A DNA stretch of 64,000 nt from Diplonema papillatum. Taxonomy: Eukaryota > Euglenozoa > Diplonemea > Diplonemida > Diplonemidae. This document shows, piece after piece, positions 1 to 64,000 of the stretch. The notes under the pieces are model-generated. The model did not search any database and was not told where the DNA came from. It saw nothing but the letters and a program-made list of their open reading frames with translations. The stretch is taken from positions 403,565-467,564 of the forward strand of contig JAPJBO010000066.1 in assembly GCA_030068145.1 (NCBI GenBank), read 5' to 3'. The position numbers were made by a program, and so were the translations under genes. Each line of letters begins with the position of its first letter. Positions within the stretch are counted from its first letter, which is position 1.

Positions 1-530
1 GCACGGATTCGTTCGTGTGTGCCAGGACGGTCTAGAAGAGGTTAGACGCAACATCGATGCTGCTCAGGTAGCTGTTCATCGGATGTCTTTGCTGTAACGG
101 GTACGAACGCGCTCAAAAAATAATCCAGGCGGGTGCAATGCCCAGAGGGTTACCAAAAATTGGTTCACGACCCGAAATGTGTGTGCCCCCGATTTCGGCC
201 ACAGAATCAAGTGCCGGCTGTACTCTGAAACAGAAGTACTACACTACTCTACTCTCAAACAAGTGGTTGGAGGAAATGAGGCATTTGCAGCCGCAAACCG
301 TGGCGTTTTCACTTGCCTCCTGAGTCTAGCTTAATGTGAAAATGATCAGGTCTGCGTTCAACGAAAGCAAATCTCTTTCAATGATGACGACGCGTCCCCT
401 GAAGCCGGATACTTGTCGCAAGTATTTGTGCTTTTCATGGGAACTGGTCATCTGTATGGGCGAGGTATCGTTGCACGACCCACTTGTTATGAAAATTACA
501 GGTGCTGTGTTCAGCGGATCGCATGTGATC
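1..530. other. no recognisable gene
   Basis: Short open frames exist on the plus strand, but none resembles a known protein and base composition gives no coding signal. No repeat shared with the rest of the window was seen here. Confidence 0.5.
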
Positions 531-692
531 GCATTTTGGCAGCATGATCATGGGATGTCACATGTTATAACGCATTGTGGCAGCATGCTCATGTGATGTC
601 ACATGTTATAACGCATTTTGGCAGCATGATCATGTGATGTCACATGTTATAACGCATTTTGGCAGCATGATCATGTGATGTCACATGTTATA
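531..692 (+). repeat. 41-bp tandem repeat, 4 copies
   Basis: Four consecutive 41-bp units run from the first GCATTTTGGCAGC-like segment to TTATAAC. Each unit carries the foldback CATGTGA-TG-TCACATG and, in most copies, the palindrome ATGATCAT. The first two copies carry point changes and the last two are identical, which suggests recent local duplication. Confidence 0.9.
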
Positions 693-859
693 ACTTTCCA
701 CGTGCCCTACCACACGCTGCATGGGCAATATGTGGCATATGAAACCTCTTAACACGTGGGTCATGCGACGCTCTCCAGCAACAAACATTTGCTCCCCCCC
801 CGGCAGGGTTTTGCCCAACCATTATACGGTGTGACGTCCGGCCTTACAACATGGAGTTA

Positions 860-1005
860 AAAAAAAAAAAAAAAAAGCTGGTTGAAAAGCGGGTGTTACA
901 CCCGCATTTTCGGGTGTACATGTACACGCGTTCTTTTGGTTGTAGCGCACGCACCCTCGTTAGCTCAGCTTCTGAGCCTGGACTCCGCCGTGTATACAGC
1001 GTTTC
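860..1005 (-). repeat. foldback (MITE-like) repeat, family F
   Basis: This segment matches in inverted orientation 24061-24215 and 57570-57775. Shared landmarks are the hairpin GCGGGTGT/ACACCCGC, the ACGCGT block and an end reading AGCTTCTGAGCCTGGACTCC. It starts beside a 17-base A run. No coding content. Confidence 0.65.
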
Positions 1006-1084
1006 CCTCGCCAATCTGCAACCAATCCTCAGCACCCTGCTCCCAGTAGATCCTTAGGTTTGTTCTCTATGCCGGCGTGGCGAC

Positions 1085-1165
1085 GACTGCGCCGTAGGCC
1101 GCGCAGCCGCCGAAAAGAAGAGAGCGTGCGGAGTGTCAAGACGATGATCCCCCGCCGTCAGCTGG
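1085..1165 (+). pseudogene. fragment of LINE-like 3' coding end
   Basis: About 80 bp resembles the basic tail of the LINE-like frame near 34738-34815. Both contain GCCGTAGGCCGCGCAG, then an arginine/lysine-coding stretch and GATCCCCCGC. It is too short to code for anything by itself and is best read as a broken copy of the same element. Confidence 0.45.
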
Positions 1166-1690
1166 AGAAGTGTCAAAAAACAGTCTAAAGTTTAAAACCC
1201 CCCCCGCCCGATACTAACCTATGCCGTAAGAGGGCATGGTGTCTGCAAAATGAATTCGCCCGAACAATACAGTTATACATCCAGAATCCTAGAATAACCC
1301 CTGCCCCCACCGAAATCTTTTTAACTGATTGCTCAGACACGGTTGAAGGGGCCTTCTCCCCGTGACGGATTCGCCTGTGCTCCAGTAGCACGGGTGGTCC
1401 TGGCTGTGACGAGCTACGAACAGCTGCCTGACAAACCAGACTCACACTGCCTCCTGTCTGCGGACACTCAGGTTCCGCGCTGATGATGGTCCGCCTTATG
1501 TGTCAGTGGCTCAAAGGACCGAAACACGGCGCAGGGGGGACCAGTGCGGTGTTGAGCACATACCCATTCCAAGCACGTTCTTGCAATGCCCCCACCGAAA
1601 AACTGTATTCTAGGATTTTGGGTTTTCGGTTTTGAGGGGTTCGTGGGACCCCCCTAGACATAGGTGGTGGACGAGTCGCGACCCGTCCCA
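1166..1690. repeat. non-coding; contains family G repeat (1509-1605)
   Basis: No gene is visible. The part near 1509-1605 (ACCGAAACACGGCGCAG ... GTGTTGAGCACATA ... AAGCACGTTCTTGCAAT) recurs at 63490-63580 and, shorter, at 57835-57895. The rest is unassigned. Confidence 0.55.
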
Positions 1691-1724
1691 GACCCGCCTA
1701 GCGCCCTCGAGCCTCCAAACTGCA

Positions 1725-1957
1725 CACATATCAGTCAATATTTATATGTGAGGCCAACCTTTTCCGGGATCCGAGGTGGTATTTTGACGATTTTGTGACC
1801 GATCTTTCAATTCCGAGTCCTCTCAGAGGCAACACGCACATATCAGTCAATATTTATATGTGAGGCCAACCTTTTCCGGGATCCGAGGTGGTATTTTTGA
1901 CGATTTCGTGACCGATCTTTCAATTCCGAGTCCTCTCAGAGCAACAAGCACATATCA
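1725..1957 (+). repeat. 112-bp tandem duplication (2.1 copies), family H
   Basis: Two nearly identical 112-bp units start at 1725 and 1837, and a 9-base start of a third lies at 1949. Each unit begins with CACATATCAGTCAATATTTATATGTG, an inverted repeat of CACATAT and ATATGTG. A diverged inverted copy of the unit's second half (ACGATTTCGTGACCGATCTT) is at about 27910-27985. Confidence 0.9.
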
Positions 1958-2663
1958 AGCGCGCTCCCGGTATAATCTAAGTATAATTATATCGGGCTGA
2001 ACTCGTCCAAGGGGGATCATCCTTTTTTTCTAAACCCCCGGGAACAGAAAGACCGGGGACACCTGCGCTCATAGCATCAATGATTGGTCGATTTAGTGAC
2101 ACCTTTGGGGACTGTATGCGCTGCAATAGGGTGGTCGTTTTTGAACGGTCACCAGGAGAATGGCTGATATACACCAGACTCGCTCGCCCCTGACTGAGCC
2201 GATCCGTCCCTATCTCTTGAAGCTGCATCGAAGTGCCGCTGTTTCTCACAGTGTAGTGAATCACGGTCCACCACGGTCTACCAGGTCCATCTCTAGTCCT
2301 TAGAGCTGCATCGAATTGCCCGGTGCTGTGTTCTTCGGTCTATCACGGTCTATCAAGAGGGGATGGACCGGCTCACAGACCCTCCGTGAGCCAAGGTAGC
2401 AGACTCGAAGAGCCGTTCCCCCCCAACACGTGTTTCTCCACCACAATGGGGGTTTTCAGTGCCGGGTATTTGCCCAGATTTTGTGGGTAACCCCCACACC
2501 TCAGTGGGTCGGAAAGGCACCTGCCACTGAGGGCGAGTGAAGACGATTCTGGGGCGAGACGCGACTCGCCGGCCACCTGTGCCTCGAATAAACCTGTCTT
2601 TGTGCGTTTCGCACTTGACCAACAGTCCCTCCGCACGCCAAGCCCGCCCTTCGGTATAACTTC
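1958..2663. other. non-coding, unassigned
   Basis: There is no convincing gene. The minus-strand frames here have no recognisable domain. Short direct repeats (GGTCTACCA/GGTCTATCA with CACGG spacers) occur at 2265-2355. The stretch TTTTTGAACGGTCACCAGGAG near 2138 resembles TTCGAACGGTTGCCAGAAG near 28817, so a weak dispersed repeat may extend through here. Confidence 0.4.
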
Positions 2664-2790
2664 ATGCATGCCCCATCAAAAGCAATCGAAAAGAAAACAA
2701 AAGAGCGTTTTACCACCTTGCGCGGTGTCACGGGATGTTTGGCAGCCGCTGCTAAACATCCCGTGACATAACGTGGGCGGCGCCGAAGCT
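2664..2790 (+). repeat. dispersed repeat, family C (left part)
   Basis: The sequence from CCCATCAAAAGCAATCG through GAGCGTTTTACCACCTTG and GGCAGCCGCTGCTAA recurs at 14090-14200 and 19018-19120, with shorter matches at 25826-25860 and 59885-59945. No open frame is conserved among copies. Confidence 0.8.
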
Positions 2791-3376
2791 TTACGAGCTT
2801 CGGCTGACACCATTTGCGCACTTGCCATGGTTAAGAAGACGACTGAAAGCACAGACACAAAGATAGCTCAAAGCATTTGCAAAATAACACGAAAAGCCTC
2901 TAGGCAAAACCCCGGTTTCACACTTCTTTCACTTCTTCTCCCTAACTTTCTCTCTCCCACTCTCTGAATGACACCTCGACAATGTCGACAACGAATGTGA
3001 CGAACCACACAAAAGAGATTATCGACAATTTGGGTTTCTACTTAACCTTATGCCCAGACTGCAAATCGAGTAACCAAGGCAGCTCGCTCTTTGCATGTTT
3101 CCCGTTTTTTTATCGCTCTTGCTCGCAAGGGGTGGGGCAAATAGATGGGCTTCTGGAAGAAAGAAAAGAGATGCGTAGTTTTGTTTTATTTTTGAGAAAA
3201 TGAAGCTGCTAGTTTTCTCTTTCTGCAGCGACGTGGGTGACTGAAGGAGACGGCAAATACAGAACACAACATAAGGCGGGGAGGGCTTGTGTGATTCGGC
3301 CTGTGTACGCGTTCAAGTTAATCCGCTGTCGACGGCTGCCATTTGCGCACAAGACGTACGCAACCCTTACATCTGC
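2791..3376. other. non-coding, holds a family I motif
   Basis: No gene is recognised. The motif AAAAGCCTCTAGGCAAAAC with TTTCACACTTCTT at 2890-2930 recurs at 3377-3420, 3575-3615, 40055-40090 and 44205-44240. The rest is unassigned. Confidence 0.4.
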
Positions 3377-3764
3377 AGAACAAAAGCCTTTAGGCAAAAC
3401 CCCGTTTCACAGTTCTTTTGAGCCGTATGTGGGTGGCAAATATACACTCGGTAGCGCTCGGTTGCAATTTACTGGTTATCACTTGTCAAACGAAAACACC
3501 TCTTTCTGTTCGAAGGCTTCGAGGCCTCGTGTCCCATGTATGCGCAAAAACAAGAACGAACGACGCTGCAGAACAAAAGCCTCTAGGCAAAACCCCGTTT
3601 CACAGTTCTTTTGAGCCGTATGTGGGTGGCAAATATACACTCGGTAGCGCTCGGTTGCAATTTACCGGTTATCGCTTGTCAAACGAAAACACCTCTTTCT
3701 GTTCGAAGGCTTCGGGGCCGTGTGTTCCATGTATACGCAAAAACAAGAACGAACGACAAAGGCA
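3377..3764 (+). repeat. 193-bp tandem duplication
   Basis: Two units of about 193 bp, roughly 3377-3569 and 3570-3762, differ at only a few positions. Each begins with the family I motif, includes GAGCCGTATGTGGGTGGC and ends with a CGCAAAAACAAGAACGAAC segment. Short frames in the duplicates are not recognisable proteins. Confidence 0.9.
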
Positions 3765-3965
3765 TCAAAACACCCGCTCCCTCCTTTGAATGAAGTCTTG
3801 CGCGAATTACGCAAAAAATGCTGAACAAGGCCAACCGACGTAGAGTCCGGGTATTGGCTGAAAATGCAAACGAAACCAACGACGATGCCCTGTATCCGTG
3901 CCTCAATCCCCAAAGCAAAAGGATGCGAGAAAGAAACCGTTGCGCGCAGGAGATCCGTTTGCGGA
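3725..3965 (+). repeat. dispersed repeat, family J
   Basis: About 200 bp with CGCAAAAACAAGAACGAACG, CATCAAAACACCCGC and GCCCTGTATCCGTGCCTCAA aligns with 35235-35450 in the same orientation at roughly 80 percent by eye. Not coding. Confidence 0.75.
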
Positions 3966-4087
3966 GTCTTATGCGTCGTGTTCTTGGGGGGGGGGCAGCC
4001 TGGAACTTTGCTTGGCCCTTGACCCCCGCCTACGGTGAGGTCCTTTTTGGGGGTTTTTTTTGGTGGCCTTACCAGCCTCACGACAAT

Positions 4088-4133
4088 GGGGGGGGTCCGG
4101 GGGGCTTCGCCCCCCGGCGAACGGTACGGTACA
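4088..4133 (+). repeat. GC-rich hairpin ending GGTACGGTACA (family R)
   Basis: A G-run plus TCCGGGGGG pairs with CCCCCCGG across a short loop and is followed by GAACGGTACGGTACA. The same module is at 4816-4861, 39010-39053 (same orientation) and at 11820-11862, 11880-11917 and 36511-36557 (opposite orientation). It looks like a transposon terminus. Confidence 0.75.
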
Positions 4134-4196
4134 TGAGTTTGCTCGAAATGAGCGGTCCGGGGGCCACACCACTCGGCGACCCGTTCCAGCAGGTAC

Positions 4197-4645
4197 TTTA
4201 CGGTCGAATTGGGCAGGTAACGCTCGTGTAACGCTAGTTTACAGCCATACTTGGTATGTCACGCTCATGTAACGCTACGTTACAGTCGAATTTGACATGT
4301 CACGCTCGTGTCACGCTACTTTGGAGTCGAATTCGACATGTAACGCTCGTGTCACGCTACTTTACGGTCGAATTGGGCAGGTAACGCTCGGGTAACGCTA
4401 ATTTACAGTCATATTTGGTATGTCACGCTCATGTAACGCTACGTTACAGTCAAATTTGACATGTCACGCTCGTGTCACGCTACTTTACGGTCGAATTGGG
4501 CAGGTAACGCTCGGGTAACGCTAATTTACAGTCATATTTGGTATGTCACGCTCGTGTAACGCTACGTTACAGTCAAATTTGACATGTCACGCTCGTGTCA
4601 CGCTACTTTGGAGTCGAATTCGACATGTAACGCCTTGGGTCGAAA
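4197..4645 (+). repeat. 41-bp array with a-b-c-d higher-order structure
   Basis: Eleven 41-bp units share the core ACGCT...TAACGCTA. Four variants can be told apart: a (TCGAATTGGGCAGGTAACG), b (CATATTTGGTATGTCACG), c (AATTTGACATGTCACG) and d (GGAGTCGAATTCGACATG). Their order is a b c d, a b c, a b c d. This implies amplification of a 164-bp block with later loss of one d unit. Confidence 0.9.
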
Positions 4646-4815
4646 TAAGCGGACGCCGAACGCCACCCCCAATTATAGGTGTTCCTCCGGTGGCCCGCGC
4701 AGCGGCGATTTCTTTTTTTTTTTTGCGAGCGGGGTTTGGGGCCAGAACCTTATGCAGCCCGTTTTTCCCTTCAGAATAGACACCAACCCCGTTTTCTCTC
4801 GCGAGTTTTAATATA

Positions 4816-4861
4816 GGGGGGGGTCCGGGGGGCACCGCCCCCCGGGAGACGGTACGGTACA
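4816..4861 (+). repeat. GC-rich hairpin ending GGTACGGTACA (family R)
   Basis: Second same-orientation copy of the terminal-hairpin module. GGGGGGGTCCGGGGGG and CCCCCCGG form the stem, and the end is GACGGTACGGTACA. It lies immediately before the 62-bp minisatellite. Confidence 0.75.
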
Positions 4862-4891
4862 TTGAGCCTCAGCTGCCCCTCTCCCCCCTGT

Positions 4892-6074
4892 ACAATTTCC
4901 CGAGGTGGGACAATTTTCCAATGCTGGGTTTCGAGGTCGGAAAACCTATTTGGACAATTTCCCGAGGTGGGACAATTTTCTAATGCTGGGTTTCGAGGTC
5001 GGAAAACCTATTTGGACAATTTCCCGAGGTGGGACAATTTTCCAATGCAGGGTTTCGAGGTCGGAAAACCTATTTGGACAATTTCCCGAGGTGGGACAAT
5101 TTTCCAATGCTGGGTTTCGAGGTCGGAAAACCTATTTGGACAATTTCCCGAGGTGGGACAATTTTCCAATGCTGGGTTTCGAGGTCGGAAAACCTATTTG
5201 GACAATTTCCCGAGGTGGGACAATTTTCTAATGCTGGGTTTCGAGGTCGGAAAACCTATTTGGACAATTTCCCGAGGTGGGACAATTTTCCAATGCTGGG
5301 TTTCGAGGTCGGAAAACCTATTTGGACAATTTCCCGAGGTGGGACAATTTTCCAATGCTGGGTTTCGAGGTCGGAAAACCTATTTGGACAATTTCCCGAG
5401 GTGGGACAATTTTCTAATGCTGGGTTTCGAGGTCGGAAAACCTATTTGGACAATTTCCCGAGGTGGGACAATTTTCCAATGCTGGGTTTCGAGGTCGGAA
5501 AACCTATTTGGACAATTTCCCGAGGTGGGACAATTTTCTAATGCTGGGTTTCGAGGTCGGAAAACCTATTTGGACAATTTCCCGAGGTGGGACAATTTTC
5601 CAATGCTGGGTTTCGAGGTCGGAAAACCTATTTGGACAATTTCCCGAGGTGGGACAATTTTCCAATGCAGGGTTTCGAGGTCGGAAAACCTATTTGGACA
5701 ATTTCCCGAGGTGGGACAATTTTCCAATGCTGGGTTTCGAGGTCGGAAAACCTATTTGGACAATTTCCCGAGGTGGGACAATTTTCCAATGCTGGGTTTC
5801 GAGGTCGGAAAACCTATTTGGACAATTTCCCGAGGTGGGACAATTTTCTAATGCTGGGTTTCGAGGTCGGAAAACCTATTTGGACAATTTCCCGAGGTGG
5901 GACAATTTTCCAATGCTGGGTTTCGAGGTCGGAAAACCTATTTGGACAATTTCCCGAGGTGGGACAATTTTCCAATGCTGGGTTTCGAGGTCGGAAAACC
6001 TATTTGGACAATTTCCCGAGGTGGGACAATTTTCTAATGCTGGGTTTCGAGGTCGGAAAACCTATTTGGACAAT
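4892..6074 (+). repeat. 62-bp minisatellite, 19 copies
   Basis: Nineteen 62-bp units read TTTCCCGAGGTGGGAC ... GGTTTCGAGGTCGG ... CCTATTTGG. Three variants differ at two sites: A (CCAATGCTGG), B (CTAATGCTGG) and C (CCAATGCAGG). Their order is ABCAABAABABACAABAAB, so units 3-9 and 13-19 are identical seven-unit blocks 620 bp apart. Because 62 is not a multiple of three, each forward frame cycles through all three registers with a 62-residue period. B units add a TAA in one register. The last unit reads straight into the hAT-derived frame that follows. Confidence 0.97.
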
Positions 6075-7046
6075 CTGAAGTATTTGCACGAATTGTTTCG
6101 TACAATTGCCTCCCCGCAGCTTGTTGCCCAGCTTGAAGCAGGACTGGCTTGCGAGATAGAAGGAGCCGTTCGCAATACTCAAATGCGACTGTGCAAAATG
6201 GCCATCGACAACACCGTTCCGAAAAGGTTTCGGGCTATTCACCAGGACATAACCAAACTTATGGTCCCGGAAGTAGTCCTTTCGGAACACGTGGTGCTTG
6301 CGAACCTGGTCGTAAGCTGTGTTCTCTGCAAAGAGGCGGAACTACGGCAACCAGGCTTCAGGAAAGACGCGTGGGAGAGTCTGTGCTCCTTTGCTGACGT
6401 ACCGCCAAAGAGTCTGTTGCAGGAGTGGCAGACTCTAAAGGCTGCAGCCATAGCCTTCAAGAAGAGTTCGGGCGCACCGAACCCATTGCAGTTCTGGTCG
6501 GAGCGACTGGCCTCGTACGCGGACATGACAGAAAATGTCCCGCGCGTGGTGCAAGTTGCCATCTGCTGCACGTGCGCTAGTAGCGCCGGCGTAGAGCGTG
6601 ACTTCGGTCAGATGCGGGCGCGACTGCCCTCAGTACGCAACCGGACGAAAGTGCCAAGCGTCAGTGCAGAGCTGATGTTGGTGAAAAACGGTCCGAGGGA
6701 TGATGCTGCTGCAAGGGAGCTCATCGAGACCGGAAGTAGACTTTGGTGGGCGCAGAAACGTCGACGGGCCGCTGGTGACGGCCGGAAGAAGACAGAACCG
6801 GCTCCAGATTCCAAGTGGGAAAAACTGGAGGCAGTTAATGTCAGGTTTGCCGCTGACGGAAAGACTCTCTTCGAGAAGGCAGTTTTAGTGTTGACTGCAT
6901 TTGAAGAAGAAGAAGAAGTTGAAGAAGTTGAAGAAGATGAAGAAGCGACAGAGGAAGATTCTACGTCTTGCGGTTCGTCCTCCTCTTCCCTTTCCTCGTC
7001 CTCGTCCTCGTCCTCGTCCCCGTCTTCGTCCCGGTCCGACGAATGA
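6075..7046 (+). pseudogene. hAT-family transposase, C-terminal part
   Basis: The product has the C-terminal dimerisation/catalytic region of hAT DNA transposases. A PLQFWSERLASYADM segment (6487-6531) precedes a hydrophobic stretch and ASSAGVERDFGQMRARL (6580-6630), which matches the family pattern of a small-residue run, E-R-x-F and a basic R. The N-terminal BED zinc finger and most of the RNase H-like core are missing; in their place the frame continues upstream into the 62-bp minisatellite without a stop. The tail is acidic (poly-Glu, 6900-6957) then poly-Ser (6976-7040). I infer a truncated transposase whose 5' part was lost or replaced by repeat expansion. Whether any fusion product is made is unknown. 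Confidence 0.7.
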
Positions 7047-7252
7047 GCAGAGGTGACGCAGAGATTTCTCGTTGCAAGAACGTTAGTGTCGAGCAAACGA
7101 CATCCCTTGAGTTCAGCTCGGGTTCTGTTATTGCAGAAACAAAAACAAATGATTTTGCTAGCGTATTCTGGAGGAAACTAGCTTCACGATCACATACTAA
7201 CCGCGGCATACTTTTTGTGCAAGCCCGACGCTGGGAGACAGTCTCGTCTGAT

Positions 7253-7286
7253 GACGCAGAAGCCTTCGTGCTCTCGCCGTTTTTTT
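7253..7286 (+). repeat. 34-bp outer direct repeat, left copy (X1)
   Basis: The 34 bases from GACGCAGAAGCC to a run of seven T are repeated exactly at 11197-11230. X1 lies directly left of the retroelement's left 99-bp repeat and X2 directly right of the right one. It may be a very long target-site duplication or a recombination-generated duplication. Confidence 0.85.
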
Positions 7287-7385
7287 GCGACAACCAATTT
7301 CTGCTTCCCTGGAGACAGTATTTGTTACAGCTAAAAAGAACGTTGGCAGCGGTTTAACCAGAACACATGTAGGTTAAATCGCACA
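7287..7385 (+). repeat. 99-bp terminal direct repeat, left copy (Y1)
   Basis: This 99-bp sequence, GCGACAACCAATTTCTGC to TTAAATCGCACA, is identical to 11098-11196. It flanks the three coding frames of the retroelement, so it acts as a short terminal direct repeat. It contains the inverted-arm site described separately. Confidence 0.9.
7349..7382 (+). promoter_or_regulatory. candidate tyrosine-recombinase site (left)
   Basis: Two 11-bp arms, GCGGTTTAACC and GGTTAAATCGC, are inverted copies with one mismatch, separated by 12 bp (AGAACACATGTA). Known recombinase sites such as loxP (13-8-13) and dif (11-6-11) have this general form. The same 34 bp occurs at 11160-11193. That the element's own recombinase uses it is an inference. 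Confidence 0.5.
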
Positions 7386-7408
7386 AACAAAAAATAATTG
7401 CTCGTGCT

Positions 7409-8323
7409 ATGGCTTGTGAGTTCAAGGCCGTGGATTGGTCCCCGATCCAGGTTGTCCGCGCCCCCGACGAGTGGGAGGCCGCGGAGGAAGACGTCGACTG
7501 CTGTGTCGATTGTGGAAAAATCCACACCGCGGGGGCGTTTTGTGCCCGATGCGGGAAACGGGGTCTGGCCACCTGCCTCAAAGCGGCGCTCCCAAGGGAA
7601 GTCGCGCCCCTGTTTGTAGACCACTTAGCGGCGGACGGGTGGGTTTGCCCCGCCTGCATAGTGGCGGTGCATCAGGCTGGCACCACTCTTCAAGAAGAGT
7701 TTCGCGTCCGGATCGCTCGTGCTCAAGAGCACGACGCTCCGCCGAGCTTGGCTCAAGAGCCATTGCTCGCTGCCGTTGAGGAGGGCCCGGTCAAGACCGC
7801 TCTCCTCGCTTTGTTCGCCCAATCTGCCTTCCAAAGCCTCCCGATGGCTGCGCAGGCCGCACCGGTCATGACCGAGGCGGTGGACCCACGCCGAGTCATG
7901 ACTTGGGTGGAGGGGTTGGCGACGGCTCCGGGGCGCCAAGTCATCCTGTCCGAAGTAAAGGGCAGATACGCCTACCATTTGGTTCCCGAGAACCCCCACG
8001 ACGCGGGGAGCGTGGTCGACCACGAACGCCGGACGCATTTCGTGACGCTCATTTCCCTGATGCCGTTGGCCTACCGGACCCCGCCTATCCTCCAGGTGCT
8101 CCATCACATCATGGTCCGCCTGGAGGCCCTGCGGCTGAAGTGCTTGCACGCTAACGGGATCGAATTCCAGATTGCGTGGGAGACCAGGTTCGGGTCTTTG
8201 GACTACACCGACTTCACGAAGTCGGCTCTGGTCCAGGCGCAAAAGGCCATGGCCGACCTCTCAAAAAAGGCGGACCAGAGGGACGAAAGGAGGGAGCACC
8301 CCTCGAAGAGGCCGCGGAAGTGA
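7409..8323 (+). CDS. Gag-like zinc-finger protein of the retrotransposon
   Basis: This 304-residue protein is the first frame of the tyrosine-recombinase retrotransposon and probably serves as its nucleocapsid or RNA-binding protein. Near the N-terminus (residues about 31-48) a zinc-binding cluster reads C-V-D-C-G-K-I-H, then C-A-R-C, with a further C-P-A-C near residue 81. The middle is helix-rich without recognisable signatures and the C-terminus is strongly basic (KKADQRDERREHPSKRPRK). The ATG at 7409 follows an A-rich leader 24 bases after the left terminal repeat. The TGA at 8321 is in frame with the recombinase that follows, so the two may be joined by readthrough or were once one polyprotein. 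The Gag role is inferred from position and zinc motif. Confidence 0.65.
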   Translation: MACEFKAVDWSPIQVVRAPDEWEAAEEDVDCCVDCGKIHTAGAFCARCGKRGLATCLKAALPREVAPLFVDHLAADGWVCPACIVAVHQAGTTLQEEFRVRIARAQEHDAPPSLAQEPLLAAVEEGPVKTALLALFAQSAFQSLPMAAQAAPVMTEAVDPRRVMTWVEGLATAPGRQVILSEVKGRYAYHLVPENPHDAGSVVDHERRTHFVTLISLMPLAYRTPPILQVLHHIMVRLEALRLKCLHANGIEFQIAWETRFGSLDYTDFTKSALVQAQKAMADLSKKADQRDERREHPSKRPRK

Positions 8324-9289
8324 ATTGCGGCGAGCGCTTCCGTTCCCACCGGCCTGCCTTCGGAGGGTTTGTGGAACGAGTTGGCAGCGAGGTCACGACC
8401 TCGGAAAAAGGACTCCGCGTGCCCCGATCAAGATCGGTTCCGGACGGACCAGGAGTCACTACTCCTCGCGTTGCAGAAGTGCTACAAGAGCACCCCTGCT
8501 ATGCTGTCGGTGGTGAGCCGTGCTCACAGGTACGCAGTGGAGGCCCGCCGGTTTTACCCCGCATTGTCCGACGAGGAGGCTTTCCTCATGTGGGTGAACC
8601 GGAAGATGATGGCCGGCGAGCTCACTGCCGAATCTGCCCTCCAGTACGCAACGTACTTCAGGATGTCCCGGGTGGACTGGATGGGTGCTTATCGCCGTTC
8701 GGTCAAGCTGACCATGGAACAGTTCGAGGGCCGACGCACCCGCGACGCCGGACGGACTCCGACCAAGGCGGCGATACAGTTGGTAGTCTCACGAGGCTCG
8801 TCCTTGCACGCCATGGCCCTCCGGTTCCAGTGGTCGACGGCTTGCAGGTTCGTGGATCTGCAGCGGATTCGGCTGGACCACATGTGGTCGGTGGACACAG
8901 GACAGGTCATGATCCTGTTCGTCGGCGGGAAGACCGACCCTACCTCAAGAGGCCAGGGTCTCTTGCTACCGCGAAGCGGTCCTTTTCTGACGCCTTTCTG
9001 GGAATGGATCACGATCCATCGGCCGGCCCTGGGCACCAAGGCGCCCCTGTTCCCCAACCTGTCACGACAGGCCTACAACAGTTTCCTACAAGAGGAGCTG
9101 GGGGTGTCGTCGCACCGCATCAGACATGCCGCGCTGAGCTGGGTGGCCCTCCTGGAGGGCGAGCAGACGGCGATGAACGTGGGGCGACACCTGAATCCCA
9201 GGACGACGCGCTTATACACTCCGCATCACCTTTGGCAGCCGGTCCTGCTCTCAGCCCCGGGCACAGCTGCCTTGCAAAGGACTGGGTGA
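8324..9289 (+). CDS. tyrosine recombinase of the retrotransposon
   Basis: It catalyses integration of the element's circular DNA form by tyrosine-based strand exchange. Recognisable catalytic boxes are the first arginine in A-C-R-F-V-D-L (codon 8846-8848), H-R-I-R-H (H at 9113, R at 9122), and G-R-H-L-N-P-R-T-T-R-L-Y, where the histidine at 9188 and the nucleophilic tyrosine at 9215 fit the family. The N-terminal part is helical, as expected for the core-binding domain. The frame is open from the Gag stop at 8321-8323. The first ATG in this frame is near 8501, so expression may depend on readthrough of that single TGA. All expected catalytic residues are present, suggesting an intact enzyme. 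Confidence 0.8.
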   Translation: MAASASVPTGLPSEGLWNELAARSRPRKKDSACPDQDRFRTDQESLLLALQKCYKSTPAMLSVVSRAHRYAVEARRFYPALSDEEAFLMWVNRKMMAGELTAESALQYATYFRMSRVDWMGAYRRSVKLTMEQFEGRRTRDAGRTPTKAAIQLVVSRGSSLHAMALRFQWSTACRFVDLQRIRLDHMWSVDTGQVMILFVGGKTDPTSRGQGLLLPRSGPFLTPFWEWITIHRPALGTKAPLFPNLSRQAYNSFLQEELGVSSHRIRHAALSWVALLEGEQTAMNVGRHLNPRTTRLYTPHHLWQPVLLSAPGTAALQRTG

Positions 9290-10881
9290 ACAGCGGCCCC
9301 GCCAAACAATCGCTGTGGCCGCGTCATCTCGACAAGATCCTGCAGGGGTATGACTACGCCAACGGCTGGCTAGACGCGAGTAGCGGGAAACGGGTCACGA
9401 AGGCCTCGTATGACGGAGAGATCGCCGCGACCGCCCCGCCGTTCAATCACGAAGCGCTTTTGCAGGATTTCCCCAGCCTCCGCAGCAACATGAGGTGGGT
9501 CCTCGACGCCGCGTTCATCGCCGCCATGCTGAAGCCGGGCTCGTTCGTATCCGGCCCGGGGCCCCGCAACTCCCGAATGATGCCGCACGTCGATCGCTTG
9601 CTTGAGTTGGAGGTCGCTGCATCGGTCCCTAAAGCGGCGTCTTCCCGCTGGTTCCACGGCGCGTTTACGGTGGACAAACGGGCTCCCGGTCAGCTGCGCT
9701 TCATCCTCAGCTGCGAATCCATCAACCGGGCTACGGCACACGTGCCTCTGCCCCCCTGCGACCTGCCCAGCTACGCCACCATCGTGACTACGGTGCTGTC
9801 CCGCAAGTGGGTGGCTGAGTTCGACTTCCGCTCCTTTTTCTTCCAGTTTGCGCTGCCTCCAGAGGTCAGGAAGTATTTCTGTTTCCGTGTTGAGGGCAGG
9901 CTGATGTGGATGACGCGCCTGCCGATGGGCTACCGTGCCGCGCCTCAGGCGGCCCAGGCGGTCTCGCTGGAGCTTGCGGTTGCCGCCGCCCAGGGTGTTG
10001 ACGTTCAGGTCCTCGCGTGGATCGACAACGTGATCTTCGTGGCGGACACTGAGGCCGAAGTTATGGAGGCCTCGGCTCGCTTCAAGGCTTTGACTTCGAA
10101 GTACGGCTTGACCATCGGGAGCTGGTCTAAGCCTTCTACCCGCGCGGTGCTGCTGGGACTGGATCTCGACCTCGCAGCGAAGAGATGGCGCGTGGACCCA
10201 GCCTGGACGATGAAGGCCGGACCGGTAATGGGCCAGATCTTGGAGTTCAGTGCGGCTCCCGTCCGCGTGTGGTGGAAACTGACCGGGTCTCTGCTCTGGC
10301 GTCGCCACGTGATGGGGTACCCTCTCCACGAGGTACTTCCCCTCTTGCAGTGGATGTCCGCCCTGGCCTCCGGCCGCGCGTCTACCGACAGCGCGTTCTG
10401 GGACTCCGTCGCGCCTTGCCCAGCTGCGGTCAAGAGCTGCCTCGCTGCCCAGTGCTCCGACATGCGGGGTAACGCCTGGCGGCAATGGTGTAGACCGGTT
10501 TACACTCGTTCGATCGATGTCGTCTCCGACGCCAGCATGTCGGCATGGGCATTCGTGGCAGACGGGTTCCATATCTATGGGGGCTTTCCTCCGGAGTTGC
10601 ACCACGCGGACATCTTCATGAAGGAGCTATACGCCGTCGTTCGGGCCGTGGAGCACGCAGTCCACGGCCAGTCGAGCATGGACATCAACCTGCTTTGTGA
10701 CAACAAGGCGGTGATAGGCTGCATACGCCGCGGCTACACGCTTCGTCAGGATGCGATGCAGCTGCTAACTCTGATCAACAAGAGCTTGGCCTCATCCAGG
10801 AGCCGGCTCAACATCAGCTACGTTCCGTCGCTCCAGAACATCGCGGATCAGTACACAAGACTGAATCGTCCGCCATGTTAG
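9289..10881 (+). CDS. reverse transcriptase-RNase H of the retrotransposon
   Basis: It copies the element's RNA into DNA and removes the RNA strand. RT blocks are clear: RFILSCESIN, then VAEFDFRSFFFQF with the first catalytic Asp, then RLPMGYRAAP, then the active-site motif AWIDNVIF (Asp 10024-10026, Asn 10027-10029). The usual second Asp is thus Asn. RNase H follows with D in VSDAS (10528), E in MKELYAV (10624), D in LCDNKAV (10699) and D in IADQYTR (10846). The frame is one base back from the recombinase frame and stays open upstream to about 8176, so the exact start is not defined; a -1 frameshift at the recombinase end is possible. The first ATG after the recombinase is at about 9490. No methyltransferase domain was seen. 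Confidence 0.8.
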   Translation, partial: NSGPAKQSLWPRHLDKILQGYDYANGWLDASSGKRVTKASYDGEIAATAPPFNHEALLQDFPSLRSNMRWVLDAAFIAAMLKPGSFVSGPGPRNSRMMPHVDRLLELEVAASVPKAASSRWFHGAFTVDKRAPGQLRFILSCESINRATAHVPLPPCDLPSYATIVTTVLSRKWVAEFDFRSFFFQFALPPEVRKYFCFRVEGRLMWMTRLPMGYRAAPQAAQAVSLELAVAAAQGVDVQVLAWIDNVIFVADTEAEVMEASARFKALTSKYGLTIGSWSKPSTRAVLLGLDLDLAAKRWRVDPAWTMKAGPVMGQILEFSAAPVRVWWKLTGSLLWRRHVMGYPLHEVLPLLQWMSALASGRASTDSAFWDSVAPCPAAVKSCLAAQCSDMRGNAWRQWCRPVYTRSIDVVSDASMSAWAFVADGFHIYGGFPPELHHADIFMKELYAVVRAVEHAVHGQSSMDINLLCDNKAVIGCIRRGYTLRQDAMQLLTLINKSLASSRSRLNISYVPSLQNIADQYTRLNRPPC

Positions 10882-11097
10882 CGCCCAACATCGACTTCCC
10901 GCTTCGTCGAGTCCTCGTCAAGTGGGTCGGTTGGTTCTTCCGCCGTGTGGCATGCAAGTCATCATATCAGGCGATCAGCCGCTTTTTTGCTTAGTTTTCC
11001 GCCGGGTCCCATCCCGGGTTATCTGTCGCTTACGGTGGTGAGAAGGAGGGGGGGGTCCGAATAGGGGCCGCTCGTGCTCCGGTGCCTGTTCTTTTAT

Positions 11098-11196
11098 GCG
11101 ACAACCAATTTCTGCTTCCCTGGAGACAGTATTTGTTACAGCTAAAAAGAACGTTGGCAGCGGTTTAACCAGAACACATGTAGGTTAAATCGCACA
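11098..11196 (+). repeat. 99-bp terminal direct repeat, right copy (Y2)
   Basis: Identical to 7287-7385, closing the retrotransposon on the right. It contains the second copy of the 11-12-11 inverted-arm site at 11160-11193. Between the RT stop and this repeat lie about 215 bp of non-coding sequence with a G-run at 11048-11055. Confidence 0.9.
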
Positions 11197-11230
11197 GACG
11201 CAGAAGCCTTCGTGCTCTCGCCGTTTTTTT
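11197..11230 (+). repeat. 34-bp outer direct repeat, right copy (X2)
   Basis: Exact copy of 7253-7286, again ending in seven T. Beyond it the sequence (CTTAGCTCTTAGC) presumably resumes the locus interrupted by the insertion. Confidence 0.85.
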
Positions 11231-11686
11231 CTTAGCTCTTAGCAAGGTGCAATAAGACCATCCTGTACAGGCATGGAACGACCAAACACATCCACTCCCC
11301 GATGGTGCAGATGAGCTTAATTTGCAACCAACCGAGCTACAGCAGTGAGCCTTGGCCAGTGGCGAACGAGGGTGGCAGGCTCGTCTACAAAGTGTGTCTG
11401 AGCCCTTCATGAGGTAGAGCCGATGAACATGCATGAGCTTCGAGTATTGTCTGCGGGTCATCGCGCCTGTCCCGTGTTCCAGCGAGCATACCTTTCTGCA
11501 AAAACCTAGAGACAAGTCAATATCGAAAGCCCTGGTGAAGTTCAGACGTGCTAATGACTCGTCAAGCGAAGGACATTTCGTACCATAAACGGCTAACAGG
11601 ACAATTCTGCTGGAAATCTCAGCTAGCTTGCCAAGCCAGCATCCCTTCTACCGTGCGCCGGATGGAGCCCTCCCGGACCTTCCCCT
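11231..11686. other. non-coding, presumed downstream part of hAT locus
   Basis: No gene is recognised. By position it continues the sequence that was interrupted by the retroelement at 7286. A minus-strand open frame here has no recognisable domain. Confidence 0.4.
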
Positions 11687-11800
11687 GTCACACAGCATCA
11701 CGCGGCGTAAAAAGACCAATATCGACCGTCACACAGCATCACACGACGTAACCAGGCCAAATTCGACCGTCACAAACCGCCAAATTCGAGTGTAAGCCTG
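11687..11800 (+). repeat. 41-bp tandem repeat, about 2.7 copies
   Basis: Units GTCACACAGCATCAC...CGACC start at 11687, 11728 and 11769, the last one degenerate. The period equals that of the 4197-4645 array, and the CAAATTCGAC core recalls that array in inverse orientation. Like that array it neighbours a GGTACGGTACA hairpin module. Confidence 0.75.
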
Positions 11801-11819
11801 TAAGGCCACCTGTTTGTTG

Positions 11820-11917
11820 TGTACCGTACCGTGCCCCGGGGGGGCTGCCCCCCGGACCCCCCATGCAAGCAGTTTGATTTACCGTACCGTTCGGCGGGGG
11901 GTGAAGCTCGGACCCGG
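11820..11917 (-). repeat. two GC-rich hairpin modules (family R), inverted
   Basis: TGTACCGTACCGTGCCCC with a C/G stem (11820-11862) is followed by a second, less complete module, TACCGTACCGTTCGGCGGGG (11879-11917). Both face opposite to those at 4088 and 4816. Confidence 0.65.
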
Positions 11918-11994
11918 AGTCGTGCGGGTAGGGCCATGTACTTGCATTTTTACTGAAACCTACCTACCGGTAAAACCTGGCGGCGAAGGTGGTC

Positions 11995-12135
11995 TGTAGG
12001 GAAAAAGTCAGCGAAAAAAAAATTTTTTTGAGTGCCGGAATGACCTAAAAACCGCGCTTCGTAAATTTTTTTTCGCCCCAATTTCCCAGGAGGTTTTGAC
12101 CATTTCACCTTAGAGAATCTGGTGTCCACCCAAAA
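11995..12135 (-). repeat. diverged inverted copy of dispersed repeat family D
   Basis: Landmarks GGTTTTGACCATTTCACC and TTAGAGAAT match, inverted, the segment CTCTAAGGTGAAATGGTC in the two near-identical copies at 48377-48670 and 60159-60470, together with long A/T runs in the middle. Confidence 0.55.
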
Positions 12136-12554
12136 AAAACCTAAAACCCCTGCTTGGCCCTTGGCCCCGAGGCCCAGATCTTATGTTCCACCCTGGGGGG
12201 GGGGGTCTTTCACAACTTGTTGCAGCATGGGCATGTCCATATGTCCTCCACATGCTGCGGTTGCCCTTCTACACGAAGAAAGTGCAGCTTTCCAGGATAG
12301 TTTGCCCTGTCCCCGCGTGAAGCGTTTCAAGGGTCAACCTTCCTTCAAACAGAGACGACCGCGTCATCCGGGGCCTGTGGACATGGTCAACAGGATCGTC
12401 AATGTGTCACCACTGCAGATCTCTGCATCCGGTTGCGGAATGTTCACGCATTCCCTTTCGGCAATCCTGCACGTCCGAGCAAGCTCGTCCTCCGGGCCCT
12501 TGTGTGGGAGGGGACAGGGGCAAACCCAGAAAAAAAACGCAAGACACAACTTTT
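12136..12554. other. non-coding; short segment shared with 17700-17745
   Basis: A 264-codon open frame spans 12122-12916, but it crosses repeat boundaries and shows no domain, so it is not called. About 45 bp (GCCTGTGGACATGGTCAACA onwards, 12375-12419) recurs almost exactly at 17701-17745. Confidence 0.45.
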
Positions 12555-13020
12555 CACAACTTGTTTCTTTGTTGCGAGTGGGGAGTCATTTGCACGCAAA
12601 TGAGTACCACACTATATCGTTGATACCAACTTTGTTGCAGCTTTTCGCAACTTTGCGGAGATCTGCAGCACTATCCTTGACCCGGGAAGGCGTGTCGTTG
12701 GGCGACACGATCCGGTGTTCGGAGCCGTTCGACCCATTCGACCCGCTGGACCACAGCCTCCGGGCTTTGGACTCGGCCCGCCTGAGGCTGAAGGATCCGC
12801 CTTTGCCGCCGGCGAAGCGGAAGCCCCGGACGCCGGTCACCCCGTCAGTCCATGGGGACGCATGCAGTTGGGTCAACACTGATTGTGCGGCAATGGCACC
12901 TTCTGGAGTCACGTAGCGAAACGCTGGCGTAGTGTGGTACCCATTTGCATGCAAATGACTCCCCACTAACGCAACAAGAAGACACACTGTTTGTGAAAAG
13001 TTGTGAAAACTTCTGCTAAA
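12555..13020. repeat. octamer-palindrome repeat, inverted pair
   Basis: At 12590-12605 and 12940-12958 the palindromic core CATTTGCATGCAAATG (one base different in the first) is flanked by GTGGGGAG and GTACCACAC-type arms. Outside it on opposite sides lie TTTTCACAACTTG and its inverse AGTTGTGAAAAG. The two halves are inverted relative to each other and enclose about 220 bp. The same family forms the 127-bp array at 56894-57366. Confidence 0.75.
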
Positions 13021-13039
13021 GTACGTGGATCACCCCAAC

Positions 13040-13450
13040 TCTGAGGAAGAAAAAAAAACGAAAACGTTAATGCTTTGCCCGGAGGGGACTGCTTCCCGAG
13101 AGGTGGGGGGGAATGACTGGCAAAGGCACACTTTGAGTGTGCAGCCATGTCTGAAGGGGTTCTCATCGTATGCGGCCGTCCTTGCTCGAAAAGCATTCAT
13201 TTTACGCATTTGGGCCCAGGTCTTTGTCGCTGCATGTCTGCCGCAAACCTGGCGGTGCAAGTCGGATCCAGCTGCCTCACCGTCGATCCGGCGACACACA
13301 CCAACAAAACTCACCAAACACCACAACGGCAAAAGTTGTCGACCCACACACAAAAAGAAAAGGCGCGTTATCGACACCCTTCGCAAACAAGCAACCGTCG
13401 CACCGATCTTCGTCCTTCGGGGAGCGACGGTAAAACCACAAAAAAAAAAT
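13040..13450 (+). repeat. dispersed repeat, family K
   Basis: Landmarks TCTGAAGGGGTTCTCATCG, ATCCAGCTGCCTCACCGTCG, ACACACCAACAAA and GCGCGTTATCGAC align with 35895-36140 in the same orientation. A short tail (CGTCCTTCGGG ... GACGG) also appears at 52197-52270. The upstream A-rich part (GAAAACGTTAATGCTTTG) resembles 35580-35605. Confidence 0.75.
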
Positions 13451-13512
13451 AACAGGACTTCCTCAGAGCGCAGGACGGCAGCTCGGACCCCTCTGAAACG
13501 CCTCTTTTTTCT

Positions 13513-13672
13513 TACCTAAGCGCCAGCTTGGAAGGAAATGGTCCTGAGTGAGAAAACAACACACAGTGGTGTAAGCGAAGAACAAATCAGATTGTGGTTT
13601 GTAATTTGCCCTCTACCTCTATATTTCTTCTCCTTCCATTTCGGAGTCAAAGCAGCTACGTCGAGTATTTTT
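13513..13672 (+). repeat. SINE-sized dispersed repeat R1a (internally deleted copy)
   Basis: It begins TAAGCGCCAGCTTGGAAGG, jumps to GTCCTGAGTGAGAAAACAAC and ends GTCGAGTATTT. The region between GGAAATG and GTCCTGAG in the full copies (15970, 38160) is absent, so this is an internally deleted copy. Confidence 0.8.
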
Positions 13673-14089
13673 CACTTCTACACTGAGTCTATAGAAACAA
13701 TGCCAACTCCTTTGCTTACCGCATCCGCGACCTTCAACGCGCGTTGCGAATTCAACGCAGTACAATACAAAAGTCTCCTGGAAGTTACGAAACGTCGGAG
13801 CCTCAAGCGATCTTTTACTCTATAAAGAGCACGAATCCACGGCCCCGTCCACAAAGGAACTTGCACTCTAAAAGAGCACTCATCCACGGTCAAGAGTACA
13901 CAACTATGGATGATGCGACAGAACTGCCTTTTGGTCCTTCCTGTTTCGACATCGGAACGGAAAGGGTTAAAACCACGGCTGAAACACGCGCGGGGAGGAA
14001 GGCGAACTCTATCGATACCACGATAGCGTGTCATTCGCAGCCCTTTACCCGGGTTTTGAGGTCCTGACCTGAAACATCGCGCGTGGTTT
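13673..14089. other. non-coding, unassigned
   Basis: No gene is recognised. A short match to 37305-37540 (GATGATGCGACAGAACTGCC ... TGTTTCGACATCGGAA) links it to dispersed repeat family N. Confidence 0.4.
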
Positions 14090-14390
14090 ATTTCGAAAAG
14101 AAAACAGAAGAGCGTTTTACCACCTTGTGCGGTGTCACGGGATGTTTGGCAGCCGCTGCTAATCCATGTGGTTCATGTACTTAAAAGAACTCAATGCTAA
14201 ACACTCGCACACCTGCCCGCCCTCGCCGACTCAGTCTTTGGAATCGCAAGAAAGCCAAATCCCGCCAGCGCCACAAATGCTCGACCTTGACGACGCAATG
14301 GCAGGTGACGACGTCATCCGATCACCTGGCTATCGAGGCAGTGCATGTTAATCCGTGTGGTTCATGTACTTAAAAGAACTCAATGCTAAA
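14090..14390 (+). repeat. dispersed repeat, family C, with internal direct repeats
   Basis: The left part matches 2664-2790 and 19018-19120. The motif TAATCCATGTGGTTCATG plus TACTTAAAAGAACTCAATGC occurs twice, at 14161-14206 and 14348-14390, enclosing about 140 bp of which the end (GACGACGCAATGGCAGGTGA) is related to 25917-25937. Confidence 0.8.
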
Positions 14391-15654
14391 CCGTCGATTG
14401 TTGTTTGGGTACAAGGTTGATACCTCCGTCGCAATCCCGCAAAACGTAGACTTGATGCTATGTCGCACAGCATGCACGTGTGGTAGTGTTCCGCCTCAAA
14501 CTGCTACTAACTAAAATTGCTAGCAAACAAAGAACGAAAAATGTACGACTGCGAAAGTGTGCGGAAAGAAACAGAAAGCACAGCTGCAAAGACCACCCAA
14601 CGATGGCGTAGTGGAGGCGGCATGTGACCTTGTTCTCCACAAGGCTTTGTTGTTTCTCATTTGCCTTCTTCTTCTTGCTACGTGGCGGAAATTGCGAGAG
14701 ATGATTCTGCAGATTCATCTGGGGAATCAACGACCCGAAGATGGCCACTCCGGTGTCGCTTATCAACGAACCGTGATCCAGGAGGGTCGGTGAAGGGGGG
14801 AAAGGCGAAAGTCAGCTACCGTGCCCGCACCAAGGAAAGAACCCCAACCCGCCTTGACTGCCGACCGCAGACGCAAAACACGCGGATTCTTCAAACTCGA
14901 AACAGTCTACAATCTTTACCCCTCCCCGCCCAGTCGTAGGAGGCCCTTTCTCCCAGACGGACTTGCCCTGTGCTCTCGTTGCCTGGTTGTTCTGGCTATC
15001 GCTGTCGTGCAGGCGAAGCAAGATTCTCCCCCGGGAACGTGATACCGGGCGGCTGAAGCGTATCCGTCGTGAACCGAATGCCTGCCTTATGGCCGGTAGA
15101 TCGCCGGAGGAGAGAGCAGAGACACGTGATGGAAACTGGGAAGGGAAATGGCCGCCCTACGACTTTCTTTCCACACGACCAACGAAGAGGAATCGGTCTC
15201 TCTCGCCGTTGAACCCCTCAAGCAAACAAGGGCCGCTTGCCCGAAAGAACAGACAGGTGCCCTCGTCCTCATTTATTTTTGTTTGTTTCTGCGCTGAAGT
15301 ACATCGACCAACTCATTTGTGCGGCACCGACCTGCCACGTTCAAGCTTGCTCCGACCACTGGCAGCCCCATCCTGAAGTGCAAATACTGCCGACGCGTCA
15401 CTGCTGCTGTGTGCGCTCGGATTGGCGCCGCTCACGCGGCCACCTTAAGTCACTCGTTTGTTTGCACAGATTCTCCCTGACTTGTTCCCGGAGTAGGACG
15501 ACATATACTACTACTATTGTTGTGCAGATATTTGCTGCATAACAACAGTTCAACTACTACTACTACAACTGTTTCTGCGTGGGCCAGTTTGATCCGATTC
15601 CCCTCTTGATCCTTCACCCGTCCTTTACTTTGATGCAAACAACCCAAAACTCAT
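14391..15654. repeat. non-coding; contains family L repeat (15190-15295)
   Basis: No gene is recognised in 1.2 kb despite several short open frames. GGTCTCTCTCGCCGTTGAAC and CTCAAGCAAACAAGGGCCGC (15196-15300) match 38590-38690. CTACTACTAT/ACTACTACTACTAC tracts lie at 15510-15570. Confidence 0.45.
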
Positions 15655-15790
15655 TTTTTTTGAGACATTGCAATGTGTTCCTAAAATGTAAGCCTGAGCA
15701 ATGAGCGAACCAATACCAAACTGAAGATCATGTCACTGTCACAGTTTACATGTCCGTGCTTCACATGGAGATCCCTAACTCAAGACATAC
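15655..15790 (+). repeat. dispersed repeat, family M
   Basis: GAGACATTGCAATGTGTTCC, AATGTAAGCCTGAGCAATG and CTAACTCAAGACATACCA align with 45270-45400 in the same orientation at about 80 percent by eye. Confidence 0.75.
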
Positions 15791-15969
15791 CAGGTGGAAA
15801 AGAAGAAGAACAAACCTGAAGAGAGGGCCCAAACTCGGCCTGCTCAAAAAAAAAAAAAGTGACGTGGCTCTTATTATTTACGCTCAGCCGGTACACACAG
15901 GGGTCTCTGTGTGGATTCGTCAACGCAGCAGTTTTTGAAAGGATAGCGAAAGAGCGAAGGCATATTTTT

Positions 15970-16248
15970 ACATAAGCGCCAGCTTGAAAGGAAATGCTCG
16001 ATGCTGCCCGACAAAGAACAGAAGGGATCCCAAATGCTGTAACTACCGAACCGTGTTGAACGGACGTGAGGTCATGCGACAAATCACACAAACACAACAG
16101 GTCAAAGTCCTGAGTGAGAAAACAACACACGGTCTCGTAAGCGAAGAACAAATCAGATTGTGTTTTGTATTGTATTTACCCGTTAGACTACCTCTATATT
16201 TCCTCCCTTCCATTCGGAGTCGAAGCAGCTACGTCGAGTATTTTCAGC
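15970..16248 (+). repeat. SINE-sized dispersed repeat R1a
   Basis: Full-length copy (about 280 bp) from ACATAAGCGCCAGCTTG to GTCGAGTATTTTCAGC. Other copies: 38160-38456 (full), 41603-41800 (3' truncated), 13513-13672 (internally deleted). No conserved frame and no clear pol III boxes were seen. Confidence 0.85.
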
Positions 16249-16325
16249 ACAGCACACCGTCGGACAACCCGCCATCTTGCACGTGCAAAATCTACACATA
16301 CCACAACCTCTACTTAGGGCCCTGG

Positions 16326-16657
16326 CAGGGCTTACGCTCCGTTTTCGGTCTCAGAGAGAAGACGTGTGGCCCACATGTGGACGCTCAAGGTTAGGGGGAA
16401 AAAACTTTCCCCCAGTGTGTGCGGCGGGCAAAGAATTGTGTCACTACTAGCTTGGCGACACGTGGCTGTGCGGCCTTGGCGACTTGTGGGCCCAGACACA
16501 CCCTGCATGTGGACCAACCTCTGGCAAGCACATGTGGGGGAAAAAATAAATCAAAATCCACATGTGGTACCTGTGGATCCACACGTGGGGGAAAGAAAAT
16601 CCAAAAAAAATTAACGTGTGGAAATCCACACGTTCCACACGTGGAGCGTAAGCCCTG
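16326..16657. mobile_element. MITE with 15-bp terminal inverted repeats
   Basis: CAGGGCTTACGCTCC (16326-16340) and its exact inverse GGAGCGTAAGCCCTG (16643-16657) bound a 332-bp non-coding segment. The CAGGG start is typical of hAT-type termini. The interior holds at least six CACATGTG or CACACGTGG palindromes. I could not find an 8-bp target-site duplication at the ends. Confidence 0.7.
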
Positions 16658-16811
16658 GTTTACAGGGCAACTCCTGCTCAACTCATCGTCGACCCGGAAA
16701 CAGCCAAAACGGCCGGAATAGAACTTGACTCGGAAATGGCCAGTTTGACCTCATCCTCATCATCGTTGACTCTCCCGACGAACGACGTCATAAAGTAACA
16801 CCAAACCGTGA

Positions 16812-17110
16812 ACAGTGCTCGCCTGCCTTGATGGCACTTGCACTTTAAAGAACTCAATGCTCAACTTGTAAGACGCGGGGAGCCCAAGAACACTCACCTA
16901 TCCTGGCGAGAACTTGGTGGCGGTCACAAATTGTTTCGAACCTGACTTGCCAAAGCAAGCAAGTAAAGTGTACACGAAAGAAGCCATGCATGCCCCCCCC
17001 AAATCCACCCAGTGCGTATTAGCTTTTAAACAACCCATTCGACGAAGGTCACCCGGTGACTCTAAAATCCCGGATTCTCAAGCGAACTAACTCTAAAAAC
17101 CCCCGGATCC
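16812..17110 (+). repeat. dispersed repeat, family Q
   Basis: GATGGCACTTGCACTTTAAAG, AACTCAATGCTCAACTTGTA and the end block GGTCACCCGGTGACTCTAAAA with AGCGAACT match 48893-49160. The end block alone recurs at 17555-17615, 44150-44205, 46312-46375 and 53405-53462. Confidence 0.75.
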
Positions 17111-17849
17111 CTAAGCGAACTTGCACTCTAAAAAGCCTCCGACCAGAAGGCAAGCCGAAAGAAGACAAACACTTCTTTTCGCTCTAAAATAGTACATGCA
17201 ACTGACTGCGTGAACATCGCCGGAAACGCGAAAACGAACTACTCTAAACTCCCGGAACCAACGCGCTGGAGAAGACACGGCAGCTGCCGAAGGTCGCCTG
17301 CGGACTTTACTAACCGTTGATTTTGACACACGAACTTGCACCCTGTTCAAAAGAACAAACGGCACTGCCCGTGAACGCATTCCTACCGAACGCGGACCCG
17401 GTGTCGGTCGCAAGAGCCATGGAAATGGCAAGGCACATAGGAAATAACAGCGCGCGCTAAAATAAGTCGAATAGTCGGCAACAAAGATACACGCATGAGT
17501 ACACGTACTGCCACTACAGCAGACACTAACATACTGTACCTTAAAGGGACCCTTACGACAATGGTCACCCGGAGACTATAAAACCCCGAATCCCGAAGTG
17601 AACTTGCACTCTAAAACACACGCACTGCACCGCAGATACGAACGCACTCATGTATCTAGTACACGACAGTAAAGGAACCTTTCCGACAATGGTCACCCGG
17701 GCCTGTGGACATGGTCAACAGGATCGTCAATGTGTCACCGTTTCGTGAAGTAGGCACTACAGCCCCGTTCCCCCCTTTGAGATTTGCACCTGGCGGTCGT
17801 GTACCTCCCGCAAAGCAAGTGCTCATTTATAGAAGACCAGAATAACGCT
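17111..17849. other. non-coding; scattered family Q end blocks
   Basis: No gene is recognised. The block with ACTTGCACTCTAAAA occurs at 17115-17132 and 17598-17613, and GGTCACCCGGAGACTATAAAA at 17563-17584. A 45-bp segment shared with 12375-12419 is at 17701-17745. Confidence 0.45.
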
Positions 17850-18500
17850 AGAATATCGAAACGTCGAAATACTGAACTATGAACTCATCGCACAAGTCTC
17901 GGTGTTGGATCTGCGACTGGTGTAGGCGAACTGTGAACGACGAATTGTCCGCTGTGATGATGAAAGGAAAACAATGAAAGATCCGGCGAGACTTGAACTC
18001 GTCCTCGACGAGAGGTTTGTTGTCCTGACCGCCTTCGCGACGCTCAGGAGATCGAACCATCGGAAAAAGTTACAGCAAGGAAAACAAGGTTGACTGAAAT
18101 CTGACCCCATAGCACAGACCACCAGGAGCACCTGATTGATCAGGCTACCATGCAACGCTGAAAACGGTGTCGGGAGAGTAATCAATCTATCCGGAAATAT
18201 TTACAACGACGGAAAACAATTGTTTCTGCAGTCTGACACTTTAGCTCGGACGAGTTGATCTCAAGTCGGTGTCAAGTTCCCAAAACGGAGACGGGCGATA
18301 ATCGATACATCCGAAAAAAAAACACAAGGGAAAACAGATTTGACTGTAGTCTGACTCTGCAGCACAGACCATCAGAAGTTGATTGACCAGGCTATTATGC
18401 GACGCTGAAAACGAAGTCGGAGATGAATCGATCCATCTGAGATACAACACGGGAAAACAACAGTCTGACACTTCAGCTCGGACCATCAGGAGCTGTGAAT
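17850..18500 (+). repeat. dispersed repeat, family O, with degenerate tandem tail
   Basis: The first 210 bp (ATATCGAAACGTCGAAATAC ... GAAAGATCCGGCGAGACTTG ... CGCCTTCGCGACGCTC) match 40090-40260. It is followed by three to four diverged units of roughly 125-150 bp, each with GGGAAAAC-A, GTCTGAC and AGGCTA..ATGC.ACGCTGAAAAC. Confidence 0.7.
17985..18062 (-). other. possible tRNA-derived segment (class II-like)
   Basis: Read on the minus strand, GAGCGTCGCGAAGGCGG resembles the D-arm/A-box of long-variable-arm tRNAs, and GAGTTCAAGTCTC is close to a B-box (GGTTCRANTCC), with about 45 nt between. A clean acceptor stem could not be drawn, so this is at most a tRNA-like or SINE head. The second copy (40150-40235) keeps the A-box side but has a poorer B-box. 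Confidence 0.25.
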
Positions 18501-19017
18501 TTGTTGCATTAGTGTGTGGGCTTTTGAAGCGTGGATGATGCCTCTCGCGCTGCTCCCCTTGAGGTTCCTGGCTCATGCCAAAGCGCCGCCGCCCGGGTTA
18601 AAAGGGGTTGCGGCATCAGGCGTGGGCCAGGGCCAGGGAGGCTGTTCGGAGGGTCACCACCCACCGTTCGCGGGCTTCGTTACTTCACTGCCCCCGGCTC
18701 TCCCCGGCCTTTCGTCGTCCCGGGGGAAAATCTTAGTTTCGTGTTCAGGCGCTACTTGCCTCTCATGTGTTTGATGCTAGCATCAAGTCTTCTTCGCGGA
18801 ATGCAGAGTCTTATTTTCTGTTCTTTTCTTTTGGGGGAGGGTTCCACGGCCATCCCCCCCCGCGCCGCGGGTTCTTCCGTGCGTTTTCGCGACGTCGCTG
18901 TCGACGTCGCTGTCGATGCCGCTGCCGTTGTTGCTGCCGCTGCAAGCCGCTGTCGGGCGGCTGGTTGACGATCCCGGTCTACACCCCGCCCGTTGCGCGT
19001 CGGCTTTCTTCAGGCCT
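18501..19017. repeat. non-coding; family E repeat with 16-bp palindrome
   Basis: ATCTTAGTTTCGTGTTCAGG through GCTACTTGCC to CTTCTTCGCGGAATGCAGAG (18730-18808) recurs inverted at 60066-60136 and partly at 63840-63875. It contains the perfect palindrome TTGATGCTAGCATCAA. The GCTGTCGAC/GCTGCCG run at 18895-18960 is a simple-sequence tract, not a gene. Confidence 0.65.
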
Positions 19018-19170
19018 GCATGTCCCATCAAAAGCAATCGAAGAAAACAAAAGAGCGTTTTACCACCTTGCGCGGTGCCACGGGATGTTTGGCAGCCGCT
19101 GCTAAACATCGTAGTGCATGCTAATCCATGTGGTTCATGTACTTAAAAGAACTCAATGCTAAACAAACCC
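19018..19170 (+). repeat. dispersed repeat, family C
   Basis: Near-identical to 2664-2760 and 14090-14207, from CCCATCAAAAGCAATCG to GAACTCAATGCTAAAC. The parts separated by other DNA in the first two copies are joined here, so this copy helps define the family order. Confidence 0.8.
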
Positions 19171-19684
19171 AACGTGGAAAGTTCCCTATTCAGCGTTTAA
19201 CCCCTTACGGACGGAGGGGTGGGTGGCCGGCGCCCCCTTTGCCAATCGGTAGCAACGACGGGGCAGTGTGTACAAGTGGCAGGGCCCCACAGCCAACCGG
19301 GAATGATCTGCAGATGCCGTGGTTAGAGTGTGGAGCCCGACTGTACCCCTGAGCCATTCCCACCTCCCGAGATCCTCCCGTATTGAGAGCGCACGTGCAG
19401 TGTGCATATGGTTGCGGACCCGTTTTAACGTGGTCCCCCTCTTAGCGAGAGAGTGTTCGCGCAGCAGTATGTGTGCGTGTGAGTGTGTGTGTGTGTGTGT
19501 GTGTCGGCGTGTGGTTTGTCCCGAAAACCTGCCTACGGCTGGTTGGCAGGCCCGGCGGGCTGTAGTCTGCGGTCCTGTGCTTGGTGTCCCTCTCTCGAGT
19601 TCTTTGCATCTTTCCATCGTCACTGTACTTGTATTGTCGCTGTCAGCCTCCGGAAGAAGAAGAAAAGAAAAAGAAAAAGTCCGC
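19171..19684. other. non-coding with (GT)n tract
   Basis: Open frames exist on both strands but none shows a domain. A (GT)n microsatellite is at 19478-19504 and an AAGAAGAAGAAAAGAAA tract directly precedes the R2 repeat, as it does at 37625-37655 and 51735-51770. Confidence 0.4.
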
Positions 19685-19948
19685 TCCGGGTCCAGGAACG
19701 TGACGGTCAACCATAGCTTGCAAGGCTTGAGTCGGAGGCAGCACAGTGCCACAACCCCGTCCGCTCTGCCCTGTGGCTGACGTTTCGACGAGCTTATGTT
19801 CAGCGCAAGCGCCAAGCCCCAAGGTGCGCCAAGCCTTGATGCTTTAGTTTGGGAAATCGGTAGCCACTTGACCCGTAGGCCCGTGGCTCTGCAGTACCGC
19901 CGAACACGTGAAGCTTGGCTCCCGTGTAGCAGGCTTTCCCTGGTACCT
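19685..19948 (+). repeat. dispersed repeat R2 (about 260 bp)
   Basis: From GTCCAGGAACGTGACGGTCA to TTTCCCTGGTACC. Other copies, all on the same strand: 36680-36902, 37664-37924, 51773-52024 and 53300-53397 (5' part only). Pairwise identity looks above 90 percent. Copies keep a common AAGAAGAAAA leader. No conserved protein. Confidence 0.9.
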
Positions 19949-20040
19949 AAGAGAGCGGCCAACCTCCGGAAAAAAAGGAAGACGTTGAGCTTGAACAGAG
20001 AGGGAATACCTGCCGATTAGCTCAGTGTCCCCAAACTGAG

Positions 20041-23000
20041 CGACTTCGTGCTAGCAAGGGGGTAACCTAGCAACGAGTTAAGGCTTCGTGCTAGCAAGGG
20101 GGTAACCTAGCAACGACTTAAGGCTTCGTGCTAGCAAGGGGGTAACCTAGCAACGAGTTAAGGCTTCGTGCTAGCAAGGGGGTAACCTAGCAACGAGTTA
20201 AGGCTTCGTGCTAGCAAGGGGGTAACCTAGCAACGAGTTAAGGCTTCGTGCTAGCAAGGGGGTAACCTAGCAACGAGTTAAGGCTTCGTGCTAGCAAGGG
20301 GGTAACCTAGCAACGAGTTAAGGCTTCGTGCTAGCAAGGGGGTAACCTAGCAACGAGTTAAGGCTTCGTGCTAGCAAGGGGGTAACCTAGCAACGAGTTA
20401 AGGCTTCGTGCTAGCAAGGGGGTAACCTAGCAACGAGTTAAGGCTTCGTGCTAGCAAGGGGGTAACCTAGCAACGAGTTAAGGCTTCGTGCTAGCAAGGG
20501 GGTAACCTAGCAACGAGTTAAGGCTTCGTGCTAGCAAGGGGGTAACCTAGCAACGAGTTAAGGCTTCGTGCTAGCAAGGGGGTAACCTAGCAACGAGTTA
20601 AGGCTTCGTGCTAGCAAGGGGGTAACCTAGCAACGAGTTAAGGCTTCGTGCTAGCAAGGGGGTAACCTAGCAACGAGTTAAGGCTTCGTGCTAGCAAGGG
20701 GGTAACCTAGCAACGAGTTAAGGCTTCGTGCTAGCAAGGGGGTAACCTAGCAACGAGTTAAGGCTTCGTGCTAGCAAGGGGGTAACCTAGCAACGAGTTA
20801 AGGCTTCGTGCTAGCAAGGGGGTAACCTAGCAACGAGTTAAGGCTTCGTGCTAGCAAGGGGGTAACCTAGCAACGAGTTAAGGCTTCGTGCTAGCAAGGG
20901 GGTAACCTAGCAACGAGTTAAGGCTTCGTGCTAGCAAGGGGGTAACCTAGCAACGAGTTAAGGCTTCGTGCTAGCAAGGGGGTAACCTAGCAACGAGTTA
21001 AGGCTTCGTGCTAGCAAGGGGGTAACCTAGCAACGAGTTAAGGCTTCGTGCTAGCAAGGGGGTAACCTAGCAACGAGTTAAGGCTTCGTGCTAGCAAGGG
21101 GGTAACCTAGCAACGAGTTAAGGCTTCGTGCTAGCAAGGGGGTAACCTAGCAACGAGTTAAGGCTTCGTGCTAGCAAGGGGGTAACCTAGCAACGAGTTA
21201 AGGCTTCGTGCTAGCAAGGGGGTAACCTAGCAACGAGTTAAGGCTTCGTGCTAGCAAGGGGGTAACCTAGCAACGAGTTAAGGCTTCGTGCTAGCAAGGG
21301 GGTAACCTAGCAACGAGTTAAGGCTTCGTGCTAGCAAGGGGGTAACCTAGCAACGAGTTAAGGCTTCGTGCTAGCAAGGGGGTAACCTAGCAACGAGTTA
21401 AGGCTTCGTGCTAGCAAGGGGGTAACCTAGCAACGAGTTAAGGCTTCGTGCTAGCAAGGGGGTAACCTAGCAACGAGTTAAGGCTTCGTGCTAGCAAGGG
21501 GGTAACCTAGCAACGAGTTAAGGCTTCGTGCTAGCAAGGGGGTAACCTAGCAACGAGTTAAGGCTTCGTGCTAGCAAGGGGGTAACCTAGCAACGAGTTA
21601 AGGCTTCGTGCTAGCAAGGGGGTAACCTAGCAACGAGTTAAGGCTTCGTGCTAGCAAGGGGGTAACCTAGCAACGAGTTAAGGCTTCGTGCTAGCAAGGG
21701 GGTAACCTAGCAACGAGTTAAGGCTTCGTGCTAGCAAGGGGGTAACCTAGCAACGAGTTAAGGCTTCGTGCTAGCAAGGGGGTAACCTAGCAACGAGTTA
21801 AGGCTTCGTGCTAGCAAGGGGGTAACCTAGCAACGAGTTAAGGCTTCGTGCTAGCAAGGGGGTAACCTAGCAACGAGTTAAGGCTTCGTGCTAGCAAGGG
21901 GGTAACCTAGCAACGAGTTAAGGCTTCGTGCTAGCAAGGGGGTAACCTAGCAACGAGTTAAGGCTTCGTGCTAGCAAGGGGGTAACCTAGCAACGAGTTA
22001 AGGCTTCGTGCTAGCAAGGGGGTAACCTAGCAACGAGTTAAGGCTTCGTGCTAGCAAGGGGGTAACCTAGCAACGAGTTAAGGCTTCGTGCTAGCAAGGG
22101 GGTAACCTAGCAACGAGTTAAGGCTTCGTGCTAGCAAGGGGGTAACCTAGCAACGAGTTAAGGCTTCGTGCTAGCAAGGGGGTAACCTAGCAACGAGTTA
22201 AGGCTTCGTGCTAGCAAGGGGGTAACCTAGCAACGAGTTAAGGCTTCGTGCTAGCAAGGGGGTAACCTAGCAACGAGTTAAGGCTTCGTGCTAGCAAGGG
22301 GGTAACCTAGCAACGAGTTAAGGCTTCGTGCTAGCAAGGGGGTAACCTAGCAACGAGTTAAGGCTTCGTGCTAGCAAGGGGGTAACCTAGCAACGAGTTA
22401 AGGCTTCGTGCTAGCAAGGGGGTAACCTAGCAACGAGTTAAGGCTTCGTGCTAGCAAGGGGGTAACCTAGCAACGAGTTAAGGCTTCGTGCTAGCAAGGG
22501 GGTAACCTAGCAACGAGTTAAGGCTTCGTGCTAGCAAGGGGGTAACCTAGCAACGAGTTAAGGCTTCGTGCTAGCAAGGGGGTAACCTAGCAACGAGTTA
22601 AGGCTTCGTGCTAGCAAGGGGGTAACCTAGCAACGAGTTAAGGCTTCGTGCTAGCAAGGGGGTAACCTAGCAACGAGTTAAGGCTTCGTGCTAGCAAGGG
22701 GGTAACCTAGCAACGAGTTAAGGCTTCGTGCTAGCAAGGGGGTAACCTAGCAACGAGTTAAGGCTTCGTGCTAGCAAGGGGGTAACCTAGCAACGAGTTA
22801 AGGCTTCGTGCTAGCAAGGGGGTAACCTAGCAACGAGTTAAGGCTTCGTGCTAGCAAGGGGGTAACCTAGCAACGAGTTAAGGCTTCGTGCTAGCAAGGG
22901 GGTAACCTAGCAACGAGTTAAGGCTTCGTGCTAGCAAGGGGGTAACCTAGCAACGAGTTAAGGCTTCGTGCTAGCAAGGGGGTAACCTAGCAACGAGTTA

Positions 23001-23840
23001 AGGCTTCGTGCTAGCAAGGGGGTAACCTAGCAACGAGTTAAGGCTTCGTGCTAGCAAGGGGGTAACCTAGCAACGAGTTAAGGCTTCGTGCTAGCAAGGG
23101 GGTAACCTAGCAACGAGTTAAGGCTTCGTGCTAGCAAGGGGGTAACCTAGCAACGAGTTAAGGCTTCGTGCTAGCAAGGGGGTAACCTAGCAACGAGTTA
23201 AGGCTTCGTGCTAGCAAGGGGTAACCTAGCAACGAGTTAAGGCTTCGTGCTAGCAAGGGGGTAACCTAGCAACGAGTTAAGGCTTCGTGCTAGCAAGGGG
23301 GTAACCTAGCAACGAGTTAAGGCTTCGTGCTAGCAAGGGGGTAACCTAGCAACGAGTTAAGGCTTCGTGCTAGCAAGGGGGTAACCTAGCAACGAGTTAA
23401 GGCTTCGTGCTAGCAAGGGGGTAACCTAGCAACGAGTTAAGGCTTCGTGCTAGCAAGGGGGTAACCTAGCAACGAGTTAAGGCTTCGTGCTAGCAAGGGG
23501 GTAACCTAGCAACGAGTTAAGGCTTCGTGCTAGCAAGGGGTAACCTAGCAACGAGTTAAGGCTTCGTGCTAGCAAGGGGGTAACCTAGCAACGAGTTAAG
23601 GCTTCGTGCTAGCAAGGGGGTAACCTAGCAACGAGTTAAGGCTTCGTGCTAGCAAGGGGGTAACCTAGCAACGAGTTAAGGCTTCGTGCTAGCAAGGGGG
23701 TAACCTAGCAACGAGTTAAGGCTTCGTGCTAGCAAGGGGTAACCTAGCAACGAGTTAAGGCTTCGTGCTAGCAAGGGGGTAACCTAGCAACGAGTTAAGG
23801 CTTCGTGCTAGCAAGGGGGTAACCTAGCAACGACTTAAGG
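20041..23840 (+). repeat. 40-bp satellite, about 95 copies
   Basis: The unit is AGGCTTCGTGCTAGCAAGGG followed by GGTAACCTAGCAACGAGTTA, repeated with almost no variation over 3.8 kb. TTCGTGCTAG and CTAGCAACGAG can pair as an imperfect hairpin around the G-run. Only three units have four G instead of five (23218, 23537, 23736), all near the right end. The second and the last units share GACTTA instead of GAGTTA. All six frames are closed by stops in every unit, so it is non-coding. Such homogeneity suggests recent amplification or strong gene conversion. Confidence 0.98.
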
Positions 23841-24060
23841 AAGCTGGTTCGCAAAGCACTGACCATCCTCGTACACCCCAAGGCAGGTAGAAGAGCGTGG
23901 TGCTCAGGTCGTCAGTACGCTTCGTCGCTAATGCCGCGTCCGCCCAAACAGTTTCGGTGGTTACGGTTGTTAGCTGGCCTGCTAAAGCTGTGGGATAGAG
24001 CCGACGGCGCACATGCGTTGAGACCATGCTTTTCCTGGCTTCCGGGCGCGTGCACGGTGA

Positions 24061-24215
24061 GGTCCAGCCTCAGAGGCTGGAGTTAAAGAGGATGTGCCCG
24101 AGTCACATGGGTGTGCTACAATCAAAACGTGTGTAAATCCACACCCGAAAAGCGGGTGTGACACACGCTTTTTTAACTCCAGCTTTCACTCCAGCTTCTG
24201 AGGCTGGACACAGTA
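24061..24215 (+). repeat. foldback (MITE-like) repeat, family F
   Basis: Ends are inverted repeats: GTCCAGCCTCAGAGGCTGG at left and CCAGCTTCTGAGGCTGGAC at right. The left end is itself palindromic. The middle carries AAACGTGTGTAAATCCACAC and the hairpin ACCCGAAAAGCGGGTGTG. A partial copy (25140-25200) and copies at 57570-57775 and 860-1005 support one family. Confidence 0.75.
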
Positions 24216-24714
24216 AGCCGCTGCTACCGACGGCCTGTGCGGGACTGACTAAGCGACGGAGGCGGCAGGTGCGCAACCGTGGCTGTGAGTCTAACAGACG
24301 GAGCATAGCTGGCGGCGAGCAAGTTTGCGTTTGCTGGCCGACCGCGCCATTCAGCTCACGTGTCTATTGGATTGTCCCGAAGAAAACATCGTATCCTGTT
24401 TTGGTGGGTTTCGTCCTCTGCCGGCGCTTTGCGCGAAGTTAGCTGGCATTAAATTCCCAATTATTCTTACCGAAAATGAATAGTTGTCATCAGTGAAGTA
24501 CTGTTCCTCAGGCAAACGCAAAAAAGAAATGCCTCACGACACACCATTCGGCTTGAAGGTGACGTTCTTCCCCCCTCGTCTCCTCTACGTTCAACGCGAA
24601 TATCGGGACGAGGAAACCATTCGGCGTTAGCATGTCACACGAGAACAAGGATTCATCTCTGCTCTCGGTTGTTGCTTTGTCGTTCTCCAGCAAACTCAAA
24701 TCAATACAACACAT
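24216..24714. other. non-coding, unassigned
   Basis: No gene or repeat shared with the rest of the window was recognised. Confidence 0.4.
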
Positions 24715-24904
24715 TGTGGTACCCCCGAAAACCGAAGTACCGAAGTACGCAACAACTACGTACCCACCAGGGGGACGCGACCCAGAGACCCGGGCTAAGT
24801 AGCCTGGAACTAGTGTGATGGACCTTTCTTCGGAGGGGCTCACGCACTCCAAGATTGACTTATACGCAGGACCTACGCAATACGGGTGTTTCGGGGGTAC
24901 CACA
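24715..24904. mobile_element. MITE, 190 bp, 16-bp terminal inverted repeats
   Basis: TGTGGTACCCCCGAAA (24715-24730) and TTTCGGGGGTACCACA (24889-24904) are exact inverses at the ends of a 190-bp non-coding segment. A 3-bp CAT duplication may flank it. No other copy was seen in this window. Confidence 0.65.
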
Positions 24905-25825
24905 CATTACACCTTTTTATCGACCCAAGGGTAGTATCCCTGTCAGATACTGTCTTCGGGTCCTGCATGCATTCTCGGTATCCGAGAACAGCAGAGCAGA
25001 AATCTCTCCCGCCACGAATGCTCAAAAATTACCCCCCCCCCCCCCTTCCCTCGTTACAAGCAAACGATGTCTTTCTGACCAACCTCCCCCCCCCCCCCCC
25101 TGTTGATCGCCTCTTTTGGTTCACGCGTGCAAATATGCCAGGCGGCGGAGTCCAGCCTCAGAAGCTGAGGTTAGGTGCCCGAGTCACACCCGAAAAGTGG
25201 GCGACGCGTGCGCGTCGCCGACCCCCCCAGTTCGGGAAAAGGGGTCATGCCCAATATAGGAAAGGGGGTCCTCCCCTCCTGGAAGCTCTAGCACTTCAGG
25301 AGGACGGAAGGATCACTACCATTCCTGTTGATAATATGATGGTCAACCACGCATGAAATGAAAATCAAAGACGGGCAAATGAAAGAGAAAGGCAAGAACA
25401 AGTAGACAGACGGTAACCTGAAACGTGAACCGGCGATGACAGCTAATTGCGGAAGAACACCCTCGTGCTTTGCCCATGCCGCCTCGGATACTGTCCTTTC
25501 TGACAACGGGCGTCCAACTGGTCACATTACGTTAGGGTGAAATAAACATGGGAACACGGCGAACAAAAGGACGATGTATCTGGGTTGAGCTCAAGGTGTC
25601 GTGAAGCTCGCAGAAGGCCTCAGCTTCAACTGTGACAGGCAACCCACACAAGATTGCTGGTACCGAAAAAAAGATAGTACGCGCAATACTTTAAGAACTT
25701 CAAGAACTCTAACTCTGAAAAACCTTAAAACTCTGAAACAGTTACTTAAAAAAAACACCAAACTGTACGCCCGCAGTAGTTAATTCGTAATAACCGACTC
25801 AATAATATTATGAGAGGCATAGTAT
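24905..25825. other. non-coding; C-runs and a family F fragment
   Basis: Long C-runs lie at about 25031-25045 and 25086-25100. Family F end sequence GTCCAGCCTCAGAAGCTGAG with ACACCCGAAAAGTGGG is at 25151-25200. The rest has no recognisable gene. Confidence 0.45.
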
Positions 25826-26110
25826 GAAAGGCACCACGGGATAAGCCGGCAGCCGCTGCTTAACGGTAGACTCGCCAGATCACCGAACCCCGTTTGCACC
25901 ACAAATACTCAATCTTGACGATGCAATGGCAGGCGATGTACGTCAATAAGTAACCTAGCCCGTGAGAAAAGTGCATGCTGATCCCTGTGGCCCGTGTACA
26001 AAGTTCCCAATGCTTAACGGCTTCGTCACGTGGGCGGCCTGAGATCACCCCCCCTCAGGTGACACCACTGTTTTATCTTTAGCCATGCTACAACTTTCTT
26101 GCGCCTTCGT
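25826..26110 (+). repeat. dispersed repeat, family C (diverged, right part)
   Basis: GGCAGCCGCTGCTTAACG, GTGCATGCTGATCC, the GTGTACAAAG...CAATGCTTAACGG block and CACGTGGGCGGCCTGAGATC then CTCAGGTGACACCACTG and TTATCTTTAGCCAT. The right half is found inverted at 62915-63055. Confidence 0.7.
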
Positions 26111-26589
26111 CGCAGGACCCTTCATGTAATTGGTGGTTGCCTACAGATGCCCTTGTTGCCCAGCTTTTTTAACCCCATATTTCTTACATTGATCAGCATG
26201 TTGCCTCAGGTCAGTGGGCCTGCTAAGCTACTTCCCTGACCAAAGAGGAAAAGACCTTCATTGTCCACACAAAACAAGCCAACTCAAACAACTTCCACCG
26301 GTAGAGAAACCGTGCCAAAGTAGGAATCAACCGCCTTCGAGTCGGCGAGAAAAAAAGATTCCCAATACAGACACCCAACAACCGTGCCCCTGTTTGAGGT
26401 AGTGTCCATCAAGCAAACCTTCACCTGATTTTTGATTAATATTTTTGGTCTCTCAATAAGTTACCCCGCCCCCCCCGCATCCGCGCACAATGCTGCTTCT
26501 GATGGTTGGCGTTCTTGTTTCATTGCTTGCGTCGTTTTTTCGTGCCCAACGAAAGCAACGGCATGGCATCGAAAACAACGAACAAGCAG
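26111..26589. other. non-coding, unassigned
   Basis: No gene is recognised; short open frames lack domains. Nothing shared with the rest of the window was seen. Confidence 0.4.
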
Positions 26590-27890
26590 ATCTGATCAAA
26601 TCGAGGTTCGATGAGAGAGACATAGAAGGTAACCGAGGTTAGACCGAATTACATCGTCCTGCAAATTCCACCAGCAAAGCAAGCAAACAACAAGATGACC
26701 AGTTCGATACTTGCTGTAGTGGGAGAAGTCCACAAGAACTGCAAACAAGTCGTCAAATTCTTGACCGCACAAAAAGTAAGCAAGCAGCCAACAGGATGAC
26801 CAGTTCGATACTTACAACTTGCTGTTGTGGGAGAAGTCTCACCGAGGTCGCCAGCGACCGTACGAAGAAACTTCGAAAAATAATCCAACCACCTGCGCGT
26901 GGGTTAATCTGACACTTGGGGAAAATGGGGGGAAAAGAAGCACAACCGGTCAAACGCCTGTCCAAACGCCGATACATGCCAGTATCCTTGTGATGATCTC
27001 ATATCCTTGGCGTTCTGGGTCGGCAGGGGTTTCTCCTTTGAAGATGAAGATCCATAAAATTCCGCTCTGGAAAAAAAAAAAGTCGCTGACCCCAACCAAC
27101 TTCCGCCAGTGTGGAGAAACCGGCCTGAAGGAATCAACCGCCTCCGGGTGGACTTGTTTGACACTCGCTGTCGTTGGCGGAGAAGAAGAGTAGAAACGGC
27201 GCCAAAGTAATTGAGGCCAGGCAACCCTGCTGCTGGGGTTTGCGTGAAGAGTTTTTTGAATATGCTGTACTTGCAAGACATAGTATGGTGCTCATGGCAT
27301 GTCGGTGTCTCCTGAGCGCGTCGTCAATACCACCCTACGACTGCAACACACATTGCAGGGGTGCTAGGACCGGTAGGACAAGAGAGCCACAATTGTACCT
27401 GAAGTGACACAACTGTATCTGAGACACTGCGAAAGAACAAAAAGCGCAAAAAGAGCCCGAATACCAGGCTAGGCACTGGGGTGTGGACACTTCGACAGAG
27501 CCACAGCGCTCACGGCGGCGAGCGCAGAGCTGACCTGTTGCTCAACTCTGTTGCTCCGGCGCCCATTCATGCCGGTTCAGTAGAAACACTGTGTCTAGTG
27601 CGTCCTGGAGTGTGGGTTCTCTGGGTATGAGAACCTGCCTTTCTGCTAGTGCCGCTCTGGAAGAAGGAAAGAATGTGACAAGCAAACAAACGTTCCGACA
27701 AACAAAAAACAAACAATATTTGACTCCAGTCATTGGAGAAATCTGCTCAAACGTATCAAATGGGCGAGTGTTACCACTAGCTGTCGTTGGCAGTGCTCGC
27801 AGTAGGAAGAAGAAGAGGCGCTTCGTTCTTTTCGTGCGTGCCGGTTGATCGTTTCCCGCTTGTATTTACCGTGTTCCATTTCAGCTTAGA
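26590..27890 (+). repeat. long dispersed repeat T, copy 1 (about 1.3 kb)
   Basis: It aligns in the same orientation with 46140-48085 along its whole length. Shared blocks include GTCCTGCAAATTCCAC, AAACGCCTGTCCAAACGCCG, TTTCTCCTTTGA, GAAGGAATCAACCGCCTCCG, GTGACACAACTGTATCTGAG, GCTCCGGCGCCCATTCATGC and GTGCGTGCCGGTTGATCG. Copy 2 is longer because of insertions. No frame is conserved across both copies, so a decayed mobile element or segmental duplication is likely. Confidence 0.85.
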
Positions 27891-29090
27891 AATTCTGCGC
27901 AGCTCCAGAGAAGACACGGAATGGAAAGATCGGTCACGAAATCGTTAACACACCACCGTGGACCCTAGAAAAGGTTGACCCCTGTTGCCCCTCCTTTTGC
28001 ACCCCGCTTCACCAGGTAAATGACCATCATATTAACCCCACCACGGTGCATTTCAGAACTCGGACGGCGGTTTCTGAAGAACAGCGATGCTGCAAAATCT
28101 GCGGTGCGAAAACCCGGAGAAAAGTTACTTCGCTTTCCTCAGCCCGTGTCGCGTGTGCTCGAAGTGAAGAAGAGGCTGGAACAAGAAGACTTCATCTGGT
28201 TGATGTGCCTCCAGGAGGTTGGCGTCACTTACCCCTTCGGGGACGAAGTGCATACCTACGACTGCAGTGGCAACAACTGCAAGGTGCAAGGTTCCAAACA
28301 AGGACGGCAAATAATCCTCAGAGAGACACTTCAAGCTGCCAGAATTGGAGGCTATCCCAGAAGTCCATACTGATTTTCGCCGCGTCATTACGACACGCAG
28401 AATCTCGTCTTCCTGAGCAATAGGTGCCCTGGAAAAAAGGCCCAATCCCACACAGGGTCTAGGCCCTCGTGGTGCCCCTAGTGTTATAGTACGGCGACAC
28501 GAGGGAAAGGCTCTTGCAGTCCCCACACCCACCATCCCCGCCTCTAACTTGGTTAATCAAAGATGACTTTAATCCGCATGCCCGATCTCTTTGTTACCGG
28601 GTGCCACCAATAAACTGACGAATCCCTTGATGGCGAATCATGAGAATGCTGTTTTCGCAAACCTAGTTTAGGGCTCAATTTGGGGCTCAGTCCGTCAGAT
28701 ATCGAGCTTCGGGCCCGAGGGTCGGAATGAAAATATCGGTTTGGAAACAGTTGAAAAACGCCCCTCGGACCAAAGAAAATGACCCGGGGTTGACCTCCAG
28801 ATGGGGGTTTCCATCTTCGAACGGTTGCCAGAAGAATGACAGATTTAGAAGGCCGTGTCCTACAACAATGTATTCTGGAAAGGTGCTCACAACAGTATAG
28901 GGTGGGAAAGTTTCAACAAGCGTAGGAAGCGAACTCAACTTGAAAAAAGAAGCAACAGGGACGGCCACCTGGAGAGGACTTTCCGTACGTAAGGGACGTC
29001 GCCCACTACACGGTGCTCACGGCCTGCGATGAACACCACACAAAAAGCTGTGGACCGGAAGATGACTTAGCAAAAGTCTACGGTGGTGCC
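27891..29090. other. non-coding; family H fragment at its start
   Basis: At 27905-27985 an inverted, diverged copy of the 112-bp family H unit is seen (AAAGATCGGTCACGAAATCG). Overlapping frames on both strands at 28020-28535 have no recognisable domain and are not called. Confidence 0.4.
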
Positions 29091-29992
29091 GTGAAGCGAC
29101 CTACTGGCAAAACTCGCACCGCAGCACGCAATGCCGCACTCATGAATGTGCTGTGCATGGGGTGGTCTTGGGCGCCGTGCATTGCGCAGCGCTGCTGGTC
29201 CGGGACCTGGGCCTCGCCTGGGTGGACAACTTCCTTGTCTTGGGTGGGACGCTGGACGAGGCAGAGCGGAACGTGGCCGTTTTTCGGGAGCGGGCGCAGG
29301 CGGCGCGGGTCGAAGTGCGGGCGGAAGGCGACGGCGCGCTGTGGCAGGTTCGCGGTTCGTGTGTGTGGGTGTCGACCTGGCTGCCGAGACGCAGCGGCAC
29401 AGGCTCGACCCGTCGTGGGCGGAGCGGTGGGTCGGCGGCAGCGGGATGACGGCGGTGCTTTCCGGCAGAGCGACGGCCCGACAGTTCGCCGAAGTTTTCG
29501 GGGGCGCCGTCTGGGCGACTGACATCCTGGCAGTGCCCCGCTGCCACTTCGCGGCGTTGCTGTCGTTCGCGGGAAGGCTCGGCGGGCGCATGGTGGACGC
29601 CGCAGCGCCGGTGTGGGACGAGGTCGTCGACGTTCCTCCGTCGGCAAGACGGGAGCTGGGCGCGCTCCGGAAGATCGTCCGGGAGAACCCGTGGGTCGTG
29701 GGCAGCGTCCCTGAGGACACAGGGAACGGACGCGGGCGTGGGCGGCGCTGCTGGAGGCGGAAGGCCGGTTCGTGGACGGGCGGCAGGGCGTGTTCGCGGG
29801 GCCGGATGTGGGCGCCCACATCAACCTGAAGGAGATGTTGGCGTTGGCGGAAGGTGTGGTTCGGCTGTGCTGGGCGCCGGGGGCGCAGCGGTGCCGCGTC
29901 GACAACGCGGCGGTAGTCGGCGCCGTGGCTAAGGGGGAGCTCCTCCTCTCACGCCGCGAATCGCATCCTATCACGGACTATCCGTGCCGCTG
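29091..29992 (+). pseudogene. frameshifted reverse transcriptase-RNase H relic
   Basis: This is a decayed copy of a retroelement polymerase related in type to the one at 9289-10881. Reading across three frames gives, in order: an RT block MNVLCMGWSWAPCIAQRC (third frame, to about 29195), the active-site segment LGLAWVDNFLVLG (second frame, Asp 29225, Asn 29228), a linker region (first frame, to about 29725), and an RNase H part INLKEMLALAEG plus CRVDNAAVVGAV (third frame, about 29821-29925). The first Asp of RNase H and the N-terminal RT blocks are missing. At least three frameshifts make it a pseudogene. GC content is higher than in the flanks. It again has D-N, not D-D, in the RT active site. 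Confidence 0.65.
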
Positions 29993-30387
29993 ACCGCAGA
30001 ATGATCGTCCTGTGTCCTGGCTGGGTGCCGTCCGGCGAACAGCAGGACCCGTACACGCGGGGAGCCTCGTTGCCTCGGTTCCCGGCGCCGCTTCCGCTTC
30101 GCGGTGACGTGCCGCACCCTTTGACTTGTTTTATGTGTTCTCGGAAATGTCAGCGCGGTAGCGATGACAGCGAGAACACATATAGGTGGGAGGGGAGAGG
30201 CCCTGGGACTGCTAAGGCGTGACAACCCAGCCCCTGTCCCTCCCAGGGAGCCACCCCTAAACTAGCCTGCCCACCTGACGGTGGAGGCCCCCCCCAAGAA
30301 ACATTTTTCCCCCCATGCGGGATCGTCGGAAACACAAAAAGGCAGGTATTTCCAAATTGAACACGAAAAACGTAAAAAGAATTAACA
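29993..30387. other. upstream region of receptor A
   Basis: No gene is recognised. The 80 bases before the ATG are A-rich (AACACAAAAAGGCAGG; AAAGAATTAACAATGC), and GATCGTCGGAAACACAAAAA at 30321-30340 resembles GGTCATCGGAAACACAAAAA at 37144-37163. No confident promoter can be named. Confidence 0.4.
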
Positions 30388-32688
30388 ATGCACCGACGGA
30401 TGATGCACGTGCCTTTCCCTGTTGTGGCGGTGCTGGCGATCGTGATCTTGGTCGCGGTGCCGGCGACTGTGGTGTTCTTGGTGACGACGAGCAACGCCGA
30501 AGACTCGATCGACGTCGTGTCGCGGCGGCTGGCGATGGCCACGATGGAGTCGGTTGAGCACCGGATCCACCAAACGGCCCTGGACGAGCCTTTGGCCGAG
30601 CTTCTCGCGGCGAAAGCCGACCTCGAGATGAATGCGACGTCCCTCAAACTTCCCGAAAACGGGCTCTACTGGGGCAAACGCATGGTTCACTGGCTGAAGA
30701 AATCAGAGCTTTTCACGCTGTACATCGCCTCCTGCGCCTCGAGAGCCATCGGCGACATCCATGGCCACGGGCTGGTCGTCGACTCCTTCGCGGATGCCTT
30801 CGCAGTAAACGACCCACCTTTTGTCCACCTCATGCCGCTCGACATGGAAACGGCAACTTGGAATTCAAGTGCTCCCTCAACCGCTAACGTTAACCTCCCG
30901 TCAAGACCGTACGTGACTGCCTTCACCGAAGGTGGCGAAGGCCTTGCCAATGCCGTGGCGAACCTCCCCGTGTGGACGCCTCTGGGGGTGTCCAAGAACC
31001 CGAAGATGGCCAACGGCGGCGGTCTGTTCACCGCCATCACCCTCCCTGTGTTCATGACCCTGACCCCGGACCCGGACGAGCTCATCGGCGTTGTGGCCCT
31101 GGGAATGTACCTCGCGGTCATCAACTTGGCGCCGTTTCTCCTCTCGAACTCTTCGTCCCTCCTCTTGATGGACAGCGATACCACGTTGATATCCTCGACA
31201 GACACGGAACAGGTCTTTTACACCGTGAACGTAAACGGAGTCGACACCTACGTGCAATACACTCTGGCCACGTGCGGCGTCCCTTTGCTGCAAGCGTTGG
31301 CGTCTTCAAATGAGCTGCCGGAGGACCTTTCTACCCGAGAAAACGACAAATCGTTCTTTCAAACGATGAATGGACCGGACGGTGAGTACTGGATCACGAT
31401 CCGTACGATCACGCACTACAACCTCCGGTGGCACGTGGTCATGCTGACCCCGGAGGAGATCTTCTTCGAGAAGATCTACGACAGCAACCGCGAAACGCTG
31501 ATCACTGTCATCGTCATGATCCTCGCCAGTTGTTTGATCTCCATTGGACTGACGCTGGTTGCCACCGACGACTTGAAGAGGTTGGCCCGCGCTTTCGATA
31601 AAATTGCGCTCATCCAGTTGGATCACCCGTCGGTTCAACACGTCAGGACGCGGCACATCATCTCGGAGTACGATTCTTTGTGCAAAGGCTTTTGGCACGC
31701 GGTGGAGATGGTGACGCACGTGCAGGCTTTTCTGCCGAAGGTCGACATCAACGACATCGTCAGCAACGAGTCGTCGACGATGCTGACGATGTCGCACGTA
31801 GAAGGGTCACGCTCGCAGAGTGCATCGGTGACAGGGTCGGTAAACGGGGTGAGCCAGGGGAGGGACAAGGTGGTTGTCGTTAGCGGGAAGGGTGCGAGGA
31901 CGACAGCGGTGGCTGATTCGTTCTCGATCGGGCTCAGGATGTCGAGCGGCGTGACCGGTCTCGTCGTGAGCTTCGACAGCTTCACGCAGGTTTGCAGCGC
32001 GTCTCCCGATCGCGCGAGCGCCGCCCACTGCGAAATGTTCACACTCATCCACGACACCGCGAAGAAGTATCAAGGGGCCATTGCCGGCCTCGACGGATCC
32101 CGCGTCACGGTAGCGTGGAGCACGACGAAGCCATGCTCTCCAGTCACATCGACGCAGCACGCTTTGGCCGCTGCGTTTGAACTCACCCGCGGGGCGAAAC
32201 CGACGCTTCCATTCACCTGCGGCGTCCACCACGCAAGCACGTACCATGGGATCATGGGCAGTAAGTCGCAGCGGTTCAACACCATCGGATCGAACCTCAC
32301 CGACGTCGCGTGCTACCTCGCGCACTACGCGTCCGGGTTGAAGGTGCTCCCCGCGATTCTGGTGTCGGGGGCTGCGGTCAACTTCGTGAAGGGGTTCTGC
32401 TGCTACAAAATCGACGAAGTCCAGCTGCTGACGGCAGACAGCGTGACCGTGTACTGGGCCGAGAAGCAGACCGCGGTGGACAACGCGGAGTGGATGTACC
32501 AGCTCCGGGAGGAGGAGGACGCGCGCAGGACGTTCCTCGACAGCTACTTCGCCGCCATCGCGAACCGAGACCCGCTCCACGCCAAAGTGGCATTGAAGTT
32601 ATTCTCCGAGCAGCACCCGAAGTTCAGCGTGCTGGTCCACCGCCTCCGTACTGCACTGGACGGCCGCTTCTACGACGACCGCTGTTGA
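30388..32688 (+). CDS. receptor A: Cache-like sensor with degenerate class III cyclase domain
   Basis: A 766-residue membrane receptor. A transmembrane helix is at residues 10-32, followed by an extracytoplasmic region of about 335 residues with several Asn-X-Ser/Thr sites and the general look of a double Cache sensor. A second helix (about 370-394) leads into a juxtamembrane block containing SEYDSLCKGFWHAVEMV, which recalls the segment before the cyclase domain in many receptor cyclases. From about 518 to 690 a class III cyclase fold is suggested by GLVVSFDSF and GVHHASTYHGIMGSKSQRF. Neither metal-binding Asp, nor the substrate-selecting pair, nor the transition-state Asn/Arg is in place, so cyclase activity is unlikely. 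The ATG at 30388 follows an A-rich leader. Receptor B (53496-55853) is a paralogue. The ligand and partner are unknown. Confidence 0.75.
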   Translation: MHRRMMHVPFPVVAVLAIVILVAVPATVVFLVTTSNAEDSIDVVSRRLAMATMESVEHRIHQTALDEPLAELLAAKADLEMNATSLKLPENGLYWGKRMVHWLKKSELFTLYIASCASRAIGDIHGHGLVVDSFADAFAVNDPPFVHLMPLDMETATWNSSAPSTANVNLPSRPYVTAFTEGGEGLANAVANLPVWTPLGVSKNPKMANGGGLFTAITLPVFMTLTPDPDELIGVVALGMYLAVINLAPFLLSNSSSLLLMDSDTTLISSTDTEQVFYTVNVNGVDTYVQYTLATCGVPLLQALASSNELPEDLSTRENDKSFFQTMNGPDGEYWITIRTITHYNLRWHVVMLTPEEIFFEKIYDSNRETLITVIVMILASCLISIGLTLVATDDLKRLARAFDKIALIQLDHPSVQHVRTRHIISEYDSLCKGFWHAVEMVTHVQAFLPKVDINDIVSNESSTMLTMSHVEGSRSQSASVTGSVNGVSQGRDKVVVVSGKGARTTAVADSFSIGLRMSSGVTGLVVSFDSFTQVCSASPDRASAAHCEMFTLIHDTAKKYQGAIAGLDGSRVTVAWSTTKPCSPVTSTQHALAAAFELTRGAKPTLPFTCGVHHASTYHGIMGSKSQRFNTIGSNLTDVACYLAHYASGLKVLPAILVSGAAVNFVKGFCCYKIDEVQLLTADSVTVYWAEKQTAVDNAEWMYQLREEEDARRTFLDSYFAAIANRDPLHAKVALKLFSEQHPKFSVLVHRLRTALDGRFYDDRC

Positions 32689-32996
32689 ACGATCCGTCTC
32701 CCTAAATGATGATCAAGGAAAATGTGACACTAGTCTCCGAGCAGCACCCGAAGTTCAGCGTGCTAGTCCACCTTCTCTGCCTGCATTGGACGGCCGCTTC
32801 TTCTTCTACGACGACCGCTGTTGAACAACCGGTCTCTCCAAATGATCAAGGAAAATGTGAAACTAGTCTCCGAGCAGCACCCGAAGTTCAGCGTGCTAGT
32901 CCACCTTCTCTGCCTGCATTGGGCGGCCGCTTCTTCTCCTACGACGGCCGCTGTTGAACAACCCGTCTCTCCAAATGATCAAGGAAAATGTGAGTG
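32604..32996 (+). repeat. tandem triplication of the 3' end of receptor A
   Basis: Three units start at CTCCGAGCAGCACCCGAAG: 32604, 32735 and 32868 (131 and 133 bp). The first spans the last 28 codons, the stop and about 45 bp of 3' sequence. The next two are near-copies beyond the stop in which small indels disrupt the frame. Units 2 and 3 resemble each other more than unit 1. Confidence 0.95.
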
Positions 32997-33056
32997 CAAT
33001 GAATACCTGCCCTTCTGCCCTGGGCGGAGCCTCAGAAGCAGTGAACTTCGCGGGTT

Positions 33057-33632
33057 CCCCCCCCCCCGGGGGGGGGGAGTATGCACAGCAGTATGCACAG
33101 CAGTATGCACAGCAGTATGCACAGCAGTATGCACAGCAGTATGCACAGCAGTATGCACAGCAGTATGCACAGCAGTATGCACAGCAGTATGCACAGCAGT
33201 ATGCACAGCAGTATGCACAGCAGTATGCACAGCAGTATGCACAGCAGTATGCACAGCAGTATGCACAGCAGTATGCACAGCAGTATGCACAGCAGTATGC
33301 ACAGCAGTATGCACAGCAGTATGCACAGCAGTATGCACAGCAGTATGCACAGCAGTATGCACAGCAGTATGCACAGCAGTATGCACAGCAGTATGCACAG
33401 CAGTATGCACAGCAGTATGCACAGCAGTATGCACAGCAGTATGCACAGCAGTATGCACAGCAGTATGCACAGCAGTATGCACAGCAGTATGCACAGCAGT
33501 ATGCACAGCAGTATGCACAGCAGTATGCACAGCAGTATGCACAGCAGTATGCACAGCAGTATGCACAGCAGTATGCACAGCAGTATGCACAGCAGTATGC
33601 ACAGCAGTATGCACAGCAGTATGCACAGCAGT
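33057..33632 (+). repeat. C11G10 palindrome and 12-bp minisatellite (46 copies)
   Basis: A C-run directly followed by a G-run (33057-33077) leads into 46 perfect copies of ATGCACAGCAGT (33081-33632). As the unit is divisible by three and free of stops, all six frames are open: YAQQ, MHSS and CTAV forward; HTAV, AYCC and CILL reverse. There is no support for translation. Confidence 0.97.
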
Positions 33633-33683
33633 ATGATGTGTATTGGGTACACGTGTGGTGCACTAGTCATTTGATTTGACGTG

Positions 33684-33715
33684 ACTAGTCATAATGACGA
33701 GTCATTATGACCAGT
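33684..33715. repeat. 32-bp imperfect palindrome
   Basis: Arms ACTAGTCATAATGAC and GTCATTATGACCAGT are inverses with one mismatch around a 2-base centre. AGTCAT motifs continue around it (33664-33720). It lies between the minisatellite and the LINE-like fragment. Confidence 0.8.
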
Positions 33716-33851
33716 CATTCTTACTGGTGGTCAAATATTCAACTATTGATTCTTACTAGTGACTACTGCATTTTGCGAAGGAATCCCTTATAGGAGTACG
33801 TTTTCGTCCCACAAAAGTGAGTGGTCTCATTCATTTGTAACATTATTATAG

Positions 33852-34925
33852 GACAGGCTCAGCTTTGCAATCCGCAAATGCATCGCAGGAGCGGTGTACT
33901 CTCGCGAGTGGTGCAACAGAAAATGGGGAACGGATGACGGCGTATGCGAGTTCTGCGACGGTGGGACGCCGGGGACCCTGCTGCACTATTTCTGGGAATG
34001 CCCGGGACCGGGGGGCAGGTGGGTCAATCTACGTTGCCGACTTGACGTCGCAGGAGTGGCGGCACAGAATATGCCCCTATGCCTGAGCACACGGGGGATT
34101 CCCCCCATCGGAACCCCGCCGGTACTCGTGGAGAGGGTCCAGAAGCTGATCGGGACCATCTCCATCGAGATGGCGCAAGCGCAGCGTAATATCGCGACGA
34201 CGCGCCCCTGGGAGCTTGCCTCCGCCGCGGCAGGGAGATATGACGTTGAGCTGGCAAGGGACAGCCGTGAGCTCCTCACGAAGCAGATCGGGACGCGCTT
34301 CGCGGCGACGCTAGTCTACTGGCTAAGGAATCTACGTTGGGTCAACACCCCCCCTCTCCCTACGACCGGCGTGGAACTCGCTTTGGATTTTGAGGCCTAC
34401 ACGCGATCCAAGCTGCCTGGGGAAACGTTTGCCGAAAAAGGGTTGCAGATAGGATATCTAACACGAGCCATCAACGACCTAAGCTTTGCTGACACGGGGG
34501 CCTCAGCCTTCCCCGGGAAGTGGCGTCAGGGTGTATGCTCTTTACGCTGTCTGGGTGCGCCGGCAATGCCGGGATTCACACACCGTCCACGTTTTGCGGC
34601 TGGACGGAGGACAGAGGCGATGTTAAACGGCATAGTAGCAGTTTGCTCCAAAGACAGCTGGAATGACGCCAAACCCGTGTACCCTCAGGACGTAGCCTTC
34701 GCTCAATGGAAGCTGAAGTTTCCCATCAAGGTGTTAGCCGCCGCCGTAGGCCGCGCAGTCGCGAGGAAGAAGAGGGCCCGCAGCGTTACAAGGCGGCGAT
34801 CCCCCGCGAGACGAGCTCGCCCGCCGGCCAGAGCGCCCGCTGCAGCACCAACTCCGGTGCCGCCACTCACTGTAGCAGAGCCGCAACCTGCAGCGCGCCT
34901 CCGGAGCGACTTACGCCCGCCGTAG
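33852..34925 (+). pseudogene. LINE-like element, C-terminal zinc-knuckle part
   Basis: An open frame of about 357 codons with no upstream start of its own (the stop TAG is at 33849). It begins DRLSFAIRKCIAGAVYSREW and continues with a Cys/His cluster: C in EWCNRKW, then C-E-F-C and H-Y-F-W-E-C, the arrangement found after the reverse transcriptase domain of many non-LTR elements. The middle has no recognisable motif; the C-terminus is Arg/Ala/Pro-rich. A (CT)n tract, a TTATTA repeat and an A-rich end follow, as at LINE 3' ends. No RT or endonuclease domain is present, so I read it as a 5'-truncated insertion. A related fragment is at 1085-1165. Confidence 0.6.
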
Positions 34926-35234
34926 CAGTGCGAAGAGAAGTGAGGAGACCGGAAACTCCCCGGAGAGATGGTCCCTGCACTCTAACTCGTCTCTCTCTCT
35001 CTCTCTCTCTCTCTTATTATTATTATTATTGTACAGTATATTGTATACAATAATGTACGAAAATCTGTACAAAAAAAATACAATAAAATACAAAAAACGA
35101 TTCGCATCACAACCGTGAACATAGTAAGATCAGTAGTAAGTGACTAGTAAATGGCATGGCTAGTGCACCGTGTACGTCCACTCCCCCATGGAGAAGAAAC
35201 ATTTTCCCCCTGGGACACCAAGCTCACGAGGGCT
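34926..35234 (+). other. probable LINE 3' untranslated end
   Basis: Contains (CT)n at 34988-35013, TTATTATTATTATTATT, a TATACAATA-rich part and an A-rich end near 35067-35098. After that, a stretch with ACTAGTAA/GTAGTAAG and no gene. Confidence 0.45.
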
Positions 35235-35450
35235 CCGTCCCTCGTTCATGTAAACGCAAAAACGATAACGAACGACGAAGACATCAAAACACCCGCCTCC
35301 CCTCTTTAAATGCAATCTTACGCGAATTGCGCAAAAAAAGCCGAAGATGGCCAACCGTACGCAGAGTCCGGATATTGGCTGGAAACGCAAACACAACCAA
35401 CCAAGCGGATGCCCTGTACCCGTGCCTCAATCCCTGTTCTTGGGGGGGCA
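35235..35450 (+). repeat. dispersed repeat, family J
   Basis: Aligns with 3725-3965: CGCAAAAACGATAACGAACG, CATCAAAACACCCGC, TTACGCGAATTGCGCAAAA and CCCTGTACCCGTGCCTCAA. Confidence 0.75.
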
Positions 35451-35894
35451 GGCTTCACAAAAATAGTTCTTTTTGAGCCGTCTCCCCCAGTAATGCTGCA
35501 CTCACAGCGCAGCACTAGTTTGTGGGGGTAGTCTGGTCGCCACAGACCAGTTTTGCTCCGAAAAGTGTGTCGTGGGAAAAAAATGAAAACGTTAATACTT
35601 TGTTCGGACCAGGGATGCCCTCGTCTGTTTTCGTCTTGGTCTTTTCCGTTTTTTTTTCCCGTCTTTTCTGTCAACGCCCGACGTGTGTCTTTGGCAGTCA
35701 TCCCCCCACTTCTGGGGAACCAATCCCTCCTGGCCTAGGCTTGGGAAGCCCCAACTTGTATTTGAGACTGATGAAGAAGAAAAAGGACAAAAAAAGACGT
35801 GTGAATCTGCACCCTCAGGGACCTAGAAATACCTTGGCTGTAGCTAAATATTCGGGTTGGTCTTTTTTCGACTATTTTCCGCATCGCAGCCAGG
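35451..35894. other. non-coding, unassigned
   Basis: No gene is recognised. The start of family K similarity (GAAAACGTTAATACTTTG) is at 35584. A 368-codon open frame crosses this and two repeat families and has no domain, so it is not called. Confidence 0.4.
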
Positions 35895-36140
35895 CGATGT
35901 CTGAAGGGATCCTCATCGTAGGTGGCCGTCCCGCTTGGCTTGCTCGAAAAATTCATTTCACGGATTTGGCAAGGCAGATCCAGCTGCCTCACCGTCGACC
36001 CGGCGACACACACCAACAAACTCACCAGACACCACGAAAAGCTGTCGACCCACACACAAAAGAGGCGCGTTATCGACTCCCTTCGCAAACAAGCAACGTC
36101 CTTCGGGAGGGGCGACGTTTTAAAAACATTGCTCCCGCAG
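35895..36140 (+). repeat. dispersed repeat, family K
   Basis: Same-orientation match to 13140-13450: GAAGGGATCCTCATCG, ATCCAGCTGCCTCACCGTCG, CACACACCAACAAACTCACC, GGCGCGTTATCGACTCCC. Confidence 0.75.
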
Positions 36141-36289
36141 GAATTCCTCAAAAAAAAGAGGCTCGAAAAAAAGAGGGTGAGGAATTCCTCACCTTTTTCC
36201 CGTTGGTGGTATCGTGTAGCCAAAGCACTACACCATCACAGTCTACTCTCTGCTGGGCTGGCGGGCAGAAGTCTGGGGCTGCCACAGGG

Positions 36290-36557
36290 GCTGGAGCCGA
36301 GAAAGAGAGTCGAGGCTCAAGCAGCCCGGATTTCTTGACAGATTCTCTCCGAGTCGGCACAAGTGCCATGTTCCATACGATCTGGTCTGCATCTACTCGT
36401 GGTAATGATTCACCAGCACAGTATCGAGTGGTGGTTGAATTTGAAACGGGCTGTTGCCTCCAGGAATGTGCAGTGTTTATTGTGACTGAGAAGTGCAAAT
36501 TTTCTTCACCTGTACCGTACCGTTCGCCGGGGGGCAGAGCCCCCCCGGACCCCCCCT
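36290..36557 (+). repeat. family U end with GC hairpin, left arm of an inverted pair
   Basis: It reads AGAGAGTCGAGGCTCAAGCA ... AGTCGGCACAAGTGCC ... GACTGAGAAGTGCAAA then TGTACCGTACCGTTCGCCGG and a G/C hairpin. The inverse lies at 39010-39330, so a 2.4-kb interval is enclosed by roughly 75-percent-identical inverted copies. Their hairpin modules lie at corresponding positions. Confidence 0.75.
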
Positions 36558-36679
36558 GGAGGAAAGCTTCTCGGTCTCAGAGCGGCAAAAGAAAGCTGGT
36601 CGGGAAACCGAGGCAAAAACGAAGCTAATAACCCGGGGGGGATTTTTGGGGGGCACAGAAGAAAAAGAATCCGCTTCTG

Positions 36680-36902
36680 TTCCAAGCTTGAGTCGGAGGC
36701 AGCACAGAGCCACAACCCCGTCCGCTCTTCCCTGCGGCTGACCGTCTCGACGAGCTTGTGTACAGCGCGAGCGCCAAGCCCCAAGGTGCGCCAGGCCTTG
36801 GTCCTTTAGTTTGGGAAATTGGGAGCCACTTGACCGTAGGCCCGTGGCTCTGCAGTACCGCCGAACACGTGAAGCTTGGCTCCCGTGCTTTCCCTGGTAC
36901 CC
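36680..36902 (+). repeat. dispersed repeat R2 (5' shortened)
   Basis: From AAGCTTGAGTCGGAGGCAGC to TTTCCCTGGTACC. It lacks the first 40 bp of the family and the AAGAAG leader differs (AGAAGAAAAAGAATCC). Confidence 0.85.
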
Positions 36903-37279
36903 AACCTCTGTTGGGGGGCACAAAAAAAACAAGCCCCAAACAGGTGTTTGAATTCCTCACCAAAGTGAGGTTAGCGGGTGCACTGTTTAAAACACAAAAA
37001 AAAATTCAGTCTTAAAAAAAGCACACAGTAAAAAGCTTCCTCCCACAGTAAAAGCTTCCTCCCCCCAGACCCCTCCCACTGTCAGACCACACAAAAAGCT
37101 GAAACCTCACAGCACGAAAGACACCAATCTGTAAGCCCACGCGGGGTCATCGGAAACACAAAAACAAAAACAAATACATCACCTCATAATGAAAGATAGC
37201 TGCTTGCGGTCGGTCAGTCGCCTCACTTGTGTTGCGATGAAGAGACAGCAAGCACTTTTTACCGGCGGGAACAGAACTC

Positions 37280-37530
37280 CTGCTCTCCTTGTGCCAGAGC
37301 GAGAGGATGATGCAGCAGAACTGCTTTTTTTTGCATGGGTCACAAAATTTCTCGGTTTATACCATGTACACGCGAAGAACAAGAAACTTTTGCCTTATCA
37401 TTTTCATCACCTTTGGTCAGTTGATGCTGATTGTCCGTTGCTTCGTTTGTCAGTGCAAGCCCCAACTCCGGAAATGTTCTTGCCTACTGGGAACTGTGGA
37501 TGCGGGGGATGTCCTTACTGTTTCGACATC
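37280..37530 (+). repeat. dispersed repeat, family N
   Basis: TGTACACGCGAAGAACAAGA, TTGATGCTGAT.GTCCGTTGC and AGTGCAAGCCCCAACTCCGG match 45860-46020. Further right, GTTTCGACATCGGAAA matches 13948-13965. A 117-codon frame here is Cys-rich at its end but is not supported by the other copy. Confidence 0.7.
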
Positions 37531-37663
37531 GGAAAGCGCTGAGACCACGGGCAACCGTGGGCACAAAAACACCCAAACACGCTTCTCCCTTTCCGGGTTT
37601 TTGCGTCACTGACCTGCAGGTCAGAAGAAGAAGAAGAAAAAAGAAAAGAAGAAAAAGGCCGCT

Positions 37664-37924
37664 CCTGGTCCAGGAACGTGACGGTCAACCACAGCTTGCA
37701 AAGCTTGAGTCGGAGGCAGCACAGTGCCACAACCCCGTCCGCTTTGCCCTGCGGCTGACCGTCTCGACGAGCTTGTGTTCAGCGCAAGCGCCAAGCCCCA
37801 AGGTGCGCCACGCCTTGATGCTTTAGTTTGGGAAATCGGTAGCCACTTGACCCGTAGGCCCGTGGCTCTGCAGTACCGCCGAACACGTGAAGCTTGGCTT
37901 CCGTGTAGCAGGCTTTCCCTGGTA
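37664..37924 (+). repeat. dispersed repeat R2
   Basis: Full copy with the AAGAAGAAGAAAAAAG leader, GTCCAGGAACGTGACGG start and CCCTGGTACC end, nearly identical to 19685-19948. Confidence 0.9.
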
Positions 37925-38159
37925 CCACCTCGCCCGAAAGTCTTTCTGCTGCAGGTCAGAAAAAAATTCAAAGTTCGCTACGACGCTCGATGCGTCGTAG
38001 TAAAAACCCAAACGAAGAATCGTCTCTTCTTCCTTCTATCGAACGTCTTCCTTCAACGGCTCATTGTACTGCCGGCGGCGGAAAAAATCAAAGGGATGGG
38101 AAATAAGATAACGAAGAGAAGTGATTCTGTCTTGCTTTTGCATTCTGCAGCCATTATTT

Positions 38160-38456
38160 TACATAAGCGCCAGCTTGAAAGGAAATGCTCGACGATGCTG
38201 CCCGACAAAGAACAGAAGGGATCCAAAGTGCTGTAACTACCGAACCACGTGTTGAACGGACGTGAGGTCATGCGGGTCTACCCCTACACGACAAATCACA
38301 CAAACACAACAGGTCAAAAGTCCTGAGTGAGAAAACAACACACGGTGGTGTAAGCGAAGAACAAATCAGATTGTGTTTGTATTGTATTTGCCCCTTACCA
38401 TCTAAATTTCCCCCCTTCCATTCGGAGTCGAAGCAGCTACGTCGAGTATTTTCAGC
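38160..38456 (+). repeat. SINE-sized dispersed repeat R1a
   Basis: Full-length copy, ACATAAGCGCCAGCTTG to GTCGAGTATTTTCAGC. The middle (GTGCTGTAACTACCGAACC ... GTCATGCGGGTCTACCCC) is shared with 41603-41800. Confidence 0.9.
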
Positions 38457-39009
38457 CTAAACGAGCATCTGACCAGTTCTTTTGGATTTCCCGAGCATTT
38501 TAGGACCACCCACGTGGTAGGTTTCTAGTTTTGGGCTGCTGGGGGCCCCCCTTTTTTTTGGAAAAACAGGGGTCTTTCAGGGTCCTTTCAGCGGTCTCTC
38601 TCACCGTTCGACCCTCAAGCAAACAACGGCCGCCGCGCCCGAAAAGGAAAAAGACTGGCGCCGCGTCCTCTTTTTTTTGTGTCTAACAAATGCAGTTTGT
38701 CAGGATCCAAAACCGATCGATGGCAGCGTACTGTCCTTCATTAGCCGTTAGGGGAACAAAAGCAGGTTTGAAGGGAGTGTGCACAAACAAAAAGGACGAG
38801 GCGCTTGTCTTTTTCCCTTGTTTCTGCGTGCCAGTTTGATCCGATTTCTCTCTTGTTTCTTCACCCCGTCCTTTTTTTTTTTTTTTTGTGTATTACAGGC
38901 TATTAGCTTCAGTTTGCCTCAGTTTTCCAAATTCCGTCTCAATAGCCAATTTGCTTTCCCCGCTCTGAAATCGAGAAGCCTTAGTGTAGGCCGCCCGAAC
39001 CTTCTAAAA
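38457..39009. repeat. non-coding; weak repeats shared with 40625-40760 and 15190-15300
   Basis: AACGAGCATCTGACCA ... GAGCATTTTAGGACCACC (38460-38510) resembles 40651-40705. GGTCTCTCTCACCGTTCGAC and CTCAAGCAAACAACGGCCGC (38590-38690) are family L. No gene. Confidence 0.5.
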
Positions 39010-39330
39010 GGGGGGGTCCGGGGGACCGCCCCCCCGGCAAACGGTACGGTACATTCAGGTGGAAAGAGTTTGCACTTCTCAGTCCGTTTGTCGCGTTAAA
39101 CATACGACCAACGTACTGGTGGCACTGTTTGCCACCTCTGTGACCCTCTCCCGGTGCACACTCCTGAAGCCAGCAGCCCATTTCAAATTCATCCACCACT
39201 CAGATACTGTTTGCTGGCACGAGTAGATGCGACCAGAGATCACACGGAACAAGGCACTTGTGTCAACTCGGAAAGAATCTGTCAATAATTCTGGGCTGCT
39301 TCTGAGCCTCGACTCTCTCACTCGGCTCGG
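39010..39330 (-). repeat. family U end with GC hairpin, right arm of an inverted pair
   Basis: Inverse of 36290-36557: hairpin, AAACGGTACGGTACA, then GCACTTCTCAGTCCGTTTG and, further on, GGCACTTGTGTCAACTCGG and GAGCCTCGACTCTCTCACTC. Confidence 0.75.
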
Positions 39331-39541
39331 CACCCGCGGCAGCCCCGAACTTCTGCCAGCCAGCCCACCATGCCCAGCGGCGACCCACCGATGCCCAGCC
39401 CCTCACCGCCAGCCCAGCCCTTGATCGCCAGCCAGCTTCCTGGCACAGCGGCCAAACCCACGCCTCCACCGGACCCCCACGACTTTTTTCATCGAAGATT
39501 GATTTTTGCACTTTTTATTTTATTTTTTGAGCCGCCCGGAT

Positions 39542-39573
39542 TTCCAAATTCCGTCAGCTGACGGAATTTGGAA
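39542..39573. repeat. 32-bp perfect palindrome
   Basis: The sequence reads TTCCAAATTCCGTCAG and then its exact inverse, CTGACGGAATTTGGAA. The half CCAAATTCCGTC also occurs alone at 38926-38937. It lies 20 bp left of an R1b repeat. Confidence 0.95.
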
Positions 39574-39592
39574 TGGGAAGCTAATGCCCTGT

Positions 39593-39806
39593 ATTAAGCA
39601 CCTGCTTTGTAGGAAATGCTTGAGGAGACTGCCAGTTGCGATAGATCAAAGGAGGTAAATGTGCTGTTGTAGCCCACACGAAACACAGGTGAATCTGGGT
39701 TTAGTGGCGGGCGTAAGCGTTCAACTAGACCCACTTTGTAGTTGTATTGTTTTCTCCCCCTCTAGCCTCCTTCGAAATGAGCACAAGGCAGCCCCTCGAG
39801 TATTTC
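39593..39806 (+). repeat. SINE-sized dispersed repeat R1b
   Basis: TTAAGCACCTGCTTTGTAGG to CTCGAGTATTTCC. Other copies: 41229-41446, 43649-43866, 49375-49570. The ends and several interior blocks match R1a, so R1a and R1b look like two subfamilies of one element. Confidence 0.85.
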
Positions 39807-40089
39807 CAATGCAAACCAGTGAAACCACCCACAACCCGTTTTTTTTTTTAGCACAGCACAGCAACCCGCCAGATTTGTACGAAAAAAATCCTGCGGCTTT
39901 CCCCACTGGGCAATTGACTACGCGAACATTGCCGGAAGCACAAAAAGCAAACTTCTGTAAAACCCCTGAACAAACGCGCTGCGAGGCAAAGATACGACAG
40001 TTGCCGAACACCCTACGGCAGTTGCCGAAGGTCACCCCTGCAAGCAGGTGCTGCAAGCCTCTAGGCAAAAACCCGTTTTCACACTTCTT

Positions 40090-40440
40090 GATAGCGGAAC
40101 AGAATATCGAAATGTCGAAATTCTGAACTGTGAACTCATGATGAAAGGAAAACGGTGAAAGATCCGGCGAGACTTGAGCGTTCGTCTTTGGTCGACGAGT
40201 GGTTTGGCGTCCTGTCCGCCTTCGCGACGCTCGGAAGATAAGTCGAACTATCGGAGGAAGTGACAGCAAGAGAAACACGTTTGACTGTAATCTGGCTGTT
40301 TAGTTTGGTGTTAGAATGCAGAATATCTGTAGCGATGGCCTGCATTAGCCTGTTTAGACTGTATATTACAGACCAACGGGAGTTGATCGGTCAGGCTACC
40401 ATGCGACGTTGAAAAAGGAGTCGGGAGATTGAGGGAGTGG
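40090..40440 (+). repeat. dispersed repeat, family O
   Basis: ATATCGAAATGTCGAAATTC, GAAAGATCCGGCGAGACTTG, CGCCTTCGCGACGCTC and GTCAGGCTACCATGCGACG match 17850-18170. The tandem tail is shorter here and includes GGTGTTAGAATGCAGAAT. Confidence 0.75.
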
Positions 40441-41018
40441 GTCCCCAGTGGTCCCCCAGTGTTCCTCGACTTTGGTGGAACATCTCCGGCCGTCCTCCAA
40501 CCTGCATCTAGAGCAAGTTTGCCGGGACTTTCTGGATGTTTTTTGGGTACCCCGCAGGGTTGGGTGCTAGTCGGGTTCCTGTAGGGTTCCATAGGGAACT
40601 GCACTGTGGTGACCTTTCCCTGCTTTCGCATTCTGCGGCCATTCTTTGAGCCTGAACGAGCATCCAACCACTTTCTCTGGATTTTTCGGAGCATTTTGGA
40701 GCCACCTGGGTGGCCAGTTTCGAGTTTTGGTTTCAGACGACTCCCCCCTTTCTTTCTGACCAGAGGGGGTCAGTAGGTTCCAGTGGTCCCCGACTGTTTG
40801 GTGAGACATTCTCCGGCATTTTCTTCAGCCTGCACCGATCTAGGGTAAAGGAAGACGCATCCTGCCCGGAGTCGAAGATTAGCGTCGAAACTTCCTGGCT
40901 TTTCACGCACGCCCTACCCAATCCCAAAAACCCCCGCGTTGGGGGACTTTACAAGGTTTCACAACGGAGTGACACATCACCCGAAACGAGCGGCACCCGC
41001 TCACTTTTTTTGCATAAC
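40441..41018. other. non-coding, unassigned
   Basis: No gene is recognised. 40651-40705 resembles 38460-38510. The sequence just left of the MITE holds no open frame with a domain. Confidence 0.4.
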
Positions 41019-41228
41019 ATGCAGGGTCAAAACCTTGTGTCTTTTTAAAACGCTCCTGCGGGGCCGATGGAGCCCTAAAAATTTTTTCGGAAAAAAAAAA
41101 TTTTGCTCAACTTCCTCAAAAATTACTGCAGAGTTTGTTCCAAACTTTTAAAATTCAAAAAACCCATTTTTTTTCTGGAATTTTTTTTTTTGCCATTTTC
41201 AAAAAGACACAAGGTTCTGACCCTGCAT
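41019..41228. mobile_element. MITE family V, 210 bp
   Basis: Terminal inverted repeats ATGCAGGGTCAAAACC + TTGTGTCTTTTT and AAAAAGACACAAGG + TTCTGACCCTGCAT (28 bp, one mismatch) bound an A/T-rich non-coding centre. The second copy, 46724-46956, is inverted relative to this one in its interior. No exact target-site duplication is evident; an R1b repeat begins immediately at its right end. Confidence 0.85.
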
Positions 41229-41446
41229 GATAAGCACCTGCTTTGTAGGAAATGCTTGAGGAGACTGCCAGTTGCGATAGATCAAAGGAGGTAAATGTGC
41301 TGCAGCCCACACGAAACACAGGTAACCCTGGGTTTAGTGGCGGGCGTAAGCGTTCAACAAAAAAGACCCACTTTGTAGTTGTATTGTTTTCTCCCCCTCT
41401 AGCCTCCTTCGAAATGAGCACAAGGCAGTCCCTCGAGTATTTTCAG
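41229..41446 (+). repeat. SINE-sized dispersed repeat R1b
   Basis: GATAAGCACCTGCTTTG to CTCGAGTATTTTCAGC. It abuts the MITE to its left. Confidence 0.9.
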
Positions 41447-41602
41447 CCCCCTCCACACCCAAGCCTCTACGATCAACCGGAGGCTTCAAAATACCGACCT
41501 TCCAATCCACAAATAACGTTGGAAACCAAGCATTGCTTTGCTTCCAACAAATATCTCAAAGCATCTGCAGGATAACACGTTTTTTTTTTTATATTTTTTT
41601 TT

Positions 41603-41800
41603 ACATAAGTGCCAGCTTGAAAGGAAATGGTCGACGATGCTGCCCGACAAAGAACAGAAGGGATCCAAAGTGCTGTAACTACCGAACCACGTGTTGAACG
41701 GACGTGAGGTCATGCGGGTCTACCCCTACACGACAAATCACACAAACACAACAGGTCAAAAGTCCTGAGTGAGAAAACAACACACGGTGGTGTAAGCGAA
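41603..41800 (+). repeat. SINE-sized dispersed repeat R1a (3' truncated)
   Basis: ACATAAGTGCCAGCTTG to GTGTAAGCGAAGAACGAAG; the last 80 bp of the family are missing. A T-run precedes it. Confidence 0.85.
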
Positions 41801-41943
41801 GAACGAAGAAAGAAAGTGTAAGCACCCGCACATATCCCTAACTCTCGGCGGCCGGGACCCTCTTGCAACGATGCAAAAAAAAATATCTGCATGCTGCCCA
41901 AAGACGAATAGTTACTAGTACACGTCTTCTTGGCGAATAGCGT

Positions 41944-42720
41944 TCACCTCCTCTTCTTCGACACCTTGAAGCCAAAGCTCGAGAGACCAGCAGCAGCGGC
42001 CTTTCGCACTTTTCCTGTCTTTGCGGTTGGTGCAGATGCCTGGGTCAGCAACGATTCTGGCTCTGTATTCACTGGTGCAGGGGTCACTTCTGCTGTCTCC
42101 CGAGGCCGGACTTGCACGGGAACACGCGATTGCGAAAGAGGTTTCTCATCAAGAGATGAATCGTCATCCTCGCGCTTGACTCTTTCTGTAAGCGTCTGCG
42201 GCGCATTTTCAGCCACAGTGTAACCGCCTTGTCGATTATCCTGGGGAATTCGGGGCTCTCTATCTTCGGGGTATTGTGCCGGATAAAACATTCGGTGTTG
42301 AGGAGCGGCACACCCATTCTCATACGCCTCTTGCTTCGAACGTAGTTCGCCACCGAAAAGCATGCCTCGCATGCTACGGACGTCGGGGTTGCAACGGCCT
42401 CACGGACCAAGCAAGCAGCAAGGTCGCTATCGCAGTTCTGGTCGGACTCGGATTCACGTTGTGCTGACACTTTCGCGAGGATAAGGTCAGTTGCATCACC
42501 CGTAATGCTATCGACTTCATCCAGGACGTCAGCCTTCATGTACTGACAACGCGTTCGACCTGAAGTCTTTCAGCCCCCTTTTCTTGCACAAGTCTGCGAT
42601 CACGGCATCGCTCGCGTCACGCTCCTGCCCATTCCAGTTTTTCGCAAAAAATATGGAAGGGCGGTATGACGCATGCTTCCACTTGCTCAGGCGTTTCTTG
42701 TAAGATGCTTTCGCTATCAT
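41944..42720 (-). pseudogene. hAT-family transposase relic (C-terminal)
   Basis: On the minus strand the frame ending at 42084 contains ATPTSVACEACFSVANYVRS (about 42393-42334) followed by a basic RRMRMGVPLL and ECFIRHN. This is the C-terminal hAT dimerisation pattern, with Ala/Cys in place of the usual Ser-Glu-Arg. An upstream minus-strand frame (42720-42529) in another register may be the preceding part, and a third register (42372-41944) ends in a basic KKRR. So at least one or two frameshifts are present. It is unrelated in detail to the hAT remnant at 6075-7046. The N-terminal zinc finger and catalytic core are absent. Confidence 0.55.
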
Positions 42721-42779
42721 TTTGCGGAATTTCGCAGCTCCAGAGAATGCCTCAACGGAATTACCCGACTGGACCGGAA

Positions 42780-43265
42780 GTCATCCGCATGTTGAAAGCT
42801 GAAATGGACCGTGAACCGCAGGCAGAGTCCGTGATGACAGACCTGACGGTAAGCCGGAAAAGGAAGCTGGAGCACCTTTCGACACTGTGTCCGCTTGCAG
42901 CACGGTCTAGCGTTGAACGGGCTGCTCAGTCGCTCACGACTTCCTCGGTCGAAGCAGGGACCTGGCAGCAGTACTTCGTTGCTGTACGGTCCTGGACCAA
43001 CTTTGCGGACGCAATCAACTGTCGCCACTTTCCCATAGGGTCGGAAGAGTTGAGGCTATTCGTGACTACGCATACGAACGCAGATCTTACTCGGAGTGGC
43101 TCTGCGTATCGCCCGAACTTACCCATCGCAGACGAGGCGTCCAGGAAGAAAGACTCGCCAAAAGATAGTATGAAGATGTTATGTCTTGTAACTCAGGGAG
43201 CTGCGCAGGGCTTGCGCCATCACTGCCGTCTGAGACGAAGAGTTGACCGCGAAAATAAAGAAGAC
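42780..43265 (+). pseudogene. possible tyrosine-recombinase N-terminal relic
   Basis: The plus-strand frame encodes TSSVEAGTWQQYFVAVRSW followed by FADAINCRHFPIGSEELRL (about 42940-43060), a pattern like the SAM-like core-binding domain of tyrosine recombinases (T..Y..A...W..F....FP.S...L). The sequence beyond residue 140 does not give the catalytic boxes, and part of it is duplicated downstream. I read it as a broken piece of a Crypton- or DIRS-type recombinase. The start is not determined, since the hAT relic overlaps on the other strand up to 42720. Confidence 0.35.
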
Positions 43266-43608
43266 TTCAAGTTCGTACTGAATGCGAATGGCAGAGAACT
43301 GAATAGTCTTTTATTTTCGATTAGTCAACCTCGACGACCGCGCTGGAAACGTCTTCGTAGAAGAAGTCTCACGTACACTACGTACAGAGAAAAGTTTCGG
43401 AGCGTACCAGATGCAGATCTTACTCGGAGTGGCTCTGCGTATCGCCCGAACTTACCCATCGCAGACGAGTCGTCCAGGAAGAAAGACTCACCAAAAGATA
43501 GTATGAAGATGTTATGTCTTGTAACACAGGGAGCTGCGCAGGGCTTGCGCCATCACTGCCGTTTGAGACGAAGAGTTGACCGCGAAAAAAAAAAAAAAAA
43601 AAAAAACA
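43080..43608 (+). repeat. 170-bp direct repeat ending in poly(A)
   Basis: 43080-43253 and 43411-43586 are 97-percent-identical copies (GCAGATCTTACTCGGAGTGG to GAGTTGACCGCGAAAA). The first continues into unique sequence; the second passes directly into a run of 22 A (43587-43608). The spacer is about 157 bp. The second copy may have come from a poly-adenylated RNA. Confidence 0.8.
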
Positions 43609-43648
43609 TGATTTCCTGCAACGATGCAACGATGGTTAGGGATATGTG

Positions 43649-43866
43649 CGATAAGCACCTGCTTTGTAGGAGATGCTTGAGGAGACTGCCAGTTGCGATA
43701 GAACAAAGGAGGTAAATGTGCTGTAGCCCACACGAAACACGGGTGAATCTGGGTTTAGTGGCGGGCGTAAGCGTTCAACAAAAAAGACCCACTTTGGAGT
43801 TGTATTGTGTTCTCCCCCTCTAGCCTCCTTCGAAATGAGCACAAGGCAGTCCCTCGAGTATTTTTT
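43649..43866 (+). repeat. SINE-sized dispersed repeat R1b
   Basis: GATAAGCACCTGCTTTG to CTCGAGTATTTT, near-identical to 41229-41446. Confidence 0.9.
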
Positions 43867-45269
43867 ACTTCTATTCGCGATTCCTTGCGACGTTAGTTGT
43901 AGCACCCACCCGTATTGCATTGCAATACGATATCGTTACGGATATTCAACCTGCGCAAACCATAAGCAGCACCACAAATTCACAAAGAGACGGTCAGACA
44001 GACACTTACCTACTGCGGCACCACGTCAGTAAGATATGTGGACAATGGCCGAAACCACCAATGACTAACAACCAAGGTACCCACCGATCCTCTTACCTCG
44101 TGTAACCACCACTCTTACACTCGGAGCACAAAGGATATCTTCCCACGACGAAGGTCACCCGGAGACTTTAAACCCCCGGAGTTTCAAGCGAACTTTCACT
44201 CTGAAAAGCCTCTATGCAAACCACCGTTCTCACACTTCTTCCTTACTTTCAAACAGATTGGAAACCGAGGATTCAAACATGGTCATGAAGGAAATCGAAA
44301 CTCCCGAGCAATCGGAAAGGCAAAACAGCTGTTCCCCTCGGCTCAACTGCGGTTGATCGAGGGTGACATCAATTGCACTTATCGGTGGATGTCTTGGCTC
44401 TGGGAACGATGAAGACCGTGGCCAGACGCGATAGTCAATGGGAATTGCAGAAACATGAGACTCATCAGGTCGTCGAACGCATTAGCGGGCTGGGTTCGCC
44501 CCGCTTTTTCGCAAGTGGCCAGCCAGCTTCTGGATCCCCACCACACGAAACCATTTAAGCACTGTTTACAATAAATTAAGCCAGTGGCTTATATATGGGT
44601 CTGGGGCTCGGACCAAGTCCGAGCAACCAAAAAAAAAAAAAAGGACAGAATGCCCCGGCTGAGGGGCCCAGTAGTAGTGCTACAGTACAGCAGTCACACT
44701 AGCAGTACACAGCACCGGTTACTGCACCTTTGGATCATCGTTGAAGCAACGTACAGCCTCAATTTTGGAACCTGCGACTGGCCCAATAGCTTGAAAAAAT
44801 TTTCGGCGCCTGCGGCGCTGGTATTTCTGGCTTGTGTATTGTTTCATGACGTGTTGCCAAGAAAGCGAAGACCGCGGCTGTCCGCCCTGCTGTTGCAGAT
44901 TACTGCCAAGTGTTCTTGAATGATCCCGGCACACTGCTACAGTACCCCAACACTCGCCTTCTTCGCATGGTTCTTTTGCTTCCGAAGGTGATGGACAGTA
45001 GTGCCAACCACAAAAAGGTGCACCCTGTCGGATACATAAACGTGCAGTTGTGCCGCAACTGGGATTTTTAGTAACTCCGAGCAACTTATGGACAGTTACG
45101 TGGGAGGAATTTTTATATATAAGGCCCTGAATTAAGCACCGGAAAAAAAAAAACGGCGGATTCGCATCCAATGTAGCCGCACAGGGCTCGAATAGTTTTT
45201 TTGCGGAAGAAATCAAGGAAAGCGTCTACCTCTTGTTGTGAAGGACCCGTGTGAAAATCGGTAAGGTGT
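43867..45269. other. non-coding; family Q end block and family I motif
   Basis: GGTCACCCGGAGACTTTAAA with AGCGAACTTTCACTCTGAAA then GCCTCTATGCAAACCACC (44153-44225) joins family Q's end block to family I. No gene is recognised elsewhere. Minus-strand frames at 44719-45376 contain Cys-rich and hydrophobic stretches but no known domain. Confidence 0.4.
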
Positions 45270-45400
45270 TTTTCGAGACATTGCAATGTTCCAAGAAATG
45301 TAAGCCTGCACAATGAGCGAGCGAACACCATTCTGAAGATCACATCACTGTTACAGTTTACGCGTCCGTGCTTCATACGAAGATCTCTAATTCAAGACAT
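45270..45400 (+). repeat. dispersed repeat, family M
   Basis: GAGACATTGCAATGTTCC, AATGTAAGCCTGCACAATG and CTAATTCAAGACATACGACC match 15655-15790. Confidence 0.75.
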
Positions 45401-45444
45401 ACGACCACTTATTCTTGAGGGGGACAGAAGACTTGCAGTCTTTT

Positions 45445-45721
45445 TCCTTCCGAGGCTTTATTCCACACACGTATCAGGTTACCACACAACGCACACACAC
45501 GTATCAGGTTACCACACAACGCACGCACACCCTCTCCGGTAGCTCCCGGCCCGCTGACCTCCGCGGTCTTTGAAAGGTTGCCTAGTGTTCCTTCCGCGGG
45601 GGTGCCTATCCCCGCGAGTAATAAGATGCCTCTTCCAAGGCAGGTTTTATCTAGCAAGTTGGCCGGTGCTTTCTCACGGGCCCCGACGCACGCCGCGTAA
45701 CCCTCACTGTCGTTCTCTCCA

Positions 45722-45752
<31 letters not shown>

Positions 45753-45760
45753 CCCGAAGA
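45445..45760 (+). repeat. dispersed repeat, family P, with (CT)n
   Basis: ACACGTATCAGGTTACCACA occurs twice in tandem (45467, 45500). GGTAGCTCCCGG ... GGTCTTTGAAA and CTAGCAAGTTGG match 49905-50055. A (CT)n tract follows at 45724-45752. Confidence 0.65.
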
Positions 45761-45859
45761 AGCGAGGTTCGTCACGGCAGCCATCCCAAAGAAGGGAAAT
45801 AAAATCCGGAACAACGGTTGCACATGAAAGAGAAAACGAAGCCAACGAAAGTGCTAATA

Positions 45860-46020
45860 CAGGAAAACCTCCCCCAGAGAGGTTATACCCTGTACACGCG
45901 AAGAACAAGAAACTTTTGCTTTATCACTTGCATCACCTTTGACCAGTTGATGCTGATCGTCCGTTGCTGCGTTTATCAGTGCAAGCCCCAACTCCGGAAA
46001 TGTCCTCTCCTTTTCGGACC
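45860..46020 (+). repeat. dispersed repeat, family N
   Basis: TGTACACGCGAAGAACAAGA to CAAGCCCCAACTCCGGAAAT, matching 37360-37480. Confidence 0.75.
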
Positions 46021-46723
46021 GTTTCCGCACGTTCCGCGCGTGAATTAAAAATGAGCCAAAAATCATCGGAAGCCAGGGCTACGACGTCGGAATCCGTTTG
46101 ATTAAGGACCCAGTAGCCGCCAAGTCGACGAATGGGTTCAGAGGCTCGAGTGAGATGTAGGAGGTGAGCGACGTCTGACCGAAGCACGTCGCCAGCCCAG
46201 AAAAGCAGGCTGCAGTCCTGCAAATTCCACAAAAGCAAGCAAACAAAAGCAAGTGCAAAATTCTCGACCGCGCAAAAAATAAGCAAGCAAAAAAGAAAAT
46301 ATCTTCCCTTAACGACGAAGGTCACCCGGAGACTTTAAAACCCCGGAGTTTCAAGCGAACTTTCACTCTAAAAACACAAGAAGACCAACCCAAACATTCC
46401 GCAACCGCCTCCGAAATGGGCTAGTTTGACAGTTGCTGTTGTATGAGAACACCCACCAAGGCCAGCGACCACATACAGAAACTTCGAAAGAGAATCCAAG
46501 CACCTGCACGTGAGTTAGTTTGACACTTGGGGGAAAACAGGGGGAAAGTAGGCACAAACGTTCAAACGCCTGTCCAAACGCCGGTACGTGCCAGTATCCT
46601 TCTGACGATTTCATTTCCCTGGCGCTTCCAGGAGTTTCTCCTTTGAGGATGAAGATCCTTGAAAATCTCACTCTGGAAAAGAAAGAAGTCGCTGACCCCA
46701 CTTCCGCCGGTGTGCATGTTATC

Positions 46724-46956
46724 ATGCAGGTCAAAACCTTGTGTCTTTTTGGTAAGAGGGATTTAGACCCAAAAAAATGGCCACCCATTTTTTCTGGAAA
46801 AAAATTGGGGTTTTGAAAAAAATAAATTTGGAACAAAAACTGCGGTGATTTTTGATGAAGTTGAGCAATTCTTTCCCCCTCCAAATTTTTTGTTCTTGGT
46901 GGCCATCGGCCCCGCGGCAGCGTTTACCAAAAAGACACAAGGTTTTGACCCTGCAT
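46724..46956. mobile_element. MITE family V, 233 bp, inserted in repeat T
   Basis: Ends ATGCAGGTCAAAACC + TTGTGTCTTTTTGGTAA and TTACCAAAAAGACACAAGG + TTTTGACCCTGCAT are inverse (about 32 bp). CATGTTATC occurs on both sides, giving a 6-9-bp target-site duplication. The empty site is visible in copy 1 of repeat T, which lacks it. Confidence 0.9.
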
Positions 46957-46967
46957 GTTATCTTTAG

Positions 46968-47015
46968 CCATACTTCAACTTCCTTGGCATCTTTAGCCAT
47001 ACTTCAACTTCCCCG
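46968..47015 (+). repeat. tandem pair of TCTTTAGCCATACTTCAACT motif
   Basis: ATCTTTAGCCATACTTCAAC followed by TTCC occurs twice, 27 bp apart. The same motif lies in the right end of family C (26077, and inverted near 62925-62945). Confidence 0.7.
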
Positions 47016-47139
47016 AAGAAGTGCTGCCTGAAGGAATCAACCGCCTCCGGCAGTAGTACTCATTAGCATGATCGTGTGTCCAAGCTCGTCAATGCTACCT
47101 AACGACCACGACACGCACAGCACGATGCCGACACAAGCG

Positions 47140-47337
47140 AGCCACAACGGTATCTGAGGTGACACAACGGTATCTGAGGTGACACAACGGTATCTGAGGT
47201 GACACAACGGTATCTGAGGTGACACAACGGTATCTGAGGTGACACAACGGTATCTGAAGTGACACAACGGTATCTGAGGTGACACAACGGTATCTGAGGT
47301 GACACAACGGTATCTGAGGTGACACAACTGTATCTGA
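47140..47337 (+). repeat. 20-bp minisatellite, 10 copies
   Basis: The unit is GTGACACAACGGTATCTGAG, ten copies with few changes (one AAG for GAG, the last with ACTG). All three minus-strand frames are open through it. The homologous place in repeat T copy 1 (27402-27425) has a single unit, so the expansion is specific to copy 2. Confidence 0.95.
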
Positions 47338-48292
47338 GACAGGGGGGCACCGGCTGACAGAAAAACGCACAAAGAGAGCCCGCGTATCAGGGAATGATTT
47401 GTGCGTTTCGCTCGTTGACGGTCTTATCTCATCAAGCTCAACGAAAGCGAGAAGACTAAACGGCTGGTACCCCTTCGTTGCGTCTTCGGGTACCAAATAC
47501 GTTGCACTTACGAACCCCCCGAGATAGCCGCCGAATGGTGAGCAAGAGGCTAGCCCAGGTCGCACCACCAAGTTTTGTTTTTCCGATTCCTCTGGAAATA
47601 GGCGCCCAACGCCTCACTGGTTTGTGCCTCGTTGCGCGCTGAGCGTTCCCACGATGCATCGACACACTGGGGTGTGTTCACTTTGACAGAGCCACACAGA
47701 GCTGACCTCTTCTGCTGCTCCGGCGCCCATTCATGCCAGAAACACTGTCTAGTGCGTCCTGAAGTGTGGGTTCTTTAGCTTACCTGCTTGGGCACACAAG
47801 CGAATAACGGGTGATCAACCAAGGCTATCGCGTCTGGCCGCGGTCTTCATCGAAAGGTTGTCGGTACCACAAAAAGCGAACTTCCACTGGTACACTGGAG
47901 GATGTGACAAGCACCAACGTTCCACGACAAACAAAAATCAAACGAATCAAATGAGCTAGGCATACCACTTAGCTGTTAGCAGTGCTCTACAGTAGAAAAA
48001 CAAAAGGCGCTTCGTTCTGTTTGTGCGTGCCGGTTGATCGTTTCCCACTTGTTTTCTACCGTGTTTCATTTTTCAGGTTAGGAATCCTGATAAACCACCG
48101 CACCACACGCTGCCACAACTTTTTAGCTCGCACAATACAGTGTAGAGCATCCCGCAAGGTACGAAGAAGTAGTATCAACACGACCAGTATGTCAGTATGC
48201 AGGCGACTACACGTGCCCTCGTGTTTAAGATGGATATCCCCCTTGAATAAGATAATACCGCCAAAACCCGAATTATTCATCCATCTTATGCA

Positions 48293-48670
48293 CGGCGGGG
48301 GGGGGGGGGCAGTGCTGACACTACCCTGAGAGCCCCCAACGACTTTGCAAGGGACCCCCCCCCTCCCCCCCCTTCCGCAGTGCAGTTGCCTTGGAGGCTG
48401 GGTGGTCGAATTCTCTAAGGTGAAATGGTCAAAATTCCCTGGCAAAAGTGGGCCCACAAAAAATTTTCAAAGTGTGGTTTTTGGGGTATTTGGGCCAAAA
48501 AAAAAATTTTTTTTTTTCTGACCACCCACTGTGGTGACCACCTTAGAGAGTGACAGGTAGCGTCCCCCCTCCACAGTGAAAATAGCCTGTATATAGGGGG
48601 GGGGGTGGGGTCAGGTCAGATTCTGCCAACGACTCCGCAATCTGGCCGCTTAGGGCCACCCCTGGGGGGG
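48293..48670 (+). repeat. dispersed repeat, family D (and preceding shared block)
   Basis: 48377-48670 (GTGCAGTTGCCTTGGAGG ... TCTAAGGTGAAATGG ... CCACCTTAGAGAG ... CCGCTTAGGGCCACCCC) is over 95 percent identical to 60159-60470. Just left, 48298-48360 (CAGTGCTGACACTACCC ... AACGACTTTGCAAGGGACC) is the inverse of 58868-58930 beside the USP fragment. Confidence 0.9.
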
Positions 48671-48892
48671 GGGTAGGTACGTGGAGAATGGCCAACCCCA
48701 CAAACGAGCGCCTACGTCACGGTACTCAGCGAAGTTAGCGTGAACAAACCAGAATGAGTTGGTGACGGTACCTGAAGTCGTTGACAATGGGGCCCTTGTT
48801 GGGACTAAAAACGCAAGTGTCACAGAACCCAAGCACTACTCTACGAGAAAATACATAAAAACGCGGACAACAGACACAAGGCAACCCCTGCT

Positions 48893-49160
48893 CAACTGTG
48901 CTCACCTGTGATGGCACTTGCACGTTAAAGAACTCAATGCTCAACTTGTAGAACGTGGGGGGGCCAAGACTACACTCCACGAAGGAAGGTACTTGGTGTC
49001 GGTCACAAACAGTCCCGGACATGGCTAGCCATAACCCATAACGAAAGCGTGCACCATATAAACAACCCGTAACCATATAGCCCTTTCTTGCTCTAAGAGA
49101 ACCCATTCATGAACGGTCACACAGAGACCCTAAACCCCCGGAATGACTTTAACTCTAAAA
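48893..49160 (+). repeat. dispersed repeat, family Q
   Basis: GATGGCACTTGCACGTTAAAG, AACTCAATGCTCAACTTGTA and the end block GGTCACACAGAGACCCTAAA match 16812-17100. Confidence 0.75.
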
Positions 49161-49374
49161 ATGAGCAGTCGGCAGCGTACTACATGAAACGTTCCAACGC
49201 AGGTGAGTTCCGCCAGTGCGCACAAGCAAAAGAGTGAGAGATGGGCATCAGTGTCCAAGGTTTCATTGTCGCAAACGAATCCCCGTGTGCAGCGGGCGGC
49301 GCCCACGGCACTTGCATGCGGAGCTGTTTCCATGATGGAGCTACGTATCACATCATTTGTTCATTTTGTTTTTG

Positions 49375-49570
49375 AATAAGCACCTGCTTTGTAGGAAGTC
49401 CTTGAGGAAGCTGCCAGCTGCAAAAGATTTGAAGGAGCTAAATGTACTGTAGCCCACACGAAACACAGGTGAATCTGGGTTCAGTAAGAGTTCAACAAAA
49501 AGGACCCACTTTGTAGTTGTATCTCTAGCCTCCTTCGAAGTAAGCACAAGGCAGCCCCTCGAGTATTTTC
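49375..49570 (+). repeat. SINE-sized dispersed repeat R1b (diverged)
   Basis: ATAAGCACCTGCTTTGTAGG to CTCGAGTATTTTC with two small deletions. Confidence 0.85.
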
Positions 49571-49904
49571 AAAGTGTCCATTGTGGCAGGCAACAGAGGA
49601 TGCGTATCTAGTGTGCTGCGATGACTGGCAGGAGTGCAGTGATATCCCGTTTGAGCGGCCGGTTCCTACGGCTATCTCCTGGTTCGGCTCTTCTCGAAAG
49701 AGTGGGGTTGAACCCGGATGAGAATTTGGAAAAAAAAACGATGAATCTCCCAGAGTCTTTCGGTGTTGGTCAATTTGAATGGAATGGAATGAATGGTTGA
49801 ACCATCATATTTGAGGCTAAACCAAAAGACGATTCGCATTGCAAGTCTCTCTCTCTTCTCCCGCACACCCGTGCTGAGCCCGTTCAGGACTTCTAGTGCC
49901 CCCC
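49571..49904. other. non-coding, unassigned
   Basis: No gene or shared repeat was recognised. Confidence 0.4.
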
Positions 49905-50055
49905 GCATCAGCCATCGCACACACGTATCATCAGGTTACCGTACCCTTTCTGGTAGCTCCCGGTCAGCTGTGGTCTTTTGAAAAGTTCTCTCTTAGCCCG
50001 AGAAGATCTCAGCGAAGTTCTTTCTAGCAAACTTGTTTGCGCACGGCGTGTCTAG
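49905..50055 (+). repeat. dispersed repeat, family P
   Basis: ACACACGTATCATCAGGTTACC, TGGTAGCTCCCGGTCAGC and TTTCTAGCAAACTTGTT match 45465-45665. Confidence 0.6.
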
Positions 50056-51494
50056 GGGGGTCGAGTGAGGACCTAAAGAGAGACAAGAGGTATTGGGCGA
50101 CAAGCCCTGAGTGTTTGAAGCCCACTTGCTTCAGAAGCAGGGTTGGACGGGGACGATTCGGAAACTTAGGGATTCAGAATTGGAAAAATAACACAGCCAG
50201 TATCTCTCTCTCCTTGCTCCCGATCTCGCTCCCCTCAACCGATTTTGCGGTATAATCGTCCGAACGAGACGCTGGTTGTTGGAGCTTTCGTACTATCCGT
50301 CTGAGGCCCGGAACAAAAAGGACTGCAACTCTCTCCTCGTGTATTATCGGCCCCTGTGCAAATGCTTTGCGAGTATCAGGTGGGTGTGTTTGCCTGACGC
50401 AGGGGTTTTAGTCGTGCCAGTCCTTCAAACTCAATCAAAAAAACAAGTCAAGTTTGAACCGATTCACCCTGATCGAACGTTGTCGAGCCTTGTAGTTTGA
50501 AGTTAGTCTGAGTTTGATCACAGCAGCATCAAGGCAGCCCTTTCAAAGACCAGCCGCCGCAGTCAACGCCGCGTGAGCGCGGGCTTTAGATATCAGTCAT
50601 CATGTTTCAAACCCCCGATTGCGCGTTACCTGGAAGCACCCGGTGGTACGAAGGTGCAGTTGCCCGCATCCGGCCGGCGATCATCTTGCATCGGGGAGGT
50701 GACGCTACCCACTCGGACGAGTGGTGCCCTGCTACCCCAGCCTTGTGTAGTTCTGGGTTAGAATGCAAATAATCTGTGGTGATAATGTGCATCGCCGGCG
50801 TCGCGGTTATCTCTTCGCACACGTGATGCGTCGTGCTTTCGCCTCTGCAGCTCGTCTTGATCGTCGCCTCGGACGCGCGCTTGGCGCTTCGCTTCTCCTT
50901 CGACTGCTCGCCCAGCTTCGTCGGTTGCGCGTCGATATCTGCTTCTTCACGGCGCTTGCCGTGTTGTTCTTCTGTGGAGCCGTCTGCCACAAGTGTATTC
51001 GTTCTGGGTTAGAATGCAAACAATGGGTTTGCGAAGCGGCGAGGCTACATTGTAGGAGCCCCCTTTCCTCGTCCGATGGGTACCACCTTTTGAAATCGAA
51101 TTTCGTAGTCGTTTGTGCGGAGTTCTTGCGTACTTCGTGACTTCGGTTTTTGGGGGTACCTTAGACAGTTTCTTGCCGTGACCCTCGGGCCAAGCCTCCT
51201 GGAAGGATCTTGCGGAAAGCTCAAGCGAGGTGAGCAAGGTTCCATCAGAGTGATGGATGCTTGTCTGCGAGCAAAGCTCTGCGTGCGCGAAACGCACCTG
51301 TCGTTCCTGGAAAAGAACTCGGCTGACCTTACAAAGATAGTTGAATGGTCAGCATTTTGAATTCTCTGTTTGTTGATGTGCCATTTCACCTACCAGCGAC
51401 CTCGATGATACGCAGCGACTACGCTCGATTACGCGGCGATAACGCTGCACACGCACGAACTATGCACGAACTAATTGAGCCCTCGCAGTGCGAC
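50056..51494. other. non-coding; one 22-bp direct repeat
   Basis: TTCTGGGTTAGAATGCAAA followed by YAAT occurs at 50751 and 51001, 250 bp apart. A similar GTGTTAGAATGCA lies at 40308. Several open frames on both strands lack domains. Confidence 0.4.
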
Positions 51495-51625
51495 AATGCG
51501 GTATTGAAGAGCGTTTGCGAGCGGACGTCAAACGGTATTGAAGAGCGGAGCGGACGTCAAACGGTATTGAAGAGCGGAGCGGACGTCAAACGGTATTGAA
51601 GAGCGTTTGCGAGCGGATATACGCA
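51495..51625 (+). repeat. 29/34-bp tandem repeat
   Basis: CGGTATTGAAGAGCG starts at about 51500, 51534, 51563 and 51592. The outer units carry TTTGCGAGCGGA (34 bp) and the two inner ones GAGCGGA (29 bp), giving a long-short-short-long order. Confidence 0.85.
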
Positions 51626-51772
51626 ACGTCAAACTAGGGGATGCGACGTACATTGAACACTCTACAACGAGCGAGAGACAACGCACACGGCTGGCGCTAT
51701 TTTCTGGCATAGCACAATATGTTGCCGGCAACAGAAGAGAAGAAAGCAGAAGAGAAAAAAAAAGAAAAAGAC

Positions 51773-52024
51773 CGCACCTGGTCCAGGAACGTGACGGTCA
51801 ACCACAGCTAGCAAAGCTTGAGTCGGAGGCAGAGTGCCACAACCCCGTCCGCTCTGCCCTGCGGCTGACCGTCTCGACGAGCTTGTGTTCAGCGCGAGCG
51901 CCAAGCCCCAAGGTGCGCCAAGCCTTGATGCTTTAGTTTGGGAAATCGGTAGCCAGGCCCGTGACTCTGCAGTACCGCCGAACACGTGAAGCTTGGCTCC
52001 CGTGTAGCAGGCTTTCCCTGGTAC
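51773..52024 (+). repeat. dispersed repeat R2
   Basis: Full copy with AAGAAAAAG leader, GTCCAGGAACGTGACGG start and CCCTGGTACC end; two small deletions relative to 19685-19948. Confidence 0.9.
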
Positions 52025-52354
52025 CTTTGCCGGCAACAAACAAAGTAAAATAATACCACAAAACAAAGCTACGCATTTTCTTCCATTCTTCCACTGAAAT
52101 TGCGTCGCCTTATAGAATCTTGTCAACGAAAGTAAAGAATGAAGCAAAACGACGCATTTTCTTTCCAATCAAAGTATCGTCGCAAGACACCAATCTGATC
52201 GTCCTTCGGGACCGACGGTGCCACAAAAAGAAAAAGTAAGCTCCCTCACCATTCGGAAAAAAAAAATAACGGGAATCCGTGCTCAAACCACAACACGACT
52301 TCGTCGAAGTTCGTGACAGCCACACGAATCATTGCCTGGTTTTGCTGCGTTTGT
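52025..52354. other. non-coding; short family K tail
   Basis: GATCGTCCTTCGGGACCGAC and AAAAAAAAATAACGGGA (52197-52273) match the end of family K at 13410-13455. No gene. Confidence 0.4.
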
Positions 52355-52910
52355 TTTGCGTCATCAAGTCATAGCTGTTGCATCACGCAGCAGCAGCAGC
52401 AGCAGCAGCAGGCCGCGGTTAGCAGTGGTGCCCATACGCATTTCTCCAGAAAAAAGAGATCCGACACAGGGTCGGTTGTCCCTTTGGTGGTCAGGCTTGT
52501 TCACGGGACAATCGGGTGCTCCAGTCGTCATCGAGCTTGTCCAGGGCCAGCAGGCTCGTTTTGTTGCCCACGGATATCGCGCATTGTCAAGCACCTGCGT
52601 TCGTATTGCGTCATCAAATCATAGCTGTTGTATCACGCAGCAGCAGCAGCAGCAGCAGCAGGACGCGGTTAGGCCGCGGTTAGCAGTGGTGCCCATAAGC
52701 ATTTCTCCAGCAAAAAGAGATCCGACACAGGGTCGTTTGTCCCTTCGGTGGTCAGGCTTGTTCACGGGACAATCGGGTGCTCCAGTCGTCGAGCTTGTCC
52801 AGGGCCAGCAGGCTCGCTTGTTGCCCACGGATATCGCGCATTGTCAAAGCACCTGCGTTCGTATTGCGTCATCAAATCATAGCTGTTGTATCACGCAGCA
52901 GCAGGACGAA
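52355..52910 (+). repeat. 250-bp tandem duplication with variable CAG tract
   Basis: Units begin TGCGTCATCAAGTCATAGC (52358), TGCGTCATCAAATCATAGC (about 52607), and a third start near 52867. The CAG tract has 8, 8 and 3 repeats. The second unit has a 14-bp internal duplication of GCGGTTAGGCC. A 326-codon frame reads the first tract as Ser and the second as Gln, so it is probably not a real gene. Confidence 0.9.
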
Positions 52911-53299
52911 CCAGCAAACGGGTACGAGGAGGGTGTATGCGGAGCCGAGGTCGCAAATCGGACCCATAGAAATATCGCAACTCTCATCACAGTAAGAGAC
53001 TCTGCTTTTCCGGGAAAAGATAGTAGTACATTCAAAGCCTGGAGTTTCAAGCTCTGGCAGCCCGGCCCGCCGATAAGCCAAGCTCGCCAGAAACAGAGTA
53101 GCAGGTGTCCTAAGCCAGGCTCAGCGGGAACAGCATCGCTGCAGTACTCTCGCATGTCTCATTGTCGGCTGCCTGGTAAACGTGGATCTTTTGAGTTTTC
53201 ACGAAACGCGGTTTTTCCCAGCGGAACTCACCTCCTTTGGAAAGCTTCAAATCAGCACGCTGACGCAAACTATTTAGTGCCGACAGTGTGCAGTTGTGT
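52911..53299. other. non-coding, unassigned
   Basis: No gene or shared repeat was recognised between the CAG duplication and the R2 fragment. Confidence 0.4.
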
Positions 53300-53462
53300 T
53301 CCAGGAACGTGACGGTCAAGCAAGGCTGGAGTCGGAGGCAGCACAGTGCTACAACCCCGTCCGCTCTGCCTGTGGCTGACCGTCTCGACGAGCTGCGGGT
53401 GACCTTTTCGACAAACGTCACCCGGAGACTTTACCCCAAGCGAACTTGAACTCGAAACTCAC
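53300..53462 (+). repeat. R2 fragment and family Q end block upstream of receptor B
   Basis: 53300-53397 is the first 100 bp of R2. It is followed by ACGTCACCCGGAGACTTTAC and AAGCGAACTTGAACTC (53407-53450), a family Q end block ending 34 bp before the receptor B ATG. The block may form part of its leader or promoter region; that is inference. Confidence 0.65.
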
Positions 53463-53495
53463 TCTGCTTCAGGTGTGGGTGAAGAAAAAGAAAAC

Positions 53496-55853
53496 ATGTT
53501 CGGCAAAATCCCGAAGAAGGTGAAGACGATGCGAAAGCGACGAAACGAGATGCTGCGCGTGCCGTTACCGGTGGTTGCGGTGCTGACGATCGTGCTGCTG
53601 GTCGCGCTGCCGGCGGCGATCGGGTTCGTGGTCACGACGAACAACGCCGAGGACTCGGTCGACGAAGTGTCGAGGAAGCTGGCGACCGCCACCCTGGCGG
53701 CGGCTGAGAGCAAAGTCGTTCACACCGCTTTCGAAGACCCGGTTGCCCAGCTTCTGTCCGCGAAGTCAGACGTCGAAAGGAACGTTACCAACTTCCGAGT
53801 GCCAGAACACGAGGTGGACTGGGGCATGCGGATGCAGCACTGGCTCGAGAAATCACCGGTTTTCAAGTCGTACTTCGCCCTCAGCTCTTCGGTGGTCCAC
53901 GGCGTTGAATACGGAAACGGGATGTTCGTCGACGCAATGAACAAGGCCGTCGTGCTGAACGAGCCGCCGAACATGCACGTGCATCCTTTCTCCCGCGACG
54001 TCGCGCTGAGCTGGGAAGCGACCCCTGAGACGACGACGCGCATGGACCTGAGCCTGGTGCCTTTCGTCTCGGTTTTCTCGGTAGACCGAAACCACGAAGC
54101 CAACTGCAGGGCCAACCTTCCCATTTGGATGGGCTTCTCGCTGTCCATGCCAACCGCCGGCATGGGGAGAGCCCTGGTTGGAGTCCTCACGGCGCCGGTG
54201 TTCAGGACGCGGGCACCGAATCCGGAGGATCTTATTGGGGTGGTGGCTGTCGGGCTGTATCCGCACCTCATCGACCTGACGCCGCACCGCCTGTCGAACA
54301 CGTCGTCGCTCGTCGTCATCGACAGCGACCGCCGCATCGTTTCCGCGACAGACCTGCCCGAACTGTACGCGCCCGCCAACCTCAGCATCACGTTGTCCGC
54401 CCAGGTTACCCTCTCTACCAGCGGTGACCCGCTGCTCAGCAGCCTGGCTTCCTCCGGCAAGCTTCCGGAAGATCTCGCGGCCCGTAGCGCCGGCGGCGGC
54501 TACTTCTTCGACACCATGAGCGGGCCTGGCGGCGGCACGTACTGGATCAACATGTGCACGGTGGAGCACTACAACCTGCGGTGGCACGTCGTGATGCTGA
54601 CGCCGGAGGAGTATTTTTTTGACAAGGTCGAAGACGGCAACCGCAAGACGCTGTACCTGGTGCTCATCATGATCGCGGTGAGCTGCGTGCTGGCCGTGGT
54701 GCTGACGCTGGTCGCGACAGACGACCTGAAAAAACTCGCCCTCGCGTTCGACAAGGTGGCGCTCATCCACTTGGAACACCCAGCCATCCAGCAGGTCCGC
54801 ACGAGGCATATCATCTCAGAGTACGATTCTCTGTGCAAAGGGTTCTGGCACGCAGTCGAGATGGTCACGCACGTCCAGGCGTTCCTTCCGACGGTGATCC
54901 CGCGGGACGACTGCCTTGACAGCAATAACGAATCCGGGACCTCGGTCGTCTCGTTCCACCAGTCGAAAAGTGCGTCAGAATCGAACGCTCGGGACAGCGG
55001 GGAGGAGAGGCGGCGGTCGTCAGATAGGTTGGGGCAGACGGTCGGGATGGCTGGGAAGGCGGACCGGGTTGTGACGGTCGCTGGGTCGTTTGCGGTGGGG
55101 CTGCGGGTGTCCACGGGTGTCACCGGGCTGGTGATCAGCGTCAACAGCTTTTCGCAGGCGTGCAGGGCTTCGTGCGATAAGGCAAGCGCGGCGCACGGTG
55201 AGTTGTTCGCTGTGATCCACGAAATCGCGAAGCGCAACCAAGGCGCGGTCTCCGGCGTCGACGGGTCACGCGTCACGGTGGCGTGGAACACCGCGAGGCC
55301 GTGCCCGCCTGTCACGTCGACGCAGCACGCGCTGACCGTCGCCTTCGAACTCGGACGGACCAAATCACCCCTCGCCCTGACCTGTGGCGTCCACCACGCG
55401 AGCACGTACCACGGGATCCTCGGCAGCAAGTTCCAGCGGTTCAACACCATCGGATCCGACCTCACCGACGTTGCGAGCCACCTTGCGCAGTACGCGTCGT
55501 GCCTCAAGATCCTGCCGGGGGTGTTGGTGTCTGGTGCGGTCCAGTCGGTCGTGAAGGGGTTCTGCCTGTACAAAGCCGACGAGGTCCAGCTGTTCTCCGG
55601 CGAGCCTGTGTCTGTGTACTGGGTCGAGAAACCGATCGCCGCGAACAACGCGGAGTGGATGTACCAGCTCCGCGAGGAGGAAAACTCGCGCGACCTCTTC
55701 CTCGACGACTACTTCGCGGCCGTCTCCAAGCGCGACGCGCCGCTGGCGGGCGCCGCTCTGCGGGTGTTCGCTGAAAACCACCCGAAGTTCCACATCTTGG
55801 TCCAGCGCCTTCGCGTAGCCTTGGACGGCCGCTTCAGCCTGACCGAGCCATAG
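53496..55853 (+). CDS. receptor B: Cache-like sensor with degenerate class III cyclase domain
   Basis: A 785-residue paralogue of receptor A with the same layout: basic N-terminus, transmembrane helix (about 24-46), extracytoplasmic sensor region, second helix (about 386-408), conserved juxtamembrane block, serine-rich linker with RDSGEERRRSSDR, then the cyclase-like domain (about 540-715; GLVISVNSF, GVHHASTYHGILGSKFQRF) and a C-terminal tail NAEWMYQLREEENSR shared with A. The metal-binding Asp residues are absent here too (VNS in place of FDS), so a signalling pseudo-enzyme is likely. ATG at 53496 is the first methionine; the upstream extension to 53475 would need a GTG start. The two proteins agree best around the juxtamembrane and cyclase parts and least in the sensor, as expected for receptors with different ligands. 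Confidence 0.75.
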   Translation: MFGKIPKKVKTMRKRRNEMLRVPLPVVAVLTIVLLVALPAAIGFVVTTNNAEDSVDEVSRKLATATLAAAESKVVHTAFEDPVAQLLSAKSDVERNVTNFRVPEHEVDWGMRMQHWLEKSPVFKSYFALSSSVVHGVEYGNGMFVDAMNKAVVLNEPPNMHVHPFSRDVALSWEATPETTTRMDLSLVPFVSVFSVDRNHEANCRANLPIWMGFSLSMPTAGMGRALVGVLTAPVFRTRAPNPEDLIGVVAVGLYPHLIDLTPHRLSNTSSLVVIDSDRRIVSATDLPELYAPANLSITLSAQVTLSTSGDPLLSSLASSGKLPEDLAARSAGGGYFFDTMSGPGGGTYWINMCTVEHYNLRWHVVMLTPEEYFFDKVEDGNRKTLYLVLIMIAVSCVLAVVLTLVATDDLKKLALAFDKVALIHLEHPAIQQVRTRHIISEYDSLCKGFWHAVEMVTHVQAFLPTVIPRDDCLDSNNESGTSVVSFHQSKSASESNARDSGEERRRSSDRLGQTVGMAGKADRVVTVAGSFAVGLRVSTGVTGLVISVNSFSQACRASCDKASAAHGELFAVIHEIAKRNQGAVSGVDGSRVTVAWNTARPCPPVTSTQHALTVAFELGRTKSPLALTCGVHHASTYHGILGSKFQRFNTIGSDLTDVASHLAQYASCLKILPGVLVSGAVQSVVKGFCLYKADEVQLFSGEPVSVYWVEKPIAANNAEWMYQLREEENSRDLFLDDYFAAVSKRDAPLAGAALRVFAENHPKFHILVQRLRVALDGRFSLTEP

Positions 55854-56340
55854 CGTCGCGCCTTTTTTCACACCTACCCGTGGGGTGATCTCGCAGCAGA
55901 AATCTTCACAGCTTTTCGTTTTCTTTTAGCCACATGCAATGTGTGAGGAAACTGAACCGCCCAAGTAGGACCTTCTGATCATGATCATTTGCCAAATTTG
56001 CCACCTGAAACCGTCCAGGATTTGGGCTCAGGGTAGTGCGGTCAACGAAAACTCTAGGTTCCCTTCCTACTTTCTCCTACTCTCGCGGTGTACGGTTTGT
56101 TGTGTTAGTGGTATGGTCCTTTGACAGAGTGAGCCGATGCCTCTCATCTCACCTTTAAAAACACGGCTGAGTCGCGCACGCTCTTGACAGACGCTAGCGT
56201 TCGCTCGGTGGTATTGACAAGGGGTTTCATCGGACACTCGGACGAGCTTCGTTAATTCACCGCCGCAGGTTCACCCCTGCCCTGGAGGTCTGCTTGGCTG
56301 CCTTCGGGTTGCGTTTCCGCGTTGGTGTTGTTGCTTCGCT
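55854..56340. other. non-coding, downstream of receptor B
   Basis: No gene is recognised. Unlike receptor A, there is no duplicated 3' end. A TTTTCTTTTAGCCAC stretch is at about 55919-55933. Confidence 0.4.
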
Positions 56341-56344
56341 TTTG

Positions 56345-56620
56345 GACTCCTTCTTCGTTTTGCGTTAGTGGGGAGTCATTTGCGAGCGAATGAGTACCAC
56401 ACTATGCCAGCCTGTCGCTACGTGGACTCTAGCAGAGGATTCACTTTTGCCGCGCTTTCGTCGTGGTGCAACCCTTGTCGGTTGCAACTGTGTCTTGGAA
56501 GTTACTCACGAGTTCATAATCCGACGACTTTTCACAATCAGTGTTTGACCCATAGTTCCGCAGAGATCTGCAAGCTCTGCAAAGTTGCTGGCCCACAGCC
56601 ACTGAGGCCTCCACGGGTCC
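56345..56620 (+). repeat. octamer-palindrome repeat, diverged copy
   Basis: GCGTTAGTGGGGAGTCATTTG then CGAGCGAATGAGTACCACAC (56351-56403) matches 12575-12615, and CAGAGATCTGCAAGCTCTGC (56561-56580) matches 12655-12672. Confidence 0.65.
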
Positions 56621-56893
56621 CACAACGATCGCGCCCTCCCGCCGGGTCTTCCCGGCTACTCGCGTCCTCCGCGTCTCGGCATGCCTGTCGGCGCAAACGG
56701 GAAAGCGAAGATTCCGATTCCTTTTCGGCTTTGTGAACTAGTCAGTAACTTCCAGCAACAGTCGGAACCGACAACGGGTAGCGCCACGACGAAAGCGCGG
56801 AAAACGTGACCCTCGCTGCAGCAAAAAAGCTGGCAAAGTGTGGTACTCATTTGCTTGCTCGACTCCGCAACAAGAAAAACGCAAAGTTGCGAA

Positions 56894-57366
56894 AAGTTGT
56901 AGCAAGTTGTATAGTGTGGTACTCATTTGCATGCAAATGACGCTCCACAAACGCAAGAAGAAGACAAAATTCTGTGAAGATTTGCATGCAAATGACTCCC
57001 ACTGTCGCAACACGGAAAACAAGTTGTGAAAAGTTGTGTTGTGTGGTATTCATTTGCTTGCAAATGACGCTCCACAAACGCAAGAAGAAGACAAAATTCT
57101 GTGAAGATTTGCATGCAAATGACTCCCACTAACGCAACACGGAAAACAAGTTGTGAAAAGTTGTGTTGTGTGGTATTCATTTGCTTGCAAATGACGCTCC
57201 ACAAACGCAAGAAGAAGACAGAATTCTGTGAAGATTTGCATGCAAATGACTCCCACTAACGCAACACGGAAAACAAGTTGTGAAAAGTTGTGTTGTGTGG
57301 TATTCATTTGCGTGCAAATGACTCTCCACAAACGCAAGAAGAAGACAAAATTCTGTGAAGATTTCT
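56894..57366 (+). repeat. 127-bp tandem array with octamer palindromes, 3.7 copies
   Basis: Unit starts AAGTTGTGAAAAGTTGTG lie at 57021, 57148 and 57275, with a diverged first unit from about 56894. Each unit has two sites of the form ATTTGC-NN-GCAAAT (ATTTGCATGCAAAT or ATTTGCTTGCAAAT), one beside GACGCTCCAC and one beside GACTCCCACT. The third base-pair step varies between units. Confidence 0.95.
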
Positions 57367-57569
57367 GCTAAAATAAAAAACAAATGAATCACCCCCACCA
57401 CGTACGAAGCAGAGGCGGTGTGTATGCAGCATCAGCGACCCGCTTATATTATATGGTATATTATACCGCAACCTGGTAAACCTGAGCAAGGCCTCACCCC
57501 CCCACCCCCTCCCTTCAAGCTAAACCATTATACAACGACCCCCCCCCCCCCCGCCCTCCTTTTTTACAC

Positions 57570-57775
57570 GGCGAGGTCCAGCCTCAGGAGCTGGAGGTAA
57601 AGAGGGTGCCCGAGCCACCCGAAAAGCGGTGTGCTGCAAGCAAAACGCGTGTAAACCCACACCGGAAGGGCGGAGTGTGCAGCAACCAAGACGCGTGTAA
57701 ACCCACGCCCGAAAAGCGGGTGTGACACCCGCTGTTGTTGGCTCCAGCTTTAACTCCAGCTTCCGAGGCGAGACT
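57570..57775 (+). repeat. foldback (MITE-like) repeat, family F, with internal duplication
   Basis: GTCCAGCCTCAGGAGCTGG and the inverse CCAGCTTCCGAGGCGAGAC bound it. The block AACGCGTGTAAACCCAC occurs at 57643 and, as AGACGCGTGTAAACCCAC, at 57690, so this copy is about 50 bp longer than 24061-24215. Confidence 0.75.
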
Positions 57776-58837
57776 CCACCGTGTCGCGTTTTCTTCCTGC
57801 TACGATTAGCCTCCCCCCGCCCAGGGCCCTTCCTCCCAGTACGGTGTGTGGTTGTGCACATATCCATTCTAAGCACGTTCTTGCAATCCCCCCTCCAACC
57901 ACCTTATACCCTATACAGGAATCGGGGTGCGCATTCCACGCTCGCTTCTTCTCTTCTCCTTTCTAAAGACGAAACCTTCCCCACACACCCCCTAAACAGG
58001 CTCGCCTGGCACAACGTTGAGGTACATCTGTTTACCCAGTAAAACGAGGCGTCATGTGGAGGTCATAAGGGGCTTCGTGGTGTCCCTTGACTCTGCCTCA
58101 GAATGACTCTCGAAAGACCTGGGTGCAGTAAGTTCCGTATTGTGCCGCACGGCGTTTCCGTCCTCTTTCCAAGCTTCAGGTGTTAAGGCCGAACACACGC
58201 TTCCATCTCCGATGCGAAGCAGAAGACGCTGCAAACGTGCAACGCAATGCCAAATCACATGCAACTGCACTCAAAAGGAAAAAAAGAAATTTCACACGGC
58301 GGACTCCCCACCGGATGGGCGGGTGAATGCGGGAGTGAAAATGTGCGGCAGTGATTCTTCCGCAAAATCAAACAGAATTCGCCTGTATTTAGCATCAAAT
58401 TGCGGGAGTGCCGCTCCCGCATCGCTGTCTCAATTACACGGGGGAGGGTAGGTAAGTGTCTAATAATCTAAAAGTTTTAGAAAACAACACTCGTACCATT
58501 TACCTAAATTGTACGGCTGCCTAAATAGGAAACGACGGGGGGGGCTTTGCTCCCGGCGTGAATGAATGGTATGTCACTCCCGCATTGCGGTTGTAAATGT
58601 AAAGAAATTCTAATCCACAAAATAAAGGGGGGGGTCAAATAATAACACCTGTGTTATTATTCGATTTGTCGAATACTAAAAAAAATTCCGGGTAGCCGAA
58701 CAGTAGCAGGATCAAGTAGTGGTAGTGTTTAGGCAACCAGACGCGGTGTCAAATAACTGTTAGTATTCGACCCCCCCCCCCCCCTTTAACGCTAGAAAAT
58801 ACGGGAAAACCCGACCGCACAAACACTCCCCCATCCG
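57776..58837. other. non-coding; hairpins and family G fragment
   Basis: Family G (GTGCACATATCCATTC...AAGCACGTTCTTGCAAT) is at 57855-57888. Hairpins include TGCGGGAG-TGCCG-CTCCCGCA near 58402-58422 and AATAATAACAC-CT-GTGTTATTATT at 58638-58661. A C-run lies at about 58771-58785. No gene. Confidence 0.5.
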
Positions 58838-58939
58838 GTGGGGGTGTCCGCCGTGCACTCTGAAAAGGGGGGGGGGGTCCCTTGCAAAGTCGTTGGGGGC
58901 TCTCCGGGTAGTGTCAGCACTGCCCCGGCGCGAAGGACC

Positions 58940-59695
58940 TCCTTCCGACTGCAGCTCGCAGGCCTTTCGCACCCGAACACCAACCAGTTGAAGGTGCAGC
59001 AGCTGTTCACGGATTTCGACGCAGGCCGTGACATCCACGGAACAATGGCCACACTACGAAGCCTTGTCTTCGACACGACGACAGACGACTCCGCGCAGCG
59101 GGACGTGCACGAACTGTTGACGTGGATACGCTCTTGCGTAACGGACGACGACGACGACCAAGCGACGGTGACATACTCCCGACGGACAACGTGTACAACA
59201 TGCGAAGAGTCTTCACGAGCACTGCCGGCGTCAGAACCGTTCCTGATGGTTGAACTCAAAAACAGGCCCTACACCGAGTCAGTAGAGGATCTGATAAAGA
59301 AAGTGAAAAACAAGAGAGCAACCAAAGTGGACGACTTCCCCTGTAGCACCTGCAACAAAAGGACCGTTGGACTCACGAAGGAGTATTACACATTTCCAAA
59401 CCAAATGGATGTAGTACTGCAACGAGCACAGCTGTCGAAAAAAACACGCGAAGACATCAAAATACCAGCCCGCACCCCGATCCGACCAACCATTCTGATC
59501 GGGGAAGACTCCTACACGGTAAATGGCTTCATCATCCACACCGGAAGAGCGACGGCGGGTCATTACTATACCGTGCTGAAGGAAAATGACGAATGGGTGT
59601 GCTTCGACGACCAGCAGGTATTCGTACTCTCATGGGAGGAATGTGCCAGAAGATTCACAACGAATGGCTACATCATCTCTCTCGAGAAAGCGTAA
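58940..59695 (+). pseudogene. ubiquitin-specific protease (USP), 5'-truncated
   Basis: The product is the C-terminal two thirds of a peptidase C19 deubiquitinase. It has a QQDA-like helix (SAQRDVHELLTWIRSC, about 59091-59138), two CxxC pairs (C-T-T-C near 59191 and C-S-T-C near 59344) as in the zinc ribbon of the family, and the His box FIIHTGRATAGHYYTVL (59530-59580) with the catalytic His in GHYY and the Asp in CFDDQQV. The Cys box (GLxNxGNTCYxN) that should lie upstream is missing: left of about 58940 the frame runs into repeat sequence shared with 48298-48360. The first ATG is at 59045. So it is probably a truncated, inactive copy, unless an upstream exon supplies the Cys. Confidence 0.7.
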
Positions 59696-60065
59696 ACACT
59701 TTCACCTGGTGGAAGTAGTGCCCCGTGGCGGTTGGTTACGAGCCACAACACACTTTGAAAACCCCCTTTTTTTAAAGAAGAACGGACGAAGGAAGGAGGA
59801 AGTGGAACCATACCGTATGGTTTCAAACCACGGAGTCCTGGACTCCTTTCCCGCACTTTTTCTGCGAAGCAGACGCACAAAGGGACGATGCCACGGCATG
59901 ATTCGGCAGCCGCTGCTAAACGAACATCGACGTGGGCGGCATAGAGAAAGAAGAACTACTCTACGGCACCAGAAAGTCCAAAACCATGGTAAAGAAAGTA
60001 GAAGGAGAAAAAGAAGTTATCGACAACGAAAGAAAGAAAAGAACAGAAAATAAGACTCTGCGTTC
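59696..60065. other. non-coding; short family C motif
   Basis: GATTCGGCAGCCGCTGCTAAA followed by GTGGGCGG (59899-59940) belongs to family C. The Lys/Arg-rich frame at its end is low-complexity and not called. Confidence 0.45.
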
Positions 60066-60136
60066 CGCGAAGAAGACTTGATGCTAGCATCAAACACATG
60101 AGAGGCAAGTAGCGTCTGAACACGAAACTAAGATTT
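60066..60136 (-). repeat. family E repeat with palindrome
   Basis: CTTGATGCTAGCATCAAACA within CTCTGCG ... AGCGTCTGAACACGAAACTAAGATTT; inverse of 18730-18808. It ends in an 18-19-base C-run (60137-60155). Confidence 0.75.
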
Positions 60137-60158
60137 CCCCCCCCCCCCCCCCCCCTAC

Positions 60159-60470
60159 CAGTGCAGTTGCCTTGGAGGCTGGGTGGTCGAATTCTCTAAG
60201 GTGAAAATGGTCAAAATTCCCTGGCAAAAGTGGGCCCACAAAAAATTTTCAAAGTGTGGTTTTTGGGGTATTTGGGCCAAAAAAAAATTTTTTTTTTCTG
60301 ACCACCCACCGTGGTGACCACCTTACAGAGTGACAGGTAGCGTCCCCCCTCCACAGTGAAAATATAGCCTGTATATAGGGGGGGGGGGGGGGGGGGGTCA
60401 GGTCAGATTCTGCCAACGACTCCGCAATCTGGCCGCTTAGGGCCACCCCTGGGGGGGGGGGTAGGGGGGG
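60159..60470 (+). repeat. dispersed repeat, family D
   Basis: Over 95 percent identical to 48377-48670. The main differences are homopolymer lengths: the G-run at about 60379-60397 is some ten bases longer than at 48597-48606. Confidence 0.9.
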
Positions 60471-61490
60471 TAGATACTCCCAAAAGTTGACTTTATTCCT
60501 ATTTTGATGCAAAGGCACGCCCTGCAGCTGAACATGGGCTCTTGGTGTCCGCAATCGGTCCCGGAACTCGTGTACCACCCTGGCAGTACCCAAAATGGCC
60601 CCCAAACCCACCAGGAATGACGAAAGATTGAGCTCAGGAGGGGACGGCAGGACGATCAGCGAAGCCCTGTAGAGAGCAATAATTGTGCGAAAATGTGGTG
60701 CAGGAACAGTGCTAGCCCGCAAACACCTTGACACCATCCATACCCGCAAACCCGGGTTTGCGGGCTTGCCTGCCAAGAATGATCTGATAGTTCCCTGACA
60801 AAGTGGGCAGGGAGAAAATACTCCGCCCAGTTGCTGTGCATTGAAATCTCTGTTCCATACTCCAAGATGGATATGCGGAATACTTCGAGGCGCGGCAGCA
60901 TTCATTGTTCGTTAGAGGTTTTCCGACCGTTATGTGGCGATGGACAACCGCGCGAGCCAGCAGGTTTGTGCAGCGCTGTGCTAAAGAGCGAGAAGAAGTC
61001 GTATCAAAGTTGCCGGCGGATAACTTAACTCTCTGTCAGTTGTGCCCTTGCCCCGTGATGCGCATGCACGGCATGTCGTGCGCGTGCACACGCCGTGTGG
61101 CCGGGCGCACTTTTCGCGGCGATAGGTAGTGGAAGGGGACCCGTGGCCAAGGCAGTCTAGGAGGGGACGTCGGCTGCACTTTTGCAATGGGCTCACCCCG
61201 TTTCCCAAAGAAGTCACTTCCCTTGTGGTCTGGGTTCCTTTTTCAACATGTCTTCCGGTCCCTTCGGTCGGCAAATGCAACAGAATCCAAAAATGTGGAA
61301 ATTCAGGAATAAAGTCAGCATTTGGTTTTGGCCTTTTTTATGGTATTTTGACCACTTTTCAAAGGTGTTCTGGCGTTATTCCGGTGAAACCCCCATTTTT
61401 CTACCTCTCTGGTCAATGTGAGGCGCATGTAGCACATGCTCACCCCATTTTCACCTGCGGATGCAGTAGTTAGAGGTAAAAAAATCCAAA
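60471..61490. other. non-coding, contains a 22-bp palindrome
   Basis: No gene is recognised; a minus-strand 218-codon frame overlaps the family D repeat and has no domain. The palindrome at 60743-60764 is listed separately. Confidence 0.4.
60743..60764. repeat. 22-bp perfect palindrome
   Basis: CCCGCAAACCC followed by its exact inverse GGGTTTGCGGG. GCCCGCAAACACC just left (60716-60728) is a partial third copy of the arm. Confidence 0.95.
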
Positions 61491-61496
61491 AAAAAT

Positions 61497-62832
61497 GGGG
61501 AAAGTATCTACCCCCCCTAGGGCTATGTAGGATGGAAACGTTGGAAACGTTTCCGTTTCCATTTCCGTTTTCTTCTTTTTGGCGGTGGATGGAAACGCCG
61601 TTTCTTTTCAAAAGAAACGGCTGGTATGCCACTAGTATACTGGCTGAAGGTCCGACCGGAAATGTGTGTCGAACGGCGGACCCCGCAATCCAGTGGGAAA
61701 CCATGGACAAGGTGGCTCCGAAAAAGAGGGAGGAAAGAAGCATAAGAGTTGCGACCGCGTGGAGCAGACGCAACCACACGCATCCGGTTGTGATGACTTA
61801 GAGGTCTGCAGCTCTTTATACCAATGGCTGTTGTAGCGACGATGCTCTGTTGATGCGAGGCCGTTGGCCAACGCGCTGAAGACGATCGGGAAAGCACATC
61901 CGCTTCCAATAATAGGCTATACAGATACGGTCGTTCAGGACAGCGGGAGCACCGCCGCGCCACAGGCTACAAGACCGGGGTTTTTCGGCGGCGTAAGACA
62001 AAGAGGGAGTGCAATCAGCATCAGGAGGTGAGAAGGGCACACGTATGCCGGGGCAATGTTGAACCCGCCAGAAAAGCGATGGCCACGCAGTAACGTGTGC
62101 GTTAAACATCGCTTGCCACAGTGCACCTTATACGCATACGACGACGGGTGGCAACAGTCACCGGAAGGGGGACCATCGGGCGGAGTTGCCGGAGCATAGA
62201 CAGCGACGGCAGGAAGAACCCCACCGACAATGCAGAAGAGGACGGCAGATTCAAAAAGCCCCACACGGCTGCCGATACAAGTAAACATGAGAACGTGGGT
62301 TGGAAGCAGCAGAGGACGAAGTGGTAGGCACAGAAGAGTGGAATCTGGTGTCAGAAAACCTCAGCATCCGCATGTGACGACATTCTGCATCATTAGCTTG
62401 TGGTTACCTATTTGCTCGTGTCAGATCGCCGATGAAAGAAAGCGGTGAGCATCAGCGACTGCTCTGCACAAACGAGACCGCGACGACACACAAGAAGGGG
62501 CCGAGCCAAGTCGAAGAACAGCCCAGGAAGGGCCCTGAAGAGTCAGAGAGCCCGCCAGAAGACGGAGGAAGAGAAGTGCCCGCTAGATCAAAAGAAGAAG
62601 GTGATCCCGCCCTCTGAAATGAAAGCCAAAATTTGGCTGGAAACGGACACCCGACGGACACACAGAAGGACCCGCGAAGTGGTATCCTATAGGACCCCTC
62701 AGCATGAGGAGCCTTCCGGCGTTTCTTTTAAAAGACACGGAAACGTTTCCGTTTCCGTTTCCGTTTCCATATTTCGAAAAAACTAAAAGAAACGGCGTTT
62801 CCATCCAACTTAGCCCTAGGGGGGGGGAGGAA
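61497..62832. mobile_element. possible 1.3-kb transposon with 130-bp inverted ends (family S)
   Basis: The left end (CCCCCCTAGGGCTATGTAGG, ATGGAAACG, a GGAAACGTTTCC-type run and CGTTTCTTTTCAAAAGAAACG) is found inverted at 62700-62832 (AGAAACGGCGTTTCCATCC, TTAGCCCTAGGGGGGGG). Both arms contain a GTTTCC microsatellite. The 1.07 kb between has short frames but no recognised transposase, so it is non-autonomous or decayed. Confidence 0.6.
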
Positions 62833-62914
62833 ATAATAAAAAGAACGCGCGAGAACAAAGGACGGTTCTGCGGCTGGCTTCGCCCAGACACGAGAAGGCG
62901 CGCCTTTTAGCTGC

Positions 62915-63055
62915 GCAAGAGAGTTGAAGTATGGCTAAAGATAAAGTGGTGTCACCTGAGGGGGGTAATCTCAGGGCCGCCCACGTGATAAAGCCGTTAA
63001 GCACGGGGACTTTTAAGTACACGGACCACACGATTCAGCATGCACCAGGGATGAA
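62915..63055 (-). repeat. dispersed repeat, family C (right part, inverted)
   Basis: GAGAGTTGAAGTATGGCTAAAG, GTGTCACCTGAGGGGGG, GGCCGCCCACGTGATAAAGC, GTTAAGCACGGGG and TACACGGACCACACG are the inverse of 25975-26100, with the ACTTTTAAGTACAC part closer to 14170-14195. Confidence 0.7.
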
Positions 63056-63489
63056 AGAAATGGTTTGGGCGTATCAACGCCCACCAAAACGACCACCGGG
63101 GCAAGGGAGGGTGGGAAATTGTTTTTTTTTCATTTATCACTAAGTGCGGCCTGCTGATGGTTTGTTATCAAGCGAGTTGAACAATCCGCTGTGCCAATTA
63201 CCTCAGTAAACTGCAACAGCGGCTGTCGGCTTATCCCGCGACATCTTTTATATGTAGTTGGTAATCATGAAATAGACTATGTGATAGAAAGAGTAGCGTC
63301 GGCACTCTTACAGGTTCGTTCCCTCGTAGCTCGCCGGGAACGGGCGCTCCAGTGAAACTGGGTATGTTACCGTTTCAGGTTTGGGTTTCGGGAGCATTGC
63401 CTCATGTGAAGAAACTCCGACGCTAGCTGCGACGAGCTGCGATGCCGAGCAGACTCAGAACCGCTGTCCTGCCTGCTTTTGTGTCCGTC
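63056..63489. other. non-coding, unassigned
   Basis: No gene or clear repeat was recognised. Confidence 0.4.
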
Positions 63490-63880
63490 AGCTTGAAGGA
63501 CCGAAAACACGGCGCAGACGGTGAACAGTGCGGTGTTGAGCACATATATAGTCCGAGCACGTTCTTTCGATCCCCCTCCTTGTGTGTGAGGAACTTATCC
63601 CAACCGGACCCGCCGCAAAGCAGGAAATCTGTCGACGAGGTTGCGGTCTGCAGCGAGTGCCGGTTCCTTTCGAGCGGCCGGCAGCTCCCATGGCCTGGGC
63701 GTGCCTCGGGCCCTGTTTCGCGTTGTCGTCATTCCCTCGCAGAGTAGCGTCCACTGGTGGAGTCCAGTCCCAGAAGCTGGAGTTTAAAAAAGGGGGTGTC
63801 ACCCATGAGCATGGCAAGTGCGCCGCGACACCCCTCCCCAAAGTAGCGCCTGAACACGAAACTAAGATTTTCTCCCCAAA
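63490..63880. repeat. family G block and family F/E fragments
   Basis: 63490-63580 (ACCGAAAACACGGCGCAG ... GTGTTGAGCACATATA) matches 1509-1605. 63755-63800 (GAGTCCAGTCCCAGAAGC ... GGGGTGTCACCC) is a family F piece and 63840-63875 (AGCGCCTGAACACGAAACTA) a family E piece. Confidence 0.6.
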
Positions 63881-64000
63881 GAGAGCGCGGCCGAAGACAA
63901 GAAAACCGAAATGAAGTCGAAAGACACGGCAGAGAGATTGTCGGCGACGCACAAACTTCCACTCTGAATGAGCCTTGACTCTGAACAACTGGCTTCTTCC

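Follow-up and report, generated by a model that had tools for sequence, protein, structure and literature searches.

A recently active tyrosine recombinase retrotransposon family in Diplonema papillatum, probably built like VIPER and TATE and inserted at T runs

The analysed window, a 64,000-nucleotide stretch of the 271-Mb Diplonema papillatum genome (contig JAPJBO010000066.1, C66:403565-467564), probably holds a recently inserted copy of a multi-copy diplonemid family of tyrosine recombinase (YR) retrotransposons built like the VIPER and TATE elements. The element spans 3.9 kb at window positions 7287-11196 and reads gag-like ORF, in-frame TGA, YR, and then reverse transcriptase (RT) and RNase H (RH) in the -1 frame. 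The sequence-only reading had given its extent as 7287-11230; the start at 7287 stands, but 11197-11230 is one copy of a target duplication and the element ends at 11196. Its parts and immediate flanks are as follows.

7253-7286, + strand: left copy of the 34-bp target site duplication, ending in the T7 run of the target and identical to 11197-11230
7287-7385, + strand: A1, the left terminal direct repeat of 99 bp, 99/99 identical to 11098-11196
7409-8320, + strand: gag-like ORF (first ATG at 7409, frame open from 7373)
8321-8323, + strand: in-frame TGA between gag and YR
8324-9286, + strand: YR, in the same frame as gag, with a PHROG_1 integrase match and invariant catalytic positions
9287-9289, + strand: stop codon of the YR, TGA
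9292-10878, + strand: RT and putative RNase H, -1 relative to YR (frame open from 8155)
11070-11097, + strand: B1, upstream of A2 and ending in TTCTTTTAT, with the proposed recombination core at its T-rich end
11098-11196, + strand: A2, the right terminal direct repeat, in direct orientation to A1
11197-11230, + strand: right copy of the 34-bp target site duplication, not element sequence

At the end of A1 lies an inverted repeat with 11-bp arms (1 mismatch) and a 12-bp spacer, and the folding of 7287-7388 beats that of 199 of 200 shuffles (z -2.9). The RT stop lies 216 bases from A2.

The identification as a YR retrotransposon, already made from the letters alone, is borne out by a Pfam RVT_1 match of the RT (E 8.7e-9) together with weaker but consistent matches of the YR. 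The RT additionally matches a retroviral RT in PDB (1d0e_A, E 4.2e-7), and its motif is WIDN instead of YxDD in all five aligned members of the subfamily. A broken RT-RNase H relic elsewhere in the window (about 29.1-29.9 kb, + strand) reads WVDN. The YR of the window matches the PHROG_1 integrase profile at E 0.0055. This profile is matched by the YR of three of the five subfamily members (best E 3.7e-5) and Pfam Phage_integrase by two of the five, the window YR not among them (best E 0.0088). A PDB profile search with the YR alignment returned no recombinase, and an AlphaFold model of the YR from its single sequence was too poor to use (pLDDT 40). ORF 42564-43712 was considered as a second YR and rejected, as it has no significant match.

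Catalytic residues of both the recombinase and the RNase H had been reported as visible in the sequence, and all of them proved invariant across the five aligned subfamily members: R175, K203, H264, R267, H289 and Y298 of the YR (numbering in 8324-9286), and D413, E445, D470 and D519 of the RNase H (numbering in 9292-10878). Their catalytic roles we take to be those known from the respective families. The RNase H is a probable assignment based on motif and position; its library matches are weak (PHROG, E 0.028), with none in Pfam and no RNase H among the PDB matches. RVT_1 is the only Pfam match in the RT ORF, and the element has no methyltransferase domain. The gag-like protein is rich in Cys and His in its N-terminal part and basic at its C-terminus, and its ORF had no significant match in the domain and protein libraries.

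That the host is a diplonemid agrees with two features of its genome. A pattern for the 3' part of a diplonemid spliced leader matches at 661 places with one mismatch or none, against zero for the reversed control, and the three places that were read carry the longer leader, one of them with a base change. Units of rDNA recur at 7628-7630 bases on four contigs (C746, C667, C217 and C15), compared with about 7.6 kbp in D. papillatum (PMC10161547). The genome contains at least 84 RT matches (80 of 2676 first-look candidates were scored). Among the matches listed, at least nine full-length RTs, the window's included, are 100% identical, and others lie at about 98, 89-90, 83, 69 and 40% identity. 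Since A1 and A2 are identical and nine RTs stand at 100%, the family appears to have moved recently. From the list of RT matches, 20 loci with RT identity down to 40% were chosen and taken whole. In every one of the 20, gag precedes YR, YR precedes RT, and the RT is in the -1 frame; in 18, one in-frame TGA separates gag from YR, the exceptions being L011 and L022, where gag is out of frame with YR. The UGA stop between gag and YR is kept across subfamilies down to 30% gag identity. Because the gene order is kept in 20/20 copies and the TGA in 18/20, both are traits of the family and not accidents of one copy. The sequence-only reading is thus confirmed in placing the recombinase before the polymerase, the polymerase in the -1 frame and one TGA between gag and YR; a YR after the RT, sought in other copies as a refuting test set beforehand, was found in 0/20.

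The frames themselves are supported by base composition and by substitutions. By third-position GC, the gag/YR frame is preferred through most of 7450-9250, 7630-7810 being an exception (frame 0), and the RT frame takes over at about 9310. Substitutions relative to L019, L020, L021, L023 and L024 lie mainly at third codon positions in the gag frame, the main YR frame and the RT frame. Upstream of 9241 the RT frame shows no third-position substitution bias, and coding there is therefore unsupported. In the 60 YR codons that directly follow the TGA, third-position bias is slight relative to L019-L021 (89% group; 10, 9, 11) and stronger relative to L023 (14, 14, 24) and L024 (14, 17, 27). Judging from this arrangement, we suggest that Gag would be produced by termination at the UGA, YR as a Gag-YR fusion through a leaky UGA, and RT by a -1 shift or a restart near 9250-9290. 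No RNA structure was found at the TGA or at the YR/RT junction (z 0.34 and -0.36). The heptamer CCCGGGC at 9256 was considered as a canonical -1 slippery site and set aside; it is weak and is not kept in L023, L024 and L028, of the distant subfamilies.

The ends of the element were delimited by comparison with its other copies. In blastn, the similarity of most full copies spans 7278-7281 to 11199; in L017 it reaches only 11053, and in the 69% group it begins later or is broken into pieces. The 34-bp unit at 7253-7286 and 11197-11230 is therefore not element sequence. It had also been considered as a part of the element or as a recombination site and was rejected, being absent in other copies and present once in 19 empty sites. 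A likeness of the unit to B1 was reached by 20 of 5000 shuffles with the T run and by 421 of 5000 without it and was not used.

Ends were examined in 39 copies: the window copy, 18 loci among the 20 taken whole (all but L027 and L028, the relatives at 40%) and 20 more flank pairs. C2349 and L023 have common flanks and probably represent one insertion event. All 34 readable left ends among these 39 copies follow a run of 5 to 19 T, with at least six T in 31, while TTTTT precedes just 0.3% of window positions. On the right, 29 of the 35 ends read as A2 followed by AACAA and more A. Five right ends of the 69% group, mis-split by the script pattern, also read CGCACAAACAAA, for 34 of 35 in total; the window copy alone stops at CGCACA. 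The right ends of L011, L013, L015, C516 and C754 run on into sequence normally found 3' of A1. Upstream of A2, TTCTTTTAT or TTCTTTTTT is present in 15 of 18 copies compared; the script missed the other three, which belong to the 69% group, and one of them, L024, reads CTCTTTT.

A second B unit, B2, follows A2 in 2 of the 35 right ends read (L021 and C267), and 33, the window's included, are without it. In L021, B1 recurs after A2 as B2. In C267 the start of A1, B1, A2 and B2 were all read, and 30 bases of B2, ending in T6, are 30/30 identical to B1. The more distant relative L028 (RT identity 40%) has an A1 and A2 of 152 bases that are 99% identical and a 37-base B unit that occurs twice, in the order A1..B1-A2-B2, and its ends carry T runs. 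A second member of that group, L027, lacks A2 and terminates with B and a long run of T.

Empty sites show what insertion did to the target. The window copy sits in a repeated DNA element; 40 matches of its right flank were listed and 20 fetched, which gave 19 other loci, and in 19 of 19 the 34-bp unit occurs once, with no insert. The window copy is therefore flanked by a proven 34-bp target duplication, with no loss, which is unexpected for a YR element. When the flanks of C267 are joined, they match a paralogous site in C749 that has no interruption, and many other places match over a shorter span of the junction. Three empty sites were read for C267, with T10 (L094, L095) or T11 (L096) followed by GGGGTCC; the occupied site has T10 and then A1 on the left, where the T10 is that of the target, and on the right GGGGTCC comes after B2-T6, where the T6 is that of the element. 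The insertion of C267 neither duplicated nor removed target bases, a conservative exchange in the T run as YR chemistry predicts.

L018, which has no B2, differs from both. Its five fetched empty sites (L089-L093) read T5 in four and TTATT in one, followed by CCAGGGGA and TCGATCC, and the occupied site reads T6 and A1 on the left and AACAAAAA and then TCGATCC on the right, so that about 8 bases were lost. In L014 the flanks repeat over 43 bp, 42 of them identical, and the long flank repeats of L016 and L025, which lie in repetitive targets (in L016, 498 identical of 522 aligned), are at most candidate duplications. Among the 16 copies whose flanks were compared (L026 was skipped), no convincing duplication was seen in 12, beyond the window copy, L014, L016 and L025; the flank match in L011 is short and A/T-rich. 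No empty sites for L020, L021 and L022 were found in the genome, the flanks of L020 and L021 being unique in it.

From these ends and sites we infer a route in which element RNA would be copied into a circle with a B-T6-A junction, whose T6 core would serve the YR for strand exchange with a T run of the target. Where B2 is missing, the YR would account for the T6/A1 end alone; the A2 end, to which AACAA and further A are usually attached, would be connected to target DNA close by through repair. A join upstream of the T run would give a duplication (34 bp in the window copy, 43 bp in L014), and a join downstream of it a small loss (about 8 bp in L018). The A-rich end of A2 may anneal nearby, as suggested by a shared A-rich stretch at two right junctions (L016 and, roughly, L014); no such stretch is seen in the window copy. 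With B2 seen in just two of the 35 right ends, the proposed two-ended mode is drawn from the empty site of C267 and the structures of L021 and L028.

The same insertions could alternatively be retro-copies of element RNA made by host LINE machinery through target-primed reverse transcription, with the YR uninvolved in the insertions seen. Target duplications of 34 bp and about 43 bp and a short, A-rich right end would fit such an origin, and LINE-type genes are among some 2500 Diplonema retroelement gene models in the available part of PMC10161547. LINE machinery does not account as readily for a T run that immediately precedes the element in every one of the 34 readable copies, one without duplication among them, for the T-rich core inside the element before A2, or for an A1..B1-A2-B2 copy (C267) with a conservative insertion. 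We consider this origin quite unlikely and favour exchange by the YR at a T run.

The gene order had been taken as a distinctive feature, which did not hold up, as VIPER and TATE of kinetoplastids share it (PMC12278014, PMC6681497; here and below, cited papers stand for their available excerpts). Both are described as having a gag-like ORF, then two ORFs for YR and RT/RH that overlap each other, along with A1 and B1-A2-B2 split direct repeats and no target duplication (PMC12278014). The TATE RT is ORF3, other repeat orders are reported in Bodo, and the RNase H of VIPER and TATE groups with that of hepadnaviruses (PMC6681497). Going by these descriptions, the present element appears to be built like VIPER and TATE in gene order, in overlap and in the repeat plan of some copies. 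It agrees with TATE, known from kinetoplastids such as Leishmania braziliensis and Bodo saltans, in the order of gag-like ORF, YR and RT/RH, in the YR-RT/RH overlap and, in some copies, in the split direct repeats; it agrees with VIPER in order and overlap, with A1..B1-A2-B2 also present in some relatives here, and with both in having no methyltransferase. TATE in L. braziliensis sits in telomeric hexamer repeats (PMC6681497), whereas the present family targets a T run, and two further differences from TATE are the absence of B2 from 33 of 35 right ends here and the 34-bp duplication of the window copy. Insertion of VIPER duplicates no target sequence (PMC12278014), whereas the window copy has a duplication of 34 bp and C267 and L018 have none. 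The in-frame TGA between gag and YR is present in this family, and we found no description of it in the available text on VIPER. The gene order itself is thus already known; this family departs from the two elements in targeting a T run, in seldom having B2 and in the duplication that flanks the window copy.

Other YR elements fit less well. Ngaro and PAT have their YR downstream of RT/RH, a feature absent here, where the YR lies upstream in 20 of 20 copies. A Ngaro-like element with rearranged genes is on this ground very improbable, even though split direct repeats and the lack of a methyltransferase are common to Ngaro and the present element (PMC4157794). PAT likewise has split direct repeats (PMC3783388, PMC4157794) but belongs to a group with a methyltransferase domain (PMC4157794), which is missing here. 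DIRS1 combines RT/RH with a YR, as does the present element, and integrates via a short identical core without duplication (PMC3266345). It differs in having the catalytic part of its YR ORF at the 3' end, past the stretch shared with pol (PMC3266345), and in its inverted terminal repeats and methyltransferase (PMC3266345, PMC4157794); the present element has direct repeats and no methyltransferase, and no inverted pair of at least 20 bases was found at its ends. It is also conceivable that this is a new YR lineage unrelated to VIPER and TATE that reached the same gene order independently, since structural features of YR elements evolve in parallel (PMC4157794). Searches of viral, prokaryote, plasmid and phage collections turned up no relative, which would suit such a lineage. 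We regard an independent origin as unlikely, given that the host is a diplonemid and diplonemids are the sister group of kinetoplastids, and that gene order, YR-RT overlap, the split direct repeats of some copies and the absence of a methyltransferase all agree with VIPER and TATE. TATE-like ORFs have moreover been mentioned for D. papillatum, where they are listed among DNA transposons (PMC10161547).

VIPER is described as known only from kinetoplastids (PMC3783388), and few VIPER/TATE matches are given outside them (PMC6681497). Our literature search, as far as the available texts go, found no VIPER-like lineage characterised outside kinetoplastids and only the one paper that mentions TATE-like ORFs (PMC10161547); a search on diplonemids and DIRS found no paper. 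The present family adds complete retrotransposons with the TATE gene order in D. papillatum. More tentatively, the family may have two insertion modes, a conservative two-ended exchange at the T6 core and a commoner one-ended mode completed by host repair, and may be the first VIPER-like lineage characterised outside kinetoplastids, a combined reading that we consider less likely than not. If it is true, the one-ended mode would leave the target with duplications or small losses, which VIPER and TATE reportedly do not cause, and the VIPER-like group would date to before the split of kinetoplastids and diplonemids. An abundant, young diplonemid family with empty sites makes YR insertion, the core site and the age of the group testable, and the circular junction can be predicted directly from the T-run core.

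The YR retrotransposon (7287-11196 in the window) lies as an insertion within a DNA element that has GC-rich inverted ends and spans about 4086-11864. An ORF of this host element, at 6084-7043, resembles by eye the C-terminus of hAT, and a Pfam search of the ORF found no hAT-type match. Among the 40 genomic matches listed to the right flank of the retrotransposon, which is repeated target DNA, 23 are at about 100% identity, the window's own copy being counted among them.

Both TGA stops of the frame shared by gag and YR fall within the motif GTGAAY, at 8320-8325 and 9286-9291, and at these stops the motif is splice-donor-like. The one candidate acceptor considered for such a donor, located by eye, is out of frame, and the motif at the gag stop is not kept in L019 and L023, two other genomic loci with copies of the family.

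Elsewhere in the window, a degenerate RT-RNase H relic with broken frames and a WVDN motif occupies 29139-29960 (+); tblastn aligned it with the RT of the retrotransposon in pieces of 26% and 36% identity (E 1.5e-6). Two related long ORFs, at 30376-32685 and 53403-55850 (+), share 73% DNA identity across part of their length, and the second gives a marginal match to guanylate cyclase (E 0.057). Long tandem arrays, with periods of 62 bp and about 80 bp, are found at 4765-6180 and 20044-23840. The stretch at 41011-41236, which scores far under threshold for a miRNA family on both strands, is perhaps a palindromic mobile element. A 5.8S rRNA match stands alone at 44374-44520 (+), with no 18S or 28S around it within the window, and the 39 other copies listed match only its first 128 bases.

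The copy of the retrotransposon family at another genomic locus, L015 (87-1255), has repeated gag segments, and the terminal repeat A2 is followed there by the start sequence of another copy, in the manner of a tandem array. At the locus L024, a short remnant with an internal deletion (reverse complement, 5019-5220) adjoins a full copy, and in it the start of gag is fused to a piece like B1, the sequence upstream of A2. This remnant is possibly a non-autonomous derivative, comparable to SIRE of VIPER.
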